The notes under the pieces are model-generated. The model ran no database searches, had not been told where the DNA came from, and saw only the letters and a program-made list of their open reading frames with translations. From contig NZ_BOMW01000020.1 of assembly GCF_016862395.1 (NCBI RefSeq), positions 1 to 64,000 on the forward strand: DNA of 64,000 bases, written 5' to 3'. The DNA is from Actinoplanes siamensis. GTDB lineage: Bacteria > Actinomycetota > Actinomycetes > Mycobacteriales > Micromonosporaceae. Positions 1-64,000 of this stretch are shown here, in pieces. The stretch's first letter is position 1. Every line of letters begins with the position of its first letter. Made by a program: the position numbers and the translations under genes.

Positions 1-742
1 GGCCGAGTTCGACGAGCACTCCCGGCGTGGGCATCGTGGACACGCCACCGGCCAGCGCGAGCGTGCACTCGCCGGAGCGCAGGGAACGCACTGCCTGGTG
101 GATGGCGGTGAGCGACGACGAGCAGGCCGTGTCGGTCGACACCGCCGGGCCCTCCAGCCCCAGCACGTACGACACCCGGCCCGAGGCCACGCTGGGGTAG
201 GTCCCGGTGAGCGCGTACCCCTCCACCTCGGCGGCCTCGCCGCTGCCCATCCGGGGGCCGTAGTCGACGCCGTAGAGCCCGGTGAAGACCCCGGTTCGGG
301 TGCCGCGCAGCGTGGCCGGGTCGATGCCGGCCCGCTCCAGCGCCTCCCAGGTGGTCTCCAGCATCAGCCGCTGCTGCGGGTCCATCGCCCGGGCCTCGCG
401 GGGGCTGATGCCGAAGAACGACGCGTCGAACTCCGCGAGGTCGTCGAGGAAACCGCCGGCCTGCGGGTACGTGGTGCCGGCCGCGCCGGGATCCGGGTGC
501 GTCAGCACGCTCAGGTCCCACCCGCGGTCCCGCGGGAGGGCGCTCATCGCGTCCACCTCGCCGGACACCAGCTCCCATAGCTCTTCGGGGGAGCCGACGC
601 CGCCGGGGAAGCGACACCCCATGCCCACCACCGCGATCGGTTCGCGAGCGGACTCCTCCAACTGACGGACCCGGTCGCGCAGCCCCTGCGCGTCGGTCAC
701 GGCACGTCGCAAGTAGGAACGGAGCTTGTCGAGATCCTCCAC
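1..742 (-). CDS. Type I PKS extension module, N-terminal docking helix and start of KS (runs off left edge)
   Basis: Partial; 247 codons are visible and the frame stays open to base 1. The GTG start at 742 has GGGAGG just upstream. Residues 1 to about 35 form a charged N-terminal docking helix of the kind that opens modular PKS subunits. A ketosynthase follows: the entry motif [13 protein letters not shown] is near residue 38, MDPQQRL is present, and the active site reads VDTACSSSL with the nucleophilic Cys intact. The fragment ends soon after the active site, so AT and reductive domains lie outside the window. It sits 47 bp downstream of the KSQ loading subunit, whose C-terminal tail should dock onto this N-terminal helix. 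It is therefore probably the first elongation module of the polyketide part of the product. Confidence 0.93.
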
Positions 743-789
743 CAGGCCTCCCAGGCAGGTACGGACAACGGTCGGATGTGGCCCAGCGG

Positions 790-3700
790 CTACAGGTATC
801 CGCGGTCGATCAGGGCGTACAGCTCGTCGTCGGCGCGTTCGTCGGCACCCGGCTGCTCGGCCGGCACGTCCGGGCGCGCCGGTTCGACGAGGGAGAAGAC
901 GTGGCGCGCGAGCGCCTCCGGAGTGGGATAGGTGAACGCGACGGTGGCGGACAGCCGCACGCCGGCCGCCGCGGCGAGCCGGTTGCGCAGCCCGACCGCC
1001 AACGATGAGTCGAAGCCCAGGTCCTTGAATTTCTGGGCGGCCCGCGCCACGAGGTCGTTCGCGGTCAGCCCCGGGCCCTTCGCGCTCAGCGTCGCGGCCG
1101 CTTCGGCGCACACCAGGGCGAGGACGGCCGGCTCGGTGTCCAGGACCGGGCCGGGGCCCGCCGCGGGGGTGGTCTCCTCGGCGGCGCTCAGCCAGTAGCG
1201 CTGCCGCTGGAAGGGGTAGGTCGGCAGGGTGATCCGGCGGGCCGGGACGCCACCCAGCGTCGCGTCCCAGTCGACCGGCACCCCGCGCACGTGCAGCTCG
1301 GCCAGTGCGGCGAGCACCTTGCCCAGGCCGCCGTCCTCGCGGTCGAGCGTGCTCACCACCACCGGCGAGACGGCCAGCGCGTCGGCGGTCTCGGCCATCG
1401 CCACCTGCAGCACCGGCCGGGGGCTGACCTCGACGAAGACACTGCCGGACACCCCCATCAGCTGCTCGGTGACCGCACCGAAGCGCACGGTGGAGCGCAG
1501 GTTCGCGTACCAGTGGTCGGGGTTCAGCCCGCGGGTGTCGAACAGCGCGCCGGTGACCGTGGAGTAGAGCTTGACCGCCGACTCCTGCGAGGTGACGCCC
1601 GCGATGTCCGCGAGCAGCCCGTCGCGCAGCGGTTCGAGGTAGTGCGAGTGCCCCGGCACGTCGACCTTGACCCGGCGCACCCGCACGCCCTCGCCGGCGG
1701 CCAGCTCGGCGAACTCCTCCAGCGCCGCCAGCTCCCCGGAGATCACCACGGACGCCGGGCCGTTCTGCGCGGCGACCGACAGCCGCCCGGACCACGGCGC
1801 CAGCCGCTCGCGCACCCAGTCCAGGGGCGCGCTCACGGAGCTCATCCCGCCGTCGCCGCCCAGCGCGGCCATCGCCTTGCTGCGCGCCACGACGATCCGC
1901 GCCGCGTCGTCGAGCGAGATCGCGCCGGAGACGTACGCCGCGGCGATCTCGCCCTGCGAGTGCCCCACCACGGCGTCGGGCACCACGCCGAGCGAACGCC
2001 ACAGCCGCGCCAGCGACACCATCATCGCGAACAGCGCCGGCTGCACGACGTCCGACCGCTCCAGCGCCAGCGCCCGCTCCGCCGCGGTCACCACGTCGAC
2101 CAGCGACCAGTCCAGCAGCGGCCGGAAGGCCCGCGCGCACTCGTCGATCGCGCCGGCGAAGACCTCGGACTCGGCGTACAGCTGCCGGCCCATGCCGAGC
2201 CACTGCGACCCCTGGCCGGGGAAGACGAAGACGATCGGGCCCACCGGCGGGCCGGCCACACCGCGCACCGCCCGCGCCGAGCCCGAGCCCGTGGCCACCA
2301 GGTCGAGACCGGCCAGCGCCGCCGCGCGGGTGTCGCCGAGCACCACCGCCCGGTGCTCGAACCGGGTGCGCGTCGCGAGCAGCGAGTGGGCCACGTCGGC
2401 CACCGGGAGGGACGCGTCGGAGGCCACGAGGTCGCGCAGCCGGGCCGCCTGAGCCTGCAGGGCCGCGGCCGAGCGCGCCGAGAGCACCCACGGCACCACC
2501 GCGGCGGTCTCCCGGGCGGCCGGGTGCGCCGGCACGCGGCTGCCGGGGGCCTCGTGCAGGAGCACGTGGGCGTTGGTGCCGCCCATGCCGAACGACGACA
2601 CGCCGGCCCGTCGCGGCCGGCCGGCCGGTTCGGGCCAGGGCCGGGCGGCGCGCAGCACCTCGAAGTCGTCCGCGAAGCCGGCGACGGCGGTGCTCGGCGA
2701 CTCGAAGTTCAGGCTCGGCACCAGCCAGGCCCGGTCCAGGCAGAGCGCCGCCTTGACGAAGCCGGCGATCCCCGCGGCCGGCTCCAGGTGCCCCACGTTG
2801 GTCTTGACCGAGCCGATGGTCAGGGGACGGCTGCGGCCGGACCGGCGGATCACCTCGCGCAGGCCGGAGATCTCCGCCGGGTCGCCCAGCCGGGTCCCGG
2901 TGCCGTGCGCTTCCAGGTAGTCGACGTCGTCGAAGGCGACGCCCGCGCGGTCGAGGGCGGCCAGGGTCGCCGCGGCCTGCCCGGTGGGGCTGGGGTCGGG
3001 CATGCGGCTGGTGGCTCCCCCGCTGCTGACCCCCCACCCCCCGACCACCGCGTAGATGTGGTCGCCGTCGGCGACGGCCAGGTCGAGCCGCTTCAGCAGG
3101 ACGAACGCCCCGCCCTCGCCGCGGACGAAGCCGTTGGCCCGCTCGTCGAAGGTGAAGCAGCGGCCGTCGGGCGACAGCGCGCCCAGGTTCGCCAGGCCGA
3201 GTCCGGCCTCCGGGTCGGTGATCAGGTGCACGCCGCCTGCGAGCGCCAGGTCGATGGCCCCGGCCCGGATCCGCTCGCACGCCAGCGCCAGCGACACCAG
3301 GGACGAGGACTGGCCGGAGTCGGCGCAGAAGCTCATGCCGCGGACGTCGAACAGGGCGGAGATCCGGTTCGCGATCATCGCACCGTTCGACCCGAGCGCC
3401 GCGTAGTGGTCGTCCCGGTCGCTGCCGGACAGCTTGCGCAGCACGTCGTACCCGGAGGGCGCGGTGCTGACCACGACGTCGACCTCCCGGCCCGCCAGCG
3501 CGGACGCCGGGACACCGGCGTCCTCGACGGCCTCCCAGGCGAGTTCCAGGGCCAGCCGCTGGGCCGGGTCCATGGCGGCCGCCTCGGCGGCGCCGGCGCC
3601 GAAGAACGACGCGTCGAAGCCGTCGATGGCGTTCAGGAACGAGCCCGTCCGCAGGGTCGCGGTGTCCGGGTGGGAGGAGGCCTTCGCGTCGGCCAGCCGG

Positions 3701-3828
3701 TGCTCCGGGAACTGCCCGACGGTCGACTCGCCGTCGACGAGCAGCCGCCAGAACTCCGGCAGGCTGTCCACGCCGGGAAAGCGGCACGACATCCCGACGA
3801 CCGCGATGTCTGTGTCTACCTTGGCCAT
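790..3828 (-). CDS. PKS loading module KSQ-AT-ACP
   Basis: 1012 residues. The ATG at 3828 follows GGAAGG; the open frame extends upstream, but that extension overlaps the preceding gene. KS covers about residues 8-430. The active-site stretch reads [10 protein letters not shown] with Gln at residue 173 in place of Cys, while both catalytic His are present (EAHGTGT, His308; KTNVGHLEP, His347). That is the KSQ type, which decarboxylates a malonyl-type unit to make the starter. AT is about 531-870 with GHSQG (Ser624) and a specificity motif VPGH (724-727), neither the YASH of methylmalonyl nor the HAFH of malonyl ATs. ACP is about 900-985 with LGFDSS (Ser941). The tail [12 protein letters not shown] resembles a C-terminal docking element. 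A propionyl or larger branched starter is plausible, but the AT choice is uncertain. Confidence 0.93.
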
Positions 3829-3878
3829 GCGATTTCCTTCCATCCCTTCGGCGTACGGCCTTCTGCACCGCGCCGTGC

Positions 3879-4616
3879 TCAGCGCCAGCCGCTCAACAGG
3901 TGCCGGAGCTCGTCCGGCGCGTCCATGAAGTCGTAGTGGCCGCCGCCGACGACCTGGAAGTCGACCGAGGCGGAGTAGGCGCGCCATCCCGCGAGCTCGT
4001 CGAGGCTCACCTCGGGGTCGTCGCGCCAGTGCACGACGACGATGCGGCACGGGATCGTGACCGGCTCGGCCCGCCGGTAGCGCCCGGCGGCGGCGTGGTC
4101 GTCGAGCAGCACCGACAGGCCCATCTCGACCATGTCCGGCCGCGGCTCGATCCCCCGGCCGCGCAGGAAGATCTCCAGCTCCCGGCGCAGCTCCGGCTCG
4201 CTCATCAGCAGCATCCGGTCCCGCGACGCGTCGTGCGGGGCCGGCTGGCCCGAGACGAACAGGACCTGTGGCGTGGGCAGGCCACGCTCGGCGAGCCGGA
4301 CCACGGTCTCGAACGCGGTCACCGCGCCGGCGCAGTGCCCGAAGAACGCGTACGGCCGGTCGAGCACCGGCAGCAGCGGGTCGATCAGGCTGTCGGCCAG
4401 GTTCTCGTAGGTGCCGAAGTGCGGGTGGGCCAGCCGGTTCTCCCGGCCGGGGAACTGCACCGGGCAGACCTCGACCGCACCGAGCACGGTCGGCCAGGCA
4501 CTGAACGCCGAGGCGCCGGAGCCGGAGAAGGGGAACCCGAAGAGCCGGGCCGGGTGATCGGCGGACGGTGGCCGGACGAACCACGGCGAGACGGCGGTAC
4601 GTGTGCCGGCGGTCAT
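3879..4616 (-). CDS. Thioesterase-fold protein with Cys nucleophile (GHCAG); possible aminoacyl shuttle
   Basis: 245 residues; the start overlaps the P450 stop by 4 bp (ATGA). The fold is that of type II thioesterases of NRPS/PKS clusters: an early FPFSGSGAS motif, QFPGREN near residue 54, and a late GGGHYDFMD carrying the catalytic His. The nucleophile elbow reads FFGHCAGA, so the usual Ser is Cys95 (TGC at 4332-4334). Known Cys-containing relatives such as SyrC and CmaE move aminoacyl groups from a free carrier protein to an NRPS line rather than hydrolysing them. The gene follows a free carrier protein and a P450 in one coupled operon. A role in handing over the amino acid oxidised on that carrier is therefore a reasonable inference. 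The alternative is an ordinary editing thioesterase with a Cys variant. Confidence 0.85.
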
Positions 4617-5863
4617 GACGTCCGCCGGGTGCGCGCGACGACGGGCAGGTGGGTCATCCCGGCGATGAAGTACGAGCGCAGGTGCTCCGGCTCGCCGGCG
4701 AGCTCGACAGCGGAGAAGCGCTGCAGCACCTCCTCGAAGAAGATGCGCAGGGTCATCCGGGCCAGCGGGCCGCCGATGCAGAAGTGCGGGCCGAACCCGA
4801 ACGCGACGTGACGCTTGGCACCGCCGCGGGTGATGTCGAAGGTGTGCGGGTCGGGGAACTGCAGCTCGTCCCGGTTGGCCGAGCCGATCCACGCGACGAC
4901 CGCCGCGCGCGCCGGGATCGTGCCTCCGCCGATCTCGGTGTCGCCCACCGCGTACCGCATGAAGTTGCACGCCGCGGACGTCCAGCGCAGCCCCTCCTCG
5001 ACCAGGTTCGGGATCAGCGCCGGGTCGGCCTGCGCCGCGGCGAACTGCCCGGGCCGCTCGATGAGCGCCTGGATGGTGCCGGAGACCGTGTGCGGGGTGG
5101 TCACGTTGGCGCCGAGCAGGATGCTGTAGCCGTCGAGGGCGATCTCCTCGTCGGTCAGCGGGGCATCGCCGGCGCGCAGGGTCATCAGGTGGTCGAGCAG
5201 GCTGTCGTCGTCGCCGCCGCTCGCGCGCCGCCGGGTGACCCACTCGTTGACGTAGGTGATCAGCTCGTGGTGCGCGATCGCCAGGGTCGCGGCCTCGCCG
5301 CCCTGCTTGAAGTGCGGGTCGGAGGGCGCCGTGACCATCGCGGTCAGCTGCACCAGCTCCTCCCAGTCGCGCTCGGGGATGCCCAGCAGCGGACCGGTGA
5401 CCATCGCGGGCAGCAGCAGCGCCCGCTCGGCCAGGTCGAAGACCCCGCCGTCGAACGCCGGCTCCAGGAAGCGCACCACCGTGCGGCGGATGCGGTCCTC
5501 CCAGGGCGCCACCGCCCGCGCGGTCAGCTTGGCGCCGATGGCCCGGCGGACCTGGGTGTGCCGCGGCGGGTCGGTGGAGGTGAGCAGCTTGCCGGCCGCG
5601 GCGTCGTCGGTGCCCAGGTGGGTGGGGACCGTGCCGCGCTCGGAGGTGAACTCGCGGTGGTCGCCGAGCACCCGGCAGACGTCCTCGTAGCGGGTCACCG
5701 ACCAGAACTCCCGCCCGTCGGGCAGGACCTGGTGGTGCAGGGGCGCCTTGGCCCGCATCACGTCCCAGACGGTGTGCGGGTCGCCGGCGGTGTAGAGGTC
5801 CAGGTCGAACAGGTCGACGCTGTCCAGGTCGATGTCCTGGGCGGGACCCGGCGTCAGCCTCAC
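4613..5863 (-). CDS. Cytochrome P450, likely acting on a carrier-bound amino acid
   Basis: 416 residues, usual for a bacterial P450. The heme-binding loop is FGFGPHFCIGG with the axial Cys at 362, and the ExxR motif appears as EEGLRW. The I-helix reads LLGANVTTPH: the acidic residue of the acid-alcohol pair (normally A-G-x-D/E-T) is Val, while the TT remains. It starts 4 bp inside the upstream carrier protein gene and overlaps the downstream thioesterase by 4 bp, so the three are translationally coupled. P450s beside a free carrier protein in depsipeptide clusters commonly beta-hydroxylate the amino acid on that carrier (3-hydroxyleucine in the polyoxypeptin group is the closest model). Substrate and position are inferred, not seen. 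Confidence 0.93.
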   Translation of the reverse strand: MRLTPGPAQDIDLDSVDLFDLDLYTAGDPHTVWDVMRAKAPLHHQVLPDGREFWSVTRYEDVCRVLGDHREFTSERGTVPTHLGTDDAAAGKLLTSTDPPRHTQVRRAIGAKLTARAVAPWEDRIRRTVVRFLEPAFDGGVFDLAERALLLPAMVTGPLLGIPERDWEELVQLTAMVTAPSDPHFKQGGEAATLAIAHHELITYVNEWVTRRRASGGDDDSLLDHLMTLRAGDAPLTDEEIALDGYSILLGANVTTPHTVSGTIQALIERPGQFAAAQADPALIPNLVEEGLRWTSAACNFMRYAVGDTEIGGGTIPARAAVVAWIGSANRDELQFPDPHTFDITRGGAKRHVAFGFGPHFCIGGPLARMTLRIFFEEVLQRFSAVELAGEPEHLRSYFIAGMTHLPVVARTRRTS

Positions 5864-6159
5864 GCCCCGGCCCTCCCCTGCCCGATCAGCTCGGCGACCC
5901 GGGCCGGCGTCGACGCCAGGTAGAAGGCCCGCACGGAGAGCCGTACGCCGTAGTCCTCCGCCAGTCGGTCAATGATCTTGATGCCGGCCAGCGAGCTGCC
6001 GCCGAGGGCGAAGAAGTCGTCGTCGACCCCGACCTCGCCGCCGTCGAGGTACTCCGCCCAGACAGCGGCGATCTCCTGGGCCGGCGGGGCCGAGGCCGCC
6101 GGTCGCTCTGCGATCGCGCCGCCACCATTCTGGTGGGCCGTCCGCGGTGACAATTCCAT
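5860..6159 (-). CDS. Free-standing carrier protein (PCP/ACP)
   Basis: 99 residues: a low-complexity lead of about 25 residues, then one carrier domain with the phosphopantetheine site DDFFALGGSSLAG. The second Ser of GGSS occupies the usual attachment position. It opens the coupled operon carrier-P450-Cys thioesterase and is read leftward toward the PKS genes. It lacks an adjacent A domain, so it must be loaded in trans; the free adenylation protein at 30069-31643 is the only discrete candidate in the window. The likely role is to present an amino acid to the P450. Confidence 0.9.
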   Translation of the reverse strand: MELSPRTAHQNGGGAIAERPAASAPPAQEIAAVWAEYLDGGEVGVDDDFFALGGSSLAGIKIIDRLAEDYGVRLSVRAFYLASTPARVAELIGQGRAGA

Positions 6160-6533
6160 GCTCGATCTCCCCTTGAATTCGTCGATCGGGGTTGCCTCTA
6201 CGGGTGTTGTCCGGTCCAGTCCGGGTCACCGCCGGCTCCGTCACCCCATTTCGGAAACAACCGATCCCGGAGAGCCGCCTTGCCCGGCGAGACAATTCCT
6301 TGGCGGCCGCATCGAGTGTCCCGCCAATTCACGCCCGTGCACACCGTTCCGACACGTCGAAGCAATCGCGACGGGTGGACCGGCGCCATTCGACGATCGT
6401 CCCGCCGGCGGGACAGCACAAGGCGGGCGGCGGCCCGCCGTGCACCGGCCGCGGCGCCGGTTGTCCGGGAATTCGCCGTGCGTGACCGTGACGGTGGTTC
6501 GACAACATCGGTCAGCAACGTGGAGGCAACGAC
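6160..6533. promoter_or_regulatory. Divergent intergenic region between carrier/P450 operon and flavin monooxygenase
   Basis: 374 bp without a convincing gene, lying between a leftward and a rightward start. It must hold promoters for both directions. I see no strong -35/-10 pair or long palindrome. The right edge holds GGAGG at 6522-6526, the ribosome site of the monooxygenase. Confidence 0.4.
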
Positions 6534-8051
6534 GTGGAAAGCAGCGGCGTGGATGCGGATGTGGTGATCGCGGGGGCCGGGCCCACCGGGCTGATGCTCG
6601 CCTGCGAACTTCGCCTGGCGGGTGCCGATGTCCTGATCGTCGAGCGGCTCGCCGGGCGGACCGGTGAATCGCGGGCCGGCGGGATGCACTCGCGGACCCT
6701 GGAGGTGCTGGATCAGCGTGGCATTCTCGATCGCTTCCTGGCAATCGGGGATGCGCAACCCGTAGGTCACTTCTCCGGCCTTTATCTGGAGTTCGACGAG
6801 TCCGAGTCGCGGCACCCCTATCCGCTGATGATTCTGCAGGCCGACATCGAACGGCTGCTCGAGGAATGGGCCGTCGAACTCGGTGTGCGGTTCCAGTGGT
6901 CGGCGGAGGTCACCGGCATCGCCCAGGACGATTCCGGAGTGAGCGTCGAGCTGGGCACGGCGCCGGCCGCGACCCGCACGGTGCGCGCCCGTTATCTCGT
7001 GGGCTGCGACGGCGGGCGCAGCGCGGTCCGCAAATTGTCGGGCATCGATTTCCCGGGCACCCCGGCGACGATGACCGCGTTGATCGGCGACGTCGAACTC
7101 CCGGAGCTGACCGAGGACTACGTCTGGGTGCGGCGCTGTCCCACCGGCGACTGGTCCGCGATCGCCTTCGAACCGGGCTGGTACCGGGTGATCGCCTCCG
7201 AGTACGACCGCGTCGCCGGCCGCGACGAGCCGGTGACCTTCGAGCAGCTGCGCGCGTCGCTGATCCGGCTGGCCGGCACCGATTTCGGCATGACCGGTCC
7301 GCGGTGGGTCTCGCGGTTCAGCGACGCCGCCCGGCAGGCCGCCCAATACCGGGCGGGCCGGGTGCTGCTGGCCGGCGACGCGGCGCACATCCACTTCCCG
7401 GCCGGCGGGCAGGGGCTCAACATGGGCGTGCAGGACGCGGTCAACCTCGGCTGGAAGCTCGCCGCGGTGGTCACCGGCCGGGCGCCGGAGAGCCTGCTGG
7501 ACACCTACCACAGCGAGCGTCACCCGGTCGGCGAGCAGGTGCTGCACAACACCCGGGCGCAGTCGGCCCTGGCCCGCCCCGGCCCGCACACCGACGCCCT
7601 GCGCGACGTCTTCAGCACGCTGATGGAGTCCGACGACGTCAACCGGCGGCTGCGCGGCATGCTCACCGCGCTGACCGTCCGCTACCCGGTCGACGGCGAC
7701 CACCCGCTGGCCGGGCGCCGTGTCCCGGACGCCGACCTCAAGACGGCCGAGGGCGACACCTGCGTCTACGAGCTGCTGCACGCCGCCCGGCCGGTGCTGG
7801 TCACCCTGAACGGCATCACCGAGGTGGCCGCCGCGGCCGACGGCTGGGCCGACCGCGTCGAGCTGGTCGACGCGACCAGCGAGGACGACTACTGGTTCGT
7901 CCCGGACCTGGACGAGATCCCCGCCCCGGCCGCGCTGCTGATCCGCCCGGACGGCCACGTCGCCTGGGCCGCGGCCGACGGCGACCCGATCGACCGGCCG
8001 GCGCTGCGGGCCGCCCTCACCACGTGGCTCGGCCCGGCGCGGCAGCCCTGA
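6534..8051 (+). CDS. Class A FAD-dependent monooxygenase (aromatic/polyketide hydroxylase family)
   Basis: 505 residues. The GTG start has GGAGG 7 bp upstream. FAD-binding motifs are in order: VVIAGAGPTG near residue 10, the DG motif CDGGRSAVRK near 163, and GDAAHIHFPAGGQGLNMG near 283, followed by DAVNLGWKLA. The length and C-terminal thioredoxin-like tail match the RdmE/PgaE-type hydroxylases rather than ornithine N-hydroxylases, so it is not the missing KtzI partner of piperazate synthase. It is the only rightward gene inside the biosynthetic block and ends at a shared hairpin. It may hydroxylate the polyketide chain or a piperazate ring; the sequence does not decide. Confidence 0.9.
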   Translation: MESSGVDADVVIAGAGPTGLMLACELRLAGADVLIVERLAGRTGESRAGGMHSRTLEVLDQRGILDRFLAIGDAQPVGHFSGLYLEFDESESRHPYPLMILQADIERLLEEWAVELGVRFQWSAEVTGIAQDDSGVSVELGTAPAATRTVRARYLVGCDGGRSAVRKLSGIDFPGTPATMTALIGDVELPELTEDYVWVRRCPTGDWSAIAFEPGWYRVIASEYDRVAGRDEPVTFEQLRASLIRLAGTDFGMTGPRWVSRFSDAARQAAQYRAGRVLLAGDAAHIHFPAGGQGLNMGVQDAVNLGWKLAAVVTGRAPESLLDTYHSERHPVGEQVLHNTRAQSALARPGPHTDALRDVFSTLMESDDVNRRLRGMLTALTVRYPVDGDHPLAGRRVPDADLKTAEGDTCVYELLHAARPVLVTLNGITEVAAAADGWADRVELVDATSEDDYWFVPDLDEIPAPAALLIRPDGHVAWAAADGDPIDRPALRAALTTWLGPARQP

Positions 8052-8091
8052 GCGGCACCCGGGTACCCCGCCGCGCCGGCCCCGACGACAG

Positions 8092-8129
8092 ACGGACAGG
8101 GTCTCGAGTTTCCTCGAGGCCCTGTCCGT
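8092..8129. terminator. Bidirectional terminator between convergent genes
   Basis: 17-bp stem (arms 8092-8108 and 8113-8129, one G-T pair) with the 4-nt loop TTTC, between the monooxygenase stop and the convergent thioesterase stop. There is no T-run, as is common in high-GC actinomycetes. Confidence 0.85.
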
Positions 8130-8147
8130 GTGCGTGACGCGCGAGGC

Positions 8148-8879
8148 TCAGACCGGCACCGCCGGCCCGCGGGCGCAGACCCGCTCGATGACGTCCAGCA
8201 CCGCACGGCCCTGGTCGACCAGGTACATGTGATCGCCGGGAAACTCCACATAGCTGAATTCGCCGGTGGTCGCCGCCTGCCACTGCTGCGCCTCCGCGGC
8301 GGTCACCAGGCCGTCGTCACTGCCGCGCAGCGAGCAGATCGGCACCGAGACCGGCTCGTCGACGCTCGGCACGTAGGCCTCGTGCATCTCGCAGTCGGCC
8401 TGCAGCGCGGGCAGGATCAGCTCTCGCATCTCGGGGTGGTCGAGCGCCTCGTGCCGGAAGCCGGCGAACTCCTCGACGCGGGCGAGGAACTCCTCGTCCG
8501 GCAGCCCGGCGGCCCGCCTCTCACGTTGCGTCCACGGCCCCGGTGAGCCGCTGACGATCAGCCGCTCCACGACGACGTCCCGCTTGCTCAGCAGGTGCAC
8601 CAGCTCGTACGCGAGCACGGCGCCCAAGCTGTGCCCGAACAACACGGTCCGCGCGCCGGGGCCGAGATCCGCGGCGACGGCGTCGACCTCGGTACGGGCC
8701 GCTTCCACCACGTTGCGGTATGGCGTCTCCAGGAACCGCCGCTCCCGGCCCGGCAGCTCGACCGACGTCACGCGCCATCGGCCGGCGGACAGTTCCCGCC
8801 ACGGGTGGAAGAACGACGGGCCTGCTCCGGCGAACGGCACGCACAACAGTGTGCTGCCGTCCCGGTTCTCTGCGGACAT
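8148..8879 (-). CDS. Type II thioesterase (editing)
   Basis: 243 residues from the ATG at 8879. GTG and TTG codons upstream (to 8909) could add up to 10 residues, and no start has a strong ribosome site. It is an alpha/beta hydrolase with PFAGAG near the N-terminus, ELPGRERR, the canonical nucleophile motif FGHSLGA and a late PGDHMYL holding the catalytic His. Such proteins remove wrong acyl groups from carrier domains of NRPS/PKS lines. It follows the NRPS operon, but a strong hairpin at 8963-9011 separates them. It is the canonical counterpart of the Cys variant at 3879-4616. Confidence 0.9.
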   Translation of the reverse strand: MSAENRDGSTLLCVPFAGAGPSFFHPWRELSAGRWRVTSVELPGRERRFLETPYRNVVEAARTEVDAVAADLGPGARTVLFGHSLGAVLAYELVHLLSKRDVVVERLIVSGSPGPWTQRERRAAGLPDEEFLARVEEFAGFRHEALDHPEMRELILPALQADCEMHEAYVPSVDEPVSVPICSLRGSDDGLVTAAEAQQWQAATTGEFSYVEFPGDHMYLVDQGRAVLDVIERVCARGPAVPV

Positions 8880-8962
8880 GCCGGGTGCTGTCACCCCGAT
8901 CAACCCCAATCATCCATGCGATCGTGTGGCGGGCTGTCCCCGCCACCGCGGTCCGGCCGGCA

Positions 8963-9011
8963 GGGGTGTCCGGTGGCCCCGGGGAGCCCGCCCCGGGCCA
9001 CCGGACACCCC
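8963..9011 (-). terminator. Terminator directly after the last NRPS gene
   Basis: About 21 paired bases with one bulged C (arms 8963-8984 and 8991-9011) and a 6-nt loop, beginning one base after the stop codon of the terminal NRPS gene. It should limit readthrough from the NRPS operon into the thioesterase gene. Confidence 0.8.
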
Positions 9012-9012
9012 C

Positions 9013-12000
9013 TCAGGCCAGCTTGCCGTTGACAACCTCGAAGAACTCGGTCACGGGTCCGGGCATGTGCATCTCGTGGTGCGTGGCCCGCACCTCGTGC
9101 ACCTCGAGCGAGCCGCCGACGTACGGGCGCCACAGGTGCGCGTACGAGGTGTCCTCGAGGGCCGCGTGGAAGTAGTGAACGTCGCCGCGGTAGGCCGGCG
9201 ACTCGAAATCGATCATGAGGGAGGTGTTGTTGGCCATCACCTTCGCCATGGTGTCCAGGAACTCCTGCCGGTTGCCCAGGCGCAGGTACCGGCCGAAGTC
9301 GTCCTCGAGCTCGTCGCGGTAGTCCGCCGACTCCTTGCCGGCGTGCACCTCGCGGAATCCGTGACCGCCGGGCTGGGCGTCCAGGACCGCCACGAAGGCG
9401 ACCTCGTGCCCGCGCCGGTCGAGCGCGTCGGCGACCGCCTGCACGACGGTGCCGCCGTAGGACCAGCCGATCAGGTTGAACGGGCCCTCCGGCTGGATCG
9501 CGAGCATCCGGGTGACGTAGTCGTCGATCATCTCCGGCACCGAGCCGGCCAGCGTGTCGGCGCCGTCGGAGCCGCGCGACTGCAGGGCGTAGGCCGCCCG
9601 GTCCGGCAGGTGCAGCACGAAGCTGTAGTACGCCCACCCGAGCCCGCCGCCGCCGTGGAAGAACCAGACCGGCGGCTTGCCGGTTCCCGGATCGGTGTTC
9701 AGCGGCAGCACGACCGCGAACGAGTCGGCGTCGTCGTCGGGCACCCCACCGGCGAGCATCAGCGCGGCCAGCTCCGCCACCGTGGGGTACTTGATGATCG
9801 TCCGGATCGGGATGTCGATGTCGAACCGCTCACGGATGCGGACGCTGAGCCGGGTGGCCAGCAGCGAGTGCCCGCCGAGCGCGAAGAAGCCGTCGTCGAC
9901 GCCGACCTTCTCCACGGCCAGCAACTCCCCGAAGAGGGCGCACAGCTGCTGTTCGTAGGCGTTGCGCGGCTCGCGGCCGGCGACCACCGCGGTGGGGTCC
10001 TCCGCGGGCAGGGCCCGCCGGTCGAGCTTGCCGTTGGAGGTCAGCGGGATCGCGGGCAGGGCGATGATCGCGGACGGCACCATGTAGTCCGGCAGACGCT
10101 CGCGCAGGTATTCGGCCAGCGCGGCGAGCCCGACCGCGCTCTCCGCGACGCCGGCCTCGGGCACCGCGTACCCCACGAGGCGCTTGTCCCCGGCGTGCTC
10201 GCGCACCAGGACCGCGGCCTCGGCCACGTCCGGGTGCCCGGCCAGCACGTGCTCGATCTCGCCGAGCTCGATCCGGAAGCCGCGGATCTTGACCTGCGAG
10301 TCGGCCCGCCCGACGTACTCCAGGTGGCCGTTGCGGTCCCAGCGCACCAGGTCGCCCGAGCGGTACATCCGCTCGCCCGGCGCGCCGAACGGGCAGGCGA
10401 CGAACCGGCCCGCGCTCAGGCCCGGCCGGCCGTGGTAGCCGCGGGCCAGGCCGTAGCCCGCGACGTACAGCTCGCCGGTCACGCCGACGGGCACCGGCTT
10501 GAGGTTCGCGTCCAGGACGTAGGTGCGCAGGCCCGGGATCGCCCGGCCGATCACGCTCGCCCGGTAGCGCACGGCGCTGTGCTCGTCCAGGTCGATGCGC
10601 GTGACGTGCACGGTGGTCTCGGTGATGCCGTACATGTTGACCAGCACCGGCGCGTCGGAGGCGTGCCGCTGGTACCAGTCGGTGAGGCGGTTCAGGTCGA
10701 GGGCCTCGCCGCCGAACACCACGTAGCGCAGCGCCAGGTCCTGGCCGGGGGCCTGGGCGTCGGCCTGGATGAGCTGGTAGAAGGCGGACGGCGTCTGGTT
10801 GAGCACGGTGACCCGCTCGCGTACGAGCAGCCGCAGGAAGTCATCCGGGGACCGCGAGACGTCGTACGGGACCACGACCAGGCGCCCGCCGTGCAGCAGC
10901 GGCCCCCACAGCTCCCAGACCGAGAAGTCGAAGGCGTAGGAGTGGAACAGGGTCCACACGTCCTGCTCGCCGAAGGCGAAGCCGTCCCGGGTGCCGCTGA
11001 AGAGGCCCACCACGCTGCGGTGCGGGATGAGCACCCCCTTGGGGCGGCCGGTCGAACCGGAGGTGTAGATCACGTACGCCGGGTGCTCGGGGCGCAGGGT
11101 GGCGCGGCGCTCGGCGGCGGTGAGGTCGCTGGCGTCGCCCTGGCCGAGCCCCTGCGTCCGGTCGAGGTGCACGACGGTGAGGTCCGGGGCCAGGTCCCGC
11201 GCGGCACCGGTGGTGCTGGTGGTGACCATGACGACCGGCTGGGCGTCGCGGATCATGTACTCGATCCGGTCGGCCGGCGAGTCCGGGTCGATCGGCAGGT
11301 AGGCGCCGCCCGCCTTGAGCACCGCGAGCAGCGCGACGACCAGCTCGGCCGAGCGCTCCAGGCAGACGCCGACCAGCGACTCCGGTCCGACGCCGCGGGC
11401 GACGAGGTGCCGTGCGAGGCGGTTGGCCCGGGCGTTCAACTCGGCGTAGGTCAGCCCGGCCCCGTCGTGCACCAGTGCGACCCGGTCCGGCCCCCGCGCG
11501 GCCTGCCGTTCGAAGAGCTCCACCAGGGTCGCCGCGGGGATGTCGTTGTCGGCGTCGTTGACCTCCCGGAGCAGGCGGTGGCGCTCCGCCCCGCTGAGCA
11601 CGTCGATGTCCCCGATGTGCTGGCCGGGGTCGGCCGCGAGTTGCTCCAGCACCCGCACCAGCCGCTGGGCGATCACCTCGGCCGACTCGCGGTCGAACAG
11701 CTGGGTCGCGTACTGCAGGTCGCCGCGCAGGGCCCCCGTCTCGTCCCCGGTCAGGCTGAAGAACAGGTCGACCATGGCGGTCGACGGGATGGCCTGCTCG
11801 AACCGCACCTCGAGGCCGGGGATGCCGAGGTCCGGCTTCTGGTAGCTCTGCCAGGCGAACATCACCTGGAACAGCGGCTGGTAGGACGCCGACCGTTCCG
11901 GGTTGATCGCCTCGACCAGCAGGTCGAAGGGCAGGTCCTGATACTCGTACGCGGTCAGCGCCTTGTCGCGTACCTGCGCGAGCAGCTCGGTGAAGGTGGG

Positions 12001-12912
12001 GTTGCCGGCGAGGTCGGCCCGCAGCACCTGGGTGTTGACGAAGAACCCGATCAGGTCGGCCAGGGCCTCGTCGGTGCGCCCGGCGATCGGGCTGCCGATC
12101 GTCACGTCGTCGCCGGCGCCGAGCTGGCGCAGCAGCACCGCCAGCGCGGCCTGCAGGACCATCGACATGGACGCCCCGCGGTCCTCGGCCAGCTTCTGCA
12201 GCCCGGCCGCCACCGCGGGTGGCACCACCAGGCCGACGGTGTCGCCGCGCGAGTCCACTTCGGCGGGACGCGGGCGGTCCAGCGGCAGGTTCAACGGCTG
12301 CGGCACCCCGGCCAGCTGCTCGCGCCAGTACTCGACCTGCACCGCGGCGGGGCTTTCCGGGTCGGCAGGGTCGCCGAGCACCTCGCGCTGCCACTGCGCG
12401 TACTCCTTGTACTGCACCGGCAGCGGTTCCCACTGCGCGGCCCGGCCGTCTCGGCGTGCCGTGTAGGCGGTGATCAGGTCGCGCATCATCGGCGCGCTGG
12501 AGCTGCCGTCGGAGGCGATGTGGTGCACGACCATCACCAGCACGTGTACCTGCGGGGAGCAGCGCAGCAGCGACGCCCGCAGCGGGAGCTCGGCCGCCAG
12601 GTCGAAGCGGTGCGCGACGGCCTGCTCGATCGCGCCGGGCAGGTCCTCGGGCGCTACGTCGACGACCCGCACCGGCGGCGCGGCCCCGACGGCCGGCAGG
12701 ATGCGCGAGTACGGCTCGCCGGCCTCGTCGGTCGCGTACAGGGTGCGCAGGATCTCGTGCCGCTCGACCACGTCCTGGATCGCCGCGACCAGGGCGGCCT
12801 CGTCCAGGGAGCCGGTCAGCCGGAACGCGGCCGAGATGTTGTAGGTCGCCGCGCCGCCTTCCAGCTGATGCAGCAGCCACATCCGGCGTTGGGCAAAGGA
12901 CAGCGGAATCAT
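9013..12912 (-). CDS. NRPS subunit 3: C-A(Thr)-PCP-TE, terminal module
   Basis: 1299 residues; ATG behind AAGGAG that overlaps the stop of the upstream NRPS gene. The C domain is about 1-430 with HHIASDG. The A domain is about 455-960: the specificity residues read from the core motifs are D-F-W-N-V-G-M-V-H-K, the established threonine code. PCP is about 970-1040 with [12 protein letters not shown]. The thioesterase is about 1060-1299 with GWSYGG as the nucleophile elbow. The domain order makes this the last module: it adds Thr and releases the chain, probably by macrocyclisation. The C domain type fits an L-configured upstream residue, matching the absence of an E domain at the end of subunit 2. 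Confidence 0.96.
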
Positions 12913-12916
12913 CGAG

Positions 12917-15900
12917 TCACTCCTTAACGATCATCTGGCGGAGCAGGGGACGACGGGGAGCGGCCGACTTCTCCGACCACGAGGCCAGCGCGGCGACCGT
13001 CGGCAGGTCGAAGATCTTGCGGATCGGGATCTCGATCTCCAGTGCCGCACGGGCCCGGCTGATCAGCCGGGTGGCGAGCAGGGAGTGCCCGCCGAGCTCG
13101 AAGAAGCTGTCGTCGATGCCGACCCGCGGCACACCGAGCACCTCGGCGAACAGCGCGGCGAGGCGCTCCTCGCGGGGGGTGCGCGGCGCCCGGTAGGTGG
13201 CACCGGCGAACGTGGGCTCGGGCAGGGCGGCCCGGTCGAGCTTGCCGTTCGGGGTGAGCGGCAGCCGGTCGAGAACCACGAGGGCGGACGGCACCATGAA
13301 CTCCGGCAGCCGCTGCGCGACGAAGGCGTGCAGCTCGTCGACGTCGACGCCGGCCCGCTCGCCGGTGGCGGCGGTCCCGGGCACGACGTAGGCGACCAGG
13401 TGCCTGCCGGTGCCGCGCCCGTCGCGGGCCAGCACCGCGGCCTGCGCGACGCCGGGGTGCGCGGTGACCGCCGCCTCGACCTCGGCGGGCTCGACCCGGA
13501 AGCCGCGCACCTTGACCTGCGCGTCGGTGCGGCCCGCGTACTCCAGCCGGCCGTCGCCGTCGATCCGGGCCAGGTCGCCGGTGCGGTACATGCGGGCGCC
13601 GGCCGGGGCGAACGGGTCGGCGACGAAGCGCTCGGCGGTCAGGCCCGCCCGGCCGTGGTAGCCGCGGCCGACGCTGCCGCCGACGTACAGCTCGCCGACC
13701 ACTCCCGGCGGCACCGGGGACAGGCCCGGACCCAGGACGTAGGCGCGCATGTTGCCCAGCGGGGTGCCGATCGGCAGGCTTCCCGCCCGGCTGCCGGAAT
13801 CGTCGGCGACGGTGAAGGTGGTGGCGTAGAACGACTCGCTCTGCCCGTAGGCGTTCACGATCCGGACGCCGGGGAAGGCCGCCCGGGTCTTCTCGGCCAG
13901 CGACGCGGGCAGCGCCTCGCCGGCGAACACCACGGTGCGCACGCGGGTCCGGCCGGAGATCTCGTCCACCAGCTCGGCGAACGCGGACGGGACGGTGGAG
14001 ATGACCTCGCCGTCCCAGCCGGCCCGCTCCCCCAGGACCAGGACGTCGCGGACCACCTCGACGACGCCCCCGGCGGACAGCGTCGTGAAGATCTCGAACG
14101 CCGAGACGTCGAAGTTCACCGAGGTGCCGGCGAGCAGCCGCTTGCCGGGCGCCATGCCCACCCGCGAGGCCAGCTGCAGCACGCCGTTGACCACGTTCGC
14201 GTGGGTGATGGCGACACCCTTGGGCTGCCCGGTCGAGCCGGAGGTGTACATGACGTACGCCAGCTGCCGGGTGTGCAGCCGGACGCCGGGACCGGTGTGG
14301 TCGCCGGAGAGGTCGAGCGTGTCGAGCAGGACGTCCGGCGCGTGGTGCCCCGGCAGGACCCCCACCGTCGCGGAGTCCGTCAGCACCAGGCACGGGCGCG
14401 CCTGCTCGAGGACGGCCGCGAGGCGGTGGCTGGGATACCGGGGGTCGACCGGCAGGTACGCGCCGCCCGCCTTGAGGACCGCGAGCAGGGCGACGACCAG
14501 GTCCGCCGAGCGGGGCAGCGAGACCGCGACCACCGATTCCGGGGCCACGCCGCGGCCGAGCAGTTCACGCGCCAGCCGGTCGGCCCGGGCGTTGACCTCC
14601 CGGTACGTGAGCGAGGCACCGTCGGCCACCACGGCCACCGCGTCCGGGGTGCGCGCCGCCTGGGCCTCCACGAGCGCGGGGACGGTGACTTGCGGGGTGG
14701 GTGCGGCCGTGGCGTTGAAGGCGGTGAGCAGCTGCTCGCGTTCGGCCGGTTCCAGGAGGTCCAGCCGCGCCACGGTCAGGCCGGGGTCGGCCACGATCTG
14801 GCGCAGCAGGCGCCCGAGACGGGCCGCGACCACCCGCACGGTGTCGCGGTCGAGGACGCCCCGCGCGTACTGCAGGAAGAGCTGCAGATGCGGGTCGGCC
14901 GCGGCCATCAGGGTCAGCGGGTAGTTGGTGGCCGTGGACGGGCGCAGGCCGGTGAAGGCGATGCCGTCCGCGGCGTCGGCGGCGGCGTCGAGGCCGTCCT
15001 TGTCGACCGGGTACGACTCGAAGACGACCAACGTGTCGAACAGGGACTTCAGGCCGGTGGCCTGCTGGATCCCGGTCAGCCCGTAGTAGTGGTGGTCCAG
15101 CAGCCCGGCCTGCCGGCTCTGCAGCCGGGTGAGGACCCGGGCCAGCGGGTCGCCGGGGACGAACTCGACGCGTACGGGAAGGGTGTTGATGAACATCCCG
15201 ACCATCGAGTCGACGTCCGGCACCGCCGGCGGTCGCCCGGAGACCGTCGCCCCGAACAGCACGTCCTGGCGGCCGGTGAGCTGACCCAGCAGCAGCGCCC
15301 AGGCGCCCTGGACCAGGGTGTTGACGGTGACGCCCCACTCCGCCGCGCGCCGCACCAGGGCGCGGGCCTCGTCCGGCGGCAGGACGACGTCGACCTGGTC
15401 GACGCCCTTGCCGCCGGTGCCGGCCGCGCCGGGGGCGAGCAGCGTCGGCTCCTCGACCCCGGCGAGCTCGGCCGCCCACACCCGGGCGGACTCCTGCTCG
15501 TCCTGCCGGGCGCGCCAGGACAGGAACTCGCCGAAGTCGCGGGGCGCGGGCAGCGCGGCCGGGTCGCCGCCCGAGGCGTAGAGCAGCAGCAGGTCGCGCA
15601 TCAGCAGCGGCATCGACCAGCCGTCGATCAGCACGTGGTGGGCGGTGAGGACCAGTTCGGCGCGGCCGGGCTCGAGGAACACGAGGGCCATCCGCAGCAG
15701 CGGCGGGGTGCCCACGTCGAAGTGGGCGGCCCGGTCCTCGGCGAGGAACGTCTCGAACCTCTCGGTCCGCTGCGCCTCGCCGGCCGCGGTCAGGTCGAGA
15801 TGGCGCCACGGCAGGGAGACCGTGCGCGGCACCAGCTGCACCACGCCGCCGTCCGCCCGGTCCACGAACGCCGCGCGGAGGCTGGCGTGCTGCTCCAGCA

Positions 15901-18900
15901 GGGCCTGCGCGGCCCGGTGCATCCGCCGTGGGTCGACGTCACCGGACAGGTGGAAGACCAGCTGCATGTGGTACGCGTCGAAGGAGCTGTCGGCCAGCAT
16001 CGTGTGGAACAGCATCCCGGACTGCACCGGCGTAGCCGGCCAGATCGTGGTCAGCGGGCCGAACCGCGACTCCCAGCTGTCGATCTCCGGCTGGCGCACT
16101 TCGGCCAGGGGCGCGTCGCTCGGGGTGAGCCCGCCGGCGCCGGGCGCGGCGGCGTGCCGCGCCAGGGCGGTCAGCGCCCGCACCCACAGCCGCGCCAGCT
16201 CGGTCACCTCGTCGCGGCCGAGCACGCCGGTGGGGAAGCCGAAGTAAGCGGTCAGTTCCTCGCCGGCGGGGGTGCCCAGAGCGACCGCGTTGATCTCCAG
16301 CGCCGACAGCACCGGCATGTCCGCGTCCGGCGCGGCGATCAGGTCCCGGTAGCCGGTGTCGGGGGTCCAGCCCAGGCCGCGCAGCTCCTCCGGGATGTCC
16401 GCGCCGGAGGAGCGGCCCAGGTAGTTGAAGCCGATCTGCGGTTCGCGCGCCGCGGCCAGCACGGCGCCGGTCCGCGGGTTGAGGTGCCGCAGCAGGCCGT
16501 AGCCCAAACCGTTGTCCGGCACGGCCCGCAGCTGCTCCTTGACCGCCTTGATCGCGCGTCCGGCGGCCGGACCGCCCGCGAACGCCTCCGTCAGGTCGAT
16601 GCCGGTCAGGTCCAGTCGCACCGGGAACATGGCGGTGAACCAGCCGAGGGTGTCCGACAGGTCGGCGCCGGGGATCAGGTGCTCCTCGCGGCCGTGTCCC
16701 TCCAGTCGTACCAGTGTCGAGGTCCCGGACCCGCCCCGGGTGCGCCGCCAGTGCGTCAGCGCCAGCGCTAGCCCGGTGAGCAGCCCGTCGTCGACACCGC
16801 CGCGGAAGAGCGCGGGCACGGTGGTCAGCAGGCTCTCGGTGACGTCCGCCGGCACCTGGACGAGGACCGTGTCCACGGTGGCCGTGACGTCGCGGGCCGG
16901 ATCCAGCTCGCGGGCGCCCAGCACCGGCTCGTCGGCCCGCAGGATCTCCTGCCACACCGGCAGCTCGGCCACCCGGCGGTCGTCGGCGGCCTCGTCGGCC
17001 AGGGCGTGCGCCCACCGCCGCAGGGAGGTTCCGGTCGCGGCCGGCGCCGTGGCCCGCTCGCCGCGGACCTGCTGCCAGGCGGCCACCAGGCCGGGCACCA
17101 GGATGCGCCACGACACCCCGTCGACGACCAGATGGTGCAGCACGATCAGCAGCCGGTCGGCGCCCGGACCGGCGGTGAACCGGACGAACTGGGCCATGAC
17201 TCCCGCGTCCGGGTCCAGCCGGTCGGCGGCGGCGTCCAGTTCGGCCTGCGCGTCGGCGTCGTCCAGGGACACCTCGCGCAGCAGCGCGCCGGCGTCGACA
17301 CCGCCGGCCGGCGCCATGACGATGCCCTGCCGCTGCCGGTCGAGCCGGGACCGCAGCACGTCGTGCCGGTCCAGCACGGCCTGCAGCGTGGCGAGCAGCC
17401 CGGCTCGGTCGATGTCCTCGGGCAGGGTGAGCATCGCGGACATGCAGAACCGTCCGATCCCGCCGCCCAGCGCGAGCACGTGCGCCGCCGTCGGCGGCAA
17501 CGGGGCCCAGCCCGCACCGCCGCCGGGGAGCTCGGCCAGGGTCACCCGGGCCTCGTCGGCCCGGCCGTCGACCAGCTCGGCGAGCCGGGCGACCGTCCGG
17601 TGCTCGAAGATCTCGCGCGCGGTGACGGCCACGCCGCGTGTCTTGGCCCGCGCGACGACCTGGATGGCCCGGATGCTGTCCCCGCCGCTGGTGAAGAAGT
17701 CGTCGTCGACGCCCACCCGGTCGGCGCCGAGCACGTCCGCGTACACCTCGGCGAGCAGCTGCTCCCCCGCGTTGCGCGGGGCCCGGTGCTCGGTGCCGGC
17801 GAATTCCGGCGCCGGCAGCGCGGCCCGGTCCAGCTTGCCGTTGGCGTTCAGCGGCAGCCGGTCCAGCACCACGAACAGGGCGGGCACCAGGTAGTCCGGC
17901 AGCCGCCCGGCCACGAACGTGCGCAGCTCGGCCGGTGACGGGGCGGTGCCCGGCTCCCCGCCGGTGCCGGCGGGCGCGACGTAGCCGACGAGCCGGGACC
18001 GGCCGGCCGGGTCCTCGCACACGGTGACCGCGGCCCGGCCGATCGCGGGGTGCCGGGTGAGGACCGTCTCGATCTCCGTCGGCTCGACCCGGATGCCGTT
18101 CACCTTCACCTGGGTGTCGGCGCGGCCCGCGTACTCCAGCTGGCCGTCGCCGTCGATCCGGGCCAGGTCGCCGGTGCGGTACATGCGCGTGCCGGCGGGG
18201 CCGAAGGGACACGCGACGAACCGTTCCGCGGTCGAGCGGCTGTTGCGGTGGTACCCGCGGGCGAGCCGGCCCGCGACGTACAGCTCACCGGTCACGCCGG
18301 GCGCGACGGGGGTGAGCTCGGGTCCCAGGACGTACGCGCGCAGGTTGGCCAGGGGCCGGCCGACCGGGACCGCCGCGGTGCCGACCGGCTCCTGCGCGAG
18401 CGTGTACGTGGTGGCGTAGAAGCTCTCGGTCTGCCCGTAGGCGTTGACCACACGGACGCCGGGCAGGGCGCGGCGCACCTCGCGGACCAGCTCGGCCGAG
18501 AGCGCCTCACCGGCGAAGACGACGGTCTCGACGTCGAGTTCGAGGCGGCCCGGGGCGTCGGCGGCCAGCTGGTCGAGCAGGGCGGAGAACACCGCGGGCA
18601 CGGCGCTGACGGTGGTGCCCGACCAGCCGCCGCGTTCGGCGAGCTCGAGGATGTCGCGGACGATGTCGACGCTCGCGCCCGCGGTCAGAGCGGTGAAGAT
18701 CTCGAACACCGAGACGTCGAAGTTCACCGACGTCGCGGCCAGCATCCGGGACCCCTCGGTGACCCGCACCGTCCGGCGCAGGTCCCGTACCCCGTTGACC
18801 ACGCCGGCGTGGGTGACGGCGACGCCCTTGGGGATGCCGGTCGACCCGGACGTGAACATGACGTAGGCGAGGTGCTCCGGTGCGGTGCCGGCGTCCGGGA

Positions 18901-20671
18901 GCCGCGGTGCCGGGCCGTCGAGGCTCAGGTCACCGAGGTGCAGGACCGGCAGCGTGGTGGTGTCCGCCGCCGTGGTCCCGTCGCCGGTCAGCACCAGGGC
19001 CGGCTGCGCCGTGCCGAGCAGCAGGTCGACGCGGGCGGCCGGGTAGGCGGGGTGGATCGGCAGGTAGGCGCCGCCCGCCTTGAGCACCGCGAGCAGCGCG
19101 ACCACCAGGTCCACGGACCGGGGCAGTGCCACGGCGACCAGGACGTCCGGCCCGACGCCGCGGTCCCGCAGCAGTGCGGCCAGCCGGCCCGCGCGGGCGT
19201 CGAGTTCGCGGTACGACAGCGCGGCCGGACCGCACGTCACCGCCGTCGCGTCGGGTGTGCGCGCCACCTGAGCGGCGACCAGCTGCGCCACGGTCGCCTC
19301 GGGCCCGGACACCGTCGTCTCGTTCAGCCGGGCCAGCTGCTCGTGCTCGGCGCCGGTGAGCACGTCCACCGCCCCGAGCCGGGCCGCGGGGTCGGCGGCC
19401 ACCTGGCGCAGCACGCGTACGTAACGCTCGACCAGGCTCTCGGCGGTGGCGGGGTCGAACAGCTCGGTCGCGTACTCCAGCCGCCCGTAGGCCCCGCCGG
19501 ACGGGGCCGGGACGATGTTGAAGAACAGGTCGAACTTCGCGGTCCCGGTGCCGACGGGCACCGGGGTGACCCGCAGCCCCGGGATGTCGATCCGCGACCA
19601 CTCGAACTGCCAGGCCAGCATCACCTGGAACAGGGGCTGGTAGGCGGTGGTGCGGTCCGGGCCCAGCACCTCCACCAGGCGCTCGAACGGGACGTCCTGG
19701 TTGTCGTAGGCGGCCAGGGCCCGGTCGCGGACCTGGTCCAGCAGATCGCCGAAGGCCGGGTTGCCGGACAGGTCGGCGCGCAGCACCCAGGTGTTGGCGA
19801 AGAACCCGACCAGCTCGTCGAGTTGCTCGTCGGCGCGGCCCTCGATCGGGCTGCCGATCGTCAGGTCGTTGCCGGCGCCGAGGTGGTGCAGGAGCACGGC
19901 CAGCCCGGCCTGCGCGACCATCGGCGCGGTGGCGCCGTGCTGCGCGGCCAGCTTCGCGATGCCGGTGAGCAGCTCCGGGTCCAGCTCGAAGTCGACGTGG
20001 CCGCCGTGGTGGCCGGCCGTCGTAGGCCGGGGCCGGTCCAGCGGCAGCTGCACCGGCTGCGGCACGCCGGCCAATTCCGTGCGCCAGTAGTCCAGCTGGG
20101 CCGCGGCGACGCTGTCCGGATCGTCCTCGTCGCCGAGCACCTGCTGCTGCCAGACCGTGTAGTCCTTGTACTGCACCGCCAGCGGCGGCCACTGCGGCGC
20201 CTGTCCCCGGTGCCGGGCCGTGTACGCGGTCACCAGGTCCCGCAGGAACGGGCCCATCGACGCGCCGTCCGCGGCGATGTGGTGGAAGACGAACGCCACC
20301 ACGTGCTCCTGCGGGTCGACCTGGAAGATGGTGACCCGCAGCGGGATCTCGGTCCGCAGGTCGAAGCCGTGGCGCACCGCGGCCCGCACCGCGGCGTCCG
20401 AGGCGTCCGGGGTGACGGTGAGGAACCGGGTCTGGAAGACCGCCTCCTCGCTGGGCAGCACCCGCTGCTCCGGCGTGCCGTCCGCGTTCTCCACGACCAG
20501 GGTGCGCAGGCTCTCGTGGCGGGCGACGATGTCGGTGACCGCGGCGACCAGCGCCGCGGTGTCCAGCGGCCCGTTCAGGCGCAGGACGAACGGGATGTTG
20601 TAGGTCGCGGACGGGCCCTCCAGGCGGTGGAGGAACCACATCCGGCGTTGGGCGAAGGACAGCGGGATCAT
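12917..20671 (-). CDS. NRPS subunit 2: C-A-PCP-E-C-A-PCP, two predicted piperazate modules
   Basis: 2584 residues. Order: C (HHIAADG), A, PCP (SGGDSIRA), E ([10 protein letters not shown] and RLEGHGREE), C ([10 protein letters not shown]-accepting type by position), A, PCP (LGGHSLLAT). Both A domains give the same pocket from their core motifs, D-V-F-S-V-A-A-Y-A-K, with the unusual A5 region AYGQ(T/S)ESFYAT. I associate this pocket with piperazic acid, supported by the KtzT-like gene at 32492-33142 in the same cluster. With one E domain the subunit should add D-Pip then L-Pip. The start codon lies 10 bp after the previous stop, and the ribosome site overlaps that stop. Pocket identity is from memory and should be verified against characterised Pip domains. 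Confidence 0.95.
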
Positions 20672-20681
20672 CGACGCACTC

Positions 20682-23600
20682 CTACACGCTCATCGGGCGC
20701 AGCTGGGGGCGGTTAGAGGCGGACAACTTCTTGATCTGCGCCGCCAACTGGGCGACGGTCGGGCCGCGGAACACCATGGTGACCTTGACGTCGACGTTGA
20801 GTTCCTTGCGGATCCGGCCGATCAGGCGGGTGGCGAGCAGGGAGTGCCCGCCCTGTTCGAAGAAGTCGACGTCGACGCCGACCTCGTCCACCCCGAGCAG
20901 CTCGGCGAAGAGCCGGCACAGCACCTGCTCGGTGGGGTTGCGCGGCCCCCGGCCGGTCGCGGCGGTGGGGCGGTCCGGCGCCGGCAGCGCGTTGCGGTCG
21001 AGCTTCCCGCTCGGCGTCAGCGGGATCCGGGCCAGTGCCACGATCGCCGAGGGGACCATGTACTCCGGCAGGTTCTCCCGGACCAGCTCGGTCAGCGCCG
21101 CGCTGTCCAGCCGCGCCGGGTCCGTGCCGGAGGCCGGCACCACGTACCCGACGAGCCGCTGATCGCCCGGACGGTCCTCGCGCAGCACGACCACCGCGGT
21201 GGCGACCTGCGGGGAGGCGCTCAGGGCCTGCTCGATCTCGCCCAGCTCGATGCGGAACCCGCGGACCTTGACCTGGAAGTCGGACCGTCCGATGTACTCG
21301 ACCTGGCCGTGCTTGTTCCAGCGCACCACGTCGCCGGTGCGGTACATCCGGCTTCCCGGCGCACCGAACGGGCAGGCCACGAAACGGTTGGCGGTCAGCC
21401 CGGTCTGCCCGAGGTAGCCACGCGCCAGCCCGGTGCCGGCGAGGTAGAGCTCGCCGGCCACGCCGGGGGCGACCGGGCGCAGCGCCGCGTCCAGCACGTA
21501 GACCTGGGTGTTCCACACCGGCGCACCGATGGGCACCCGGTCCGCGCCGGGCACGTGCTGCCAGGCGGTGACCTCCACCGCGGCCTCGGTCGGGCCGTAG
21601 AGGTTGTGCACCCCGCAGCCGGGCAGCAGTTCGACGGCCTTGTTGGCCAGCGTGGCGGGGAACGCCTCGCCGGCGACCTCCATCCAGCGCAGGCTGTCGC
21701 ACTCCTTGGCCGCGGGCTCGCCGAGGAACGCCTCCAGCAGCGACGGCACGAAGTCCGCGCCGGTCACGCCCTCCCGCTGGATCAGGTCGGCCAGGTACGC
21801 GGGGTCCCGGCGGCCGTCCGGGCGGGCGATCACGATGGCGGCGCCGACCTGCAGCGGCGCGAACAGCTCGGGCACCGACACGTCGAAGCTCGCGGTGGTG
21901 CTCAGCAGCACCCGGTCCCCGGCGTCGACGTCGAAGTGCGCCAGGCCCCACTTGAGCCGGTTCATGATGGCCCGGTGGGCCACCTGCACGCCCTTGGGGC
22001 CACCGGTGGAGCCGGAGGTGTAGATGACGTACGCGGCGTTGTCCGGCGCGAGCGTGCGGTGCGGGTCCGTGGTGGGCCGGCCGGACACGTCCGGGGTGGT
22101 GCCGTCGAGCACGAGCAGCGGCTTGGCGCTGTCGAGCACCTGCCGTACCCGGTCCTCGGGAAGCTCGGTGTCCAGCGGCAGGTAGGCCGCACCGGCCTTG
22201 ACCACCGCGTAGATCGCCACCAGCAGGTCGACCGACCGGGGGATGCGGACCGCGACCAGCTGTTCGGGTCCGGCGCCCCGCTCGATCAGCCAGTGTGCCA
22301 GCTGGTTGGCGCGCCGGTTGAACTCGCCGTAGGTGAGTCGCTCGCGGTCCCCGATCAGCGCCACCCGGTCGGGGTCGCGCCGCACCTGGGCCTCGAACGC
22401 GCCCGGCAGGGTGTCCGGGGCGACCGGCTGCGCGGTGTCGTTGATCTCGCGCAGCAACCAGTCGCGCTCCCGCTCGGAGAGCACGTCCACGGCGCTGACC
22501 GCGGTGTCCGGGTCCTCGAGGACCTGCTCCAGCACCCGTACGAGCCGCCCGGCGATCACCTCGGCCGCGTTCCGGTCGAAGATGTTCGTCTGGTAGTCGA
22601 GCGAGAGCCGCAGGTACGGGTCGGAGGAGTTGAGGGTGAGCGGGTAGTGCGAGCCGGCGAACGGCCGGATGCCGTCGATCGCGAAGCCGGCGGCGGTGTT
22701 CGCCTCGACGATGCCCGCACGGTCGATCGGGTAGTTCTCGAACACCACGATCGTGTCGAACAGCGTGGGCAGCCCGACCCCGCGCTGGATGTCGGCCAGC
22801 CCGTAGTAGTGGTGGTCGAGCAGCGCGATCTGCCGGTTCTGCAGCTCGGTCACGACCTGCCCGACGGTGTCGGACGGCTTGCAGAACGCCCGGGTCGGCA
22901 GGGTGTTGATGAACAGCCCGACCATTTCCTCGGAACCCGGCACGTCGGCCGGGCGGCCGTTGACCGCGGCGCCGAACACCACGTCCGGGCGGCCGGTCAG
23001 CTTCGACAGCAGGATCGCCCAGGCGCCCTGCAGCACCGTGTTCAGGGTGACCCCGAGCTCCGCGGCCCGCCCAGCGAGTCGGCGTCCCTGGTCGATCGAG
23101 AACGGCACCTCGACGCGCCCGAGGGCGGACGCCTCGCCGTCCGGCGGCGTATCCGCTGCCACCAGGGTCGGTTGGTCGAGTCCGGCGAGCTCTTGCTTCC
23201 ACCGGGCGGCCGACGCGTCGCGGTCCTGCGCGGACAGCCAGGCCAGGTAGTCGCCGTAGCCGCGGACCGGGGCGAGGTCGTCCTCGGTCTCGGCGTACAG
23301 TCGGATCAGGTCCTTGATCACCAGGGGCGACGACCAGCCGTCGAACAGGGTGTGGTGGGCCGTGATCACCAGCTTGGCCCGCTGCGGTCCGCAGGTGAGC
23401 AGCGCCAGGCGCAGCAGCGGCGGCCGGGTGGGGTCGAGCTGGTCGGCCCGGTCCCCGGCGAGGAAGGCGTCCAGGGCGGCGTTCTGTTCCGCGTCGCCCT
23501 GCCCGGTCAGGTCGATGTGCCGCCAGGGCAGGGCGACGTGCTCCGGGACGACCTGGACGGGATCGCCGCCGGCCGTCGCGAGGAACGCGGAACGCAGGTT

Positions 23601-26600
23601 CGGGTACCTGCGCAGGAGCGCCTGACCGGCCGCGCGCATCCTCGTGGGATCGACGTGTCCGGACAGGTGCAGCACGAATTGCATGTGGTAGACGTCGAAG
23701 GCGCCGTCCGCGAGCGCGGCCTGGAACTGGATGCCGGACTGGCCCGGTGCCTGCGGCCACACCTCGGCCAGCCGGCCGTACCGCTGTTCCCAGCTCTCGA
23801 TCTCGTCCTGGCGCACCGTCACCAGCGGGGCGTCGGAGGGGGTGAGGCCGCCGATCGGGGCGCGACCGGCGTACCTGGCCATGCCCCGCAGCACGTCGGT
23901 CCAGAGGTCGGCCAGTTCGCCGACCCGCTCGCGGGAGAGCAGCCCGGCGGGGAACATGCAGATGATCTGGAGCTGGGGGCCCTCGGCGGTGTCGACGGCG
24001 ACCGAGTTGATCTCCAGCGTGGAGAGCGCGGGCAGGTCCGGGTCGGGCATCGCGATCAGCTCGCTGGACCAGGGCGCCGGCACCCACCCGTGGGCGCGCA
24101 GGTGCTCGGGCACGTCGGTGTCGGAGATCCGGCCGAGGTAGTTGAAGCCGATCTGCGGCGCCGGGTACTCGGCAAGCTGCTCGGCGGTCTCCGGGTTGAG
24201 GTAGCGCAGCAGGCCGTAGCCGAGGCCCTTGTCGGGCACCTCGCGCAGCTGCTCCTTGACCAGCTTGATCGCCGCCGCGGTGGCCGCGCCGCCGGCCAGC
24301 ACGTCGGTCAGCTCCACACCCGGTACGGCGACGCGGGCCGGGTACATGCTGGTGAACCACCCGACGGTGCGCGACAGGTCGGCGCCGGGGACGGCGTCCT
24401 CCTCGCGGCCGTGCCCCTCCAGCCGCACCAGGGTGGGCTGCTGGGCGCCGCGCCACCGGTCCACCGCCAGGGCCAGCGCGGCGAGCAGCACGTCGGTAGC
24501 GGTCGCCCGGAACGCGGCGGGGAGCCGGGTCAGCACGGCCTCGGTGACCTCGGCGGGCAACCGCAGCCGTACGGTGTCGACGGTGCCCATGACGTCGACC
24601 GCCGGGTCGAACGGCCGCTGTCCCAGCGGCGGGTTCGGCACCTCCAGCAGGTCGCGCCAGTAGTCCAGTTCGGACTCGCGTTCCGGGGAGAGCGCCTCGG
24701 CCCGCAGCGCGGCGGTCCAGCGGCGGGCGGAGGTGCCGACGGCGGGCAGCGCGGCCGGGCGGCCGGCGCGGATCTGGTGCCACGCCTCGGCGAGGTCTGA
24801 CATGAGGATGCGCCAGGAGACCCCGTCGACCACCAGGTGGTGCAGCACGATCAGCAGCCGGCCGGCGCCGGAGGGCGTGGTGAACCACACGAAGTCCGCC
24901 ACCTTGCCGGCCTGTGGGTCGAGCCGGGCGACCGCGGCATCCAGCTGCGCCTCGGCCGCGGCCAGGACGCCCGGCTCCGCCCACTCGCCGGGGCAGGCGA
25001 CCGGGTGGATCAGGTCGGTGGCCCGGACGCTGCCGCGCGGGCGCACGTCCAGAGCCGGCTCGTCGCCGGGCACCAGCCGGGCCCGCAGCAGGTCGTGCCG
25101 GTCGACGACGGCGTCCAGGGTCGCGGCCAGTCCGGTCGCGTCGATCCCGGCCGGCAGCTCCAGGACCATCGCCATGGCGAACCGGTCGGTTCCGCCGCCG
25201 TGTTCGAACACCTGCCGGGCCACCGGCAGCAGCACCATCGGCCCGATCCCGCCGTCCTCGTCCTCGGCGAGCGCCGGGGCCCGGTCGCGGCGCGCGGACG
25301 CCAGCTCGGCCAGCCGGGCCGCGGTGCGGCCCTCGAAGATCTCCCGGGTGGTGAGGTGCAGGCCGCGGGCCCGGGCCCGTGCCACCACCTGGATCGACCG
25401 CAGGCTGTCGCCGCCGATGGCGAAGAAGTCGTCGTCGATGCCGACCCGGTCGACGCCGAGCACGTCCGCGTAGGCCGTGGCGATGATGGTCTCGGCCTCG
25501 GTGCGCGGCTCGCGGTAGGCCTCGCCGAGGAACTCCGGCTCGGGCAGCGCCGAGCGGTCCAGCTTGCCGGTGGGGCCCAGCGGGAGCCGGCTCAGGGCGA
25601 CGAACGCCGAGGGCACCATGTAGTCGGGCAGCCGGGCCGCCACGAACGTGCGCAGCTCGGCGGCGGAGGCCCCGGCCTGCACGTCGACGTCGCCGATGCC
25701 GCCGGCGCCGTTGTCGCCGACGGCGCCCTCACCGGTGTGCACCACGTAGGCGACCAGCCGCCGGCCGCCCGCGGGCACCTCGCGGCTGACCACCACGGCC
25801 TCGCGGATGCCGGGGTGCTGCGTGCACGCCGCCTCGACCTCGGCCGTCTCGATGCGGAAGCCGCGCACCTTGACCTGGTTGTCGTCGCGGCCGACGCATT
25901 CCAGCTGTCCGTCGGCGTTCCAGCGGACCATGTCACCGGTGCGGTACATCCGCTCGCCGGCCGGGCCGTACGGGTCGGCCACGTACCGCTCGGCGGTCAG
26001 GCCCGGGCGGGCGTGGTAGCCGCGCCCGATGCAGGCGCCGGCCACGTACAGCTCGCCGAGCACGCCTTGCGGCACCGGGTGCAGCCCCGGGCCCAGCACG
26101 TACGCGCGCATGTTGCCCAGCGGGGTGCCGATCGGCACGACGTCGCCGGGCGTCGGGTCCTGGTCGGCCGGCAGCGCGAAGGCGGTGGCGTAGAAGCTCT
26201 CGCTCTGCCCGTACGAGTTGATGATCCGTACGCCGGGACGCGCCTCGCGCACCTGGCGTGCCAGCCGGGCGGGCAGGACCTCGCCCGCGAAGACGACGGT
26301 ACGCAGGTCCGGTGCCTTGTCCAGGTGGCCGACCAGTTCGCCGAGCACCGACGGGACCCCGCTGATCACGTGGCCGTCCCAGCGGTCGCGCTCGGCGAGC
26401 GCCAGCGCGTCGGGCACCACTTCGGCCGTGCCGCCGGTGGACAGGGCGGTCAGCAGCTCGAAGACGGAGACGTCGAAGTTGATCGAGGTGCCGGCCAGTA
26501 TCCGCCACCCGGGCGCGGGGTCGAGCCGGCGGGCCAGTTCGGCGACGCCGTTGACGACATTGCGGTGCGTGATCGCGACGCCCTTGGGCCGGCCGGTGGA

Positions 26601-28433
26601 GCCGGAGGTGTACATGACGTACGCGAGGTTGCCGGGGGCCGGCGGCACCAGGGTCGTGTCGTCGCGCGACTCCCACTGCTCGCGGTCGTCGATGTTGATC
26701 ACCGACAGGCCGTCGCAGGGCAGTTCGCGCGCCGTCGCGGTGTCGGTGACCACCATCCACGGGCGGGCCTCGGCCAGCACCCCCGCGGCCCGCGCGCCCA
26801 GGTACCGCGAGTCCATCGGCAGGTAGCCGGCGCCGGCCTTGCTGATGCCCAGCAGGCTGACCACCAGCTCCTCCGAGCGCGGCACCGCCAGCAGCACCAG
26901 ATCCTCGGCCTGCACCCCGCGCCCGACCAGCTCCCGGGCCAGGCGGTCCGCCCGGTCGTCGAGTTCCCGGTAGGTCAGGGTGCGGCCGTCGCACACCACG
27001 GCGGGGGCGTCCGGCGTGCGGGCCGCCTGGAGCTCGACCAGCTTCGGGATCGTGTGGTCGCCCACCGGCGTGGCGGTGTCGTTGAACCGCGTCAGCAGCC
27101 GGTCCCGTTCCACGTCGTGCAGCACGTCGACGCTGTCGACGGGACGGTCCAGGTCGGACACCAGCTGGCCCAGCACGCGGGTGAAACGGGCCGCGAGGGC
27201 CTCGACGGTGGCGCGGTCGAACAGGTCGGTGGCGTACTCGAGCCGGATGCCGGCCCCGCCCGCCCGGTCCGGGATGATGTTGAAGAACAGGTCGAACTTG
27301 GCCGTCCCGGTCTCCAGCGTCTCCGCCTCGACCCCGAGGCCGGCGAAGGCCAGGTCGCCCAGCGGCTCCTGCCAGGCGAGCATCACCTGGAAGAACGGGT
27401 GGTACGCGGTGGAGCGGTCCGGGTTCAGCAGCTCCACCAGCCGCTCGAACGGCAGATCCTGGTTGTCGTAGGCGCCCAGGGAGCGGTCCCGCACCCGGTC
27501 GAGCAGCTGCCGGAAGCTCGGGTTGCCGCTGAGGTCGACGCGCAGCACCCAGGTGTTGACGAAGAACCCGACGAGGTCGCGCAGCTCCTCGTCGATGCGT
27601 CCGGCGATGGGCGCGCCGATCGGCACGTCGTCGCCGCCGCCCAGGTGGTGCAGCAGCACCGCCAGCGCCGCGTGCATCACCATCGACACCGTGACGTCCT
27701 GCTCCGCGACCAGTTTCTGCACGGACGTGAGCAGGGCGGGCTCGATGGCGAACTGCACCAGGTCGCCCCGCGAGTTCATCACCCGCGGGCGGGGACGGTC
27801 GGTCGGCAGGGCCAGCGGCTGGGACAGGGCGGCCAGCGCCTCGCGCCAGTACGCCAGCTGCCGGGCGGCCAGGCTCTCCGGGTCGGACTCGTCGCCGAGC
27901 ACCTCCTGCTGCCACAGCGCGTAGTCGGCGTACTGGATCGGCAGCGGCTCCCAGCCGGGGGCCTGCCCCGCGCGCCGGGCCGAGTAGGCCGTGCTGAGGT
28001 CGCGCAGCAGCGGCCCGAGCGACTCCCCGTCCAGGGCGATGTGGTGCACCACCAGCACCAGCGTGTGGTCCTGAGCGGCGGTGCGCAGCAGCCGGGCGTG
28101 GATCGGCACCTCGGTCGCCAGGTCGAAGGTCTGCCGGGCGGCCTCGGCGACCGCGGCCGGCCGGTCCGCCGGCGCGATCGCGGTGAGCGGCAGGGCGAAC
28201 GGTGCGGCATCGGAGGACAGGACCTGCTGGTACGGGACGCCGTCGTCGCCCTCGACGATCACCGTACGCAGGACCTCGTGCCGGTCGATGACATCCCGGA
28301 GCGCTGACTCGAGCGCCCCGACGTTCAGCTCACCGGTCAACCGCATGGCGAAAGCGCCGTTATAGGTCGGCGACGGACCTTCGAACCGGTCCACGAACCA
28401 CAACCGGCGCTGCGCGAACGACAACGGAATCAT
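20682..28433 (-). CDS. NRPS subunit 1: C-A-PCP-E-C-A-PCP
   Basis: 2583 residues; ATG with GGAG 5 bp upstream. Order: C at 1-430 (HHIALDG at 130-136), A about 450-950, PCP about 985-1055 (IGGDSLRS), E about 1070-1500 ([10 protein letters not shown]), C about 1510-1940 (HHTLFDGWS), A about 1960-2470, PCP (QGGHSLLAT). The first A pocket reads D-V-F-S-V-A-S-Y-A-K, nearly identical to the two piperazate-like domains of subunit 2. The second reads D-V-P-D-E-A-L-V-E-K, which I do not recognise; acidic residues at 278 and 299 suggest a basic or hydroxylated side chain, but that is a guess. The subunit begins with a C domain, so an upstream acyl or aminoacyl donor supplied in trans is required. Confidence 0.95.
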
Positions 28434-28474
28434 TGTGTCTCCAATATCGGCGGACCTGGCGAGCAGATCGTCAG

Positions 28475-29662
28475 TCAGCTTTGGTCGAGCAGGGTGAGGA
28501 GTTCCTCGTTGTAGAAGTCGTCGATGGAAATCGCTCCCGACAGGGTCGAGAAATAGCGGTCGATCTGCTCCTGGTGACCGACCAGTTTGCGCAGCATCTC
28601 CGTACGTCCCTCGGGCTTGAGCTCGGCCACGTTGAGAGCACCCTGGTAATGGCTGAGGGTCTCGCCGCCGAGTTCGTTCTCGTAGCGCCGCAGCGCCGAC
28701 TTGAGCGCGCGGTCGTCGTGCAGGTTCGGCCCGATGTGGTCGGTGAGGCTCTGCGCCTGCACGAAGGCCTCGGTGATGCCCCGGGCGGTGATGGAGTCCT
28801 TGTGGGTCACCGCGTCGCCGACCAGCGCCCAGCCGGGCCCGTACGCCTTACGGAAGAAGTTCTCCTGGTGCCCGGTGCCGTACATCTGCTCGACGCGCTC
28901 GCCGGCCCGCATCCGCTCGTACAGCTCGGGCGCGGTCGTGCGGAAGGTGTCGAGGTAGGCCGGCTCCACCGACTTGCGGACCGCCCCGAAGTCGGACTGC
29001 GGGAAATACGTCATCAGCAGGGTCAGGTCGTCGTTGGTGGGCAGCACACCGACCCACCGTCCGGGCCGCTCGTACAGCTCGAAGTCGGCCGGCACCCCGG
29101 CCCAGTAGCTGTAGTAGACGCAGGTCAGCCGGGCGTGCTCGATGACGTACGGCGCCCCGGCCTTGCGGGCCACCAGCGACCGCATGCCGTCGGCGCCGAC
29201 CACCAGCCGGGCGCGTTCGGTGCTCTGCTGGCCGGCGGGCGTGGTGTACCTGACCCCGACGACCCGGTCGTCCTCGTACACCAGGTCGTTGACCGCGCAG
29301 GACTGGCGGAACTCCACGCCGGCCGCCACCGCGCCGTCGGCGAGCACGGGGTCGAGCACGTAGCGCCGCGGCGCGTACGTGGTCCGCAGGCCGTCGATCG
29401 GCAGGGAGAACCCCTCCACGCGCACGCCGGCGGCCTCGTACACCTGGCGGGTGATGGGCTGGCATCCGGTGGCGCGCAGCTTGTCGAGCAGCCCCCACCG
29501 GTTGAGCAGCGCCACGCCCTGCGTGTGCAGGTAATGCGAGGAGAGCGTGTCCTGCGGGAATTTCGCCTTCTCCAGGAGCAGGACACGGTATCCCTGCCGC
29601 GCGAACAGCATGGCCGTCGGCGAACCCGCACAGCGGGCACCGATGACAATCACGTCGTACAT
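28475..29662 (-). CDS. FAD-dependent oxidoreductase/monooxygenase
   Basis: 395 residues; GAGAGG precedes the ATG. The N-terminal dinucleotide fold reads [15 protein letters not shown], a GxxxxG variant typical of a large actinobacterial flavoprotein group related to geranylgeranyl-reductase and halogenase-like monooxygenases. The second FAD motif is [16 protein letters not shown]. The Trp-rich motif of true flavin halogenases is not seen. It lies between a free adenylation/carrier pair and the first NRPS gene, all leftward and closely spaced. It probably oxidises an amino acid or the peptide, possibly while carrier-bound; N-hydroxylation, which is common in piperazate depsipeptides, is one possibility. 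No substrate can be assigned. Confidence 0.85.
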
Positions 29663-29820
29663 GACGCCTCTCTTAACCCAGCAAGGTGATGGAGACGGCC
29701 CGAATGAGGCCGGGGGAGGTCAGCGTTCACCCGCGGCGCGTGGACGCCGCCGATGAAAGAAAGGAACTGACCGGCCGGGTGAGCCGTTGTCGCGCGAGCG
29801 GGACGGCCCCCGGCGTGGTG

Positions 29821-30072
29821 CTACGTGGCGACCGTCTGCAGCGATTCGATGTACGCCGAGATGGACGCCACGGTCGGATTGCGGTACAGCTGGTCCACCG
29901 GCACCTCGACGCCGATCTCCAGCACGAAGGCGCGCTGGATCTTGGCCATGATCAGGGAGTGCCCGGCCAGGGCGAAGAAGTCGTCGTCGTACGCCACGTC
30001 GTCGTTCTGCAGCTCACGGCACCAGATGGCGTGCACTCGTTCGGCGATCATCACAGTCCTCTCGTCGGTCAT
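29821..30072 (-). CDS. Free-standing peptidyl carrier protein
   Basis: 83 residues, a single carrier domain with attachment motif DDDFFALAGHSLIM, where the first Gly of the usual GGHS is Ala. Its ATG overlaps the stop of the free adenylation gene by 4 bp, so the two form a coupled A-T pair. It is followed by 158 bp and then the flavoprotein. It is probably the dedicated partner of the adenylation protein. It differs clearly from the other free carrier at 5860-6159, so the cluster has two discrete carriers. Confidence 0.9.
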   Translation of the reverse strand: MTDERTVMIAERVHAIWCRELQNDDVAYDDDFFALAGHSLIMAKIQRAFVLEIGVEVPVDQLYRNPTVASISAYIESLQTVAT

Positions 30073-31643
30073 CGGGGCGGCACCGTGGTCCGCAGCTCGT
30101 CGAGCAGCGCCGCGCGGTCGACTTTTCCGTGGGGGCTCAGCGGCAGCCGGGAGATGGTGCGGAAGTGAGCCGGCACCATGTTGCGCGGCAGCGCCTTCAG
30201 CAGCTGGGCGCGCACGTCCTTCTCGGCCGGCTCGTCCCCGGCGGGCACGAGGAAGGCCGTCAGCTCGGTCTCGCCGGAGTCGGTGCGCCCGACCACGACG
30301 GCGGCCTGCCGCACGCCGGGCAGCCGGCCCAGCGCCCGTTCGATGTCGTGCAGGTCGATGCGCATGCCGCGCACCTTCACCTGGGTGTCCATCCGGCCCA
30401 GGACGATGAGCTGGCCGTCGCCGGTGACGTAGCCGCGGTCACCGGTGCGGTAGATGCGCACCGGGGCGCCGTGCACCTGGATGGTCGTGAACCGCGCCGA
30501 CTCGGGACCCGAGCCGTTGAGGTAGCCCGCCCCGACGCTGCGCCCGGCGATGCAGATCTCGCCGTGCTCGCCGGTCCGTACCCCGCGCAGCTCCTCGTCG
30601 ACCAGGTGGATGTCGGTGTTGTAGCCGGGCCGCCCGACCGGGGCGACGTCGTGCTCGCCGCGCCGGTAGCCGGCGAGGTCGAACGAGGTGGCGACGTCCG
30701 CGCACTCGGCGACGCCGTACTGGTGCAGCAGGGTGCAGGTGTTGCCCTCGCGCCGGGCCCAGTCCAGGACCCGCTCGACGTGCAGCGGTTCGCCGCCGAA
30801 GAGCACGTAGTCGAGCCGGCTGAGCGTGTCGCCCCCGGCCGCGACCTCCCAGTCCACCAGCACGTAGAGGGTGGACGAGGCGCAGTGCACGACGCGGATG
30901 TCGTGCTCGCCCAGCAGCCGGTAGGCCATCGCGGGGTCGAAGTTGCGGCTCGCCATGAGGTGCTGGGTGGCGCCGCAGAACAGCGGCGCCATCAGGCTGC
31001 GCTGCGAGAGGTCGAAGCCGAACGCGCTGACCACGAGGTTGTGCGACCGGCGGTCCAGGCGGTACTCCCGCGACAGCCAGTTGAGCAGGTTGAACCAGTT
31101 CTCGTGCCGGACCGCGGTCAGCTTCGGCACCCCGGTCGAGCCGGAGGTGAAGACCGCGTAGCAGAGGTCGTCGCCGGTGACGGTGACGTCGGGGTCGGTC
31201 TCCGGCAGCGCCGCGAGCTGATCGGCCAGCTGCGCCAGGTCGATGACCGGCACGGTCGCGGAGTCCACCAGCTCGGCCGTGGCGGGAGAGGCGACGATCG
31301 CGGCCAGGTCGGCGATCTGCCCGAGCAGCAGCCGCAAACGCGCTTCCGGGTAGGCCGGGTCGAGCGGCACGTAGGCGGCGCCCGCCTTGAGGATGCCCAG
31401 GATGACGACCAGCATGTCGATCGAGTAGTCGAGGCAGACGCCGACCTTCGCGCCCCGGGCGTGCCCGCGCTCGGCGAGCAGAGCGGCGAACTGGTTGGCC
31501 TTCGCGTTGAGCTCTCGGTAGGACAGGCTCTGCCCGGCCCAGCGCACGGCGGTCGCGTCGGGGGTGGCCTTGGCGTGCGCCTCGAACCGGCGGTGGACCA
31601 CGGGCACCGCGGGCAGGGGGACTCGTTTTCCGGGAAGAATCAT
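30069..31643 (-). CDS. Free-standing adenylation protein (amino acid-AMP ligase)
   Basis: 524 residues, one complete A domain with no C or PCP. Core motifs: FTSGSTGVPK (A3), YRTGDRGYVTGD (A7), VKVRGMRID (A8), and the late SPHGKVDR with the catalytic Lys (A10). The pocket read from core motifs is D-L-R-H-L-G-Q-D-V-K, which I cannot match to a known substrate. It is coupled to the following carrier protein and should load it; it might also serve the carrier beside the P450. The A5 region is divergent (QYGVAECAD), setting it apart from the in-line domains. Confidence 0.93.
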   Translation of the reverse strand: MILPGKRVPLPAVPVVHRRFEAHAKATPDATAVRWAGQSLSYRELNAKANQFAALLAERGHARGAKVGVCLDYSIDMLVVILGILKAGAAYVPLDPAYPEARLRLLLGQIADLAAIVASPATAELVDSATVPVIDLAQLADQLAALPETDPDVTVTGDDLCYAVFTSGSTGVPKLTAVRHENWFNLLNWLSREYRLDRRSHNLVVSAFGFDLSQRSLMAPLFCGATQHLMASRNFDPAMAYRLLGEHDIRVVHCASSTLYVLVDWEVAAGGDTLSRLDYVLFGGEPLHVERVLDWARREGNTCTLLHQYGVAECADVATSFDLAGYRRGEHDVAPVGRPGYNTDIHLVDEELRGVRTGEHGEICIAGRSVGAGYLNGSGPESARFTTIQVHGAPVRIYRTGDRGYVTGDGQLIVLGRMDTQVKVRGMRIDLHDIERALGRLPGVRQAAVVVGRTDSGETELTAFLVPAGDEPAEKDVRAQLLKALPRNMVPAHFRTISRLPLSPHGKVDRAALLDELRTTVPPR

Positions 31644-31718
31644 GAATCAGCTCCGATGGGACGGGTGGCCGGTCGATCAGGACGCCGGAGCACCACGGGA
31701 GGGGACTTTCCGGCGTCG

Positions 31719-32420
31719 TCAGGCGACGCGCCGGTCGGCGGCGTCGAGCACACGGGTGACCCATTCGTCCACGGAGAGACCGTGCGCGGCGGCCACTCTG
31801 GCGTAGCCGTCCAGCCGGCTCGCGGACAGTTCGATGGTGAGCTTGGTGGTCGACCGGCGGCGCCGCTCCGCCCCCGCCGACTCGGCCAGCTGCGGGACGG
31901 CCTTGATCTGCTCGCCGTCGGCGACGGACGGTTTGCTGTCCTGGCTGCGCTCGGCCAGGCTGGCGCGCACCGATCGGCGCAGCTCGTTGCGCGACCACTT
32001 CTGCTGCTCGGCCTTGCGGAGCCAGTAGTCCTGCTCGGCCGGCGCCAGGCGGGCCAGCTCGGCGTGGTGGGCGAAGCTGAGGCTGTCGCGCCGGCGCTCC
32101 TGCTCGAACCGCCGGGCCACCCAGGCGTAGTTGCGCAGGGTCTGGTAGTCCAGGCCGGTGCGCTCGATCGCCTCGCGGTACGGCCGCCAGCCGAAGGCCG
32201 CCTCGCCGTAGATCAGCCAGTCGGCGAGCCACCAGGCCGACGAGTTCGCCAGCTCGCGCAGACTGGTCCCGATCTGCTCCCAGGCGCGCTCGGACATGTT
32301 CGGCGGGAAGTCCATTCCCGATTTCCGCACTGTCGTCTGTTTGCCGACGAACGAGGCCACGAATTCGTGTTGTGTGGACTTGCCGCTGGCGTTCGTGGGT
32401 TTGGCCCGGTGTTCGTCCAT
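31719..32420 (-). CDS. LmbU-family cluster-situated regulator
   Basis: 233 residues, close to LmbU of the lincomycin cluster; relatives include NovE and HmtD of the himastatin cluster. It shows the family's conserved central block, with a probable helix-turn-helix around TLRNYAWVARRFEQ and the stretch SFAHHAELARLAP, and a basic tail. GGGGGA precedes the ATG. It sits inside the leftward operon between the piperazate synthase and the free A protein, so it is probably co-transcribed with genes it activates. HmtD comes from another piperazate-containing peptide cluster, which fits. Assignment rests on motif recall and context. Confidence 0.8.
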   Translation of the reverse strand: MDEHRAKPTNASGKSTQHEFVASFVGKQTTVRKSGMDFPPNMSERAWEQIGTSLRELANSSAWWLADWLIYGEAAFGWRPYREAIERTGLDYQTLRNYAWVARRFEQERRRDSLSFAHHAELARLAPAEQDYWLRKAEQQKWSRNELRRSVRASLAERSQDSKPSVADGEQIKAVPQLAESAGAERRRRSTTKLTIELSASRLDGYARVAAAHGLSVDEWVTRVLDAADRRVA

Positions 32421-32491
32421 GGTTGTCGTCCCCCATTTATGTTCGCCGGCCCGCGGGGGTCGGCCGATCGATCCCCCCGCCGACCGGCGTG

Positions 32492-33142
32492 TCATCTGAC
32501 TTCGGTCACCCTGCTCATGTAGTCCGCCACTTCCCGCTGCCGGCCGGCTGCTTCCTGGAAGTGGCGGCACACCCGGCCCTGGGTCTCGCCGTTCTGTTCC
32601 TGGCTGAGCTTGAAGATCGCCGTGGCGCGGGTGACCGTGAAGCGGAACGCGCCCACCCCCGGGAGGATGCGGCGGAAGTGACCGATCGAATCGGCCATGT
32701 CCCAGCCGGCCCCGAAGTCGGCCTCCAAGGTTCCCGCGGTGGCCCGCACCACCGACAGCGCTTCCTCGGCGGAATCGATCGGCTCGATCGCGCCGCGGAG
32801 CTGCGCCGCCGTGTAGTTCCAGGTCGGCGCGGCGGGAGTGTGCTGGTAGAGCGTCGGTGAGACATAGCCGTGCGGGCCGGCGAAGCTGAGCACCGCGGGC
32901 GTTCCCGGGCGCAGCGCCTTCCACTGGGGATTCGCGCGGTTCATGTGGCCGAGCAGCGTCGCTCCGGTCAGGTCCGTCAGCTCCTCGGCACCGGACCGCG
33001 GGTCCGGGATGACCGGCAGATGAGTGCCGAAGGGACCGTCCGTGTCAGTGCCGTTGGTCATCAGCATTGCCAGTGGATTGCGCCGCACCAGTTCCAGAAT
33101 CCACTGCGCGTCAGGCTCGCGGTACATACGCGGCACGAACAT
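32492..33142 (-). CDS. ktzT-like: Piperazate synthase (KtzT-like, PaiB/FMN-binding fold)
   Basis: 216 residues; AAGGAG 8 bp before the ATG. The sequence has the PaiB-type pattern usually annotated as FMN-binding transcriptional regulator: an opening MFVPRMYREPD, then THLPVIPD, LLGHMNRANPQW and TWNYTAAQLRG. In the kutzneride pathway the family member KtzT is a heme enzyme that closes the N-N bond of N5-hydroxy-ornithine to give piperazic acid. The gene lies 71 bp before the LmbU-like gene and 32 bp after MbtH, in the same operon as NRPS genes with piperazate-type A pockets. A plain PaiB regulator is the alternative, but the context favours biosynthesis. No ornithine N-hydroxylase (KtzI) is present in the window. 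Confidence 0.87.
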   Translation of the reverse strand: MFVPRMYREPDAQWILELVRRNPLAMLMTNGTDTDGPFGTHLPVIPDPRSGAEELTDLTGATLLGHMNRANPQWKALRPGTPAVLSFAGPHGYVSPTLYQHTPAAPTWNYTAAQLRGAIEPIDSAEEALSVVRATAGTLEADFGAGWDMADSIGHFRRILPGVGAFRFTVTRATAIFKLSQEQNGETQGRVCRHFQEAAGRQREVADYMSRVTEVR

Positions 33143-33174
33143 GGGTCTCTCTCCTTCGCGGTATACGACGCCGG

Positions 33175-33390
33175 TCAGTCCGTCGCCATGGCTTCCCGCA
33201 GGCTCCGCGGGCGCAGGTCGGACCAGTTCTGCTCGACGTACTCGAGGCACTTGGCCCGGGCGTCCTCGCCGAAGACGACGCGCCAGCCGGCGGGCACCTC
33301 GGCGAAGGCGGGCCACAGGGAGTGCTGCTCCTCGTCGTTGACCACGACGTAGAAACGGCCGTCCTCGTCATCGAAAGGGTTCGTGCTCAC
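33175..33390 (-). CDS. mbtH: MbtH-like protein, NRPS adenylation partner
   Basis: 71 residues. The GTG at 33390 has AAGGA 9 bp upstream; the longer open frame adds residues foreign to the family. Family hallmarks are present: the [10 protein letters not shown] opening, [10 protein letters not shown], and PAGWRVVFG with conserved Trp residues. MbtH proteins bind A domains and make them soluble and active. It is the first gene of the leftward biosynthetic operon, with a promoter candidate at 33512-33542. Confidence 0.97.
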
Positions 33391-33963
33391 GTGCCACCGT
33401 CCTTCAGGAGTCAGGAATTGCTTCGAGATACGAATACGGTGTGGCCGGGCGGAGCCTGCCGCCGGGCGTCGCCCGAAAGACATTGCCCGGCGCCGAATGG
33501 ATTTGGTGGCCATCGTAGGTTTCGACCACCGACGCATGTCAAGGACGGCAGGACCCCTGAACAGCGGTGCTCACCCCAGCCCATTCCAGGGATTCTCCCG
33601 TCGTTTTACAAGATCGATTTTCCGCCCCCGGCGCCCCCTATTCGCACCCCCTCACCCCTAATCGGAGGTTCGCGCGCTCGACACGCCACCGTGGATGGAT
33701 ACGCTCACTTCACACAGCGCGCAGCGCCCGTGGGACCACCATGAGAAGGGAGGCCGAGTGCCCGATCGAGGGGTACACGCACACGTCGCTGTCAGGCGCA
33801 CCATCCGGACGCCGACACCGGCGAGATCCCTTCGCCGCAGCGATGTTCACCGCGCCCGGAGATCGTCAGGAAGGTGCGATCTCGAATGGACCTACGGAGG
33901 ACGGGCGAAACCAAATCAGCGTCGGGTCGACTGCGCTTCGAGTCCGACAAGAATGGTGGAGAA
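33391..33963. other. 573-bp divergent intergenic region between biosynthetic and export operons
   Basis: It separates the leftward MbtH start from the rightward ABC ATPase start. Apart from the minus-strand promoter candidate I see no gene with family resemblance. A GTG at 33874 would extend the ATPase by 30 residues, but the added residues look non-coding. Promoters for the transporter genes should lie here. Confidence 0.5.
33512..33542 (-). promoter_or_regulatory. Promoter candidate for the MbtH-NRPS operon
   Basis: On the minus strand TTGACA (33542-33537) is followed after 19 bp by TACGAT (33517-33512), about 120 bp upstream of the MbtH start. The -35 is consensus and the -10 is good, but the spacer is 2 bp longer than usual, which may imply activator dependence. 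Confidence 0.5.
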
Positions 33964-34917
33964 ATGAGAAGTTCAGCGATTTCAGTCTCGGGGCTGCGCA
34001 AGAACTACGGCGACAAGGTAGTACTGGACGGGATCGACTTCGACGTCCCCGCCGGCTCGATCTTCTCGCTGCTCGGCCCGAACGGGGCCGGCAAGACCAC
34101 GACCGTGAACATCCTGACGACGCTGATGCGCGCCGACGGCGGGACGGTGCGGGTCGCCGGGCACGACGTCGCGTCCGCGACCAAGCGGGTGCGCTCGGCC
34201 ATCGGTGTGACCGGCCAGTTCGCCGCGGTCGACGAGCTGCTGTCGGGCCGGGAGAACCTGCGCCTGGCGGCCGACCTCAAGCACCTGCGCTCCGGTGACC
34301 AGGTGGTCACCGGGCTGCTGAAGCGCTTCGATCTGATGGAGTCGGCGGACAAGCTGGCCTCGACCTACTCCGGCGGCATGCGCCGCAAGCTCGACCTGGC
34401 GATGACACTGGTCGGCAACCCGGAGATCATCTTCCTGGACGAGCCGACGACGGGTCTCGACCCGCGCAGCCGGCGCACCATGTGGGGCATCGTCCGCGAG
34501 CTGGTCGCGGAGGGCACCACGATCTTCCTGACCACCCAGTACCTCGAGGAGGCCGACCAGCTCGCCGACCAGATCGCGGTGCTCTACCAGGGCCGGCTGG
34601 TAGCCCGGGGCACCCCCGAGGAGCTCAAGCGCCAGGTCCCCGGCGCCCACCTGCAACTGAGGTTCGCCGACCTGCACGACCTGGGCTCGGCCGCCCGGAT
34701 CCTGGCCGGCTCCACCCGCGACGACGACGAGCTCACCCTGCGGGTGCCGCACGACGGTCAGCCACGGTCGGTGCTGGCCCTGCTCAACCGGCTGGACGAG
34801 CACATGATCAACCTTCGGGAGTTCACCGTCCGTACGCCCGATCTCGACGACGTCTTCCTGGCCCTGACCGACACCACGAGCACCAACCACTCGCGTGAGG
34901 AGGCGACCGTACGATGA
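33964..34917 (+). CDS. ABC transporter ATPase (DrrA-like, drug export)
   Basis: 317 residues. Walker A GPNGAGKTTT, signature YSGGMRRKLD, Walker B IIFLDEPTTGLDPRSR, switch His replaced (TTQYLEE, as in DrrA-type ATPases), and the C-terminal domain of the daunorubicin-resistance family. The ATG overlaps no upstream gene and has a GGTGGAG purine stretch very close. Its stop overlaps the permease start by 4 bp. Together they should form a half-size exporter pair, presumably self-resistance or export of the peptide; it is divergent from the biosynthetic operon. Confidence 0.95.
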   Translation: MRSSAISVSGLRKNYGDKVVLDGIDFDVPAGSIFSLLGPNGAGKTTTVNILTTLMRADGGTVRVAGHDVASATKRVRSAIGVTGQFAAVDELLSGRENLRLAADLKHLRSGDQVVTGLLKRFDLMESADKLASTYSGGMRRKLDLAMTLVGNPEIIFLDEPTTGLDPRSRRTMWGIVRELVAEGTTIFLTTQYLEEADQLADQIAVLYQGRLVARGTPEELKRQVPGAHLQLRFADLHDLGSAARILAGSTRDDDELTLRVPHDGQPRSVLALLNRLDEHMINLREFTVRTPDLDDVFLALTDTTSTNHSREEATVR

Positions 34918-35675
34918 GCGCTGTCGCGACGTCCTTCGGCGACTCGGCGGTCATGCTGCGTCGCAACCTCAAACACACCCTGCGCAACCCCACCACCGTG
35001 TTCAACGCGATCCTCTTCCCGATCGTGATCATGCTGATGTTCGTCAAGGTGTTCGGCGGCGCGTTCAGCGTCGGCTCGAGCTACATCAACTACGCGACGC
35101 CGGGCCTGCTCGTGATGGCCGTCAGCTACGGGCTGAGCGCCACCGCGACCGGCGTCAACTCCGACATGACCAAGGGCATCATCAACCGGTTCAAGGTCAT
35201 GGACGTCTCCCGGGGCGCCGTGCTGACCGGGCACGTGGTCGTCACCACGCTGCGCTGCCTGGTGGCCTGCGCCGCCATCGTCGGGGTCGCGTTCGCCCTG
35301 GGATTCCGGCCCAGCGCGAGTGCCCTCGACTGGCTCGCCGCGGTCGGTCTGGTCGTGCTCCTCGGCTTCGCGGCCGGCTGGCTCACCGTCGCGCTGGGCC
35401 TGGCCGCGAAGAGCGTGGAGTCGGCGGGTGTGGCCACCGTGCCGCTGATCATGCTGCCGTTCCTGAGCAGCGCCTTCGTCCCCGCCGAGTCCATGGGTGC
35501 CGGCGTGCGCCAGTTCGCCGAGTACCAGCCGTTCACCCCGATCATCGAGACCCTGCGCGGGCTGCTGATGGGCAACCTGTCGACCGGCAGCGCGATCGCC
35601 GCCGTCGCCTGGTGCGTCGGTCTGGCGCTTGTCGGATACCTCTGGTCGGTCTCCACCTTCAACAAGCGGGCCTGA
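34914..35675 (+). CDS. ABC-2 type permease (DrrB-like)
   Basis: 253 residues with about six hydrophobic segments and the ABC-2 topology (MLRRNLKHTLRNPTTVFNAI at the start, long helices through residues 25-250). GAGGAGG precedes the ATG, which overlaps the ATPase stop (ATGA). It pairs with the ATPase at 33964-34917 to make a drug-export complex in the membrane. A GC-rich gap of 150 bp follows before the second transporter pair. Confidence 0.93.
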   Translation: MSAVATSFGDSAVMLRRNLKHTLRNPTTVFNAILFPIVIMLMFVKVFGGAFSVGSSYINYATPGLLVMAVSYGLSATATGVNSDMTKGIINRFKVMDVSRGAVLTGHVVVTTLRCLVACAAIVGVAFALGFRPSASALDWLAAVGLVVLLGFAAGWLTVALGLAAKSVESAGVATVPLIMLPFLSSAFVPAESMGAGVRQFAEYQPFTPIIETLRGLLMGNLSTGSAIAAVAWCVGLALVGYLWSVSTFNKRA

Positions 35676-35825
35676 GCCTGCGGCGCCCCGTCCCCTGTCC
35701 GCGTCCCCCGCCCTGCCGCCGTCTCGGCGCTCCCCCGCCGAGACGGCGCCGCACGGTCCGCTCGTCGTGACGACGGATCGACCGACGCCGGCACCCACCC
35801 GCCCCTCTTCCACCTGGATGTGACC

Positions 35826-36764
35826 ATGTCTCAGAACCCCGTCGACATCATCGACCTGCACAAATCCTTTGGCTCCGTCAAGGCGCTCGACGGCCTTCAG
35901 CTGACCGTCCGTCCCGGTGAGGTCGCCGGCTTCCTCGGCCCCAACGGCGCCGGCAAGTCGACCACGATCCGGGTGCTGCTCGGGCTGCAGCGCCCCGACT
36001 CCGGCACCGCCAAGTTGTTCGGCGGTGACGCGTGGAACGACGCCGTCGCCCTGCACCGCCGGCTCGCCTACGTTCCCGGTGACGTGAGCCTGTGGCCCAA
36101 CCTGACCGGCGGCGAGGCCATCGACTACCTGACCCGGCTGCACACCACGTCGGGCAACCGCGCGCAGCTGAAGCGGCGCAAGGCCGCCCTGCTCGAGCAC
36201 TTCGAGCTGGACCCGACCAAGAAGGCGCGCACATACTCCAAGGGCAACCGGCAGAAGGTGGCGCTGGTGGCGGCCTTCCTGGTCGACCCCGAGCTCTACA
36301 TCTTCGACGAGCCGACCTCCGGGCTGGACCCACTGATGGAGGCGGTCTTCACCGACAACGTCCAGCAGGTCAAGAACGCCGGCAAGTCGGTGCTGCTGTC
36401 CTCGCACATCCTCAGCGAGGTCGAGAAGCTCTGTGACACCGTCACCATCATCAGGAGCGGTCGTACGGTCGAGTCCGGCACCCTCGCCGAACTGCGCCAC
36501 CTGACCCGCACCACCGTCAGCGTGCTGGTCGCGCAGGACCCGGCGGCCATCACCACCATCCCCGGCGTCCATGACGTCACCACCACCGTCGGCAGCGGCG
36601 CCACCCGGGTGGACCTGTCCGTCGACAACGCCCGGATGGGTGCCGTGCTGACCGCGCTGACCAGGCTGGACGTCCGTGGTCTCACGGCCACCCCGCCTTC
36701 GCTGGAGGAACTGTTCATGCGCCACTACGGCAGCGAGCGTGACCTGGAGGCGGTGTCCCGATGA
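35826..36764 (+). CDS. ABC transporter ATPase, second exporter
   Basis: 312 residues: Walker A GPNGAGKSTT, signature reading YSKGNRQKVAL (a variant of LSGGQ), Walker B LYIFDEPTSGLDP, H-loop SSHILSEVEKL. ATG at 35826 chosen; GTG at 35820 is also possible and neither has a strong ribosome site. It differs in sequence type from the DrrA-like ATPase and overlaps the start of a large permease by 4 bp. It is probably a second exporter serving the same cluster. Confidence 0.94.
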   Translation: MSQNPVDIIDLHKSFGSVKALDGLQLTVRPGEVAGFLGPNGAGKSTTIRVLLGLQRPDSGTAKLFGGDAWNDAVALHRRLAYVPGDVSLWPNLTGGEAIDYLTRLHTTSGNRAQLKRRKAALLEHFELDPTKKARTYSKGNRQKVALVAAFLVDPELYIFDEPTSGLDPLMEAVFTDNVQQVKNAGKSVLLSSHILSEVEKLCDTVTIIRSGRTVESGTLAELRHLTRTTVSVLVAQDPAAITTIPGVHDVTTTVGSGATRVDLSVDNARMGAVLTALTRLDVRGLTATPPSLEELFMRHYGSERDLEAVSR

Positions 36765-38443
36765 GCGCGCCGACCTTGGACGTCGCCCGGCGGGCACCGG
36801 CCGGTCGCACCGCACCGCCGCAGACCTCGGCATCGGCCGCCGCGCTCGCGGGCACCGGGTATCTGCTGCGCTTCATGCTGCGGCGCAACTGGGTGCGGCT
36901 GACCGTCTGGACCGGCGCCCTGGTGCTGTTCTGCGGGTACTACGTCGTCGCGATCAGCGCCGTCTACGTCACCGCCGCGGACCGGCAGAACCGGGCCGCT
37001 GCGATGACCAACGCCGGCGGCACGCTGCTGGCGGGTCCCGGGTACGGGCTGGAGAACTACACGATCGGCGCGATGTTCACCAACGAGATGGCGCTGTGGC
37101 TGATAGCGCTGCTGGCCACGATGAACATCCTGCAGATCGCGCGCAACACCCGCGCCGAGGAGGCCAGCGGCCGCAGTGAGCTCGTCCGCGCCCTGCCCGT
37201 CGGGCGGCACGCGGCCAGCGTCGCGGCGTTCCTGGTCGTGGTGATCGCCGACGTGGCCTTCGTGGTGTTCGGCAGCGCGCTGCTGATCGGCCCCGGGCAG
37301 CTCGCCCCGGCGGACACGTTCACGCTCATGACCGGGGTCGGGCTGACCGCCCTGGTCTTCGCCGGCATCACGACGGTGACCAGCCAGCTGACCGTGCACA
37401 GCCGCGCGGCCTCCGGTCTGGCCTTCGCGGTGCTGGCCGCCGCGGTCCTGATCCGCGGCATCGGCGACATCCAGGAGCGGCACGGCAGCTGGCTGTCGTG
37501 GTTCTCCCCCATCGCCTGGACCCAGCAGACCCGGGCGTACGTCGACGTGCGCCTGTGGCCCCTGGCCGTGAGCCTGGTGGCGATCGTCGTGGCGCTGGCC
37601 GCGGGAGCCGCCCTGGCCTCCCGGCGTGACCACGGCGGCGCTCTGCTGCAGGGCCGGATCGGCCGGGCCGACGCCGCCCCGTCGCTGGCCGGCCCGTTCG
37701 CTCTGGTCTTCCGCCAGCAGCGCGGCACGCTGCTGTGGTGGCTGGTGGGCTGCGTGGCGATGTTCGGTCCGGCCGGGCTGTTCCTCGGCGCCGACTCCGG
37801 GTCCGCCATCAAGGACATCGCCGGTCAGAACTCGCTGACCGCGGAGATCTTCGGCTCCGACCCGATCGCGGCCTTCCTGGCCATCATGATGCTGCACAAC
37901 GCGCTGGCCGTGGCCGTCTTCACCACCGCGGCCGTGTTGCGGGTCAAGCCCGAGGAGGACGAGGGCCGCCTCGGACTCAGCCTGTCGCGGGCGCTGTCGA
38001 GGACCAGCTCGCTGCTCGCCCACCTGGCGGTCGCCGGGATCGGCGCGCTCGTCCTGCTGCTGCTCGGCGGCGCCCTGCCGCTCTGGGTGGGCACTCTGCT
38101 CTCCGGCAGCGACACCAGCCTGCTGGTGCTGCTCACGAGCGGCGGAGCGTTCGCCCTCGGCATCGGCGTGCTGATCGCCTTCACCGCGGTGCTCTACGCG
38201 TGGCTGCCCAAGGCCACCCCGCTCGCGTGGGTGCTGTGCGGGCTCGTGATCGTGGAGCGGTTCTTCGGCTCGGTCCTCGACATGCCCACCGTGATCAAGG
38301 CCCTCTCGCCGTTCTACTGGGTCGGCAACTACCCGAAGGACCCGATCGACCCGGTCAACCTGATCGGCCTCGGTGCGGCGACGGCGGTCCTGCTGGCGCT
38401 GGCGGTCACCGGCTTCCGCCGGCGCGACATCAACGCCGGCTGA
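36761..38443 (+). CDS. Large ABC-2 permease, fused two-half exporter subunit
   Basis: 560 residues, about twice the usual ABC-2 permease. Hydrophobic segments fall in two blocks, roughly 35-290 and 320-555, so about 12 helices are expected, like the fused TipS/polyketide antibiotic exporter permeases of actinomycetes. It is coupled to the preceding ATPase by the overlap ATGA. A perfect hairpin 50 bp downstream ends this operon, and probably the biosynthetic cluster on this side. Confidence 0.92.
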   Translation: MSAPTLDVARRAPAGRTAPPQTSASAAALAGTGYLLRFMLRRNWVRLTVWTGALVLFCGYYVVAISAVYVTAADRQNRAAAMTNAGGTLLAGPGYGLENYTIGAMFTNEMALWLIALLATMNILQIARNTRAEEASGRSELVRALPVGRHAASVAAFLVVVIADVAFVVFGSALLIGPGQLAPADTFTLMTGVGLTALVFAGITTVTSQLTVHSRAASGLAFAVLAAAVLIRGIGDIQERHGSWLSWFSPIAWTQQTRAYVDVRLWPLAVSLVAIVVALAAGAALASRRDHGGALLQGRIGRADAAPSLAGPFALVFRQQRGTLLWWLVGCVAMFGPAGLFLGADSGSAIKDIAGQNSLTAEIFGSDPIAAFLAIMMLHNALAVAVFTTAAVLRVKPEEDEGRLGLSLSRALSRTSSLLAHLAVAGIGALVLLLLGGALPLWVGTLLSGSDTSLLVLLTSGGAFALGIGVLIAFTAVLYAWLPKATPLAWVLCGLVIVERFFGSVLDMPTVIKALSPFYWVGNYPKDPIDPVNLIGLGAATAVLLALAVTGFRRRDINAG

Positions 38444-38493
38444 GCACCATTCCATCCCCGGGTCACCGCGTGGCGTCGACCTTTCTCGCGGCC

Positions 38494-38525
38494 GTGCCCG
38501 CGACCGCGTTCGCGGTCGCGGGCAC
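38494..38525 (+). terminator. Terminator after the exporter operon
   Basis: Perfect 14-bp stem (38494-38507 with 38512-38525), loop GTTC, 50 bp after the permease stop. Confidence 0.82.
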
Positions 38526-38690
38526 AGCCGTGTCCGGCCGCCCGCGGTGCCGGCCGGCGCCGGCCGCAGGGCGTTGCCGGCCGGCACCACTTCAGACCTG
38601 ACGACGCGGGCTCTGCCAGGTGCTCGCGCCGCAAGGCGGCCGCCTGGACGCCATCCTCCGATGCGGGGCGCCGGCTCCGGCGTACGACGG

Positions 38691-38721
38691 TTGACCCTGA
38701 CCTAAGGTCAATCCCTAATCT
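38691..38721 (+). promoter_or_regulatory. MerR-type promoter with 19-bp spacer
   Basis: TTGACC (38691-38696), 19 bp, TAATCT (38716-38721). The spacer carries the 13-bp palindrome TGACCTAAGGTCA (38698-38710). The long spacer with a dyad inside is the classic architecture bent by MerR proteins, and a MerR gene is the second gene of the operon. The -10 ends 6 bp before the hydrolase ATG, so the mRNA should be leaderless. Confidence 0.85.
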
Positions 38722-38727
38722 CGGCGT

Positions 38728-39510
38728 ATGACCAATTCGCCCTGGACGGGCATGCTTCCCGTCGACGACACAGCCCTCGCGGTCACCGACACCGGCGGCT
38801 CGGGCACTCCTGTCGTCTACCTGAACGGCGCCTACGCCGACAAGTCGCACTGGCGGCGGCTCATCGCCGAGCTCGGCGGCGACTACCGCCACATCACCTA
38901 CGACGAGCGGGCCCGCGGCCGGTCGAAGCGCTCCGCCGACTACTCCTTCCAGGCCTGCCTGCGCGACCTGGACGCCGTGCTCGCCGCCCGGGGAGTGGAG
39001 CGGCCGCTGCTGGTGGGGTGGTCCTACGGCGCGATCCTGTCGTGGCACTGGGCCGACCGGAATCCGGAGCGAGCGCTGGGCCTGGTCAGCGTGGACTCCT
39101 TCCCCTTCGGACTCACCGGCGAGGCCGGCCGGGAACGCATCCGTCAGCAGTTCCACCGCCTGCGGTGGCTGCTGCCGATCGCCAGCCGGTTCGGCATGGG
39201 CGCCCGGATGAACGCGCGGGAGCACGCCGAGGTCAACATCGAGGCGAACGAGATCGCCCACGCCAGCGTGCCGGTGCTGGAACGCCTCGCCTGTCCCGTG
39301 CGCTTCGTCCTGGCGACCGGCGCCAGCCTCGGCAACAAGGGCGACGAGATGGAACAGGGGCGTGCCGCGCTCGAGGCGATTCCGGCCCGCAACCCGAACG
39401 TCGCGATCAGCGCCAAGGTCGCGAGCAACCACAGCACCATCCTGCGCAAGGACTCCCCCGCCGTCGCGCGCGCGGTCCGCGAACTGGCACCGACCAACCT
39501 GAGCCGATGA
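38728..39510 (+). CDS. Alpha/beta hydrolase
   Basis: 260 residues. The nucleophile motif is GWSYGA near residue 97, the oxyanion region reads VVYLNGAYADKSHW, and a late SNHSTIL probably holds the catalytic His. The fold is that of small esterase/lipase-like hydrolases; substrate unknown. It has no room for a ribosome site after the -10, so translation is probably leaderless. It overlaps the MerR gene by 4 bp, and the two form a self-regulated drug- or stress-responsive pair. Confidence 0.88.
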   Translation: MTNSPWTGMLPVDDTALAVTDTGGSGTPVVYLNGAYADKSHWRRLIAELGGDYRHITYDERARGRSKRSADYSFQACLRDLDAVLAARGVERPLLVGWSYGAILSWHWADRNPERALGLVSVDSFPFGLTGEAGRERIRQQFHRLRWLLPIASRFGMGARMNAREHAEVNIEANEIAHASVPVLERLACPVRFVLATGASLGNKGDEMEQGRAALEAIPARNPNVAISAKVASNHSTILRKDSPAVARAVRELAPTNLSR

Positions 39511-40286
39511 CCGGCGGGCTCATGATCGGGCAGGCGGCCGCGTTCGCCGGTGTCACGATCAAGACGGTGCGGCACTATCACCGTCTCGGGCTGCTCGACG
39601 AACCGGACCGCGACACCTCCGGCTACCGGCGCTACACCTCCACCGATCTGTTGCGGCTGGTCCAGGTGCGCACCCTGGCCGAGGCCGGCGTGCCGCTCAC
39701 CGAGATCGCCGATCTGCTCGACGCCGACCCCGAGCACTTCGCCGCCACCGTGGCCGACGTGGAACGGCGCCTCACCGAACGGATCACCGGTCTCATCGCC
39801 CGCCGCGACACGCTACGCCGGCTCGCCGACGGTGACCGGGCGCTGCTGCCCGACCGCGCCTGCGTCCTGCTGGACCGGTTGGCCGAGCTGGGTTTCGGCC
39901 CCGCCGTCGTGGACTCGCAACGGGAGGCGCTGGTCCTCGCCCACGCGCTGGCCCCGGCGCTCTTCGACGGCTTCCTGGCCCAGTTGGAACGCCGCCTCGA
40001 CGACGCCGACTACGTGAAGCTGTGGAAGCGGACCTGGGACGCGCTGTCCTGGGAGCCGGACGACCCGCGACTCGACGACCTCGCCTCCGAAGTGGCCGAC
40101 AACCTGCTCACCGAACGTGCGGCCATGCAGACGCATGCGGGCACCCTGTTCTCCAGCTCCGACGCGGCCACCCGCTACCACCTGATCAACGACCACCGGG
40201 CCGACGAGGCGCCGACCGCGACCCGGCTGACCGCGCTCATCGAAGCACGGCTGCGCGCCGCCGGCATCCAGATCCCGCAGCAGTGA
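39507..40286 (+). CDS. MerR-family regulator
   Basis: 259 residues. The N-terminal winged HTH reads MIGQAAAFAGVTIKTVRHYH, then LGLL and SGYRRYTSTDLLRL, the MerR signature, followed by a coiled dimerisation helix (about 75-115). The C-terminal 140 residues lack metal-binding Cys clusters, so it is an effector-binding rather than a metal-sensing type. Coupled to the hydrolase by overlap. It probably acts on the 19-bp-spacer promoter at 38691-38721, activating its own operon. Confidence 0.92.
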   Translation: MTGGLMIGQAAAFAGVTIKTVRHYHRLGLLDEPDRDTSGYRRYTSTDLLRLVQVRTLAEAGVPLTEIADLLDADPEHFAATVADVERRLTERITGLIARRDTLRRLADGDRALLPDRACVLLDRLAELGFGPAVVDSQREALVLAHALAPALFDGFLAQLERRLDDADYVKLWKRTWDALSWEPDDPRLDDLASEVADNLLTERAAMQTHAGTLFSSSDAATRYHLINDHRADEAPTATRLTALIEARLRAAGIQIPQQ

Positions 40287-40356
40287 GGCGTTGTCCCGCC
40301 GGAGCCGGGTGGCCCCCTCACCAGCCGGGGACGTGCCGGCGGGCGGTCAGAACGCG

Positions 40357-40391
40357 GTCCGGGCCGTACCGCGGTGCGGTACGGCCCGGAC
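40357..40391. terminator. Bidirectional terminator
   Basis: Perfect 16-bp stem (40357-40372 with 40376-40391) and 3-nt loop between the convergent MerR and DUF262 genes. Confidence 0.87.
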
Positions 40392-40538
40392 TGTCAGCGA
40401 ACTACCAGTGGCTCACGTGCTCAGGGCCTGGTCATGGTGAAACCGGGCACGGTCACGGCACCGCCCGGCGCCTGGGTGGTGTGGTTGAAGATCCCGAAGC
40501 GGCGCCTGACCGCGTCAGGCCCATGCCCGGTTTCCGCT

Positions 40539-42656
40539 TCACACGTCTTGGCCGTCGGTGTCAGCCTCGTCGCCGGCACGCAGATCGTCCCGTAGCCCTG
40601 CCAGTGGACGTAGGCCGCTGGGAGTGTCGGCGAGCCAGTAGGCCCAGCCGTTGGTGCTGCCGCCGTGCGCGGCGTCACCGGCTCCGGAGGGCGAGTCGAA
40701 CGTGATGCCGTCGAATTCGATGCGCCCATCGGACAGGACAGTGGCCTGAACGTCGTCGTTCGGGTTGATCAGGATCGCGCCCGCGGCGATCAGGCCGGCG
40801 TCCAGCAGGTCGACGACTCGTACCGCGTAGTAGGCCCGGGTTGTTGTGGTCGCCTTGGCCGGAGCACCCGGGGTGGGGTAGACGGGTGCGTACTGCTGGT
40901 CGGCGAGCCGCTCGAACGCGGCGCAGACCACGCGGGCCATGAGCTTGCGCCGCTGGGCAAGGAATTCCTCGTACGGCAGCTCGGTCCATCCGTCGGGCAG
41001 GGCGTGCCAGCGAACCTGCTCGGCCAGCGCCGGCTCGCGGAGCGCCTTCTTGGCGACCTGGTCGGGCCAGTAGACCGACGGCGGCTGGTCGGAGATGGCG
41101 ATGTTGTCGTACCACTCCACCAGCGCCATGTTGGCGATCTGGTTGATCTGCTTGGTCCCGGCGATCTTCAGCTTGCGCAGGTAGGCACGCGGGAACAGAT
41201 GGTGGCGTTCGATGCCCTTCTTGGCGGTGACAGCGGGGTCGAGTCGCGCCCGGACCTTCCCGGTGGACAACAGCGCGTCGGCGTCCACGATGTTCAGGGC
41301 CGCGATGTAGGCCAGCAGCGCGGGCGACTTCGAGGCGGAGCTGGACAGCTCGTTGGGCAGGGTGATGTCCCAGAAGTCGGTGGTCAGCGTGTCGTCGACG
41401 ATCCGATCGAGTACGGCGGCGAACCCGTCGGCGTCGCCGGGCTGAACGTCTGCCAGCAGGGCGAGGTCGCGTTCGACCTGGGTTTCGAAGGAGCCGGAGT
41501 ACCGCGAGGTGGTGTGCGCCATGAAGAACCAGCGGGCGATCACCTCGCGGAGCCGGGCCACCGGCACGCCGTAGTCCACCCGGCCGATCAGCCACATCGC
41601 GTACGAGAAGATGATCGCGTTCTCGCTGGAGATCATTTTCTTGCCGCGGAAGCCGGCACGCTCCAGGCACAGCAGGAATTCGTGCCAGTTCGTCAGGTCG
41701 AGCACGTGCTCCTGCGCTTGCGCCAAGCGGGCGAACTGCGTGTCGCGTCGCTCCGGTGAAGGCTTGCCGGTGTCGAGGTCCCGACCGCGCAGCAGGGTGT
41801 ACATGTGCTTGAGGACCGCCCGACGGAAGGCCACCGCGACGGTCGCCCGCAGCATCTGGGGTGGCTGGGGCTGGATGTACCAGTTGAACGGGGACGCGCC
41901 GTTGAGCGTGGGCAGCCGGCAGGCGCGACAGAATTGCTCGAGGTCGCGGCGGCCCTTCTCCCAGAACACCGACATCAGGGTGAGGATGAAGTCGGCCTGG
42001 ATGAGGGTGACGCCTTCGCTGTTGATCCGTACGAAGATCTCGGCGACCTGTTCCTCGTCCGCGCTGGCGGACAGCTCGACCACCTTGAACGGGTAGTGCT
42101 GCAGGTCGTAGAGACGGTCGATGGCGTCCTCGAGCCGCTCTTCCTCGGCGTCGTCGATCTCGCGCCGGGCGCCAACCGCTTTCAGGAACGCCTTTGTGGT
42201 AGCCCGTTTCCCGCCCTGCTGCCACAACGTGCTGATATCGGGGATGTACTCGGGATCCTTCTCGATCGCCGCGTCGGTGACCGCGAACATCGCATCCGCC
42301 GGACGGAACGCGATCCGGATACGCGCCTCCGAGTAGTCGTCGCGCAGCACCTTCGCCGCCGTCATCACGGCGAACAACGACGTCAGCCGCTGCTGCCCGT
42401 CCACGATCAGATGGTTCGGCACCGCCGCCTGAGTGCCGATGCCGATCTGCCGCGCGCCCGTGTCCGCCCCGGTCTCCCAGAACAGCAGATAGCCGACCGG
42501 GAACCCTTTGTACATCGAATCGAATAGCTCGCGGACCTTCGCCGCCTGCCAGACGAACGGCCGCTGGATGTCCGGCAAGGCGATCTTCCCGAGCCCGATC
42601 GACTGGACCAGCAAGGACACCGTGTAGGTGGTGTCCTTGTAGAGCGTCTCCGCCAT
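40539..42656 (-). CDS. DUF262-HNH protein with RAMA-like tail; putative modification-dependent restriction enzyme
   Basis: 705 residues; GGGGAG 6 bp before the ATG. The N-terminal DUF262 domain (about 10-250) shows LPDIQRPFVWQ and the nucleotide-binding motif VDGQQRLTSL, as in GmrS/DndB-like ParB-fold NTPases. An HNH-type nuclease segment starts at residue 484 (ERHHLFPRAYL, then NQIANMALVEW). Residues about 612-690 (FDSPSGAGDAA, GGSTNGWAYW) resemble the RAMA domain, which has been proposed to recognise modified DNA. The sum is a single-chain type IV-like defence protein. No methyltransferase lies nearby, which fits a modification-dependent system. The exact target is unknown. Confidence 0.83.
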   Translation of the reverse strand: MAETLYKDTTYTVSLLVQSIGLGKIALPDIQRPFVWQAAKVRELFDSMYKGFPVGYLLFWETGADTGARQIGIGTQAAVPNHLIVDGQQRLTSLFAVMTAAKVLRDDYSEARIRIAFRPADAMFAVTDAAIEKDPEYIPDISTLWQQGGKRATTKAFLKAVGARREIDDAEEERLEDAIDRLYDLQHYPFKVVELSASADEEQVAEIFVRINSEGVTLIQADFILTLMSVFWEKGRRDLEQFCRACRLPTLNGASPFNWYIQPQPPQMLRATVAVAFRRAVLKHMYTLLRGRDLDTGKPSPERRDTQFARLAQAQEHVLDLTNWHEFLLCLERAGFRGKKMISSENAIIFSYAMWLIGRVDYGVPVARLREVIARWFFMAHTTSRYSGSFETQVERDLALLADVQPGDADGFAAVLDRIVDDTLTTDFWDITLPNELSSSASKSPALLAYIAALNIVDADALLSTGKVRARLDPAVTAKKGIERHHLFPRAYLRKLKIAGTKQINQIANMALVEWYDNIAISDQPPSVYWPDQVAKKALREPALAEQVRWHALPDGWTELPYEEFLAQRRKLMARVVCAAFERLADQQYAPVYPTPGAPAKATTTTRAYYAVRVVDLLDAGLIAAGAILINPNDDVQATVLSDGRIEFDGITFDSPSGAGDAAHGGSTNGWAYWLADTPSGLRPLAGLRDDLRAGDEADTDGQDV

Positions 42657-42855
42657 CCGTAGCTCCCCGCTTTCCGAAGGTCCAAGTCGCCAAGTCGAGT
42701 AATCGGATACCGTACGCCGGTACGTCGACTTCGGATCAGCACACCGGTCGGCGCCTCATGCTGCCAGGAAGGTGGCCATGGCCGGACTCTATGTCGACCC
42801 CCTTCCATCCGGGATGACGCTGTCGGCAGAGCCGGGCATGGATGGTGGACGCTGA

Positions 42856-43503
42856 TCAGGTGTATCGCGCTGAGTTGCCTCGGGAGGCCTCGGCGGCGTT
42901 GAGCGCGGGCGCCAGTGGTTCGAGCGCGCCGCGCAGCAGATCCGGCAGTGAGCCGGTCGGTACGAGAAGGGCGGCAGGGGCGGGATCGGCCGGCCGCAAC
43001 CAGCGCTCGAGGGCGATACGTACCGCGGCCGTGACGCTTGCCGCGAGTACCTGAGCGACGTAATGCTCGGCGCGGCCGAGTCGCTGCGCCAGGGCGGCGA
43101 TGAGCGGTGGTTCGATGCCCGCGGTGGCATCGAGGAACGCGTGGCGAAGTGCCGGGTCGGTGGCGATGAGCAGCAGTGCGGCGTGATCATCCTCGCCCGG
43201 ATCCGTGTATCCGCGCACGATCGCCTCGGCGACGGCGTCGGCCAGCCGGGTGCCGGTGGGCTGATCGGCCATTGCCTTCGCGATCCGTGCCTCCCGATGC
43301 GCGGTGACCGCGGCAACGATCGCCTGTTCGCGGCTGGAGAAGTAGTTGTTGTAGGTCCTCGGCGATACGCCCGCGGCCTCGGCGATGTCACCGACCCGCA
43401 CATTTGCCGTCCCGCGTTCCAGCGCGAGGCGGAGCGCGGCTTCCCGCAGCGCTTCCTGAGTGGCTTGTTTCTTCCGTTCCCGCAGGTCCGGCCGTTCGCG
43501 CAT
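42856..43503 (-). CDS. TetR-family repressor
   Basis: 215 residues from the ATG at 43503 (a GTG at 43506 is equally possible). N-terminal HTH: VRVGDIAEAAGVSPRTYNNY, typical of TetR. The rest is a helical ligand-binding domain. It is divergent from the flavin monooxygenase with a perfect 28-bp palindrome between them, so it most likely represses both genes until a small aromatic ligand binds. Confidence 0.93.
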   Translation of the reverse strand: MRERPDLRERKKQATQEALREAALRLALERGTANVRVGDIAEAAGVSPRTYNNYFSSREQAIVAAVTAHREARIAKAMADQPTGTRLADAVAEAIVRGYTDPGEDDHAALLLIATDPALRHAFLDATAGIEPPLIAALAQRLGRAEHYVAQVLAASVTAAVRIALERWLRPADPAPAALLVPTGSLPDLLRGALEPLAPALNAAEASRGNSARYT

Positions 43504-43536
43504 CACACGCTGACAATCTCACAATGGCTGCGTGTA

Positions 43537-43564
43537 CGCAAACTTGCGTGCACGCAAGTTTGCG
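43537..43564. promoter_or_regulatory. TetR operator: perfect 28-bp palindrome
   Basis: The two 14-bp halves, CGCAAACTTGCGTG and its exact complement, meet without a spacer, 33 bp upstream of the TetR start and 58 bp upstream of the monooxygenase start. Each half itself contains the shorter repeat GCAAACTTGC. Confidence 0.88.
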
Positions 43565-43622
43565 GTCTAGGTTGGCCACACGACGCGACCGTGAGAGACG
43601 GCGTCCATTCGGAGGCGGGGAA

Positions 43623-45251
43623 ATGTCTGTTGACGTAGTGATCGTGGGCGCGGGCCCGGCCGGCTTGATGCTGGCCTGCGAGCTGGCTCTGGCCGGCGTG
43701 CAACCGATCGTCCTGGAACGACGAGACGAACCGAGCACCGAGCCCAAAGCGAACGGGCTGCTCGGGCAGGTGGTCCGGGTGATCGACCACCGCGGGCTTC
43801 ATGAACGACTGGCCGGGAGCTCCGAGCCCCCTTCGCCGAACTCCGCATACTTCATGTTCGGCGGTCTGGGACTCGACCTCAGCCTGCTCACCCACAGTCC
43901 CGTATACGCGGTGCCGGCAACCCAACGAGCGATCGAGGCCATGCTCGAGGAGCGGGCTGGCGAACTGAAGGTGCGCATCCGGCGCGGGCACGAACTCGTC
44001 GGCATGGACCCCGACGAGGACGGGATCACGTTGCGGGTCGCCACCACCGAGGGCGAGTACGAACTGCGCACCCGCTTCGCCGTCGGTGCCGACGGCGCGC
44101 ACAGCGCCACCCGGAAACTGGCCGGCATCGACTTCCCCGGCGTGCACCATGACCGGATGACGGTGCGATCGGCGCATGTGACACTGCCCCCGGAAGGGAT
44201 CGATCCCGGCACCGGCATGCTCCAGGTCCCCGGATATGGTCCGGTACCTCCGTTTCTCCCGCACCGGACAGAGCGCGGCGGGTTCTCCTACGCTCCACTC
44301 CCCGGGCAACCGCCCCTCCTGACCACGACCGAATGGGATCAACCGGAACCGGCCAGCTCGATGACCCTTGCGGAACTGGGCGACAGCATCCGGCGCGTAC
44401 TCGGCGCTGAAGTGCCCCTTCAGGAGCCACGCGGCCCCGGCCCGCACGTGCTCCGGCGCATGACCGGCGGCCACACCCGGCTGGCGACACGGTATGCGGA
44501 TCGAGGCGTCTTCCTCATCGGCGACGCCGCCCACCTGTTCGGAGCCACCGGCGGAGGGCCGGGGCTCAACCTCGGCCTGCAGGACGCCGTCAACCTGGGA
44601 TGGAAACTGGCGTCGGCCATCCGTGGCGACGCCCCGGCCGACCTGCTCCCCTCCTTCGAGACCGAGCGGCGCGCCGCCGCCGAGCGCATGATCGTGAACG
44701 CCCGGGCGCAAGCTGCTCTGATCGCACCCGGCAGCGATGTCACCGGACTCCGTGAACTCTTCGCCGAGCTGCTGAGAGACCCGGCGGTAGTGGCTCGCCT
44801 GGCCGCCCTCACGGCCGGGGCGGACGTCCGCTACGACATGGGCCCGGAGTCCACCCACGCGTACGCCGGGAGATTCAGCCCGGACCTTTCCGTTCAGACC
44901 GCGGCAGGTTCGGTGCGCGTCGCGGAACTGACGCATTCCGCGCGCCCGCTACTCGTGGACATGACCCCGGCCGGCATATTCGCTGAAGCCCTGGCCAGTT
45001 GGGGCGACCGCGTCGACGTCGTTCACGGCAGGCTCATCGCGGCGGCGTCGCCCACCTCGCCGGACCAGGAGCCGGCCGACCAGGGCACACTCCCATCGGC
45101 CCTGCTGCTGCGCCCCGACTGCTACGTGGCCTGGGCCTCCTCGACACACCACCCCGACCGCACGGAGGTGGAAAACCTCCACGCCACCACAACGCGATGG
45201 TTCGGAGCGCCGTCCACGATGCCGGTCGAGGGTCTGCGCACGACAACGTGA
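43623..45251 (+). CDS. FAD-dependent class A monooxygenase
   Basis: 542 residues; GGAGG 7 bp before the ATG. FAD motifs: VVIVGAGPAGLMLACE at the N-terminus, GADGAHSATRK, and LIGDAAHLFGATGGGPGLN. The family includes aromatic hydroxylases and the antibiotic-inactivating flavin monooxygenases of the Tet(X)/Rox type. With a divergent TetR gene and shared operator, an inducible xenobiotic or antibiotic-modifying role is likely. It is not close to the monooxygenase at 6534-8051 beyond the family motifs. Confidence 0.93.
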   Translation: MSVDVVIVGAGPAGLMLACELALAGVQPIVLERRDEPSTEPKANGLLGQVVRVIDHRGLHERLAGSSEPPSPNSAYFMFGGLGLDLSLLTHSPVYAVPATQRAIEAMLEERAGELKVRIRRGHELVGMDPDEDGITLRVATTEGEYELRTRFAVGADGAHSATRKLAGIDFPGVHHDRMTVRSAHVTLPPEGIDPGTGMLQVPGYGPVPPFLPHRTERGGFSYAPLPGQPPLLTTTEWDQPEPASSMTLAELGDSIRRVLGAEVPLQEPRGPGPHVLRRMTGGHTRLATRYADRGVFLIGDAAHLFGATGGGPGLNLGLQDAVNLGWKLASAIRGDAPADLLPSFETERRAAAERMIVNARAQAALIAPGSDVTGLRELFAELLRDPAVVARLAALTAGADVRYDMGPESTHAYAGRFSPDLSVQTAAGSVRVAELTHSARPLLVDMTPAGIFAEALASWGDRVDVVHGRLIAAASPTSPDQEPADQGTLPSALLLRPDCYVAWASSTHHPDRTEVENLHATTTRWFGAPSTMPVEGLRTTT

Positions 45252-45344
45252 TAGCCCCCGCGCGATCCGGGTGGATGTTGGCGTAATGGTACGTTCCGTC
45301 AAGCTTTTGATCCGTTGAGCCGGGCAAGGAGTGGCGCCTCCCCA

Positions 45345-45569
45345 TCAAATTCCGCAGGGCCCCGCACGGTGGCGTGACGCTGCCGGCGTGGGCTTCTGAT
45401 CGTCCGTTTCTGACAGCTTGCCGGATGGGGCCACCCAGAAGCCATCGGCGTATCCGGTTCCGGCGCGAAGGCCGAGCAGCACCCTGTCGGCATCGATGAG
45501 CAGGATAAACACGTTCACCGGACGAGTTGGTGACGCCGCGGGCGGTGCGGCGGCGTGTGGCCGGGTCAC
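45345..45569 (-). pseudogene. Truncated Nudix hydrolase
   Basis: 74 codons from a GTG with AAGAGGA 6 bp upstream. The opening (VNVFILLIDADRVLLGLRAG, then WVAPSGKL) is the start of a Nudix domain, but the sequence breaks before the Nudix box (GX5EX7REUXEEXGU), so no catalytic residues remain. Nudix proteins are common passengers of actinomycete integrative elements. Confidence 0.7.
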
Positions 45570-45595
45570 GCTAGATCCTCTTTCGTAGCGGGCGA

Positions 45596-45790
45596 TCAGA
45601 ACAGGGCGTCTGGGGCGGTCGCGGCAGCTGGCGCCGGACGGCCGGCCAAGTGGTGGAGCTGGCTCAGCCGAGACCAGCGGTGACGGGCAGCGCCGTCGGT
45701 GAGAAGCCGCGCAAACAGCGCAGCGGTGGCGGGCGCGTCGGGCAGCGCCCGGTGCCGGCCCCGCGCAACCGCAGCCAAACGACCGAATGA
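45596..45790 (-). pseudogene. Remnant of a DEDDh 3'-5' exonuclease (DnaQ-like)
   Basis: About 65 codons ending 26 bp before the Nudix start. ARGRHRALPDAPATAALFA matches the last conserved block (H..L.DA..T) of polymerase III epsilon-type exonucleases; the N-terminal part with the catalytic acidic residues is absent. The match is short, so the identity is tentative. Confidence 0.45.
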
Positions 45791-45890
45791 TCGCCAACGC
45801 TGCCCACTACTCACCAGTGACGAACCCGCCCGCCAGTTCCGGTAAAGCAGGGGTTTTCGGGGGACGGTTCAAAACAGAACAGGCAAAAGC

Positions 45891-45928
45891 AAAAGCCCTG
45901 ACCAGCATTGTTTCCGGTCAGGGCTTTT
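45891..45928 (-). terminator. Rho-independent terminator of the displaced tRNA end
   Basis: Perfect 13-bp stem (45891-45903 with 45916-45928), 12-nt loop, then a T-rich run on the minus strand (TTTTGCTTTTGCC). It lies 3 bp past the tRNA-Pro CCA end and is presumably that gene's native terminator. Confidence 0.9.
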
Positions 45929-45931
45929 TAA

Positions 45932-45970
45932 TGGTCGGGCTGACAGGATTTGAACCTGCGACCCCTTGAC
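45932..45970 (-). other. tRNA-Pro 3' fragment, probable att site of an integrated element
   Basis: 39 nt that fold as the 3' half of a proline tRNA: anticodon-stem strand TCAAG, variable loop GGGTC, T-arm GCAGG-TTCAAAT-CCTGT, acceptor strand CAGCCCG, discriminator A and encoded CCA. The matching 5' acceptor strand CGGGCTG and the D-arm are absent in the preceding 150 bp, so this is not a working gene. Integrases that use tRNA 3' ends leave exactly such a displaced copy at one edge of the element. Since the terminator is on its left, the inserted DNA should lie to the right. Confidence 0.8.
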
Positions 45971-46239
45971 TCCAGCATTTAGAGGGCCCAGCGACGTACC
46001 AACAAACGTTTTACCAGGTCGCTGAAAAGTATACTCGCCCGAGTAAAGGGATCCAAGTCCGACGCCCTTTCGGAGCGCACCTGACCTGCGCCTTTGTCGA
46101 GTCGGTGCTGCTAGACGGATCCTCCCCGCGCTTTCGAGGAGTACTTACGCATGCCGAACTGCCCGGCAGCGCGCCACGCTGCATGGATCTACTTCGTTCA
46201 GCCACCGGCACTCCCAGGCCTTTGGGATAGTCGGCAGTC

Positions 46240-46358
46240 CTGGATTCGAACTCAGCGGGTACGGCAGTGACGAACAGCCGTCGAGCGCGAGTGGCGGCGA
46301 CATAGAGGACGCGGATTGCCTCGATGGTCAGGTTCTCGGCGTTGAACCACTCCTCCAC
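46240..46358 (-). pseudogene. Remnant of a UvrD/RecB-like helicase
   Basis: The stretch NLTIEAIRVLYVAATRARRL is helicase motif VI of UvrD-type enzymes. Nothing recognisable precedes it and the frame continues into unrelated sequence, so it is a fragment. Confidence 0.6.
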
Positions 46359-46493
46359 GACGGTTGCGGGTCTTTACCACTCCCGCCTTTACTTCTGCAC
46401 GTCTGGGCAAGAGGAACAAGACAGCATTTGCGCAAAAAGGGCGGTTTGTCCGCTCCCGCGTCTTGACCGTCAGCGTGCCCCCTCGACCGGCCG

Positions 46494-47852
46494 TCACGCG
46501 GCCTTCACGAAGTACTGTGCGGCCGATCCGTTGCAGTCCCAGATCTGCAGTCGCGCGCCGTCCGCTGTCGAGCCTGACGGGGAGTCCAGGCACATGTTGG
46601 AGTTCGGGTTGCGCAACCGGTTACCTTCCTGGACCCAGTTCTGTGCGCCGCTGCCGTTGCAGTCCCAGAGCTGCACCTTCGTGCCGTTGGCCGTACCCGC
46701 GTTGACGACGTCGAGGCACCGGCCCAACGTCCGCAGGGTCTGGCCGTCCCAGCTCCACTGCTGGTCCTTCGAAAGAGAAGGCCCCTGGCAGGTCCACAGC
46801 TGCACGGCCGCGCCGTTGCCGCCCGTGTCGTTTCCGGCCACGTCAACGCACTTGCCGCCCGGCCCGTTGATCTGCGTCGCGGGTCCGCCCGTGGAAGGCG
46901 GCGTCGTGCCCCCGCCGTCCTGGTAGTAGCGCACGTAGTCGATCGATGCGGTGAGCGGGAACTGGCTCTGCACGGGGTTCTGTCCAGGGTACGTGCCGCC
47001 CAGCGCCAGGTTGAAGATGAGGTGGAACGGCTTGCGGAACTCCTCCAGGGTCGCCGGTGTCGTGTCGATCACGTGCGTCTGCACACCGTCGACGTACCAC
47101 CGGATCTGCGCGGCCGTCCACTCGATGGCATAGACGTGGAAGGCCGCGGCGTTGTTGACGCCGGGGTTCGCGACATAGTTGGCGTTCTGACCCGCTGTCC
47201 ACGGGAACACCCCGGTCCGCAGATCCCAGAAGATGTTGTTCGTCACGGTAGCGTTCGCGTTCGCGTGTTCCATGATGTCGACCTCGCCGCAACTGGCCCA
47301 GTTGGTGGGCAGGCGGTCGTAGTAGGTCTGCCCCGCGTTGTAGGCGCCCGTGGACGTCTCGTCGCACGAGTCACCGAGCATCCAGAAAGCCGGCCACGAG
47401 CCGGCGGCGGTCGGGAGCGCCATGCGCGCCTCGATGCGGCCGTACTGGAACGACTTCTTCGTATCCGTCGTCATGCGGCACGACGTCTGGTAGAAGTTAC
47501 GGCCGTTGACCGTGATGGGCGTCGTGAGCCAGTTGGCGCGCATCAGGAGGTTGCCGCCGGACTGCGTGCAATTCTCCGGGCGGTACCACTCCCACTCGCC
47601 GTTGCCCCAGCCGTCGAAAGCATTGAGGCCGGGGTTGAGGCCGTTGCCGACGTTGTAGTTCCAGTTGGCGCTGCTGGGCGCGCCGGACCCGTTGAACTCG
47701 TCGGCCCACACGAGGTTCCACGCGGCGTGTGCGGGCTGCTGCTGGACGACCGCGCTGCCGACGAGTGCGATGGCGGCCGCGGTGAGGAGGACCAGGAGGC
47801 GCCGGCGGTTGCGTGACAGCGCTCGGTCTGCGAAACCTGCATTCATTGTCAC
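46494..47852 (-). CDS. Secreted GH16 beta-glucanase with ricin-type lectin domain
   Basis: 452 residues. The GTG start has GAGAGG about 9 bp upstream; the ATG two codons later is the alternative. Signal peptide with RNRRRLLVLL, a hydrophobic stretch and PAHAA cleavage near residue 43. GH16 catalytic domain about 45-310 with the active-site motif GEVDIMEHAN (E-x-D-x-x-E) and flanking WPAFWMLG. After a short TPPSTGGP linker, residues about 325-452 are a ricin B (CBM13) trefoil with repeated QLWDCNG-type motifs. It probably cuts beta-1,3-glucan of fungal or plant walls outside the cell. Confidence 0.95.
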   Translation of the reverse strand: MTMNAGFADRALSRNRRRLLVLLTAAAIALVGSAVVQQQPAHAAWNLVWADEFNGSGAPSSANWNYNVGNGLNPGLNAFDGWGNGEWEWYRPENCTQSGGNLLMRANWLTTPITVNGRNFYQTSCRMTTDTKKSFQYGRIEARMALPTAAGSWPAFWMLGDSCDETSTGAYNAGQTYYDRLPTNWASCGEVDIMEHANANATVTNNIFWDLRTGVFPWTAGQNANYVANPGVNNAAAFHVYAIEWTAAQIRWYVDGVQTHVIDTTPATLEEFRKPFHLIFNLALGGTYPGQNPVQSQFPLTASIDYVRYYQDGGGTTPPSTGGPATQINGPGGKCVDVAGNDTGGNGAAVQLWTCQGPSLSKDQQWSWDGQTLRTLGRCLDVVNAGTANGTKVQLWDCNGSGAQNWVQEGNRLRNPNSNMCLDSPSGSTADGARLQIWDCNGSAAQYFVKAA

Positions 47853-47914
47853 GGAGAACGTCCTCTCGTACGGAGTGGTCGATCTACTACGAGGGCGACA
47901 TGAGACGCGCTTCT

Positions 47915-47928
47915 GTAAACATTGTTAC
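47915..47928. promoter_or_regulatory. Candidate operator upstream of GH16 gene
   Basis: GTAAACATTGTTAC, an imperfect dyad in a locally AT-rich patch 63 bp upstream of the GH16 start. Such dyads upstream of glycosidase genes often bind LacI- or GntR-type regulators. Confidence 0.4.
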
Positions 47929-48086
47929 GTAAATATTTCCGACTGTCGATGCGAGGGCATAGTATTCGTAGACCGAGCCCGGGGAAGCGCCTGAGCGGTT
48001 GGTTCCGATTGGTGGCGTTTGCGCCTTTTACCTCTTCAGGCGCACCAGCACAGCCGTCCACGGCGAGCTCGACACCCTCCCACTCG

Positions 48087-49373
48087 TCATTGAACTTCGA
48101 GGTCGCCAAGAAGGTCGAAAAGTACAAACTCTTCGTGGATCGCCAGGCCGTGCGCTGACATGGCGGTCGCCAAGCCTGGATCCCACGGTGTCGGCACAGG
48201 GCGGCCGGCCAAGGCGACGGCGTGGGCCGCGTCAAGCTCGGCAACGGCGCTGGTGTAGTCGTCGGCCGACATCCGCCACGGTATGGCGCCCTGTTCCAGG
48301 ACACGACCGGCGATGGCTACTCCCGGCCAGTCGAAGTCTCCGTGGTAGCGGACGGGATTGCCTGCCGCGATCAGGCGCCGCAGCAACTGGGTGCCGGCAC
48401 TCGCCGGATTGCCGGAGAGACACAGCAGGGGTGCTGCTGTTGACGCTCGCACCGCAGCCTGCATGACCTGCGGGTTTTCGCAGACCGACACGACCTGCCC
48501 GGTCGGGAGCCACGAGGCGGAACCCGCCACGGCCAACTCGTGGAGGGTGAGGTGAGTCATCAGGCCGAGATCGGCGCGGTCACGCATCATGGCTGACCAG
48601 CTGTCCCGTCCCGGCGGGCGGACCTGCCAGCACAGCACGGTTCCGGAGAGCATGTCCGTGGCGACGCCAAGCGCTCCCCACAACTCTCTTCGGTCGGCGG
48701 CGGACTCGGGAATGGGACGATCGAGGGCCTGCGCCGCGGCGCGTAGGAGCAAAGAGGAGGCGAGCGTCGTTTCGTCGAAGCCGTGCGCGGTCCCGGTGAC
48801 TCGGCTGGCCAAGGCGGCGAGCTCCCAGGTGTGCTCGGTTCCGGCCGCCGTCCCGAGCAGAAGGGCGAGCCCGGCAACAGCTCTGTCCAGTGCCTGTCCG
48901 GCGGCAACGGAACCGGCGCGGGTCAGCATGCCGCCACGTTTCAGGGCGGTGATCCACCCGGGAACCCACGGCGCTCCGGCCAGTCCGGCCTCGTGCAGAG
49001 CGTGGTCCAGCCGCTGCCAGACCTCAGCCCAATCGGCATGGTCACGGTCTCGGGCGGCACGCCGGTCCACGACCGTACGCCCATCAAGGGTTTCGAGTAC
49101 GGAGACGAGACCGCGCCCTCCGCTGGAGCGGCGCAGTGCCTTGTCGAGATCGGCCAGTCTGATTCTGCGGCCGGCGCCGGGGGTTACCGTCTCGCCGAGC
49201 AGGCCGGACAGTTGCTCGGCGGCGGAATGGTCGAGGTCAGCGGTAATGCCGCCGATCGGCTGGAGTCCGTTACGTTCGAGCCGGCCCCGCGCGGCGGACC
49301 AGACCGGCGCGAGGCCCGGAACGGAAAGGTACGCGCGCAGTGCCGGCGGCAGCGTGCCGTCGATGCCGGTCAT
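48087..49373 (-). CDS. jetD: Wadjet JetD, Toprim nuclease (TIGR02679 type)
   Basis: 428 residues. The start overlaps the JetC stop by 4 bp. The C-terminal Toprim-like part carries SVCENP (Glu near 299), CLSGNPASAG and HGDFDWPG (about 344-351), the metal-binding acidic residues of the DUF2399 domain. In Wadjet, JetD is the endonuclease that cuts plasmid DNA held and extruded by the SMC complex. It is the last gene of the coupled operon A-B-C-D. Confidence 0.9.
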   Translation of the reverse strand: MTGIDGTLPPALRAYLSVPGLAPVWSAARGRLERNGLQPIGGITADLDHSAAEQLSGLLGETVTPGAGRRIRLADLDKALRRSSGGRGLVSVLETLDGRTVVDRRAARDRDHADWAEVWQRLDHALHEAGLAGAPWVPGWITALKRGGMLTRAGSVAAGQALDRAVAGLALLLGTAAGTEHTWELAALASRVTGTAHGFDETTLASSLLLRAAAQALDRPIPESAADRRELWGALGVATDMLSGTVLCWQVRPPGRDSWSAMMRDRADLGLMTHLTLHELAVAGSASWLPTGQVVSVCENPQVMQAAVRASTAAPLLCLSGNPASAGTQLLRRLIAAGNPVRYHGDFDWPGVAIAGRVLEQGAIPWRMSADDYTSAVAELDAAHAVALAGRPVPTPWDPGLATAMSAHGLAIHEEFVLFDLLGDLEVQ

Positions 49374-52300
49374 GCGGAATGCAGGAAGTGCCGGGTGCGA
49401 CCGTCCCAGCGCACATGTGCGGTCGCCGCAGGCGTGCCTTCTTCCCTGCAAATCTCGTAGATGTCAAGCGCGGGTACTTGAGGAACGCAACCCCAGAGGG
49501 CATGACCCGTCATGGCGAAATCGACGTCGAGGCGTACGAGGAGCCCGAGAAGCTCCGCCACCGTCTGGTCATCGACCTTGGCGAACGCGTCGTCGAGCAG
49601 GATGAGGCGCAACGCCGTCGCGGTGTTGTCCAACCCCGTCAGATATGCGTCGACGGCGGCGAACAGGGTCACGTACGAGACGAATCGGGTCTCTCCCTGC
49701 GAGAGCTTGGCGCGCCTGCTGATCCGCCGTTCCTGGCCCGGTTCCGGACCGGTGATGATCACCTCGACGGTGTGCCACGCACGGTAGTCGAGGGCGGCTC
49801 GCAGGTGTACGGCGTACCCGGCGCTCGGGTCCTTGCCCGCCTCGGCCGCGACCCTGGCGGTCAGCAGATCCGTCAGCTCGTTGTCCTGCGCGGTGTCGCG
49901 GACGGCCGCGGCCGTGCCGACCAGCGTTCTGATCCGGGTTATATCCGCACCGGCCTGCTCGGCGAGCTTCCAGCTCAGCCTTACCCCGATGCCGTGACTG
50001 GTCCTGATCGAGCGCAGGCTCGCGTTCATCGCTTTGATCAGGTTTTCCGCCTGGCCGAGCCGGCGCCGCAGTTCCTCGCCGACCTCACCGAGAACGAATC
50101 GCTGGAACACCTCGTGCTCCCGTTCGGTGAGAGCGGCGCGGCCCAGCTCGCACTGCCGGTCGATCTCGAGCGCCGCTTGAGCCAGTGGCCGCCGGCCTTC
50201 CGCGTCCACCAGCTCGAAGAGCTTGATGCCCGCGGCAACGGTAGCGGTGACGTCGTAGCTGCCAGAGATCTCCCGTTCGAAAACCTGCTGGGCGCGCAGG
50301 AGCGCGTTCTCGTCCGTGCGCGCCCGTCGCAGCGCGGTGAGCAGATCGCCGGCCTGCGTCTTCACCGATCCCGGAGCGCGATCGGTCAGTATCTCGCCGG
50401 GCGCGGCGGCGAAGGCCGTCGCGACGACTCCCGGCTGGCCGAACTGCTGCCTGACAGCGGTCACCAGGTCGCTCAGCTCCGCGTGGAGCGCGGTCGCCCT
50501 GTCCCGTGCCGTCCGCGCCTCCGATCTGGCGGTGCCAGCCTCGTAGCTCAGCGCCTCGGTCGCCTTTCGCGCGTCCCGGAGCTTTGCCGAGACCTTGGCG
50601 AGAAGGGTTTCCGTATCGGTCACCTGGCGCTGGACCTCAGCGGCGGCGGTGCCGACCGAGTCGCGGAGAGTCCGGAGTCTCGTCAGGATGTTCTGCCAGG
50701 ACTGGCAGGCTTCGGCGGCCTTGCTCTCCGCCTTCTTCCGGCGACGGGCCACCTCCACGATCCGCTCTGCCATCTCTTGATGGCGGCGTAGCACCGTGGT
50801 GAGCCTGCCTGCTTTCTCCATAGCTTCGGCACATCTCTGGCTCGCGCTCGTCGCGGTCGCTTGTACGACTCGCAGCGAATCCTCGTCGGTGGGCAGGCCG
50901 AAGTCGGAGCAGGCCAGCCGGTGGCCACGATCCTGGACGGCCCAGGCGCGGGCAAGATCGTCCGCTGCTGTCCGTAGCCGTCTCGCCTCGGCTCTCAGCC
51001 TGCCTTCCTCCCGTAGTTTCTCCGCTGCGACGGATCTCGCCTGCGCGAGGTCGATCGACGAGGGAACCGCGCGGCCCCAGGAGCGAATCCTTTCCCTCCG
51101 TGTCTCCAGACCATCGCGCTTCTGTTGTCTGATGGCGGCTTCTTCGGCCAGGGTGCGGAGTTCGGCCTCGATGGCGGCCAGACGAGCGGCCCGGGCCGCC
51201 GCTCGGGCCGCGGCACCGATGTGCCGGGCGGCCGTGACCTCGTGCCGCCCGCGCAGCGCTCCGTTGCCCCAGCTGCCATCGGCGCCGACCCAGGTGGCGG
51301 CCTCGGTGTCGTCGAAGCCGATCCGGTTCAGGATGCCGGCGACCGTCTCGGTGGGCAGCGGACTGGCCGGGTCGACGGTGAGGACGGTCGCCAGCGACGT
51401 TCGGACACTTCCGTCGTACGGCGTCAGGAGAAGATGTCCGGTCTCAGCCGTGAGTCGGCCCGCGTCGTCGATCGTCGCGGTGAGCAGGCCAGAGGCGATG
51501 AGGGCTGCCTCGACAGCGGCGCGGCGTCCCGCCTCGACCGTCTCCACGAAGTCCACACACCGCCACAGCGGTACGCCGCCGGTCGCGGTCGCCCACGCCG
51601 GCCGGTCCGGCTCGGGGTCGCGAGCGGAGCGCAGTTCGGCCTGTTCTTGTTCGAGCTCCTCGATCCGCGGACGGGCCGCCGTGTCCTCGGCGTCGAGCCA
51701 GCTCAGTTCTGTCACGACGGCCGACGTGGCCGCCGAGACGGCGTCATCCGCCGCGCGGTCCAGCTCTCGCAGGTCGATCTCGGCTCCGTCGCCGCTGAGC
51801 GCCATCCGATCGGTGAGCAGGCTGCCGAGGATCGGATGAGCTGCCCAGCCGACCGTCCCCAGCAGGTCCGCCGTGGTCGGAGCGGAAATCCAGGCACGCC
51901 AGCGGTCGACGAGGTCGAGGGCGGCGTCCTCGCGCCTCTCGGCGGCCTGCTGGCTCGCTTCCACGGCTTCGTCGGCTCGCTGCTCGGCGCCGGTCGCGTC
52001 GTCCAATGCCTTGTCCACCTTCCGGCGCGCCTTGGTCAGCTCACGGGCATCGGCGGCACGGTTACCCGCCTGGCCGGCCCGGGTCTGCGCCGCGCGGCCG
52101 GCCCGGTCCACCGCGTCGGTGACGGTGGCCGGGTCGGCAGGCATCACCGCAACGGCGTCGGGCAACAGTTGAGTCAGCACCTCGGGCTCCCCGACGCGCG
52201 CCGTACGGACCACTCGGGAGGGGCCGGAGGCCGGTCTGCGATCGGCTCGGATGTCGGCGAGGAGTCCCGGATCGGTGAGCCCGGCCTCGGCAAGCCGTTC

Positions 52301-53527
52301 CCTGATCTGCCCAAGAGTTACGGACAGGGCAGCAGCGGCTCCTTCTACGTCTCCGGCCTGCCGGTCCGCGTCGGCAACCGCTTCTTCTTCGGTACGACGA
52401 TGGTCCGCGGCCGACCGCAGTGCGCTGTCCGCTTCTCCGGCCCGCGCCTCGACCACCGTGGTGAGCTGGCGCAGTTCCTGACCGCTCCGGTAGGCGTCAG
52501 AATCCCTCAACCCGTCTAGCCGTACGCCCAGGGTCTCCTGCTGGGTGTCCAGCATCTCGATCTCGCTCTGCACCGAGGACAGTTGCTCCTCTTTTCCCGC
52601 AGCCGCGGTTTCGAGTCCCTCCGCGTTCTCGGCGGCGCTCAAGGCGGTGACCGCCTTGGCACGTAGGCCGTCGAGTGAGGTCGCGAGCACGCCGGTGACG
52701 TACTTGCGGTAGGCGTCGAGGAAGCTGCGTACGTGATCGCGGGCGGCCTCCAGTCGAAGCTGATCCTCCCGGGTGCTGGTGAGGCCGTCGAGCTGCTGTC
52801 CCGCGTCGGTCAGCGCGTCCTCGGACAGCGGTGGAAGCGCGTCGGCCAGGATGCCCGGCAGCCGGCCTTCCTCGATGCGGTTGCCGACATCGGGTGAGCG
52901 CAGCGTGTGCAGAAGTTTGGTCAGTCCCTCGAAACGCTCTTTGCCCAGCCGCCCGGTGAGGCCGAAGACCTCGACGCGAACCCGTTCACGGTGGCTCTCG
53001 GCCACATCGGTGATCCGTTCCTCCGTGATGAGGTCGGCAAGGTCACGCCGCGAGAGCGACTGGCGATCGGCGCCGAGAAGTGGCAGCTGCGTGCCGACCC
53101 GCAAGGGGGTGGTGAAGTACCAGACCTTCGCTTCCTTCGTGCTGATCGCGAAGCGAACCAACGCACCCAGAGTCAGGTAACGGGTCGCCGGATCCTCACC
53201 GAGGCCGGCGTCCGGCTCCCGGCACAACTCCAACCACATGTATCCGAGGCGGTTGCCCTGGTCGCCGGCCCCGGCGCTCATCAGATCCTCCATCCGGACC
53301 GACGAGCCGGTGCCCATGTTGCGCCGGTCCGCGTCGAGCAGGAACGGAAGCAGCATCTCGAGGGCCCGCGACTTGCCCGATCCGTTGGTGCCGCGCAGGA
53401 TCAGCCGACCGCCGGAGATGTCGAAGGTGTTCTCGTAGTAGTGCCAGACGTTGACGAAGCCGGCTCGGGACAGCCGCCACCGGTGCGGGTGCTGCCGCAA
53501 AGGTGTCTGATCGAACAGGTCGGTCAC
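49370..53527 (-). CDS. jetC: Wadjet JetC, SMC/MukB-like ATPase (TIGR02680 type)
   Basis: 1385 residues. The GTG start overlaps the JetB stop by one base (TAGTG); the upstream frame is spurious. Walker A GTNGSGKS at 46-53, ABC signature-like KLSQGETRFVSYVTL and Walker B LRLILLDDAFAKVDD near the C-terminus, with long Ala/Glu/Arg-rich coiled coils between and a central hinge-like region about 640-900. This is the motor subunit that extrudes DNA loops and senses small circular molecules. Confidence 0.93.
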   Translation of the reverse strand: MTDLFDQTPLRQHPHRWRLSRAGFVNVWHYYENTFDISGGRLILRGTNGSGKSRALEMLLPFLLDADRRNMGTGSSVRMEDLMSAGAGDQGNRLGYMWLELCREPDAGLGEDPATRYLTLGALVRFAISTKEAKVWYFTTPLRVGTQLPLLGADRQSLSRRDLADLITEERITDVAESHRERVRVEVFGLTGRLGKERFEGLTKLLHTLRSPDVGNRIEEGRLPGILADALPPLSEDALTDAGQQLDGLTSTREDQLRLEAARDHVRSFLDAYRKYVTGVLATSLDGLRAKAVTALSAAENAEGLETAAAGKEEQLSSVQSEIEMLDTQQETLGVRLDGLRDSDAYRSGQELRQLTTVVEARAGEADSALRSAADHRRTEEEAVADADRQAGDVEGAAAALSVTLGQIRERLAEAGLTDPGLLADIRADRRPASGPSRVVRTARVGEPEVLTQLLPDAVAVMPADPATVTDAVDRAGRAAQTRAGQAGNRAADARELTKARRKVDKALDDATGAEQRADEAVEASQQAAERREDAALDLVDRWRAWISAPTTADLLGTVGWAAHPILGSLLTDRMALSGDGAEIDLRELDRAADDAVSAATSAVVTELSWLDAEDTAARPRIEELEQEQAELRSARDPEPDRPAWATATGGVPLWRCVDFVETVEAGRRAAVEAALIASGLLTATIDDAGRLTAETGHLLLTPYDGSVRTSLATVLTVDPASPLPTETVAGILNRIGFDDTEAATWVGADGSWGNGALRGRHEVTAARHIGAAARAAARAARLAAIEAELRTLAEEAAIRQQKRDGLETRRERIRSWGRAVPSSIDLAQARSVAAEKLREEGRLRAEARRLRTAADDLARAWAVQDRGHRLACSDFGLPTDEDSLRVVQATATSASQRCAEAMEKAGRLTTVLRRHQEMAERIVEVARRRKKAESKAAEACQSWQNILTRLRTLRDSVGTAAAEVQRQVTDTETLLAKVSAKLRDARKATEALSYEAGTARSEARTARDRATALHAELSDLVTAVRQQFGQPGVVATAFAAAPGEILTDRAPGSVKTQAGDLLTALRRARTDENALLRAQQVFEREISGSYDVTATVAAGIKLFELVDAEGRRPLAQAALEIDRQCELGRAALTEREHEVFQRFVLGEVGEELRRRLGQAENLIKAMNASLRSIRTSHGIGVRLSWKLAEQAGADITRIRTLVGTAAAVRDTAQDNELTDLLTARVAAEAGKDPSAGYAVHLRAALDYRAWHTVEVIITGPEPGQERRISRRAKLSQGETRFVSYVTLFAAVDAYLTGLDNTATALRLILLDDAFAKVDDQTVAELLGLLVRLDVDFAMTGHALWGCVPQVPALDIYEICREEGTPAATAHVRWDGRTRHFLHSA

Positions 53528-54711
53528 TAGATCTCCAGTTCGAGCTGGCCGGCGAGACGACGAGCCGCGCGGGTCGGCGGGGCGGTCCGGGGCTGCGGCC
53601 GGTAGCGGGCGGCCGCGGGGTGGAGAAGCAGCCCCGTCACGGTGGTGCGGGCCACGCCGATCTCGCACAGCACGAGGACGACGTCACCCCGCAGACCGCC
53701 GGGTTCCTCGGCGAGCGCGTCGCCCCAGGCCCTGGCGTGTCGTGCGGTGAGATTGGCCAGGACGGCGTCGACCTCGTCCCAGGTGACGACAAGACCCCCG
53801 GTCGACGCCGGCGCTCTTCGTTCGATCAGTTCGCCCAGCAGCAACAGAGCCGCCTGCTTGACCCGGCCGTTGCCCGGGAACCCGATATCCGTGAGGTCCC
53901 CGGCCGGGTCGTACGCGAGTGCGCCCTCGGCCCGGACCTCCAGCGCGAGACCGAAATTCTCCGCGAGAACCCTGGTCAGTTCACTGCGTTCGCGCGACAG
54001 GACATCACGCTCGCCGTCGCTCAGGTCTTCCCTGCGGACAAGGGGATTCTCGACAAGTTTGCGGCGCAGCGACCGCCGGGGCTGGTCGTCGAGTTGGGGG
54101 TCCGGCGTCAGCAGCTCGTCGGCGTGGCCGAGCCCGGACAGCGGCCGGGCAAGCAGATGCGGCAGGACCGGCCGATGGATGGTCAGCAACGCTTCGTCCC
54201 GGCGTTCGCCCCAGCCGCCGGCCGTGCCGTCCGTCTCGGTCAGGACGCCCCAGCTGACCAGCTGCCCGATCGCGGTCACAAGCGCTCGCCGCTCCGGCAG
54301 CGTGTCACCGATCCGCACCCCGACGGTGGCTCCATCGGAGCGAACCTGCTCGATCAGCGCGGAGATGAGAATCTGATCGCCCGTGCCGGGTACGAGCAGG
54401 GCCGCGCTCAGCAAGCAGAGAAGGGTGTAGGTCGTCGGTGTGAAGGCGAGACCATCCGGGCGACGCGCGGGCCGGGCCGGGCCGTCGTTGCTCACCGGTC
54501 CCTTGATCAGCCGTGCGAAGGTCGGCTCAACGACGAGATGGTAGTCGAGGACCGTCTTGAACATCGAGCGCAGCGCCGCCGCGTGCAGGCGGACGAGGGC
54601 GAGCTCTTCGGCGTGGTCGGTGGTGAGGAGTGGATGCATCAGAAGTGCCCGGGCCGCTTCCCGCCGCTCTCCGGAGTTCTGCGACGCGGTCCCAGTGGCG
54701 GGCGGGGTCAT
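53527..54711 (-). CDS. jetB: Wadjet JetB, kleisin partner subunit (TIGR02678 type)
   Basis: 394 residues, coupled to JetA by an ATGA overlap. Winged-helix-rich protein with the family's LMHPLLTTDHAEELALVRLH opening and RDEALLTIHRPVLPHLL. By position in the operon it corresponds to JetB (DUF2398). In Wadjet complexes the B subunit belongs with A to the kleisin/KITE set that closes the SMC ring. Confidence 0.88.
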   Translation of the reverse strand: MTPPATGTASQNSGERREAARALLMHPLLTTDHAEELALVRLHAAALRSMFKTVLDYHLVVEPTFARLIKGPVSNDGPARPARRPDGLAFTPTTYTLLCLLSAALLVPGTGDQILISALIEQVRSDGATVGVRIGDTLPERRALVTAIGQLVSWGVLTETDGTAGGWGERRDEALLTIHRPVLPHLLARPLSGLGHADELLTPDPQLDDQPRRSLRRKLVENPLVRREDLSDGERDVLSRERSELTRVLAENFGLALEVRAEGALAYDPAGDLTDIGFPGNGRVKQAALLLLGELIERRAPASTGGLVVTWDEVDAVLANLTARHARAWGDALAEEPGGLRGDVVLVLCEIGVARTTVTGLLLHPAAARYRPQPRTAPPTRAARRLAGQLELEI

Positions 54712-56246
54712 GCGGGCAGCCGCTCGCCGGACTGCCGGTAGGTGGCCTGCAGCGGCATGGCCGTGAGCACGACATCATGCACGGTGAGGGTGCCGTCGTC
54801 ACCGCTGATGACCACCGTCTCCCCTTTCGCGGGCGTGGCCCGCAGCAGCAGGTCCAGGTCGTGGTCCCGGTCCTCGGCGACCGTGCGGGTGAGCGAGACC
54901 GCCGCGATCAGCGGTGAGAGCTTGTCCAGCAGCAGCTCACGGGCTGCCCGGCTCAGTCGGCTCCGGCGCAGCGTGCCTGCCGCGGCGAGTTCGGCCGCGG
55001 CCGCACGACGGGCTTCGTTGCGGCGGCGTGCCCGTTCCAGCAGGTGTTCGGCGTCGGCGCCCGGATCCGGCACCCGGGAGTTGCGGCCACGCGGGGTGCG
55101 GTCTCCCCGCTCGCGCAGCGAGACCGGGACGTCGACCGGCGAGCTGTCCCACCAGGAGGTTCCCGGTCCGGCCGACGGATCTGCCTCCTCCGGGCCGATC
55201 AGCAGATGGCGTACGGGGTAGCAGCCGAACGCCGCGTCGTAGAGCCGGTGCGCGGTGTCACTGTCGGTGGTGTGGAACCAGGAGGCCAGCTTGAGCAGGT
55301 CTGCGCGCCGTGACAGCCCGGTCCCGGAGGCCGTCAAGATCCGCCGCGCGTTGATGATGAGCTGGCCGAGAGCCTGGCGAGCGGCCGCCCGCAACTGATC
55401 AGGCCCGGACGGAACGTCGCCGGCGCCATACCAGACCGCGAGCTGCTCCCACTCGATCCGGGTGCGGCCGGGCAGCCGCTCGACGGCCACCAGGTCGTTC
55501 TCCAGGGCAGGCGCTGTGGGCAGGTTCTCCAGCACCGGGTCGAGCAGCTCCAGCAGGAGGATCAAGCGCCGCCGGATCTCCGGTGCGTTGCGGTTGACGT
55601 CGGCGCCGATGAGGTCGACGTAATCGAGCAGCAGGTCCTTGAACTGCGCGTACTCCTCGCTGGCAAGGTCGTAGCGGGTCAGCACACCCGCGAGGTAGGC
55701 GTAGAAGTCCGTGACCGATTCAGTGAAGACCCGATGATCGGTGAAGACACTGGTGACGGCGCCGGCCAGAGCTTCGGGATCGGGAGCCCGATGCATGTCG
55801 GCCGCTTGCTGGAGGATCTGGCCGAGGCTGTCGACGATCCTGGCCAGCAGCTCACGGGCCACCTCCTGCACGCCGTCGACCGCACGCAGGATCTCCTCGG
55901 CCTCCCGGTGCAACCGGCCACCGAGCTTCGACACCTGGAAACGGGACCGGGACCGGTGGTAGGCCGCGACGGTCGGCACCCGGGTCTCCCGCACCGCCCT
56001 CACCAGATTGCCCCAGACCACAAGCTGCCGGCAGCGTTCCTCGGCCACATCGGGTTCGAGCACGATGCCACGGTCGCGCAGCTGCGCGGCCACCTCGGCC
56101 GCCGAAAGATCGGTGAGCAGCGTGCCGGTGAACAACCGCATGATCGCGATGTAGTCGTCAGCGGCGTCAGCGGTCAGATAGGTGAACAGTTTGCGGTGGA
56201 CCGACGTGTCATGCGCGACCTCGGTGAGGTCCCCCTGATCGCTCAT
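54708..56246 (-). CDS. jetA: Wadjet JetA subunit (TIGR02677 type)
   Basis: 512 residues from the ATG at 56246, with GGGGAGG just upstream (a GTG one codon earlier is possible). The opening HRKLFTYLTADAADDYIAIM and the helical middle with HREAEEILRAVDGVQEVARE fit DUF2397/TIGR02677. It is the first gene of the four-gene leftward operon. The kleisin-like A subunit bridges the JetC heads. Confidence 0.9.
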   Translation of the reverse strand: MSDQGDLTEVAHDTSVHRKLFTYLTADAADDYIAIMRLFTGTLLTDLSAAEVAAQLRDRGIVLEPDVAEERCRQLVVWGNLVRAVRETRVPTVAAYHRSRSRFQVSKLGGRLHREAEEILRAVDGVQEVARELLARIVDSLGQILQQAADMHRAPDPEALAGAVTSVFTDHRVFTESVTDFYAYLAGVLTRYDLASEEYAQFKDLLLDYVDLIGADVNRNAPEIRRRLILLLELLDPVLENLPTAPALENDLVAVERLPGRTRIEWEQLAVWYGAGDVPSGPDQLRAAARQALGQLIINARRILTASGTGLSRRADLLKLASWFHTTDSDTAHRLYDAAFGCYPVRHLLIGPEEADPSAGPGTSWWDSSPVDVPVSLRERGDRTPRGRNSRVPDPGADAEHLLERARRRNEARRAAAAELAAAGTLRRSRLSRAARELLLDKLSPLIAAVSLTRTVAEDRDHDLDLLLRATPAKGETVVISGDDGTLTVHDVVLTAMPLQATYRQSGERLPA

Positions 56247-56493
56247 CACCCTCCCCGTGACAACTCACCGTCCTCCGACGTTAGCTGAAACCGTTCGCAA
56301 CACGCCGCACCGCATCGCGGCGGACGCCCAGCTCGAGATCCTGGCGACCGGGAGCTGGTGGTCGCCATCCAGCACCAGAGTTCGGGTCCAGGTGAACAGG
56401 TCGATCAGCGCGGGTTGGAGCCAAGCCTGGTCGAGACCGGCGAGCAATCGGACGCCGGCGTGACCGATCACGTTCTGTCAGTCACCGGTCATC
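56247..56493. other. Intergenic region upstream of the Wadjet operon
   Basis: About 250 bp between the divergent JetA start and the ESX-like small gene. It should carry the Wadjet promoter. A minus-strand open frame (56265-56471, ALIDLFTWTRTLVLDGDHQL) reads like real protein, but I do not recognise it; it may be a gene fragment. Confidence 0.35.
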
Positions 56494-56730
56494 GTGATCT
56501 TCGGACGAAGGCCGAGGGCAAGCGGAACCTCCGCGAAAGTAGAACCTCGCCCCACCTCAAGCGATGAACGGGTGTTGAGTCAGCTGCGGAGACCACTGAT
56601 AGAAGCGATTGGAGTGGCCTCGCGGTCGGTCCAGGGAAACGCCGACTTGATCATCGAAACCGCTGATCGCTACGAGGCTACCGACGACGCCAACGCGAAC
56701 GAGATCCGCCACAGCGGAGAAGGCTGGTGA
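56494..56730 (+). CDS. Small ESX/EspC-like protein, possibly N-terminally truncated
   Basis: 78 codons from the ATG, or 53 from the GTG at 56571. The C-terminal half, ADLIIETADRYEATDDANAN, has the pattern of EspC-like (PF10824-type) type VII secretion partners, which usually run to about 100 residues. The N-terminal half here is not convincing, so the gene may be truncated. The stop overlaps the toxin GTG (GTGA), as these partners normally do. Confidence 0.45.
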   Translation: MIFGRRPRASGTSAKVEPRPTSSDERVLSQLRRPLIEAIGVASRSVQGNADLIIETADRYEATDDANANEIRHSGEGW

Positions 56731-57875
56731 GTAACCCGCTCATCGCACCGCGTACCGAAACGCCCAAGGATCCCTGGGCTGGGGTGTGGATCGTCGAGGA
56801 CATCGAGATGATCCGCCGCGGGATCGAAAACGACAGCTGGGTCGACGGCACGCTCGGCGTCGTGGGAGCCAGCCTCGACGGTCTCGCCCTGATCAGCGAC
56901 CCCCTCGGGGTTCTCCTTCAGTACGGCGCGTCTTGGATCATCGAGCACGTCAGGCCGCTCAGCTCGGCTCTAGATTGGCTCGCCGGAGACCCGGCGAGCA
57001 TCACCGCGAACGCCCACACCTGGCGCAATGTCGCTAACGAGCTGCACCAGCAGGCCGAAGAACTCGGCAGCGCAGCCAGACTCGACTTATCCGAATGGGC
57101 AGGCGACTCGAGCACGGCATACCGCGGTCGGGCCGGACAGCAGCAGCAGGCCATCGGTGCACTCGCCAAGGCATCGGAGACGATGGCGGTCATCACGGAA
57201 GGCGCCGGGTTTCTGATTGCGGCGGTCCGAGTATTGGTACGGGACGCAATTGCAACCCTGGCCTCACGGCTCGTGGTCTACGCCGCCGAAGAAGTCGCTT
57301 CGCTGGGTATCGCGACGCCGCTCGTCGTCGAACAGGTCACCACCCTGATTGGTTCCTGGGCGGCGAAGATTGCCCGCTGGCTACGGAGCCTCCTGCACAG
57401 CCTGCGCAATCTCCTGCCGGCCATCCGCCGGATCGGAGATCTCATTGGCGAGATCAAGAGGATTCTCAACCGGATCCACAGCGGCGAGGAAGGCGCAGAA
57501 GCCCTCAACCGCGTCAAGAAGCGAGGCGCTGGGCCCGTCCAGCTATTCAACCTGGAATCGGTGCGCGACATCGCCGCGAAGTATGGTATCGACATCGCTG
57601 ACTTGAAGATCTCGCTTGGCAGCAGGACCACCAGGGGCATCTGCGGCCGGACTCTGCCGGACGGTTCCATCGTGCTGTTCCCGACCGGCTTCCGCAGCGA
57701 GGAGGATCTGGCCAAGACCCTGGCTCACGAACGGTTCCACCACGACGAGTTGGCGGCCGGCAAGCCGTTCCCGAAGAACGAGGAGGAGTTCGACGCCTTC
57801 GAGGACAGGGCATACGCGTACGAGGAGCAGTGGTGGAACAATCAACCGATCCGTCCCGAGCCGAGGAAACGATGA
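56727..57875 (+). CDS. ESX-type polymorphic toxin with metallopeptidase-like C-terminus
   Basis: 382 residues; GTG with GGAG 7 bp upstream. Residues about 85-165 are a WXG100-like helical hairpin (DLSEWAGDSSTAYRGRAG). A hydrophobic, helical middle (about 160-245) follows. The C-terminal variable domain (about 270-382) carries LAHERFHHDEL with the HExxH zinc motif at 334-338. This is the layout of type VII-secreted polymorphic toxins: conserved delivery domain first, effector last. The gene overlaps a small zinc-ribbon gene that may be its antitoxin. Substrate is unknown. Confidence 0.83.
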   Translation: MSNPLIAPRTETPKDPWAGVWIVEDIEMIRRGIENDSWVDGTLGVVGASLDGLALISDPLGVLLQYGASWIIEHVRPLSSALDWLAGDPASITANAHTWRNVANELHQQAEELGSAARLDLSEWAGDSSTAYRGRAGQQQQAIGALAKASETMAVITEGAGFLIAAVRVLVRDAIATLASRLVVYAAEEVASLGIATPLVVEQVTTLIGSWAAKIARWLRSLLHSLRNLLPAIRRIGDLIGEIKRILNRIHSGEEGAEALNRVKKRGAGPVQLFNLESVRDIAAKYGIDIADLKISLGSRTTRGICGRTLPDGSIVLFPTGFRSEEDLAKTLAHERFHHDELAAGKPFPKNEEEFDAFEDRAYAYEEQWWNNQPIRPEPRKR

Positions 57876-58159
57876 TGGCGGCGTACGACCAATGGCTGGA
57901 CGCTTACAGCGCCGCCTACGACACGGTGCCCGGACCGCTGCTCCTGCCATGTCCGAATTGCGGACACCAGTGCCTTCGGCTGGTTTTCACCGGCGACCTC
58001 GACCGTATGGTCGGGTATGCACATTTTTGGTGCGACCGCTGCCTACATGGCATTGGCATCTCGCGCACGGCTATCCCGGAGCAGGCGGTCGTTCAAGACA
58101 TCCGGCAGCCCCGCGAAAATCGGCAACCGAAGATCCCAAACTACCGACTGATCCAATGA
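57872..58159 (+). CDS. Zinc-ribbon protein, candidate immunity partner
   Basis: 95 residues starting in the ATGA overlap with the toxin stop. Two Cys pairs, CPNCGHQC and WCDRC, form a likely zinc ribbon. Similar small proteins follow WXG-type toxins in actinomycetes. An immunity role is inferred from coupling only. Confidence 0.7.
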   Translation: MMAAYDQWLDAYSAAYDTVPGPLLLPCPNCGHQCLRLVFTGDLDRMVGYAHFWCDRCLHGIGISRTAIPEQAVVQDIRQPRENRQPKIPNYRLIQ

Positions 58160-58311
58160 TAGAAATTTGCGTGATAACCGGATGTAGCCTGCCTCTCCTC
58201 AACCCCGGGGCTTGACATGGCTGGCTCGAACACCGGCTCCGGCCGATGCCCGGATCACGGACCAACCGTACCGCCCAGACCGTGACCGCCAGACACGCGT
58301 TTGTTCAAAAC

Positions 58312-58584
58312 CTACGCCGCGGACACTGTGAGGTCGCCATCGACGAACACCCTCGGCAAACGCGTCGCCGCCGCGTTCATCGAACGCGTCGCAGCGTCCA
58401 GGGCGGGGTCCGTGGCAGGCGTCCCGTCGATCATGTACGGCGTCGCCGAGGGCGATGGCGCGGCTGACACCGGCCCGGTCTCCGACGCGATCACCGCCGG
58501 CCCCTCCGTGCGATCCTGCCTCGCGCAGCCGCTCACCACCAAGGCGGCGATCAGGACCACGCCGACGTTACGTCCAGTATTCAT
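58312..58584 (-). CDS. Small lipoprotein of unknown function
   Basis: 90 residues; GGAG precedes the ATG. Signal peptide with hydrophobic VGVVLIAALVV and lipobox VSGC (Cys20), then a Pro/Ala/Ser-rich, probably disordered tail. It is likely anchored on the outer face of the membrane. No domain is recognised. Confidence 0.7.
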   Translation of the reverse strand: MNTGRNVGVVLIAALVVSGCARQDRTEGPAVIASETGPVSAAPSPSATPYMIDGTPATDPALDAATRSMNAAATRLPRVFVDGDLTVSAA

Positions 58585-58782
58585 GGGTCACTCCCCGTCA
58601 ACCTGGCAAGTCTCCCCCTTCGACGACGACGGCGCGCACCGCGGTTCCATCGGCGATGTTGCCGAGCAAATCGGTCCGTCGGCGTCGGTCTGAATGCGGA
58701 GACGACCGGCGCGGTCGTAGCGCGCCAACGAGGGTGGTCCTCGGTGGAAGCCGGACCGCCAGGTGAATCAGCAACCGTAGCG

Positions 58783-59880
58783 ATGCGCCGTCGGCTTACT
58801 GGAAGGTCGCCGGGACGGCGTCTTGCCTCGCGTAGGCGCCCGTGGTCGCCCGGTTGCCGCCGTCGCCGTGATGTGGACGTTCACCAGCACCGCGTCGATT
58901 CGGCCTGCCGCTTGGACGGCCACGCCGTACCCTCGGCGCGGCCCTGGCCGGGCAGCTGCTCGCCGCCGTCGGCGTGCCGGTGCTGAGCACCCCGGCGGCG
59001 GCCGCCACGGCGATCACCATCGACGGATCGTCGAGCGGCCGCACCTTCGACGGTGTCGGCGCGGTCAGTGGCGGCGGCGGCAACAGCCGGCTGCTGTTCG
59101 ACTATCCGGAACCGCAGCGCGGTCAGATCCTGGACTACCTGTTCAAGCCCAACTACGGGGCCGCGTTGCAGATCCTGAAGGTGGAGATCGGCGGCGACAC
59201 CAACTCCACCAGCGGCGCCGAGCCCAGCCACGCGCACACCCGTGGCGACCTCAACTGCAACCGCGGTTACGAGTGGTGGATCATGGAGCAGGCCAAGGCC
59301 CCGCCCACCCGGCCATCAAACCCGTGGGGCTGCCGTGGGTGCGCCCGGCTGGATCGGCAACGGCAACATCCTGTCCACCGACACGATCAATTACCTGCTG
59401 TCCTGGCTGGGCTGCGCCCGGCAGCACAACCTCACCATCGGCTATCTGACCGCCGGCCAGAACGAGAAGAAGTACGACGCCAACTGGACGATCAGCCTGC
59501 GCAACGCGCTGAACAGCAACGGTGGGGCCGCGACCTTCAACTGGTACAAGAACCTGCGGTCGGCGCTGAACTCGCACGGCCACTCCAGCGTCAAGATCGT
59601 CGCCTCGGACGACTTCGGCTGGGGCCCGGCGGACGAGGCGCAACGCGATCCCGCGTTCGGTGCCGCCATCTCGGTGTACGGCAGCCACTACGTCTGCGGG
59701 TACCGCAGCGCCCTGAGCAACGGCCCGAGTTCGACCAACGCCATCAAACTCCGGCAAGGCACTCTGGGCGAGTGAGAACGGCTCCGACGACTACGACGCC
59801 GGCGCCAACGCCCTGCGGTATCTGACCGTGCCTTCCGGGAGTGCCCCACCGCGGTCCCGGACGGGCAGCTGATCTGGTCG
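58783..59880 (+). pseudogene. Decayed GH59 galactocerebrosidase-like glycosidase
   Basis: Consecutive pieces of one protein lie in three frames. Export signal remnant and [18 protein letters not shown] through [13 protein letters not shown] are in frame 1 (to about 59297). GLPW is in a second frame. [10 protein letters not shown] through [13 protein letters not shown] is in a third (about 59335-59750). After another shift, [18 protein letters not shown] resumes to about 59830. At least three single-base changes break it, the N-terminus is also shifted, and the C-terminal part is missing. The intact ancestor was a secreted GH59-type enzyme. Confidence 0.83.
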
Positions 59881-60005
59881 CTCATCGCCGGGATGCGCTG
59901 GTTGGCCTCCGCACGGACCGGCCGCCGACTGCCGAGCGCGCAGGCGACCGTGCTGCATGACGCCGACTCGCCGGCGATCTCCTCGATGGTCAACCAGGTC
60001 TCACT
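59880..60005 (-). pseudogene. Remnant of a LacI-family regulator (HTH only)
   Basis: About 37 codons matching the LacI N-terminal helix-turn-helix: LTIEEIA...CSTVACALGSRRPVRAEANQRI, with degenerate positions in the recognition helix. No effector domain follows. A CGAATCGATTCG palindrome lies directly upstream (60009-60020), as expected for an autoregulated LacI gene. Confidence 0.65.
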
Positions 60006-60008
60006 TGT

Positions 60009-60020
60009 CGAATCGATTCG
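60009..60020. promoter_or_regulatory. LacI-type operator copy 1
   Basis: Perfect 12-bp palindrome CGAATCGATTCG with a central CG-free dyad, beside the LacI remnant. It is identical to the copy at 60450-60461. Confidence 0.65.
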
Positions 60021-60449
60021 CTTTGACGGTAAAGATACACGCAAACCGATGTCAATGAGCGCTGCTAGCTGCCGTACATGACGCCTTCCAGTTAGCGAAT
60101 AGGCGTCGAACCGGTTCGTACTACAGCCCAGCCAGTCAGGTAAAGCCCCATGTCGCCGACTGTCAGAGCAGGTGGAGGGAGCGGCAGTGCGCAGCGACGG
60201 GTCGTCGAGGCTGAGGGGCGACTGGAGCAGGCCCGTGATGTGATCTACCCCGTTGCGGCGGGAGTTGTTGCCGGTGAGGGATCGCGACCGCAGTGCCGGT
60301 GTCGGCCACTGTGCTCTTCCTGGATGGCCAGATGGTTCCGCACTGATCGACACCCGGATGGAAAGCGGCCGGTCGACCCCCGGGTGATCCCCGCCTGTCG
60401 CCTCCCCCGATACATTGACAGTCACCGATGTCCTTTCGTAGGCTGTCGC

Positions 60450-60461
60450 CGAATCGATTCG
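60450..60461. promoter_or_regulatory. LacI-type operator copy 2, upstream of the GH95-like gene
   Basis: Same CGAATCGATTCG palindrome, about 185 bp before the GH95-like start. The 420 bp between the two copies holds no recognisable gene, so the intact glycosidase was probably under the same regulator. Confidence 0.65.
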
Positions 60462-60646
60462 ACACCAGGCGCGATGCGCCCCGCGCCGGAGATGCGGGGT
60501 CCGCTCCTGGACGTCGGGCCGGGAAACGAAACGACGTTCACCCTGGCGGGACTCGATGTTGCTCGTGACTGAGTCTGCCGATCGTCGACGAGGTGGAGTG
60601 GAGGCACGCTCGTGTCGGATTTTGTGACGGACAGCGGGTTCGGCGC

Positions 60647-63553
60647 ATGAGTGGCGTACCGGAGCGTCCCCTCGACCGGAGGCGGCTGCTCGCGACCGCG
60701 GCGCTGTCGGCGGGGGCTGCGGCATTGCGTGACGGGTTGCTGCCCGCACGTGCCCGCGCGGCCGTCCCGGCGCAAGTCGCGCTTCCCGAGCGGGGTATCT
60801 ACGACACGGCGGCGGCGACCGCGTGGACCGATGGTTTCCTGACGGGCAACGGTGAGTACGGTGCGGTGCTCTACGGTACGCCGACGCTCGAGAAGGTGAT
60901 CTTCAATCATCACCGGTTCGTGTTGCCGAATGGCTCCCGCGACACTCTGCCCCCGGTGACCTCCGGGCAGCTGTCGCGGGCCCGCGACCAGGCGCTGTCC
61001 GGCAACTACGGGGCCGCCACGGCCACCTTCGTCAACGGGTGGTCGCTGCGCTGGACGCAGACCTTCCACCCGGGCCCTGAGCTGCAGATCAGCGCTCCGG
61101 CGATGACGACGGCCAACAACTACGCCCGGATCACCGATTTCCGTACCGGCGAGGTCAGCCACACTTGGACCGACGGGTCCGGGACCTGGCAGCGCCGTGT
61201 CTTCGTCTCGCGCGCCGACCGGGTCGTCGTACATGAACTGCTGCCGCCCGCCGGGCAGACGCTGGAGGTCACGCTGCGCGTGAACACGGCGCTGGAGGGT
61301 GCGCCGAACAGCGTCCGGTACGCGGTCTCGGCCACCGCTGCCGGCAACACCGGATACCTCGACGTGCGCGGCACCTACCCGTCCGGGGGCGCCTACGGGT
61401 TTGAGGGCGTCACGCGGGCCGTCGCCGACGGCGGTCAGGCGGCGGTCACCGCGAGCGGCTCGTCGCTGGTCGTGGCCCGGGCCGCCCGACTGCTGTTGTT
61501 GACCAAGCTCGACCGGTACGACAGGGCCGGCGGCTGGGACGGGCAGCCGTTGCAGGCCGCGCTGGCCGCCCTCCCGGCTGATTACGCCACCCTGCTGAGC
61601 CGCCACACCCCGCTGCATCAGGCGATGTACGACCGCTCCCGGATCGACCTGAACGTTCCGGTCGCCGACCGGCAGCTGTCCACCAGCCAGCTGATCGCGC
61701 GCCAGAACGCCAACACCTCCGCCATTGACGTCGCGCTGCTGGAGCGCCTGTACGACTCCGGCCGGTACCTGTTCGTCAGCTCCAGCGGGATTCTGCCGCC
61801 GCGGCTGACCGGGATCTGGACCGGCACCTGGAACGGCTCCTGGGCCGACGACTTCACCACCGACGCCAACATCAACCTGCAGGTCGCCGGCGGCAACATC
61901 CTCGATCTCGGTGACGCCATGCAGGGCTACCGCACCCTGATCCTCGGGCAGCTCGCCCATTGGCGGGACAACGCCAACAGACTGTACGGCGCGCGCGGCT
62001 TCCTGGCGCCGAGCCGCACCGACGGCGAGTACGGCCACATGCTGCACTTCGACACCGGTTTCCCCGGGCACTGCTGGACGGGCGGGGCCGACTGGTTGCT
62101 GTACCCGCTGCTGGAGTTCTACCAGACCACCGGCGACACGGCCTTCCTGCGAAACCAGCTCGGTCCGGCGCTGATCGAGCTCGCCCTGTTCTACGAGGAC
62201 TTCCTCGCCCGCACCGACTCGGCCGGGAAGGTGGTCTTCGTCCCGTCCTTCTCTATGGAGAACCGGCCGGCCAGCACCGGCCAGCTCCTCGCGATCAACG
62301 CGACCGGCGACATCATGGCCGGCCGGCACGCCCTGCAAGCCGCGATCGACGCGGCCAACACGCTCGGCGTGGAGCAGGGCAGCGGGCAGGGCGTGCAACG
62401 CTGGACGTCCCTGCTGTCCAGGTTCCCCTCCTACACGGTCAACGGCGACGGCGCGCTCGCCGAGTGGTCCTGGCCCGGGCTGACCGACAACTACAACCAC
62501 CGGCACGTCCAGCACCTGTACGGGGCCTGGCCGCTGCATGAGATCAACCCCGAGGACCGGCCCGATCTCGTCCGCGTCGCCCGCCGCGCGCTGGACGTGC
62601 GCGGTGACGAGAACTACTCGGCTCACGGCAGCCTGCACCGCGCCCTGGCCCGGGCACGCCTCAAGGACGGCGCCGGGGTCTACGCCAACCTGCTCAAGAT
62701 CCTCGGCCGGAACATGGTTTGGCGGTCGCTGATGACCTCCCACAACCCGAACCTGGACATCTACAACGCCGACGCCGCCAACGCCATCCCGGCGGTGCTG
62801 GCCGAGGCTCTCCTCCACACCCGGCCGGGAATCCTGGAACTGCTGCCCGCGCTGCCCGACCAGATCCCCCGGGGGACCATCACCGGAGTCCGAGGCCGCA
62901 ACCGCGTTCTGATCCAGAGCCTGAGCTGGGACACCGTGGCCCGCACCGCCACCGTCACGGTCACCTCGGCGATCACCCAGGACATCACCCTGATCTGCCG
63001 GCGCGGTATCGCCTCGATCAGCACCACCGCGACCGTCGCGGCATCCTCGCTCGGTGAGCACGCCCGCGTCGTCACGCTCCCGGCCGGATCCTCGGTCACG
63101 ATCGCCGTCAGCTTCCCCGGCACCTCGCCCACCGGTACGTACCGGCTGGTCAACCGCCGCAGCGGCAAGGTGCTCGACGTCAACGGCGCGTCGACGGCGG
63201 ACGGCGCACGCGTCATCCAGTGGGCGTGGACCGGCGGTACCAACCAGCAATGGATACGCGTACCCAACTCCGACGGTTCGTGCCGCCTGCGCAGCGTCAA
63301 CAGCGGCAAGGTACTCGACAGCCCGAGCGGCTCCGTCCAGGGCGCGGAGTTGGACCAGGCGACCGACACCGACAGCGACACCCAATGGTGGAAGCTCGTA
63401 TCGGCCAGCACCAGCGGCTACTACCGGCTCGTCAACGTGCACAACGGATGGTGTGCCGACGTGTCCGGCGGCTCGACCGCCGATGGCGCAAGTGTCATCC
63501 AGTGGCCTCCCACCAACGGCGCCAACCAGGAATGGCAACTCGTCGGCCTGTAG
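60647..63553 (+). CDS. Tat-exported GH95-like glycosidase with ricin-type lectin
   Basis: 968 residues from the ATG at 60647; the upstream frame lacks a credible start. Tat signal: DRRRLLATAALSAGAAAL and an ARA cleavage site near residue 36. The catalytic part (about 40-820) follows the alpha-L-fucosidase family 95 plan: TGNGEYGAVLYG near the start, TTDANINLQVAGGN, PSFSMENRP, and HRHVQHLYGAWPL. Some family positions are altered (the MNYWPA stretch is absent), so exact specificity is uncertain. Residues about 835-968 form a ricin B trefoil with repeated GKVLD and QQW/QEW motifs. Part of a glycan-degradation locus with GH59 and GH2 remnants. Confidence 0.8.
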   Translation: MSGVPERPLDRRRLLATAALSAGAAALRDGLLPARARAAVPAQVALPERGIYDTAAATAWTDGFLTGNGEYGAVLYGTPTLEKVIFNHHRFVLPNGSRDTLPPVTSGQLSRARDQALSGNYGAATATFVNGWSLRWTQTFHPGPELQISAPAMTTANNYARITDFRTGEVSHTWTDGSGTWQRRVFVSRADRVVVHELLPPAGQTLEVTLRVNTALEGAPNSVRYAVSATAAGNTGYLDVRGTYPSGGAYGFEGVTRAVADGGQAAVTASGSSLVVARAARLLLLTKLDRYDRAGGWDGQPLQAALAALPADYATLLSRHTPLHQAMYDRSRIDLNVPVADRQLSTSQLIARQNANTSAIDVALLERLYDSGRYLFVSSSGILPPRLTGIWTGTWNGSWADDFTTDANINLQVAGGNILDLGDAMQGYRTLILGQLAHWRDNANRLYGARGFLAPSRTDGEYGHMLHFDTGFPGHCWTGGADWLLYPLLEFYQTTGDTAFLRNQLGPALIELALFYEDFLARTDSAGKVVFVPSFSMENRPASTGQLLAINATGDIMAGRHALQAAIDAANTLGVEQGSGQGVQRWTSLLSRFPSYTVNGDGALAEWSWPGLTDNYNHRHVQHLYGAWPLHEINPEDRPDLVRVARRALDVRGDENYSAHGSLHRALARARLKDGAGVYANLLKILGRNMVWRSLMTSHNPNLDIYNADAANAIPAVLAEALLHTRPGILELLPALPDQIPRGTITGVRGRNRVLIQSLSWDTVARTATVTVTSAITQDITLICRRGIASISTTATVAASSLGEHARVVTLPAGSSVTIAVSFPGTSPTGTYRLVNRRSGKVLDVNGASTADGARVIQWAWTGGTNQQWIRVPNSDGSCRLRSVNSGKVLDSPSGSVQGAELDQATDTDSDTQWWKLVSASTSGYYRLVNVHNGWCADVSGGSTADGASVIQWPPTNGANQEWQLVGL

Positions 63554-63626
63554 ACCGTCAGCAGCGCAGCGCCGGTCCCGGAACCTCTCCCGATAGTGAC
63601 CATCCCCGCCAGACCGTGGAGACGCC

Positions 63627-64000
63627 ATGAAGAGAAACGCCTTCGCCATCATCGCCCTGTTGATGGGCAACGCTGGGATGACGGGGACGCCGGCAGCCGC
63701 CGACGGATACCCGCAGAAGACAGCCGACCAGCTGGGCTTGGTCCATGGGCAACGAGGTCTTCTTCACCTCCTCGGCCACCACGGACAAGGCCAAGGCGCT
63801 CGTAAGTAAGCTGCGCGACTACTCCCACCAGCTCCACCCGACCCGCAAGGCCGGCGTGGGCGGTACCCAGCGCGGCTCGCTCGACCAACTGTCGGTCAGT
63901 GACATCGCCGGCTACAACGGCGACGGCGGGAAGATCACCAACACCTGGATGCCGAACGTCGTCTCCGAGTACGGGTCATACGTCTCCGACCGGCCCGGCC
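63627..64000 (+). pseudogene. GH2-type glycosidase remnant: signal peptide joined to internal segment
   Basis: An ATG at 63627 opens a signal peptide (NAFAIIALLMGNAGMTGTPA) and continues about 36 residues. It then meets, in another frame from about 63745, an internal segment typical of GH2 beta-galactosidase-like proteins (MGNEVFFTSSATTDKAKALV, VGGTQRG, MPNVVSEYGSY), open to the window end. An internal deletion plus frame change is the simplest reading. Confidence 0.7.

Follow-up and report, generated by a model that had tools for sequence, protein, structure and literature searches.

The analysed window, a 64,000-nucleotide stretch of Actinoplanes siamensis DNA (positions 1 to 64,000 of contig NZ_BOMW01000020.1), very probably carries most of an azinothricin-family hybrid PKS-NRPS cluster, the product of which would be a cyclic hexadepsipeptide of the type of dentigerumycin, a known antifungal compound. 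This hybrid context, arranged as in the clusters for polyoxypeptin and aurantimycin, is absent from a preliminary description of the NRPS genes. We examined gene content, domain order, adenylation (A) domain codes, phylogeny and synteny, and the core predicted from these, with each substrate assigned by prediction, is acyl / 3-hydroxy-Leu / D-Pip / N-hydroxy-Ala / D-Pip / L-Pip / Thr (Pip, piperazate). The line looks like a new member of an established family, not a novel type of compound, and the product prediction is concrete enough to be tested by mass spectrometry in a family (dentigerumycins, polyoxypeptin, aurantimycin) that is pharmacologically active. The azinothricin-family gene set was present (free-standing A domain, two PCPs, FAD hydroxylase, P450 and discrete TEs), and the window contains the following genes:

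1..717, minus strand: N-terminal region of the following PKS module (PlyU counterpart), truncated at the contig edge; KS fragment, 85% to PlyU of Micromonospora C95
790..3831, minus strand: loading PKS module KSQ-AT-ACP (PlyT/ArtO counterpart); KS active site DSGQSSS, AT motif VPGH
3879..4616, minus strand: type II thioesterase, GHCAG (PlyS/ArtN counterpart); PF00975, frame read
4613..5863, minus strand: cytochrome P450 (PlyR/ArtM counterpart), proposed beta-hydroxylase of PCP-bound Leu; PF00067, 84% to aurantimycin-locus homologue
5860..6159, minus strand: free-standing PCP (PlyQ/ArtL counterpart); PF00550, homology to related clusters
6534..8051, plus strand: FAD aromatic-type hydroxylase; PF01494 and PF21274, 83% in Micromonospora C95, 82% in S. 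cellostaticus
8148..8909, minus strand: type II thioesterase (PlyI/ArtI counterpart); PF00975, 79% to aurantimycin-locus homologue
9013..12912, minus strand: NRPS3, C-A-T-TE; A code DFWNVGMVHK (Thr), TE GWSYGG
12917..20671, minus strand: NRPS2, 2584 aa, C-A-T-E-C-A-T; A1 and A2 both DVFSVAAYAK (D-Pip, then L-Pip)
20682..28433, minus strand: NRPS1, 2583 aa, C-A-T-E-C-A-T; A1 DVFSVASYAK (Pip, epimerised), A2 DVPDEALVEK (N-hydroxy amino acid type)
28475..29662, minus strand: FAD-dependent hydroxylase, 395 aa (PlyE/ArtE counterpart), proposed N-hydroxylase; PF01494, 77% to aurantimycin-locus homologue, 88% to Micromonospora C95
29821..30072, minus strand: free-standing PCP (PlyD/ArtD counterpart); PF00550, 75% to aurantimycin-locus homologue
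30069..31643, minus strand: free-standing A domain (PlyC/ArtC counterpart), code about DLRHLGQDVK; PF00501/TIGR01733
31719..32420, minus strand: LmbU-family regulator (PlyB/ArtB position); NF038070, 230 bits against a cut-off of 125
32492..33142, minus strand: KtzT-like piperazate synthase; PF04299, best PDB match 9ebk 'Piperazate synthase', E 1e-82, FKLSQE kept
33175..33390, minus strand: MbtH-like protein, 71 aa, GTG start (PlyA/ArtA counterpart); PF03621, 104.6 bits, 80% to the Micromonospora C95 and 89% to the G039 homologue
33874-34917, 34914-35675 and 35820-36764, plus strand: divergent ABC-transporter genes, from homology searches
36761-38443, plus strand: 560-aa ORF, present in two same-genus clusters

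An open reading frame of 1264 aa (790-4584) was rejected as the PKS gene; its first ~250 codons are the thioesterase gene read out of frame, and the KS protein starts near 3831. The hydroxylase at 6534..8051 resembles ply orf4, the likeness being one of description only, and inactivation of orf4 is reported to abolish polyoxypeptin (PMC3943440); a homologue was not found in the aurantimycin stretch examined. The 560-aa ORF gave no Pfam match and was not found in the Micromonospora C95 stretch.

The case for three Pip residues is based on the A domains. Codes were read by alignment, with the characterised cluster of S. aurantiacus JA 4570 (L018) as a control: the ArtF-A1 code read here was identical to the published code at 10 of 10 places, and that of ArtG-A2 at 9 of 10, the fourth place being S in our reading and T in the paper. 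At positions 330/331 the codes of NRPS1-A2, NRPS3 and the free-standing A domain were settled by eye from the alignment; the one-residue column shift of the non-Pip A domains at this point arises because of a MAFFT gap in the Pip A5 motif. The DVFSVASYAK of NRPS1-A1 is given as the code of PlyF-A1 and ArtF-A1, and the DVFSVAAYAK of NRPS2-A1 and NRPS2-A2 as that of HmtL-A1, in the published code listings (PMC3943440; PMC5031334). We compared 367 A domains (431 aligned rows minus 64 poorly covered). The A5 motif YGQ[ST]E-x(1,2)-YAT, which reads [20 protein letters not shown] and [10 protein letters not shown] in the three Pip-type domains of the window, was found in 61 of the 83 Pip-coded domains, these three among them, and in 0 of 284 others, indicating that its occurrence in Pip-coded domains is not due to chance. 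In the tree of the same set, the ancestor of all 83 Pip-coded domains (support 0.93) gave rise to 86 tips, three of which are not Pip-coded. NRPS1-A1, NRPS2-A1 and NRPS2-A2 all lay inside this clade, with ArtF-A1 and ArtG-A2 from the aurantimycin producer among the closest neighbours of NRPS1-A1 and NRPS2-A2. The code of NRPS2-A2 does not distinguish plain Pip from a hydroxy- or chloro-modified one. The free-standing A domain grouped in a clade of 5 with DLRH[LF]GQ-coded domains (support 1.0).

The E domains of NRPS1 and NRPS2 were both intact, with [16 protein letters not shown] and NYLGR kept. The C-domain motifs agree with the positions of the E domains, being HHIAxDG where the donor module has no E domain and HHxxxDGWS after an E domain; we take these motifs to represent the LCL and DCL types, respectively. 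The preliminary description had reported three A domains in two subunits with DVFSVA(S/A)YAK, the odd A5 motif YGQ(S/T)ESFYAT in all three, and two E domains, all of which are borne out, and its order D-Pip / X / D-Pip / L-Pip / Thr agrees with the codes and E domains found here. It had named A-domain phylogeny as a possible refutation, and the phylogeny placed the three domains with Pip. Its core did not hold in starting at D-Pip, as the PKS and a sixth NRPS module precede this residue, and its count of five A domains rises to six when the free-standing domain (30069-31643) is included and to seven with that of the C87 module.

A potential concern is whether all three Pip-coded domains load Pip. 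The line could be of the two-Pip polyoxypeptin or aurantimycin type, one Pip-coded domain loading something else, as with the 3-hydroxy-3-methylproline or Gly of those compounds. Its gene layout is the same as that of ply and art, and the code DVFCNSSYAK at the fourth module of the polyoxypeptin-like loci L011, L017, L022 and L030 indicates that the pocket of this module can drift. However, all three window codes exactly match published Pip codes, all three domains lie in the Pip clade, and neither DVFCNSSYAK nor DILQLGVIWK, found at the positions where polyoxypeptin and aurantimycin differ, was seen in the window. We therefore consider a two-Pip line improbable.

Genes for piperazate supply are also predicted. 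The gene at 32492-33142, the genome's only PF04299 match at E <= 0.001, encodes a piperazate-synthase homologue for which heme-dependent N-N bond formation, starting from N5-hydroxyornithine, is predicted. Its IFKLSQEQ aligned with MFKLSQEQ of the PDB synthase, the flanking Met being changed to Ile; the (F)KLSQ(E) motif separates piperazate synthases from PaiB (PMC10888640). The KtzT-like enzyme of the preliminary description is thus real and on the same strand, but lies beyond the interval then described. A KtzI homologue was found on contig C87 (best match PDB KtzI 4tlx, E 1e-170), with a syntenic gene in Micromonospora C95 and in G039, a genome of the same genus. The possibility that KtzI is missing from the cluster was rejected, as the C87 gene is the one among the genome's Lys/Orn monooxygenase matches that adjoins the PlyX counterpart. 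Homologues of KtzT and KtzI were not found in the examined stretches of S. cellostaticus and eight plasmid clusters, indicating that clusters of this type do not always carry the supply genes.

The window begins at a contig edge inside a PKS gene, and synteny would place the rest of the line, comprising the other PKS modules, the sixth NRPS module and the KtzI homologue, on contigs C120 and C87. In Micromonospora sp. C95, 18 of 18 tested genes of window positions 790-36764 (15 biosynthetic or regulatory and 3 ABC) and 5 of 5 from C87 were found in one 60-kb stretch at 57-90% identity. In G039 the same 18 and 4 of 5 C87 genes were found within 60 kb of one 8.3-Mb contig. C120 fills the intervening space in C95 (73% identity over 1015 aa, 92% over 250 aa). 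The ends of C20 (the contig of the window), C120 and C87 do not overlap, leaving gaps of ~0.9 kb each inside a KS, so the joins rest on synteny. The result is a predicted four-module type I PKS with a KSQ loading module (DSGQSSS in 790-3831), the PlyU, V and W counterparts being spread over the C20 end, C120 and C87 and two of them incomplete at contig edges. The C-A-PCP module of C87, which shares 71% identity with the syntenic module of Micromonospora C95 and is joined by synteny only, brings the five NRPS modules of the window to six, with the TE last.

Because the window starts at a contig edge within a PKS gene and the parts lie on three non-overlapping contigs, the genome might hold only part of a cluster, a truncated or dead orphan line without product. 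We regard this as quite unlikely: the three NRPS genes have uninterrupted reading frames in which the HHxxxDG, GGHS/GGDS, EGHGRE and TE motifs are preserved, the modules lacking from the window were found elsewhere in the assembly at the expected identity to Micromonospora C95 except for ~0.9 kb per join, and G039 has the orthologous genes on a single contig. Least probable of all is a peptide without a polyketide arm, like the gerumycins as described (PMC4778507) or the plain hexapeptide reported for lunaemycin (PMC9866976), with the PKS genes serving another product, since the KSQ loading module and the P450/PCP/TE genes belong to one strand block, which is also the arrangement in ply and art; gene order is kept in Micromonospora C95 and, with the ABC genes placed differently and KtzT/KtzI not found, in S. 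cellostaticus.

A distinctive feature of the line is its Thr-type NRPS3, which grouped with Streptomyces sequences of that type; the 3 same-genus clusters examined and 2 Micromonospora clusters have an Ala-type terminal subunit. Seven Streptomyces plasmids carry both types, possibly forming a forked line. In a midpoint-rooted tree of 20 NRPS3 sequences (21 loci entered; ACA25, E2N166, beijiangensis and phaeoluteigriseus had no row under an 85% coverage rule), the window sequence was sister to, not inside, the S. cellostaticus/S. barringtoniae/S. monashensis/NBC-plasmid group, the backbone supports in the Thr group being weak (0.29 to 0.93). Recent capture of the terminal subunit from Streptomyces is thus not supported, and an old swap and differential loss of an ancestral pair would both fit this placement. 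The loading AT has the motif VPGH, not of methylmalonyl type, compared to YASH in all Streptomyces clusters with the motif read, and so the acyl side chain may differ. We considered whether this AT is peculiar to the strain, a view weakened by LAGH in the loading ATs of G039, G041 and both Micromonospora clusters; the departure from YASH belongs to the lineage.

These data tentatively point to the last subunit as an exchangeable cassette, although we think it somewhat doubtful: one pentapeptidyl line may feed two competing exits, the window would be the outcome of losing or swapping an exit, and the product would be a new congener with the dentigerumycin core and, given the altered loading AT, a non-propionate starter unit. 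If whole terminal subunits are indeed exchanged between related lines, some plasmids keeping the two side by side, the junction is one that nature tolerates and that could be used in NRPS engineering.

For the hexadepsipeptide we propose the following route. KtzI on C87 would N-hydroxylate ornithine, and KtzT would close the product to L-piperazate. The KSQ loading module and three extender modules would build the acyl chain, the P450 would generate 3-hydroxyleucine on a free-standing PCP, and the PlyX-like starter module on C87 would join the two. NRPS1 would then add Pip, epimerised to D, followed by the N-hydroxy amino acid, most likely N-hydroxyalanine supplied by the free-standing A domain, PCP and FAD hydroxylase. 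NRPS2 would add D-Pip and L-Pip, and NRPS3 would add Thr, its TE cyclising the peptide, probably through an ester bond to the 3-hydroxyleucine hydroxyl. The product expected of an azinothricin-family line is an acyl chain attached to a 19-membered cyclodepsipeptide.

As published, the dentigerumycin E cluster of Streptomyces sp. JB5 agrees with the window line in the residue sequence Leu(3-OH)-Pip-X-Pip-Pip-Thr, in having an E domain in Pip modules one and two but not three, and in its four PKS modules including a KSQ loading module (PMC6201156). The same account gives the peptide as Leu-Pip-Gly-Pip-Pip-Thr with two R- (D-) and one S- (L-) Pip, and by codes and E positions the window line agrees as 3-hydroxyleucine / D-Pip / N-hydroxy amino acid / D-Pip / L-Pip / Thr, with 3-hydroxyleucine placed purely by homology to PlyX-type modules and N-hydroxylation presumed. 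For polyoxypeptin and aurantimycin, too, 3-hydroxyleucine is not what the codes of PlyX-type modules would predict (PMC10888640). The match to dentigerumycin, drawn from module order and codes, bears on two further claims of the preliminary description. An order fitting no known compound is not upheld, being that published for dentigerumycin E with N-OH-Gly at X; the Pip-rich core stands as to its three Pip-type domains, but such peptides are known, with reported counts of four for lunaemycin and three for the dentigerumycins and PM130391 (PMC10609185). The code DVPDEALVEK suggests N-OH-Ala at X, a residue reported for dentigerumycin (PMC4778507), and the terminal code indicates plain Thr rather than the N-OH-Thr described for dentigerumycin E. 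The homology hits included no cluster of a dentigerumycin producer; a Pseudonocardia plasmid hit (EC080625-04) was 55% identical and differed in architecture.

Judged by the published gene table rather than by alignment, the polyoxypeptin A cluster (ply, Streptomyces sp. MK498-98 F14) has the same core genes in the same order: MbtH, regulator, A, PCP, FAD hydroxylase (395 aa), PlyF, PlyG, PlyH and TE, and likewise PCP, P450, TE and KSQ-AT-ACP (PMC3943440). PlyF is listed there as 2583 aa with the organisation C-A-PCP-E-C-A-PCP, and its A1 code is that of NRPS1-A1. Unlike the window line, polyoxypeptin is described with 3-hydroxy-3-methylproline as fifth and N-OH-Val as sixth residue, PlyH with a methyltransferase domain, the unusual VPGH-type AT in PlyU rather than in the loading module, and KtzI homologues outside the cluster. 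The aurantimycin and diperamycin clusters (art, dpn) also have the layout of the window line, but differ in a fourth residue of Gly (two Pip overall), a last residue of N-OH-Ala and a methyltransferase in the second NRPS1 module; ArtC, the free-standing A domain, is reported to activate several amino acids in vitro (PMC5031334). The lunaemycins (Streptomyces lunaelactis BGC 28a), with a structure reported from MS/MS and NMR, have four Pip modules in one subunit and no polyketide arm in the published account; all four carry DVFSVAAYAK, as do the Pip modules of NRPS2, and the D/L pattern tracks the E domains, as predicted for the window line (PMC9866976).

The genome of A. siamensis comprises 8.2 Mb in 161 contigs (G+C 0.71); contig C20 opens with the 64-kb window. 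We read the specificity codes of its A domains from an alignment of six A domains, those of NRPS1-A2, NRPS3 and the free-standing A domain after by-eye correction for a one-residue column shift. In the aurantimycin producer, used as a control, the reading agreed with the published codes at 10/10 letters for ArtF-A1 and 9/10 for ArtG-A2. The codes and A5 motifs of the preliminary description were both correct.

NRPS subunits and A-domain codes of the window
20682-28433, NRPS1, C-A-T-E-C-A-T; A1 DVFSVASYAK, A2 DVPDEALVEK
12917-20671, NRPS2, C-A-T-E-C-A-T; A1 DVFSVAAYAK, A2 DVFSVAAYAK
9013-12912, NRPS3, C-A-T-TE; DFWNVGMVHK
free-standing A domain; about DLRHLGQDVK

The code DVFSVASYAK has been reported for PlyF-A1 (polyoxypeptin) and ArtF-A1 (aurantimycin), and DVFSVAAYAK for HmtL-A1 (himastatin) (PMC3943440; PMC5031334). 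Lunaemycin is described with DVFSVAAYAK in four modules and a product containing four piperazates (Pip), determined by MS/MS and NMR (PMC9866976). In a maximum-likelihood tree (FastTree, n=367; 64 of the 431 aligned rows were excluded for coverage), 83 Pip-coded A domains fell under a single node of 86 tips, 3 of which are non-Pip-coded (support 0.93). A placement away from Pip clades, named in the preliminary description as the refuting outcome, did not occur: all three Pip-coded domains of the window lie inside this clade, in position-specific subclades of Pip-coded tips, 15/15 for NRPS1-A1 (support 1.0), 14/14 for NRPS2-A1 (0.975) and 16/16 for NRPS2-A2 (0.999). The motif YGQ[ST]E..YAT is present in 61/83 Pip-coded domains as compared to 0/284 others. 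Published codes, tree and motif support the earlier proposal that NRPS1-A1, NRPS2-A1 and NRPS2-A2 are Pip-type A domains.

Homologues of genes for piperazate supply were also found. The product of 32492-33142 is the sole PF04299 protein in the genome, with piperazate synthase 9ebk as best PDB match (E 1e-82) and the KLSQ motif kept; contig C87 carries a homologue of the ornithine N-hydroxylase KtzI (PDB 4tlx, E 1e-170). Homologues of KtzI and of the piperazate synthase KtzT occupy matching places in Micromonospora sp. C95 and the same-genus genome G039. KtzT is present in the congeners G041 and G022; the stretches compared there yielded no KtzI, the G041 contig stopping short of the KtzI position. 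Neither gene was found in the compared stretches of S. cellostaticus, eight Streptomyces plasmid clusters and the aurantimycin locus. In a sample of 60 genomes (the window genome, 35 congeners and 24 genomes from other families), a KtzT match at E <= 1e-50 was obtained in 6, these being the window genome and 5/35 congeners. On the plasmids (L109, L128, L129, L130, L131, L132, L133, L134), argC, argJ and acetylornithine transaminase genes adjoin the cluster, with argB also beside it in L130 and L134; this looks like a dedicated ornithine source for piperazate.

Upstream of the NRPS genes are an MbtH protein, an LmbU-family regulator, the free-standing A domain, a PCP and a 395-aa FAD hydroxylase; downstream are a TE, a PCP, a P450, a second TE and a KSQ-AT-ACP loading PKS, followed by the beginning of a further PKS module truncated by the contig edge. 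This layout is shared with the polyoxypeptin (Table 1 of PMC3943440) and aurantimycin (PMC5031334) clusters as described there. From the PCP to the KSQ module, 10/11 genes have aurantimycin-locus homologues at 58-84% identity; no homologue of the FAD oxidoreductase (6534-8051) was found in the aurantimycin stretch compared. Scans of the genome with PF00668 and PF00109 led to contigs C87 and C120. C87 starts within a PKS (AT-DH-ER-KR-ACP) and continues with KS-AT-ACP, C-A-PCP and KtzI, a homologue of the C-A-PCP being present in 8/8 genomes reached via related loci (61-71% identical). In Micromonospora sp. C95, 18 tested window cluster genes and five tested C87 genes lie within a single 60-kb stretch, and C120 fits between the two parts (73% over 1015 aa, 92% over 250 aa); in G039 a single contig holds the same 18 genes and 4/5 C87 genes within 60 kb. 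Because C20, C120 and C87 share no overlapping ends and each join lacks ~0.9 kb within a KS domain, the order C20-C120-C87 is one that we infer. In the window-genome contigs and C95, the PlyU counterpart is without ~280 residues that S. cellostaticus has between AT and KR, which may represent a lost DH that is inactive in relatives.

The window ORFs 36761, 38728 and 40539 were not found in the C95 60-kb stretch. The first (36761-38443) encodes 560 aa with no Pfam/NCBIfam match, adjoins ABC-transporter genes and is 75-81% conserved in two same-genus clusters. Just outside the cluster, 40539-42656 encodes a 705-aa protein with GmrSD_N and C-terminal RAMA domains, a candidate restriction-like defence protein.

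NRPS1 and NRPS2 cluster with Micromonospora, G039 and G041 (support 1.0). NRPS3 (9013-12912) is sister to Streptomyces sequences and is Thr-type, with 77-84% identity to Streptomyces Thr-type versus 55-61% to Ala-type subunits. The terminal subunit is Ala-type in G039, G041 and both Micromonospora clusters, and also in G022, where the cluster is of the aurantimycin kind with a Gly code in NRPS2; the same-genus comparison comprised G039, G041 and G022, three of the five KtzT-positive congeners (the others are G013 and G016). As judged from these sequences, the ancestry of NRPS3 differs from that of NRPS1 and NRPS2. Of 2749 matching plasmid records, 11 show 60-80% identity to NRPS2. Seven of eight plasmid matches at 75-79% identity, from NBC strains that are close relatives rather than independent cases, encode a complete C-A-T-TE of each type, Thr and Ala, at about 27770-31680 and 34560-38400 (L109, L128, L129, L131, L132, L133) or 27771-31589 and 31711-35604 (L134), both with HHxxxDG, GGHS and GWSYGG motifs; in CL7, the eighth, there is a single, Thr-type terminal subunit. 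The NBC lines could be forked assembly lines yielding two congeners.

The AT of the loading module (790-3831) has the motif VPGH. YASH is found in all Streptomyces loading ATs with the motif read (L012, L019, L033, S. cellostaticus, the aurantimycin producer and the eight plasmid clusters) and LAGH in both Micromonospora loading ATs, G039 and G041, eleven further loci giving no row. By these motifs, the departure from YASH is a lineage trait. Since the polyoxypeptin study associates VPGH with a bulky extender, there in a module other than the loading one (PMC3943440), a starter unit other than propionate is possible.

A collinear line would yield acyl / 3-hydroxyleucine / D-Pip / X / D-Pip / L-Pip / Thr, with 3-hydroxyleucine arising from the PlyX counterpart with PCP, P450 and TE, and with TE cyclisation after Thr. 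X, loaded by NRPS1-A2, is probably N-hydroxyalanine, because DVPDEALVE and the published code of PlyH-A, DAPFEALVE, agree at 7/9 places, PlyH-A is reported to share 76% identity with the N-hydroxyalanine domain PlyF-A2 (PMC3943440), and polyoxypeptin-like loci (L011, L017, L022, L030) have DVPDEA[LV] at this position. From a scan of 84,980 species genomes at least 78 loci were kept; in at least 3 of the 78 listed (S. monashensis, S. barringtoniae, S. cellostaticus) all five codes are those of the window, and in at least 7 (L010, L012, L013, L019, L024, L031, L033 in the code table) a Pip-Pip NRPS2 precedes a Thr- or Ala-type terminal module. The preliminary description had matched the residue order to no known compound, a claim that is not supported: dentigerumycin E has the published order Leu-Pip-Gly-Pip-Pip-Thr (PMC6201156), and dentigerumycin itself is reported to contain three Pip together with 3-hydroxyleucine and N-hydroxyalanine (PMC4778507). 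The predicted order is thus that of the dentigerumycins, a likeness in module order and codes. We consider the predicted line a new azinothricin/dentigerumycin-type member with minor peculiarities at its loading and terminal ends.
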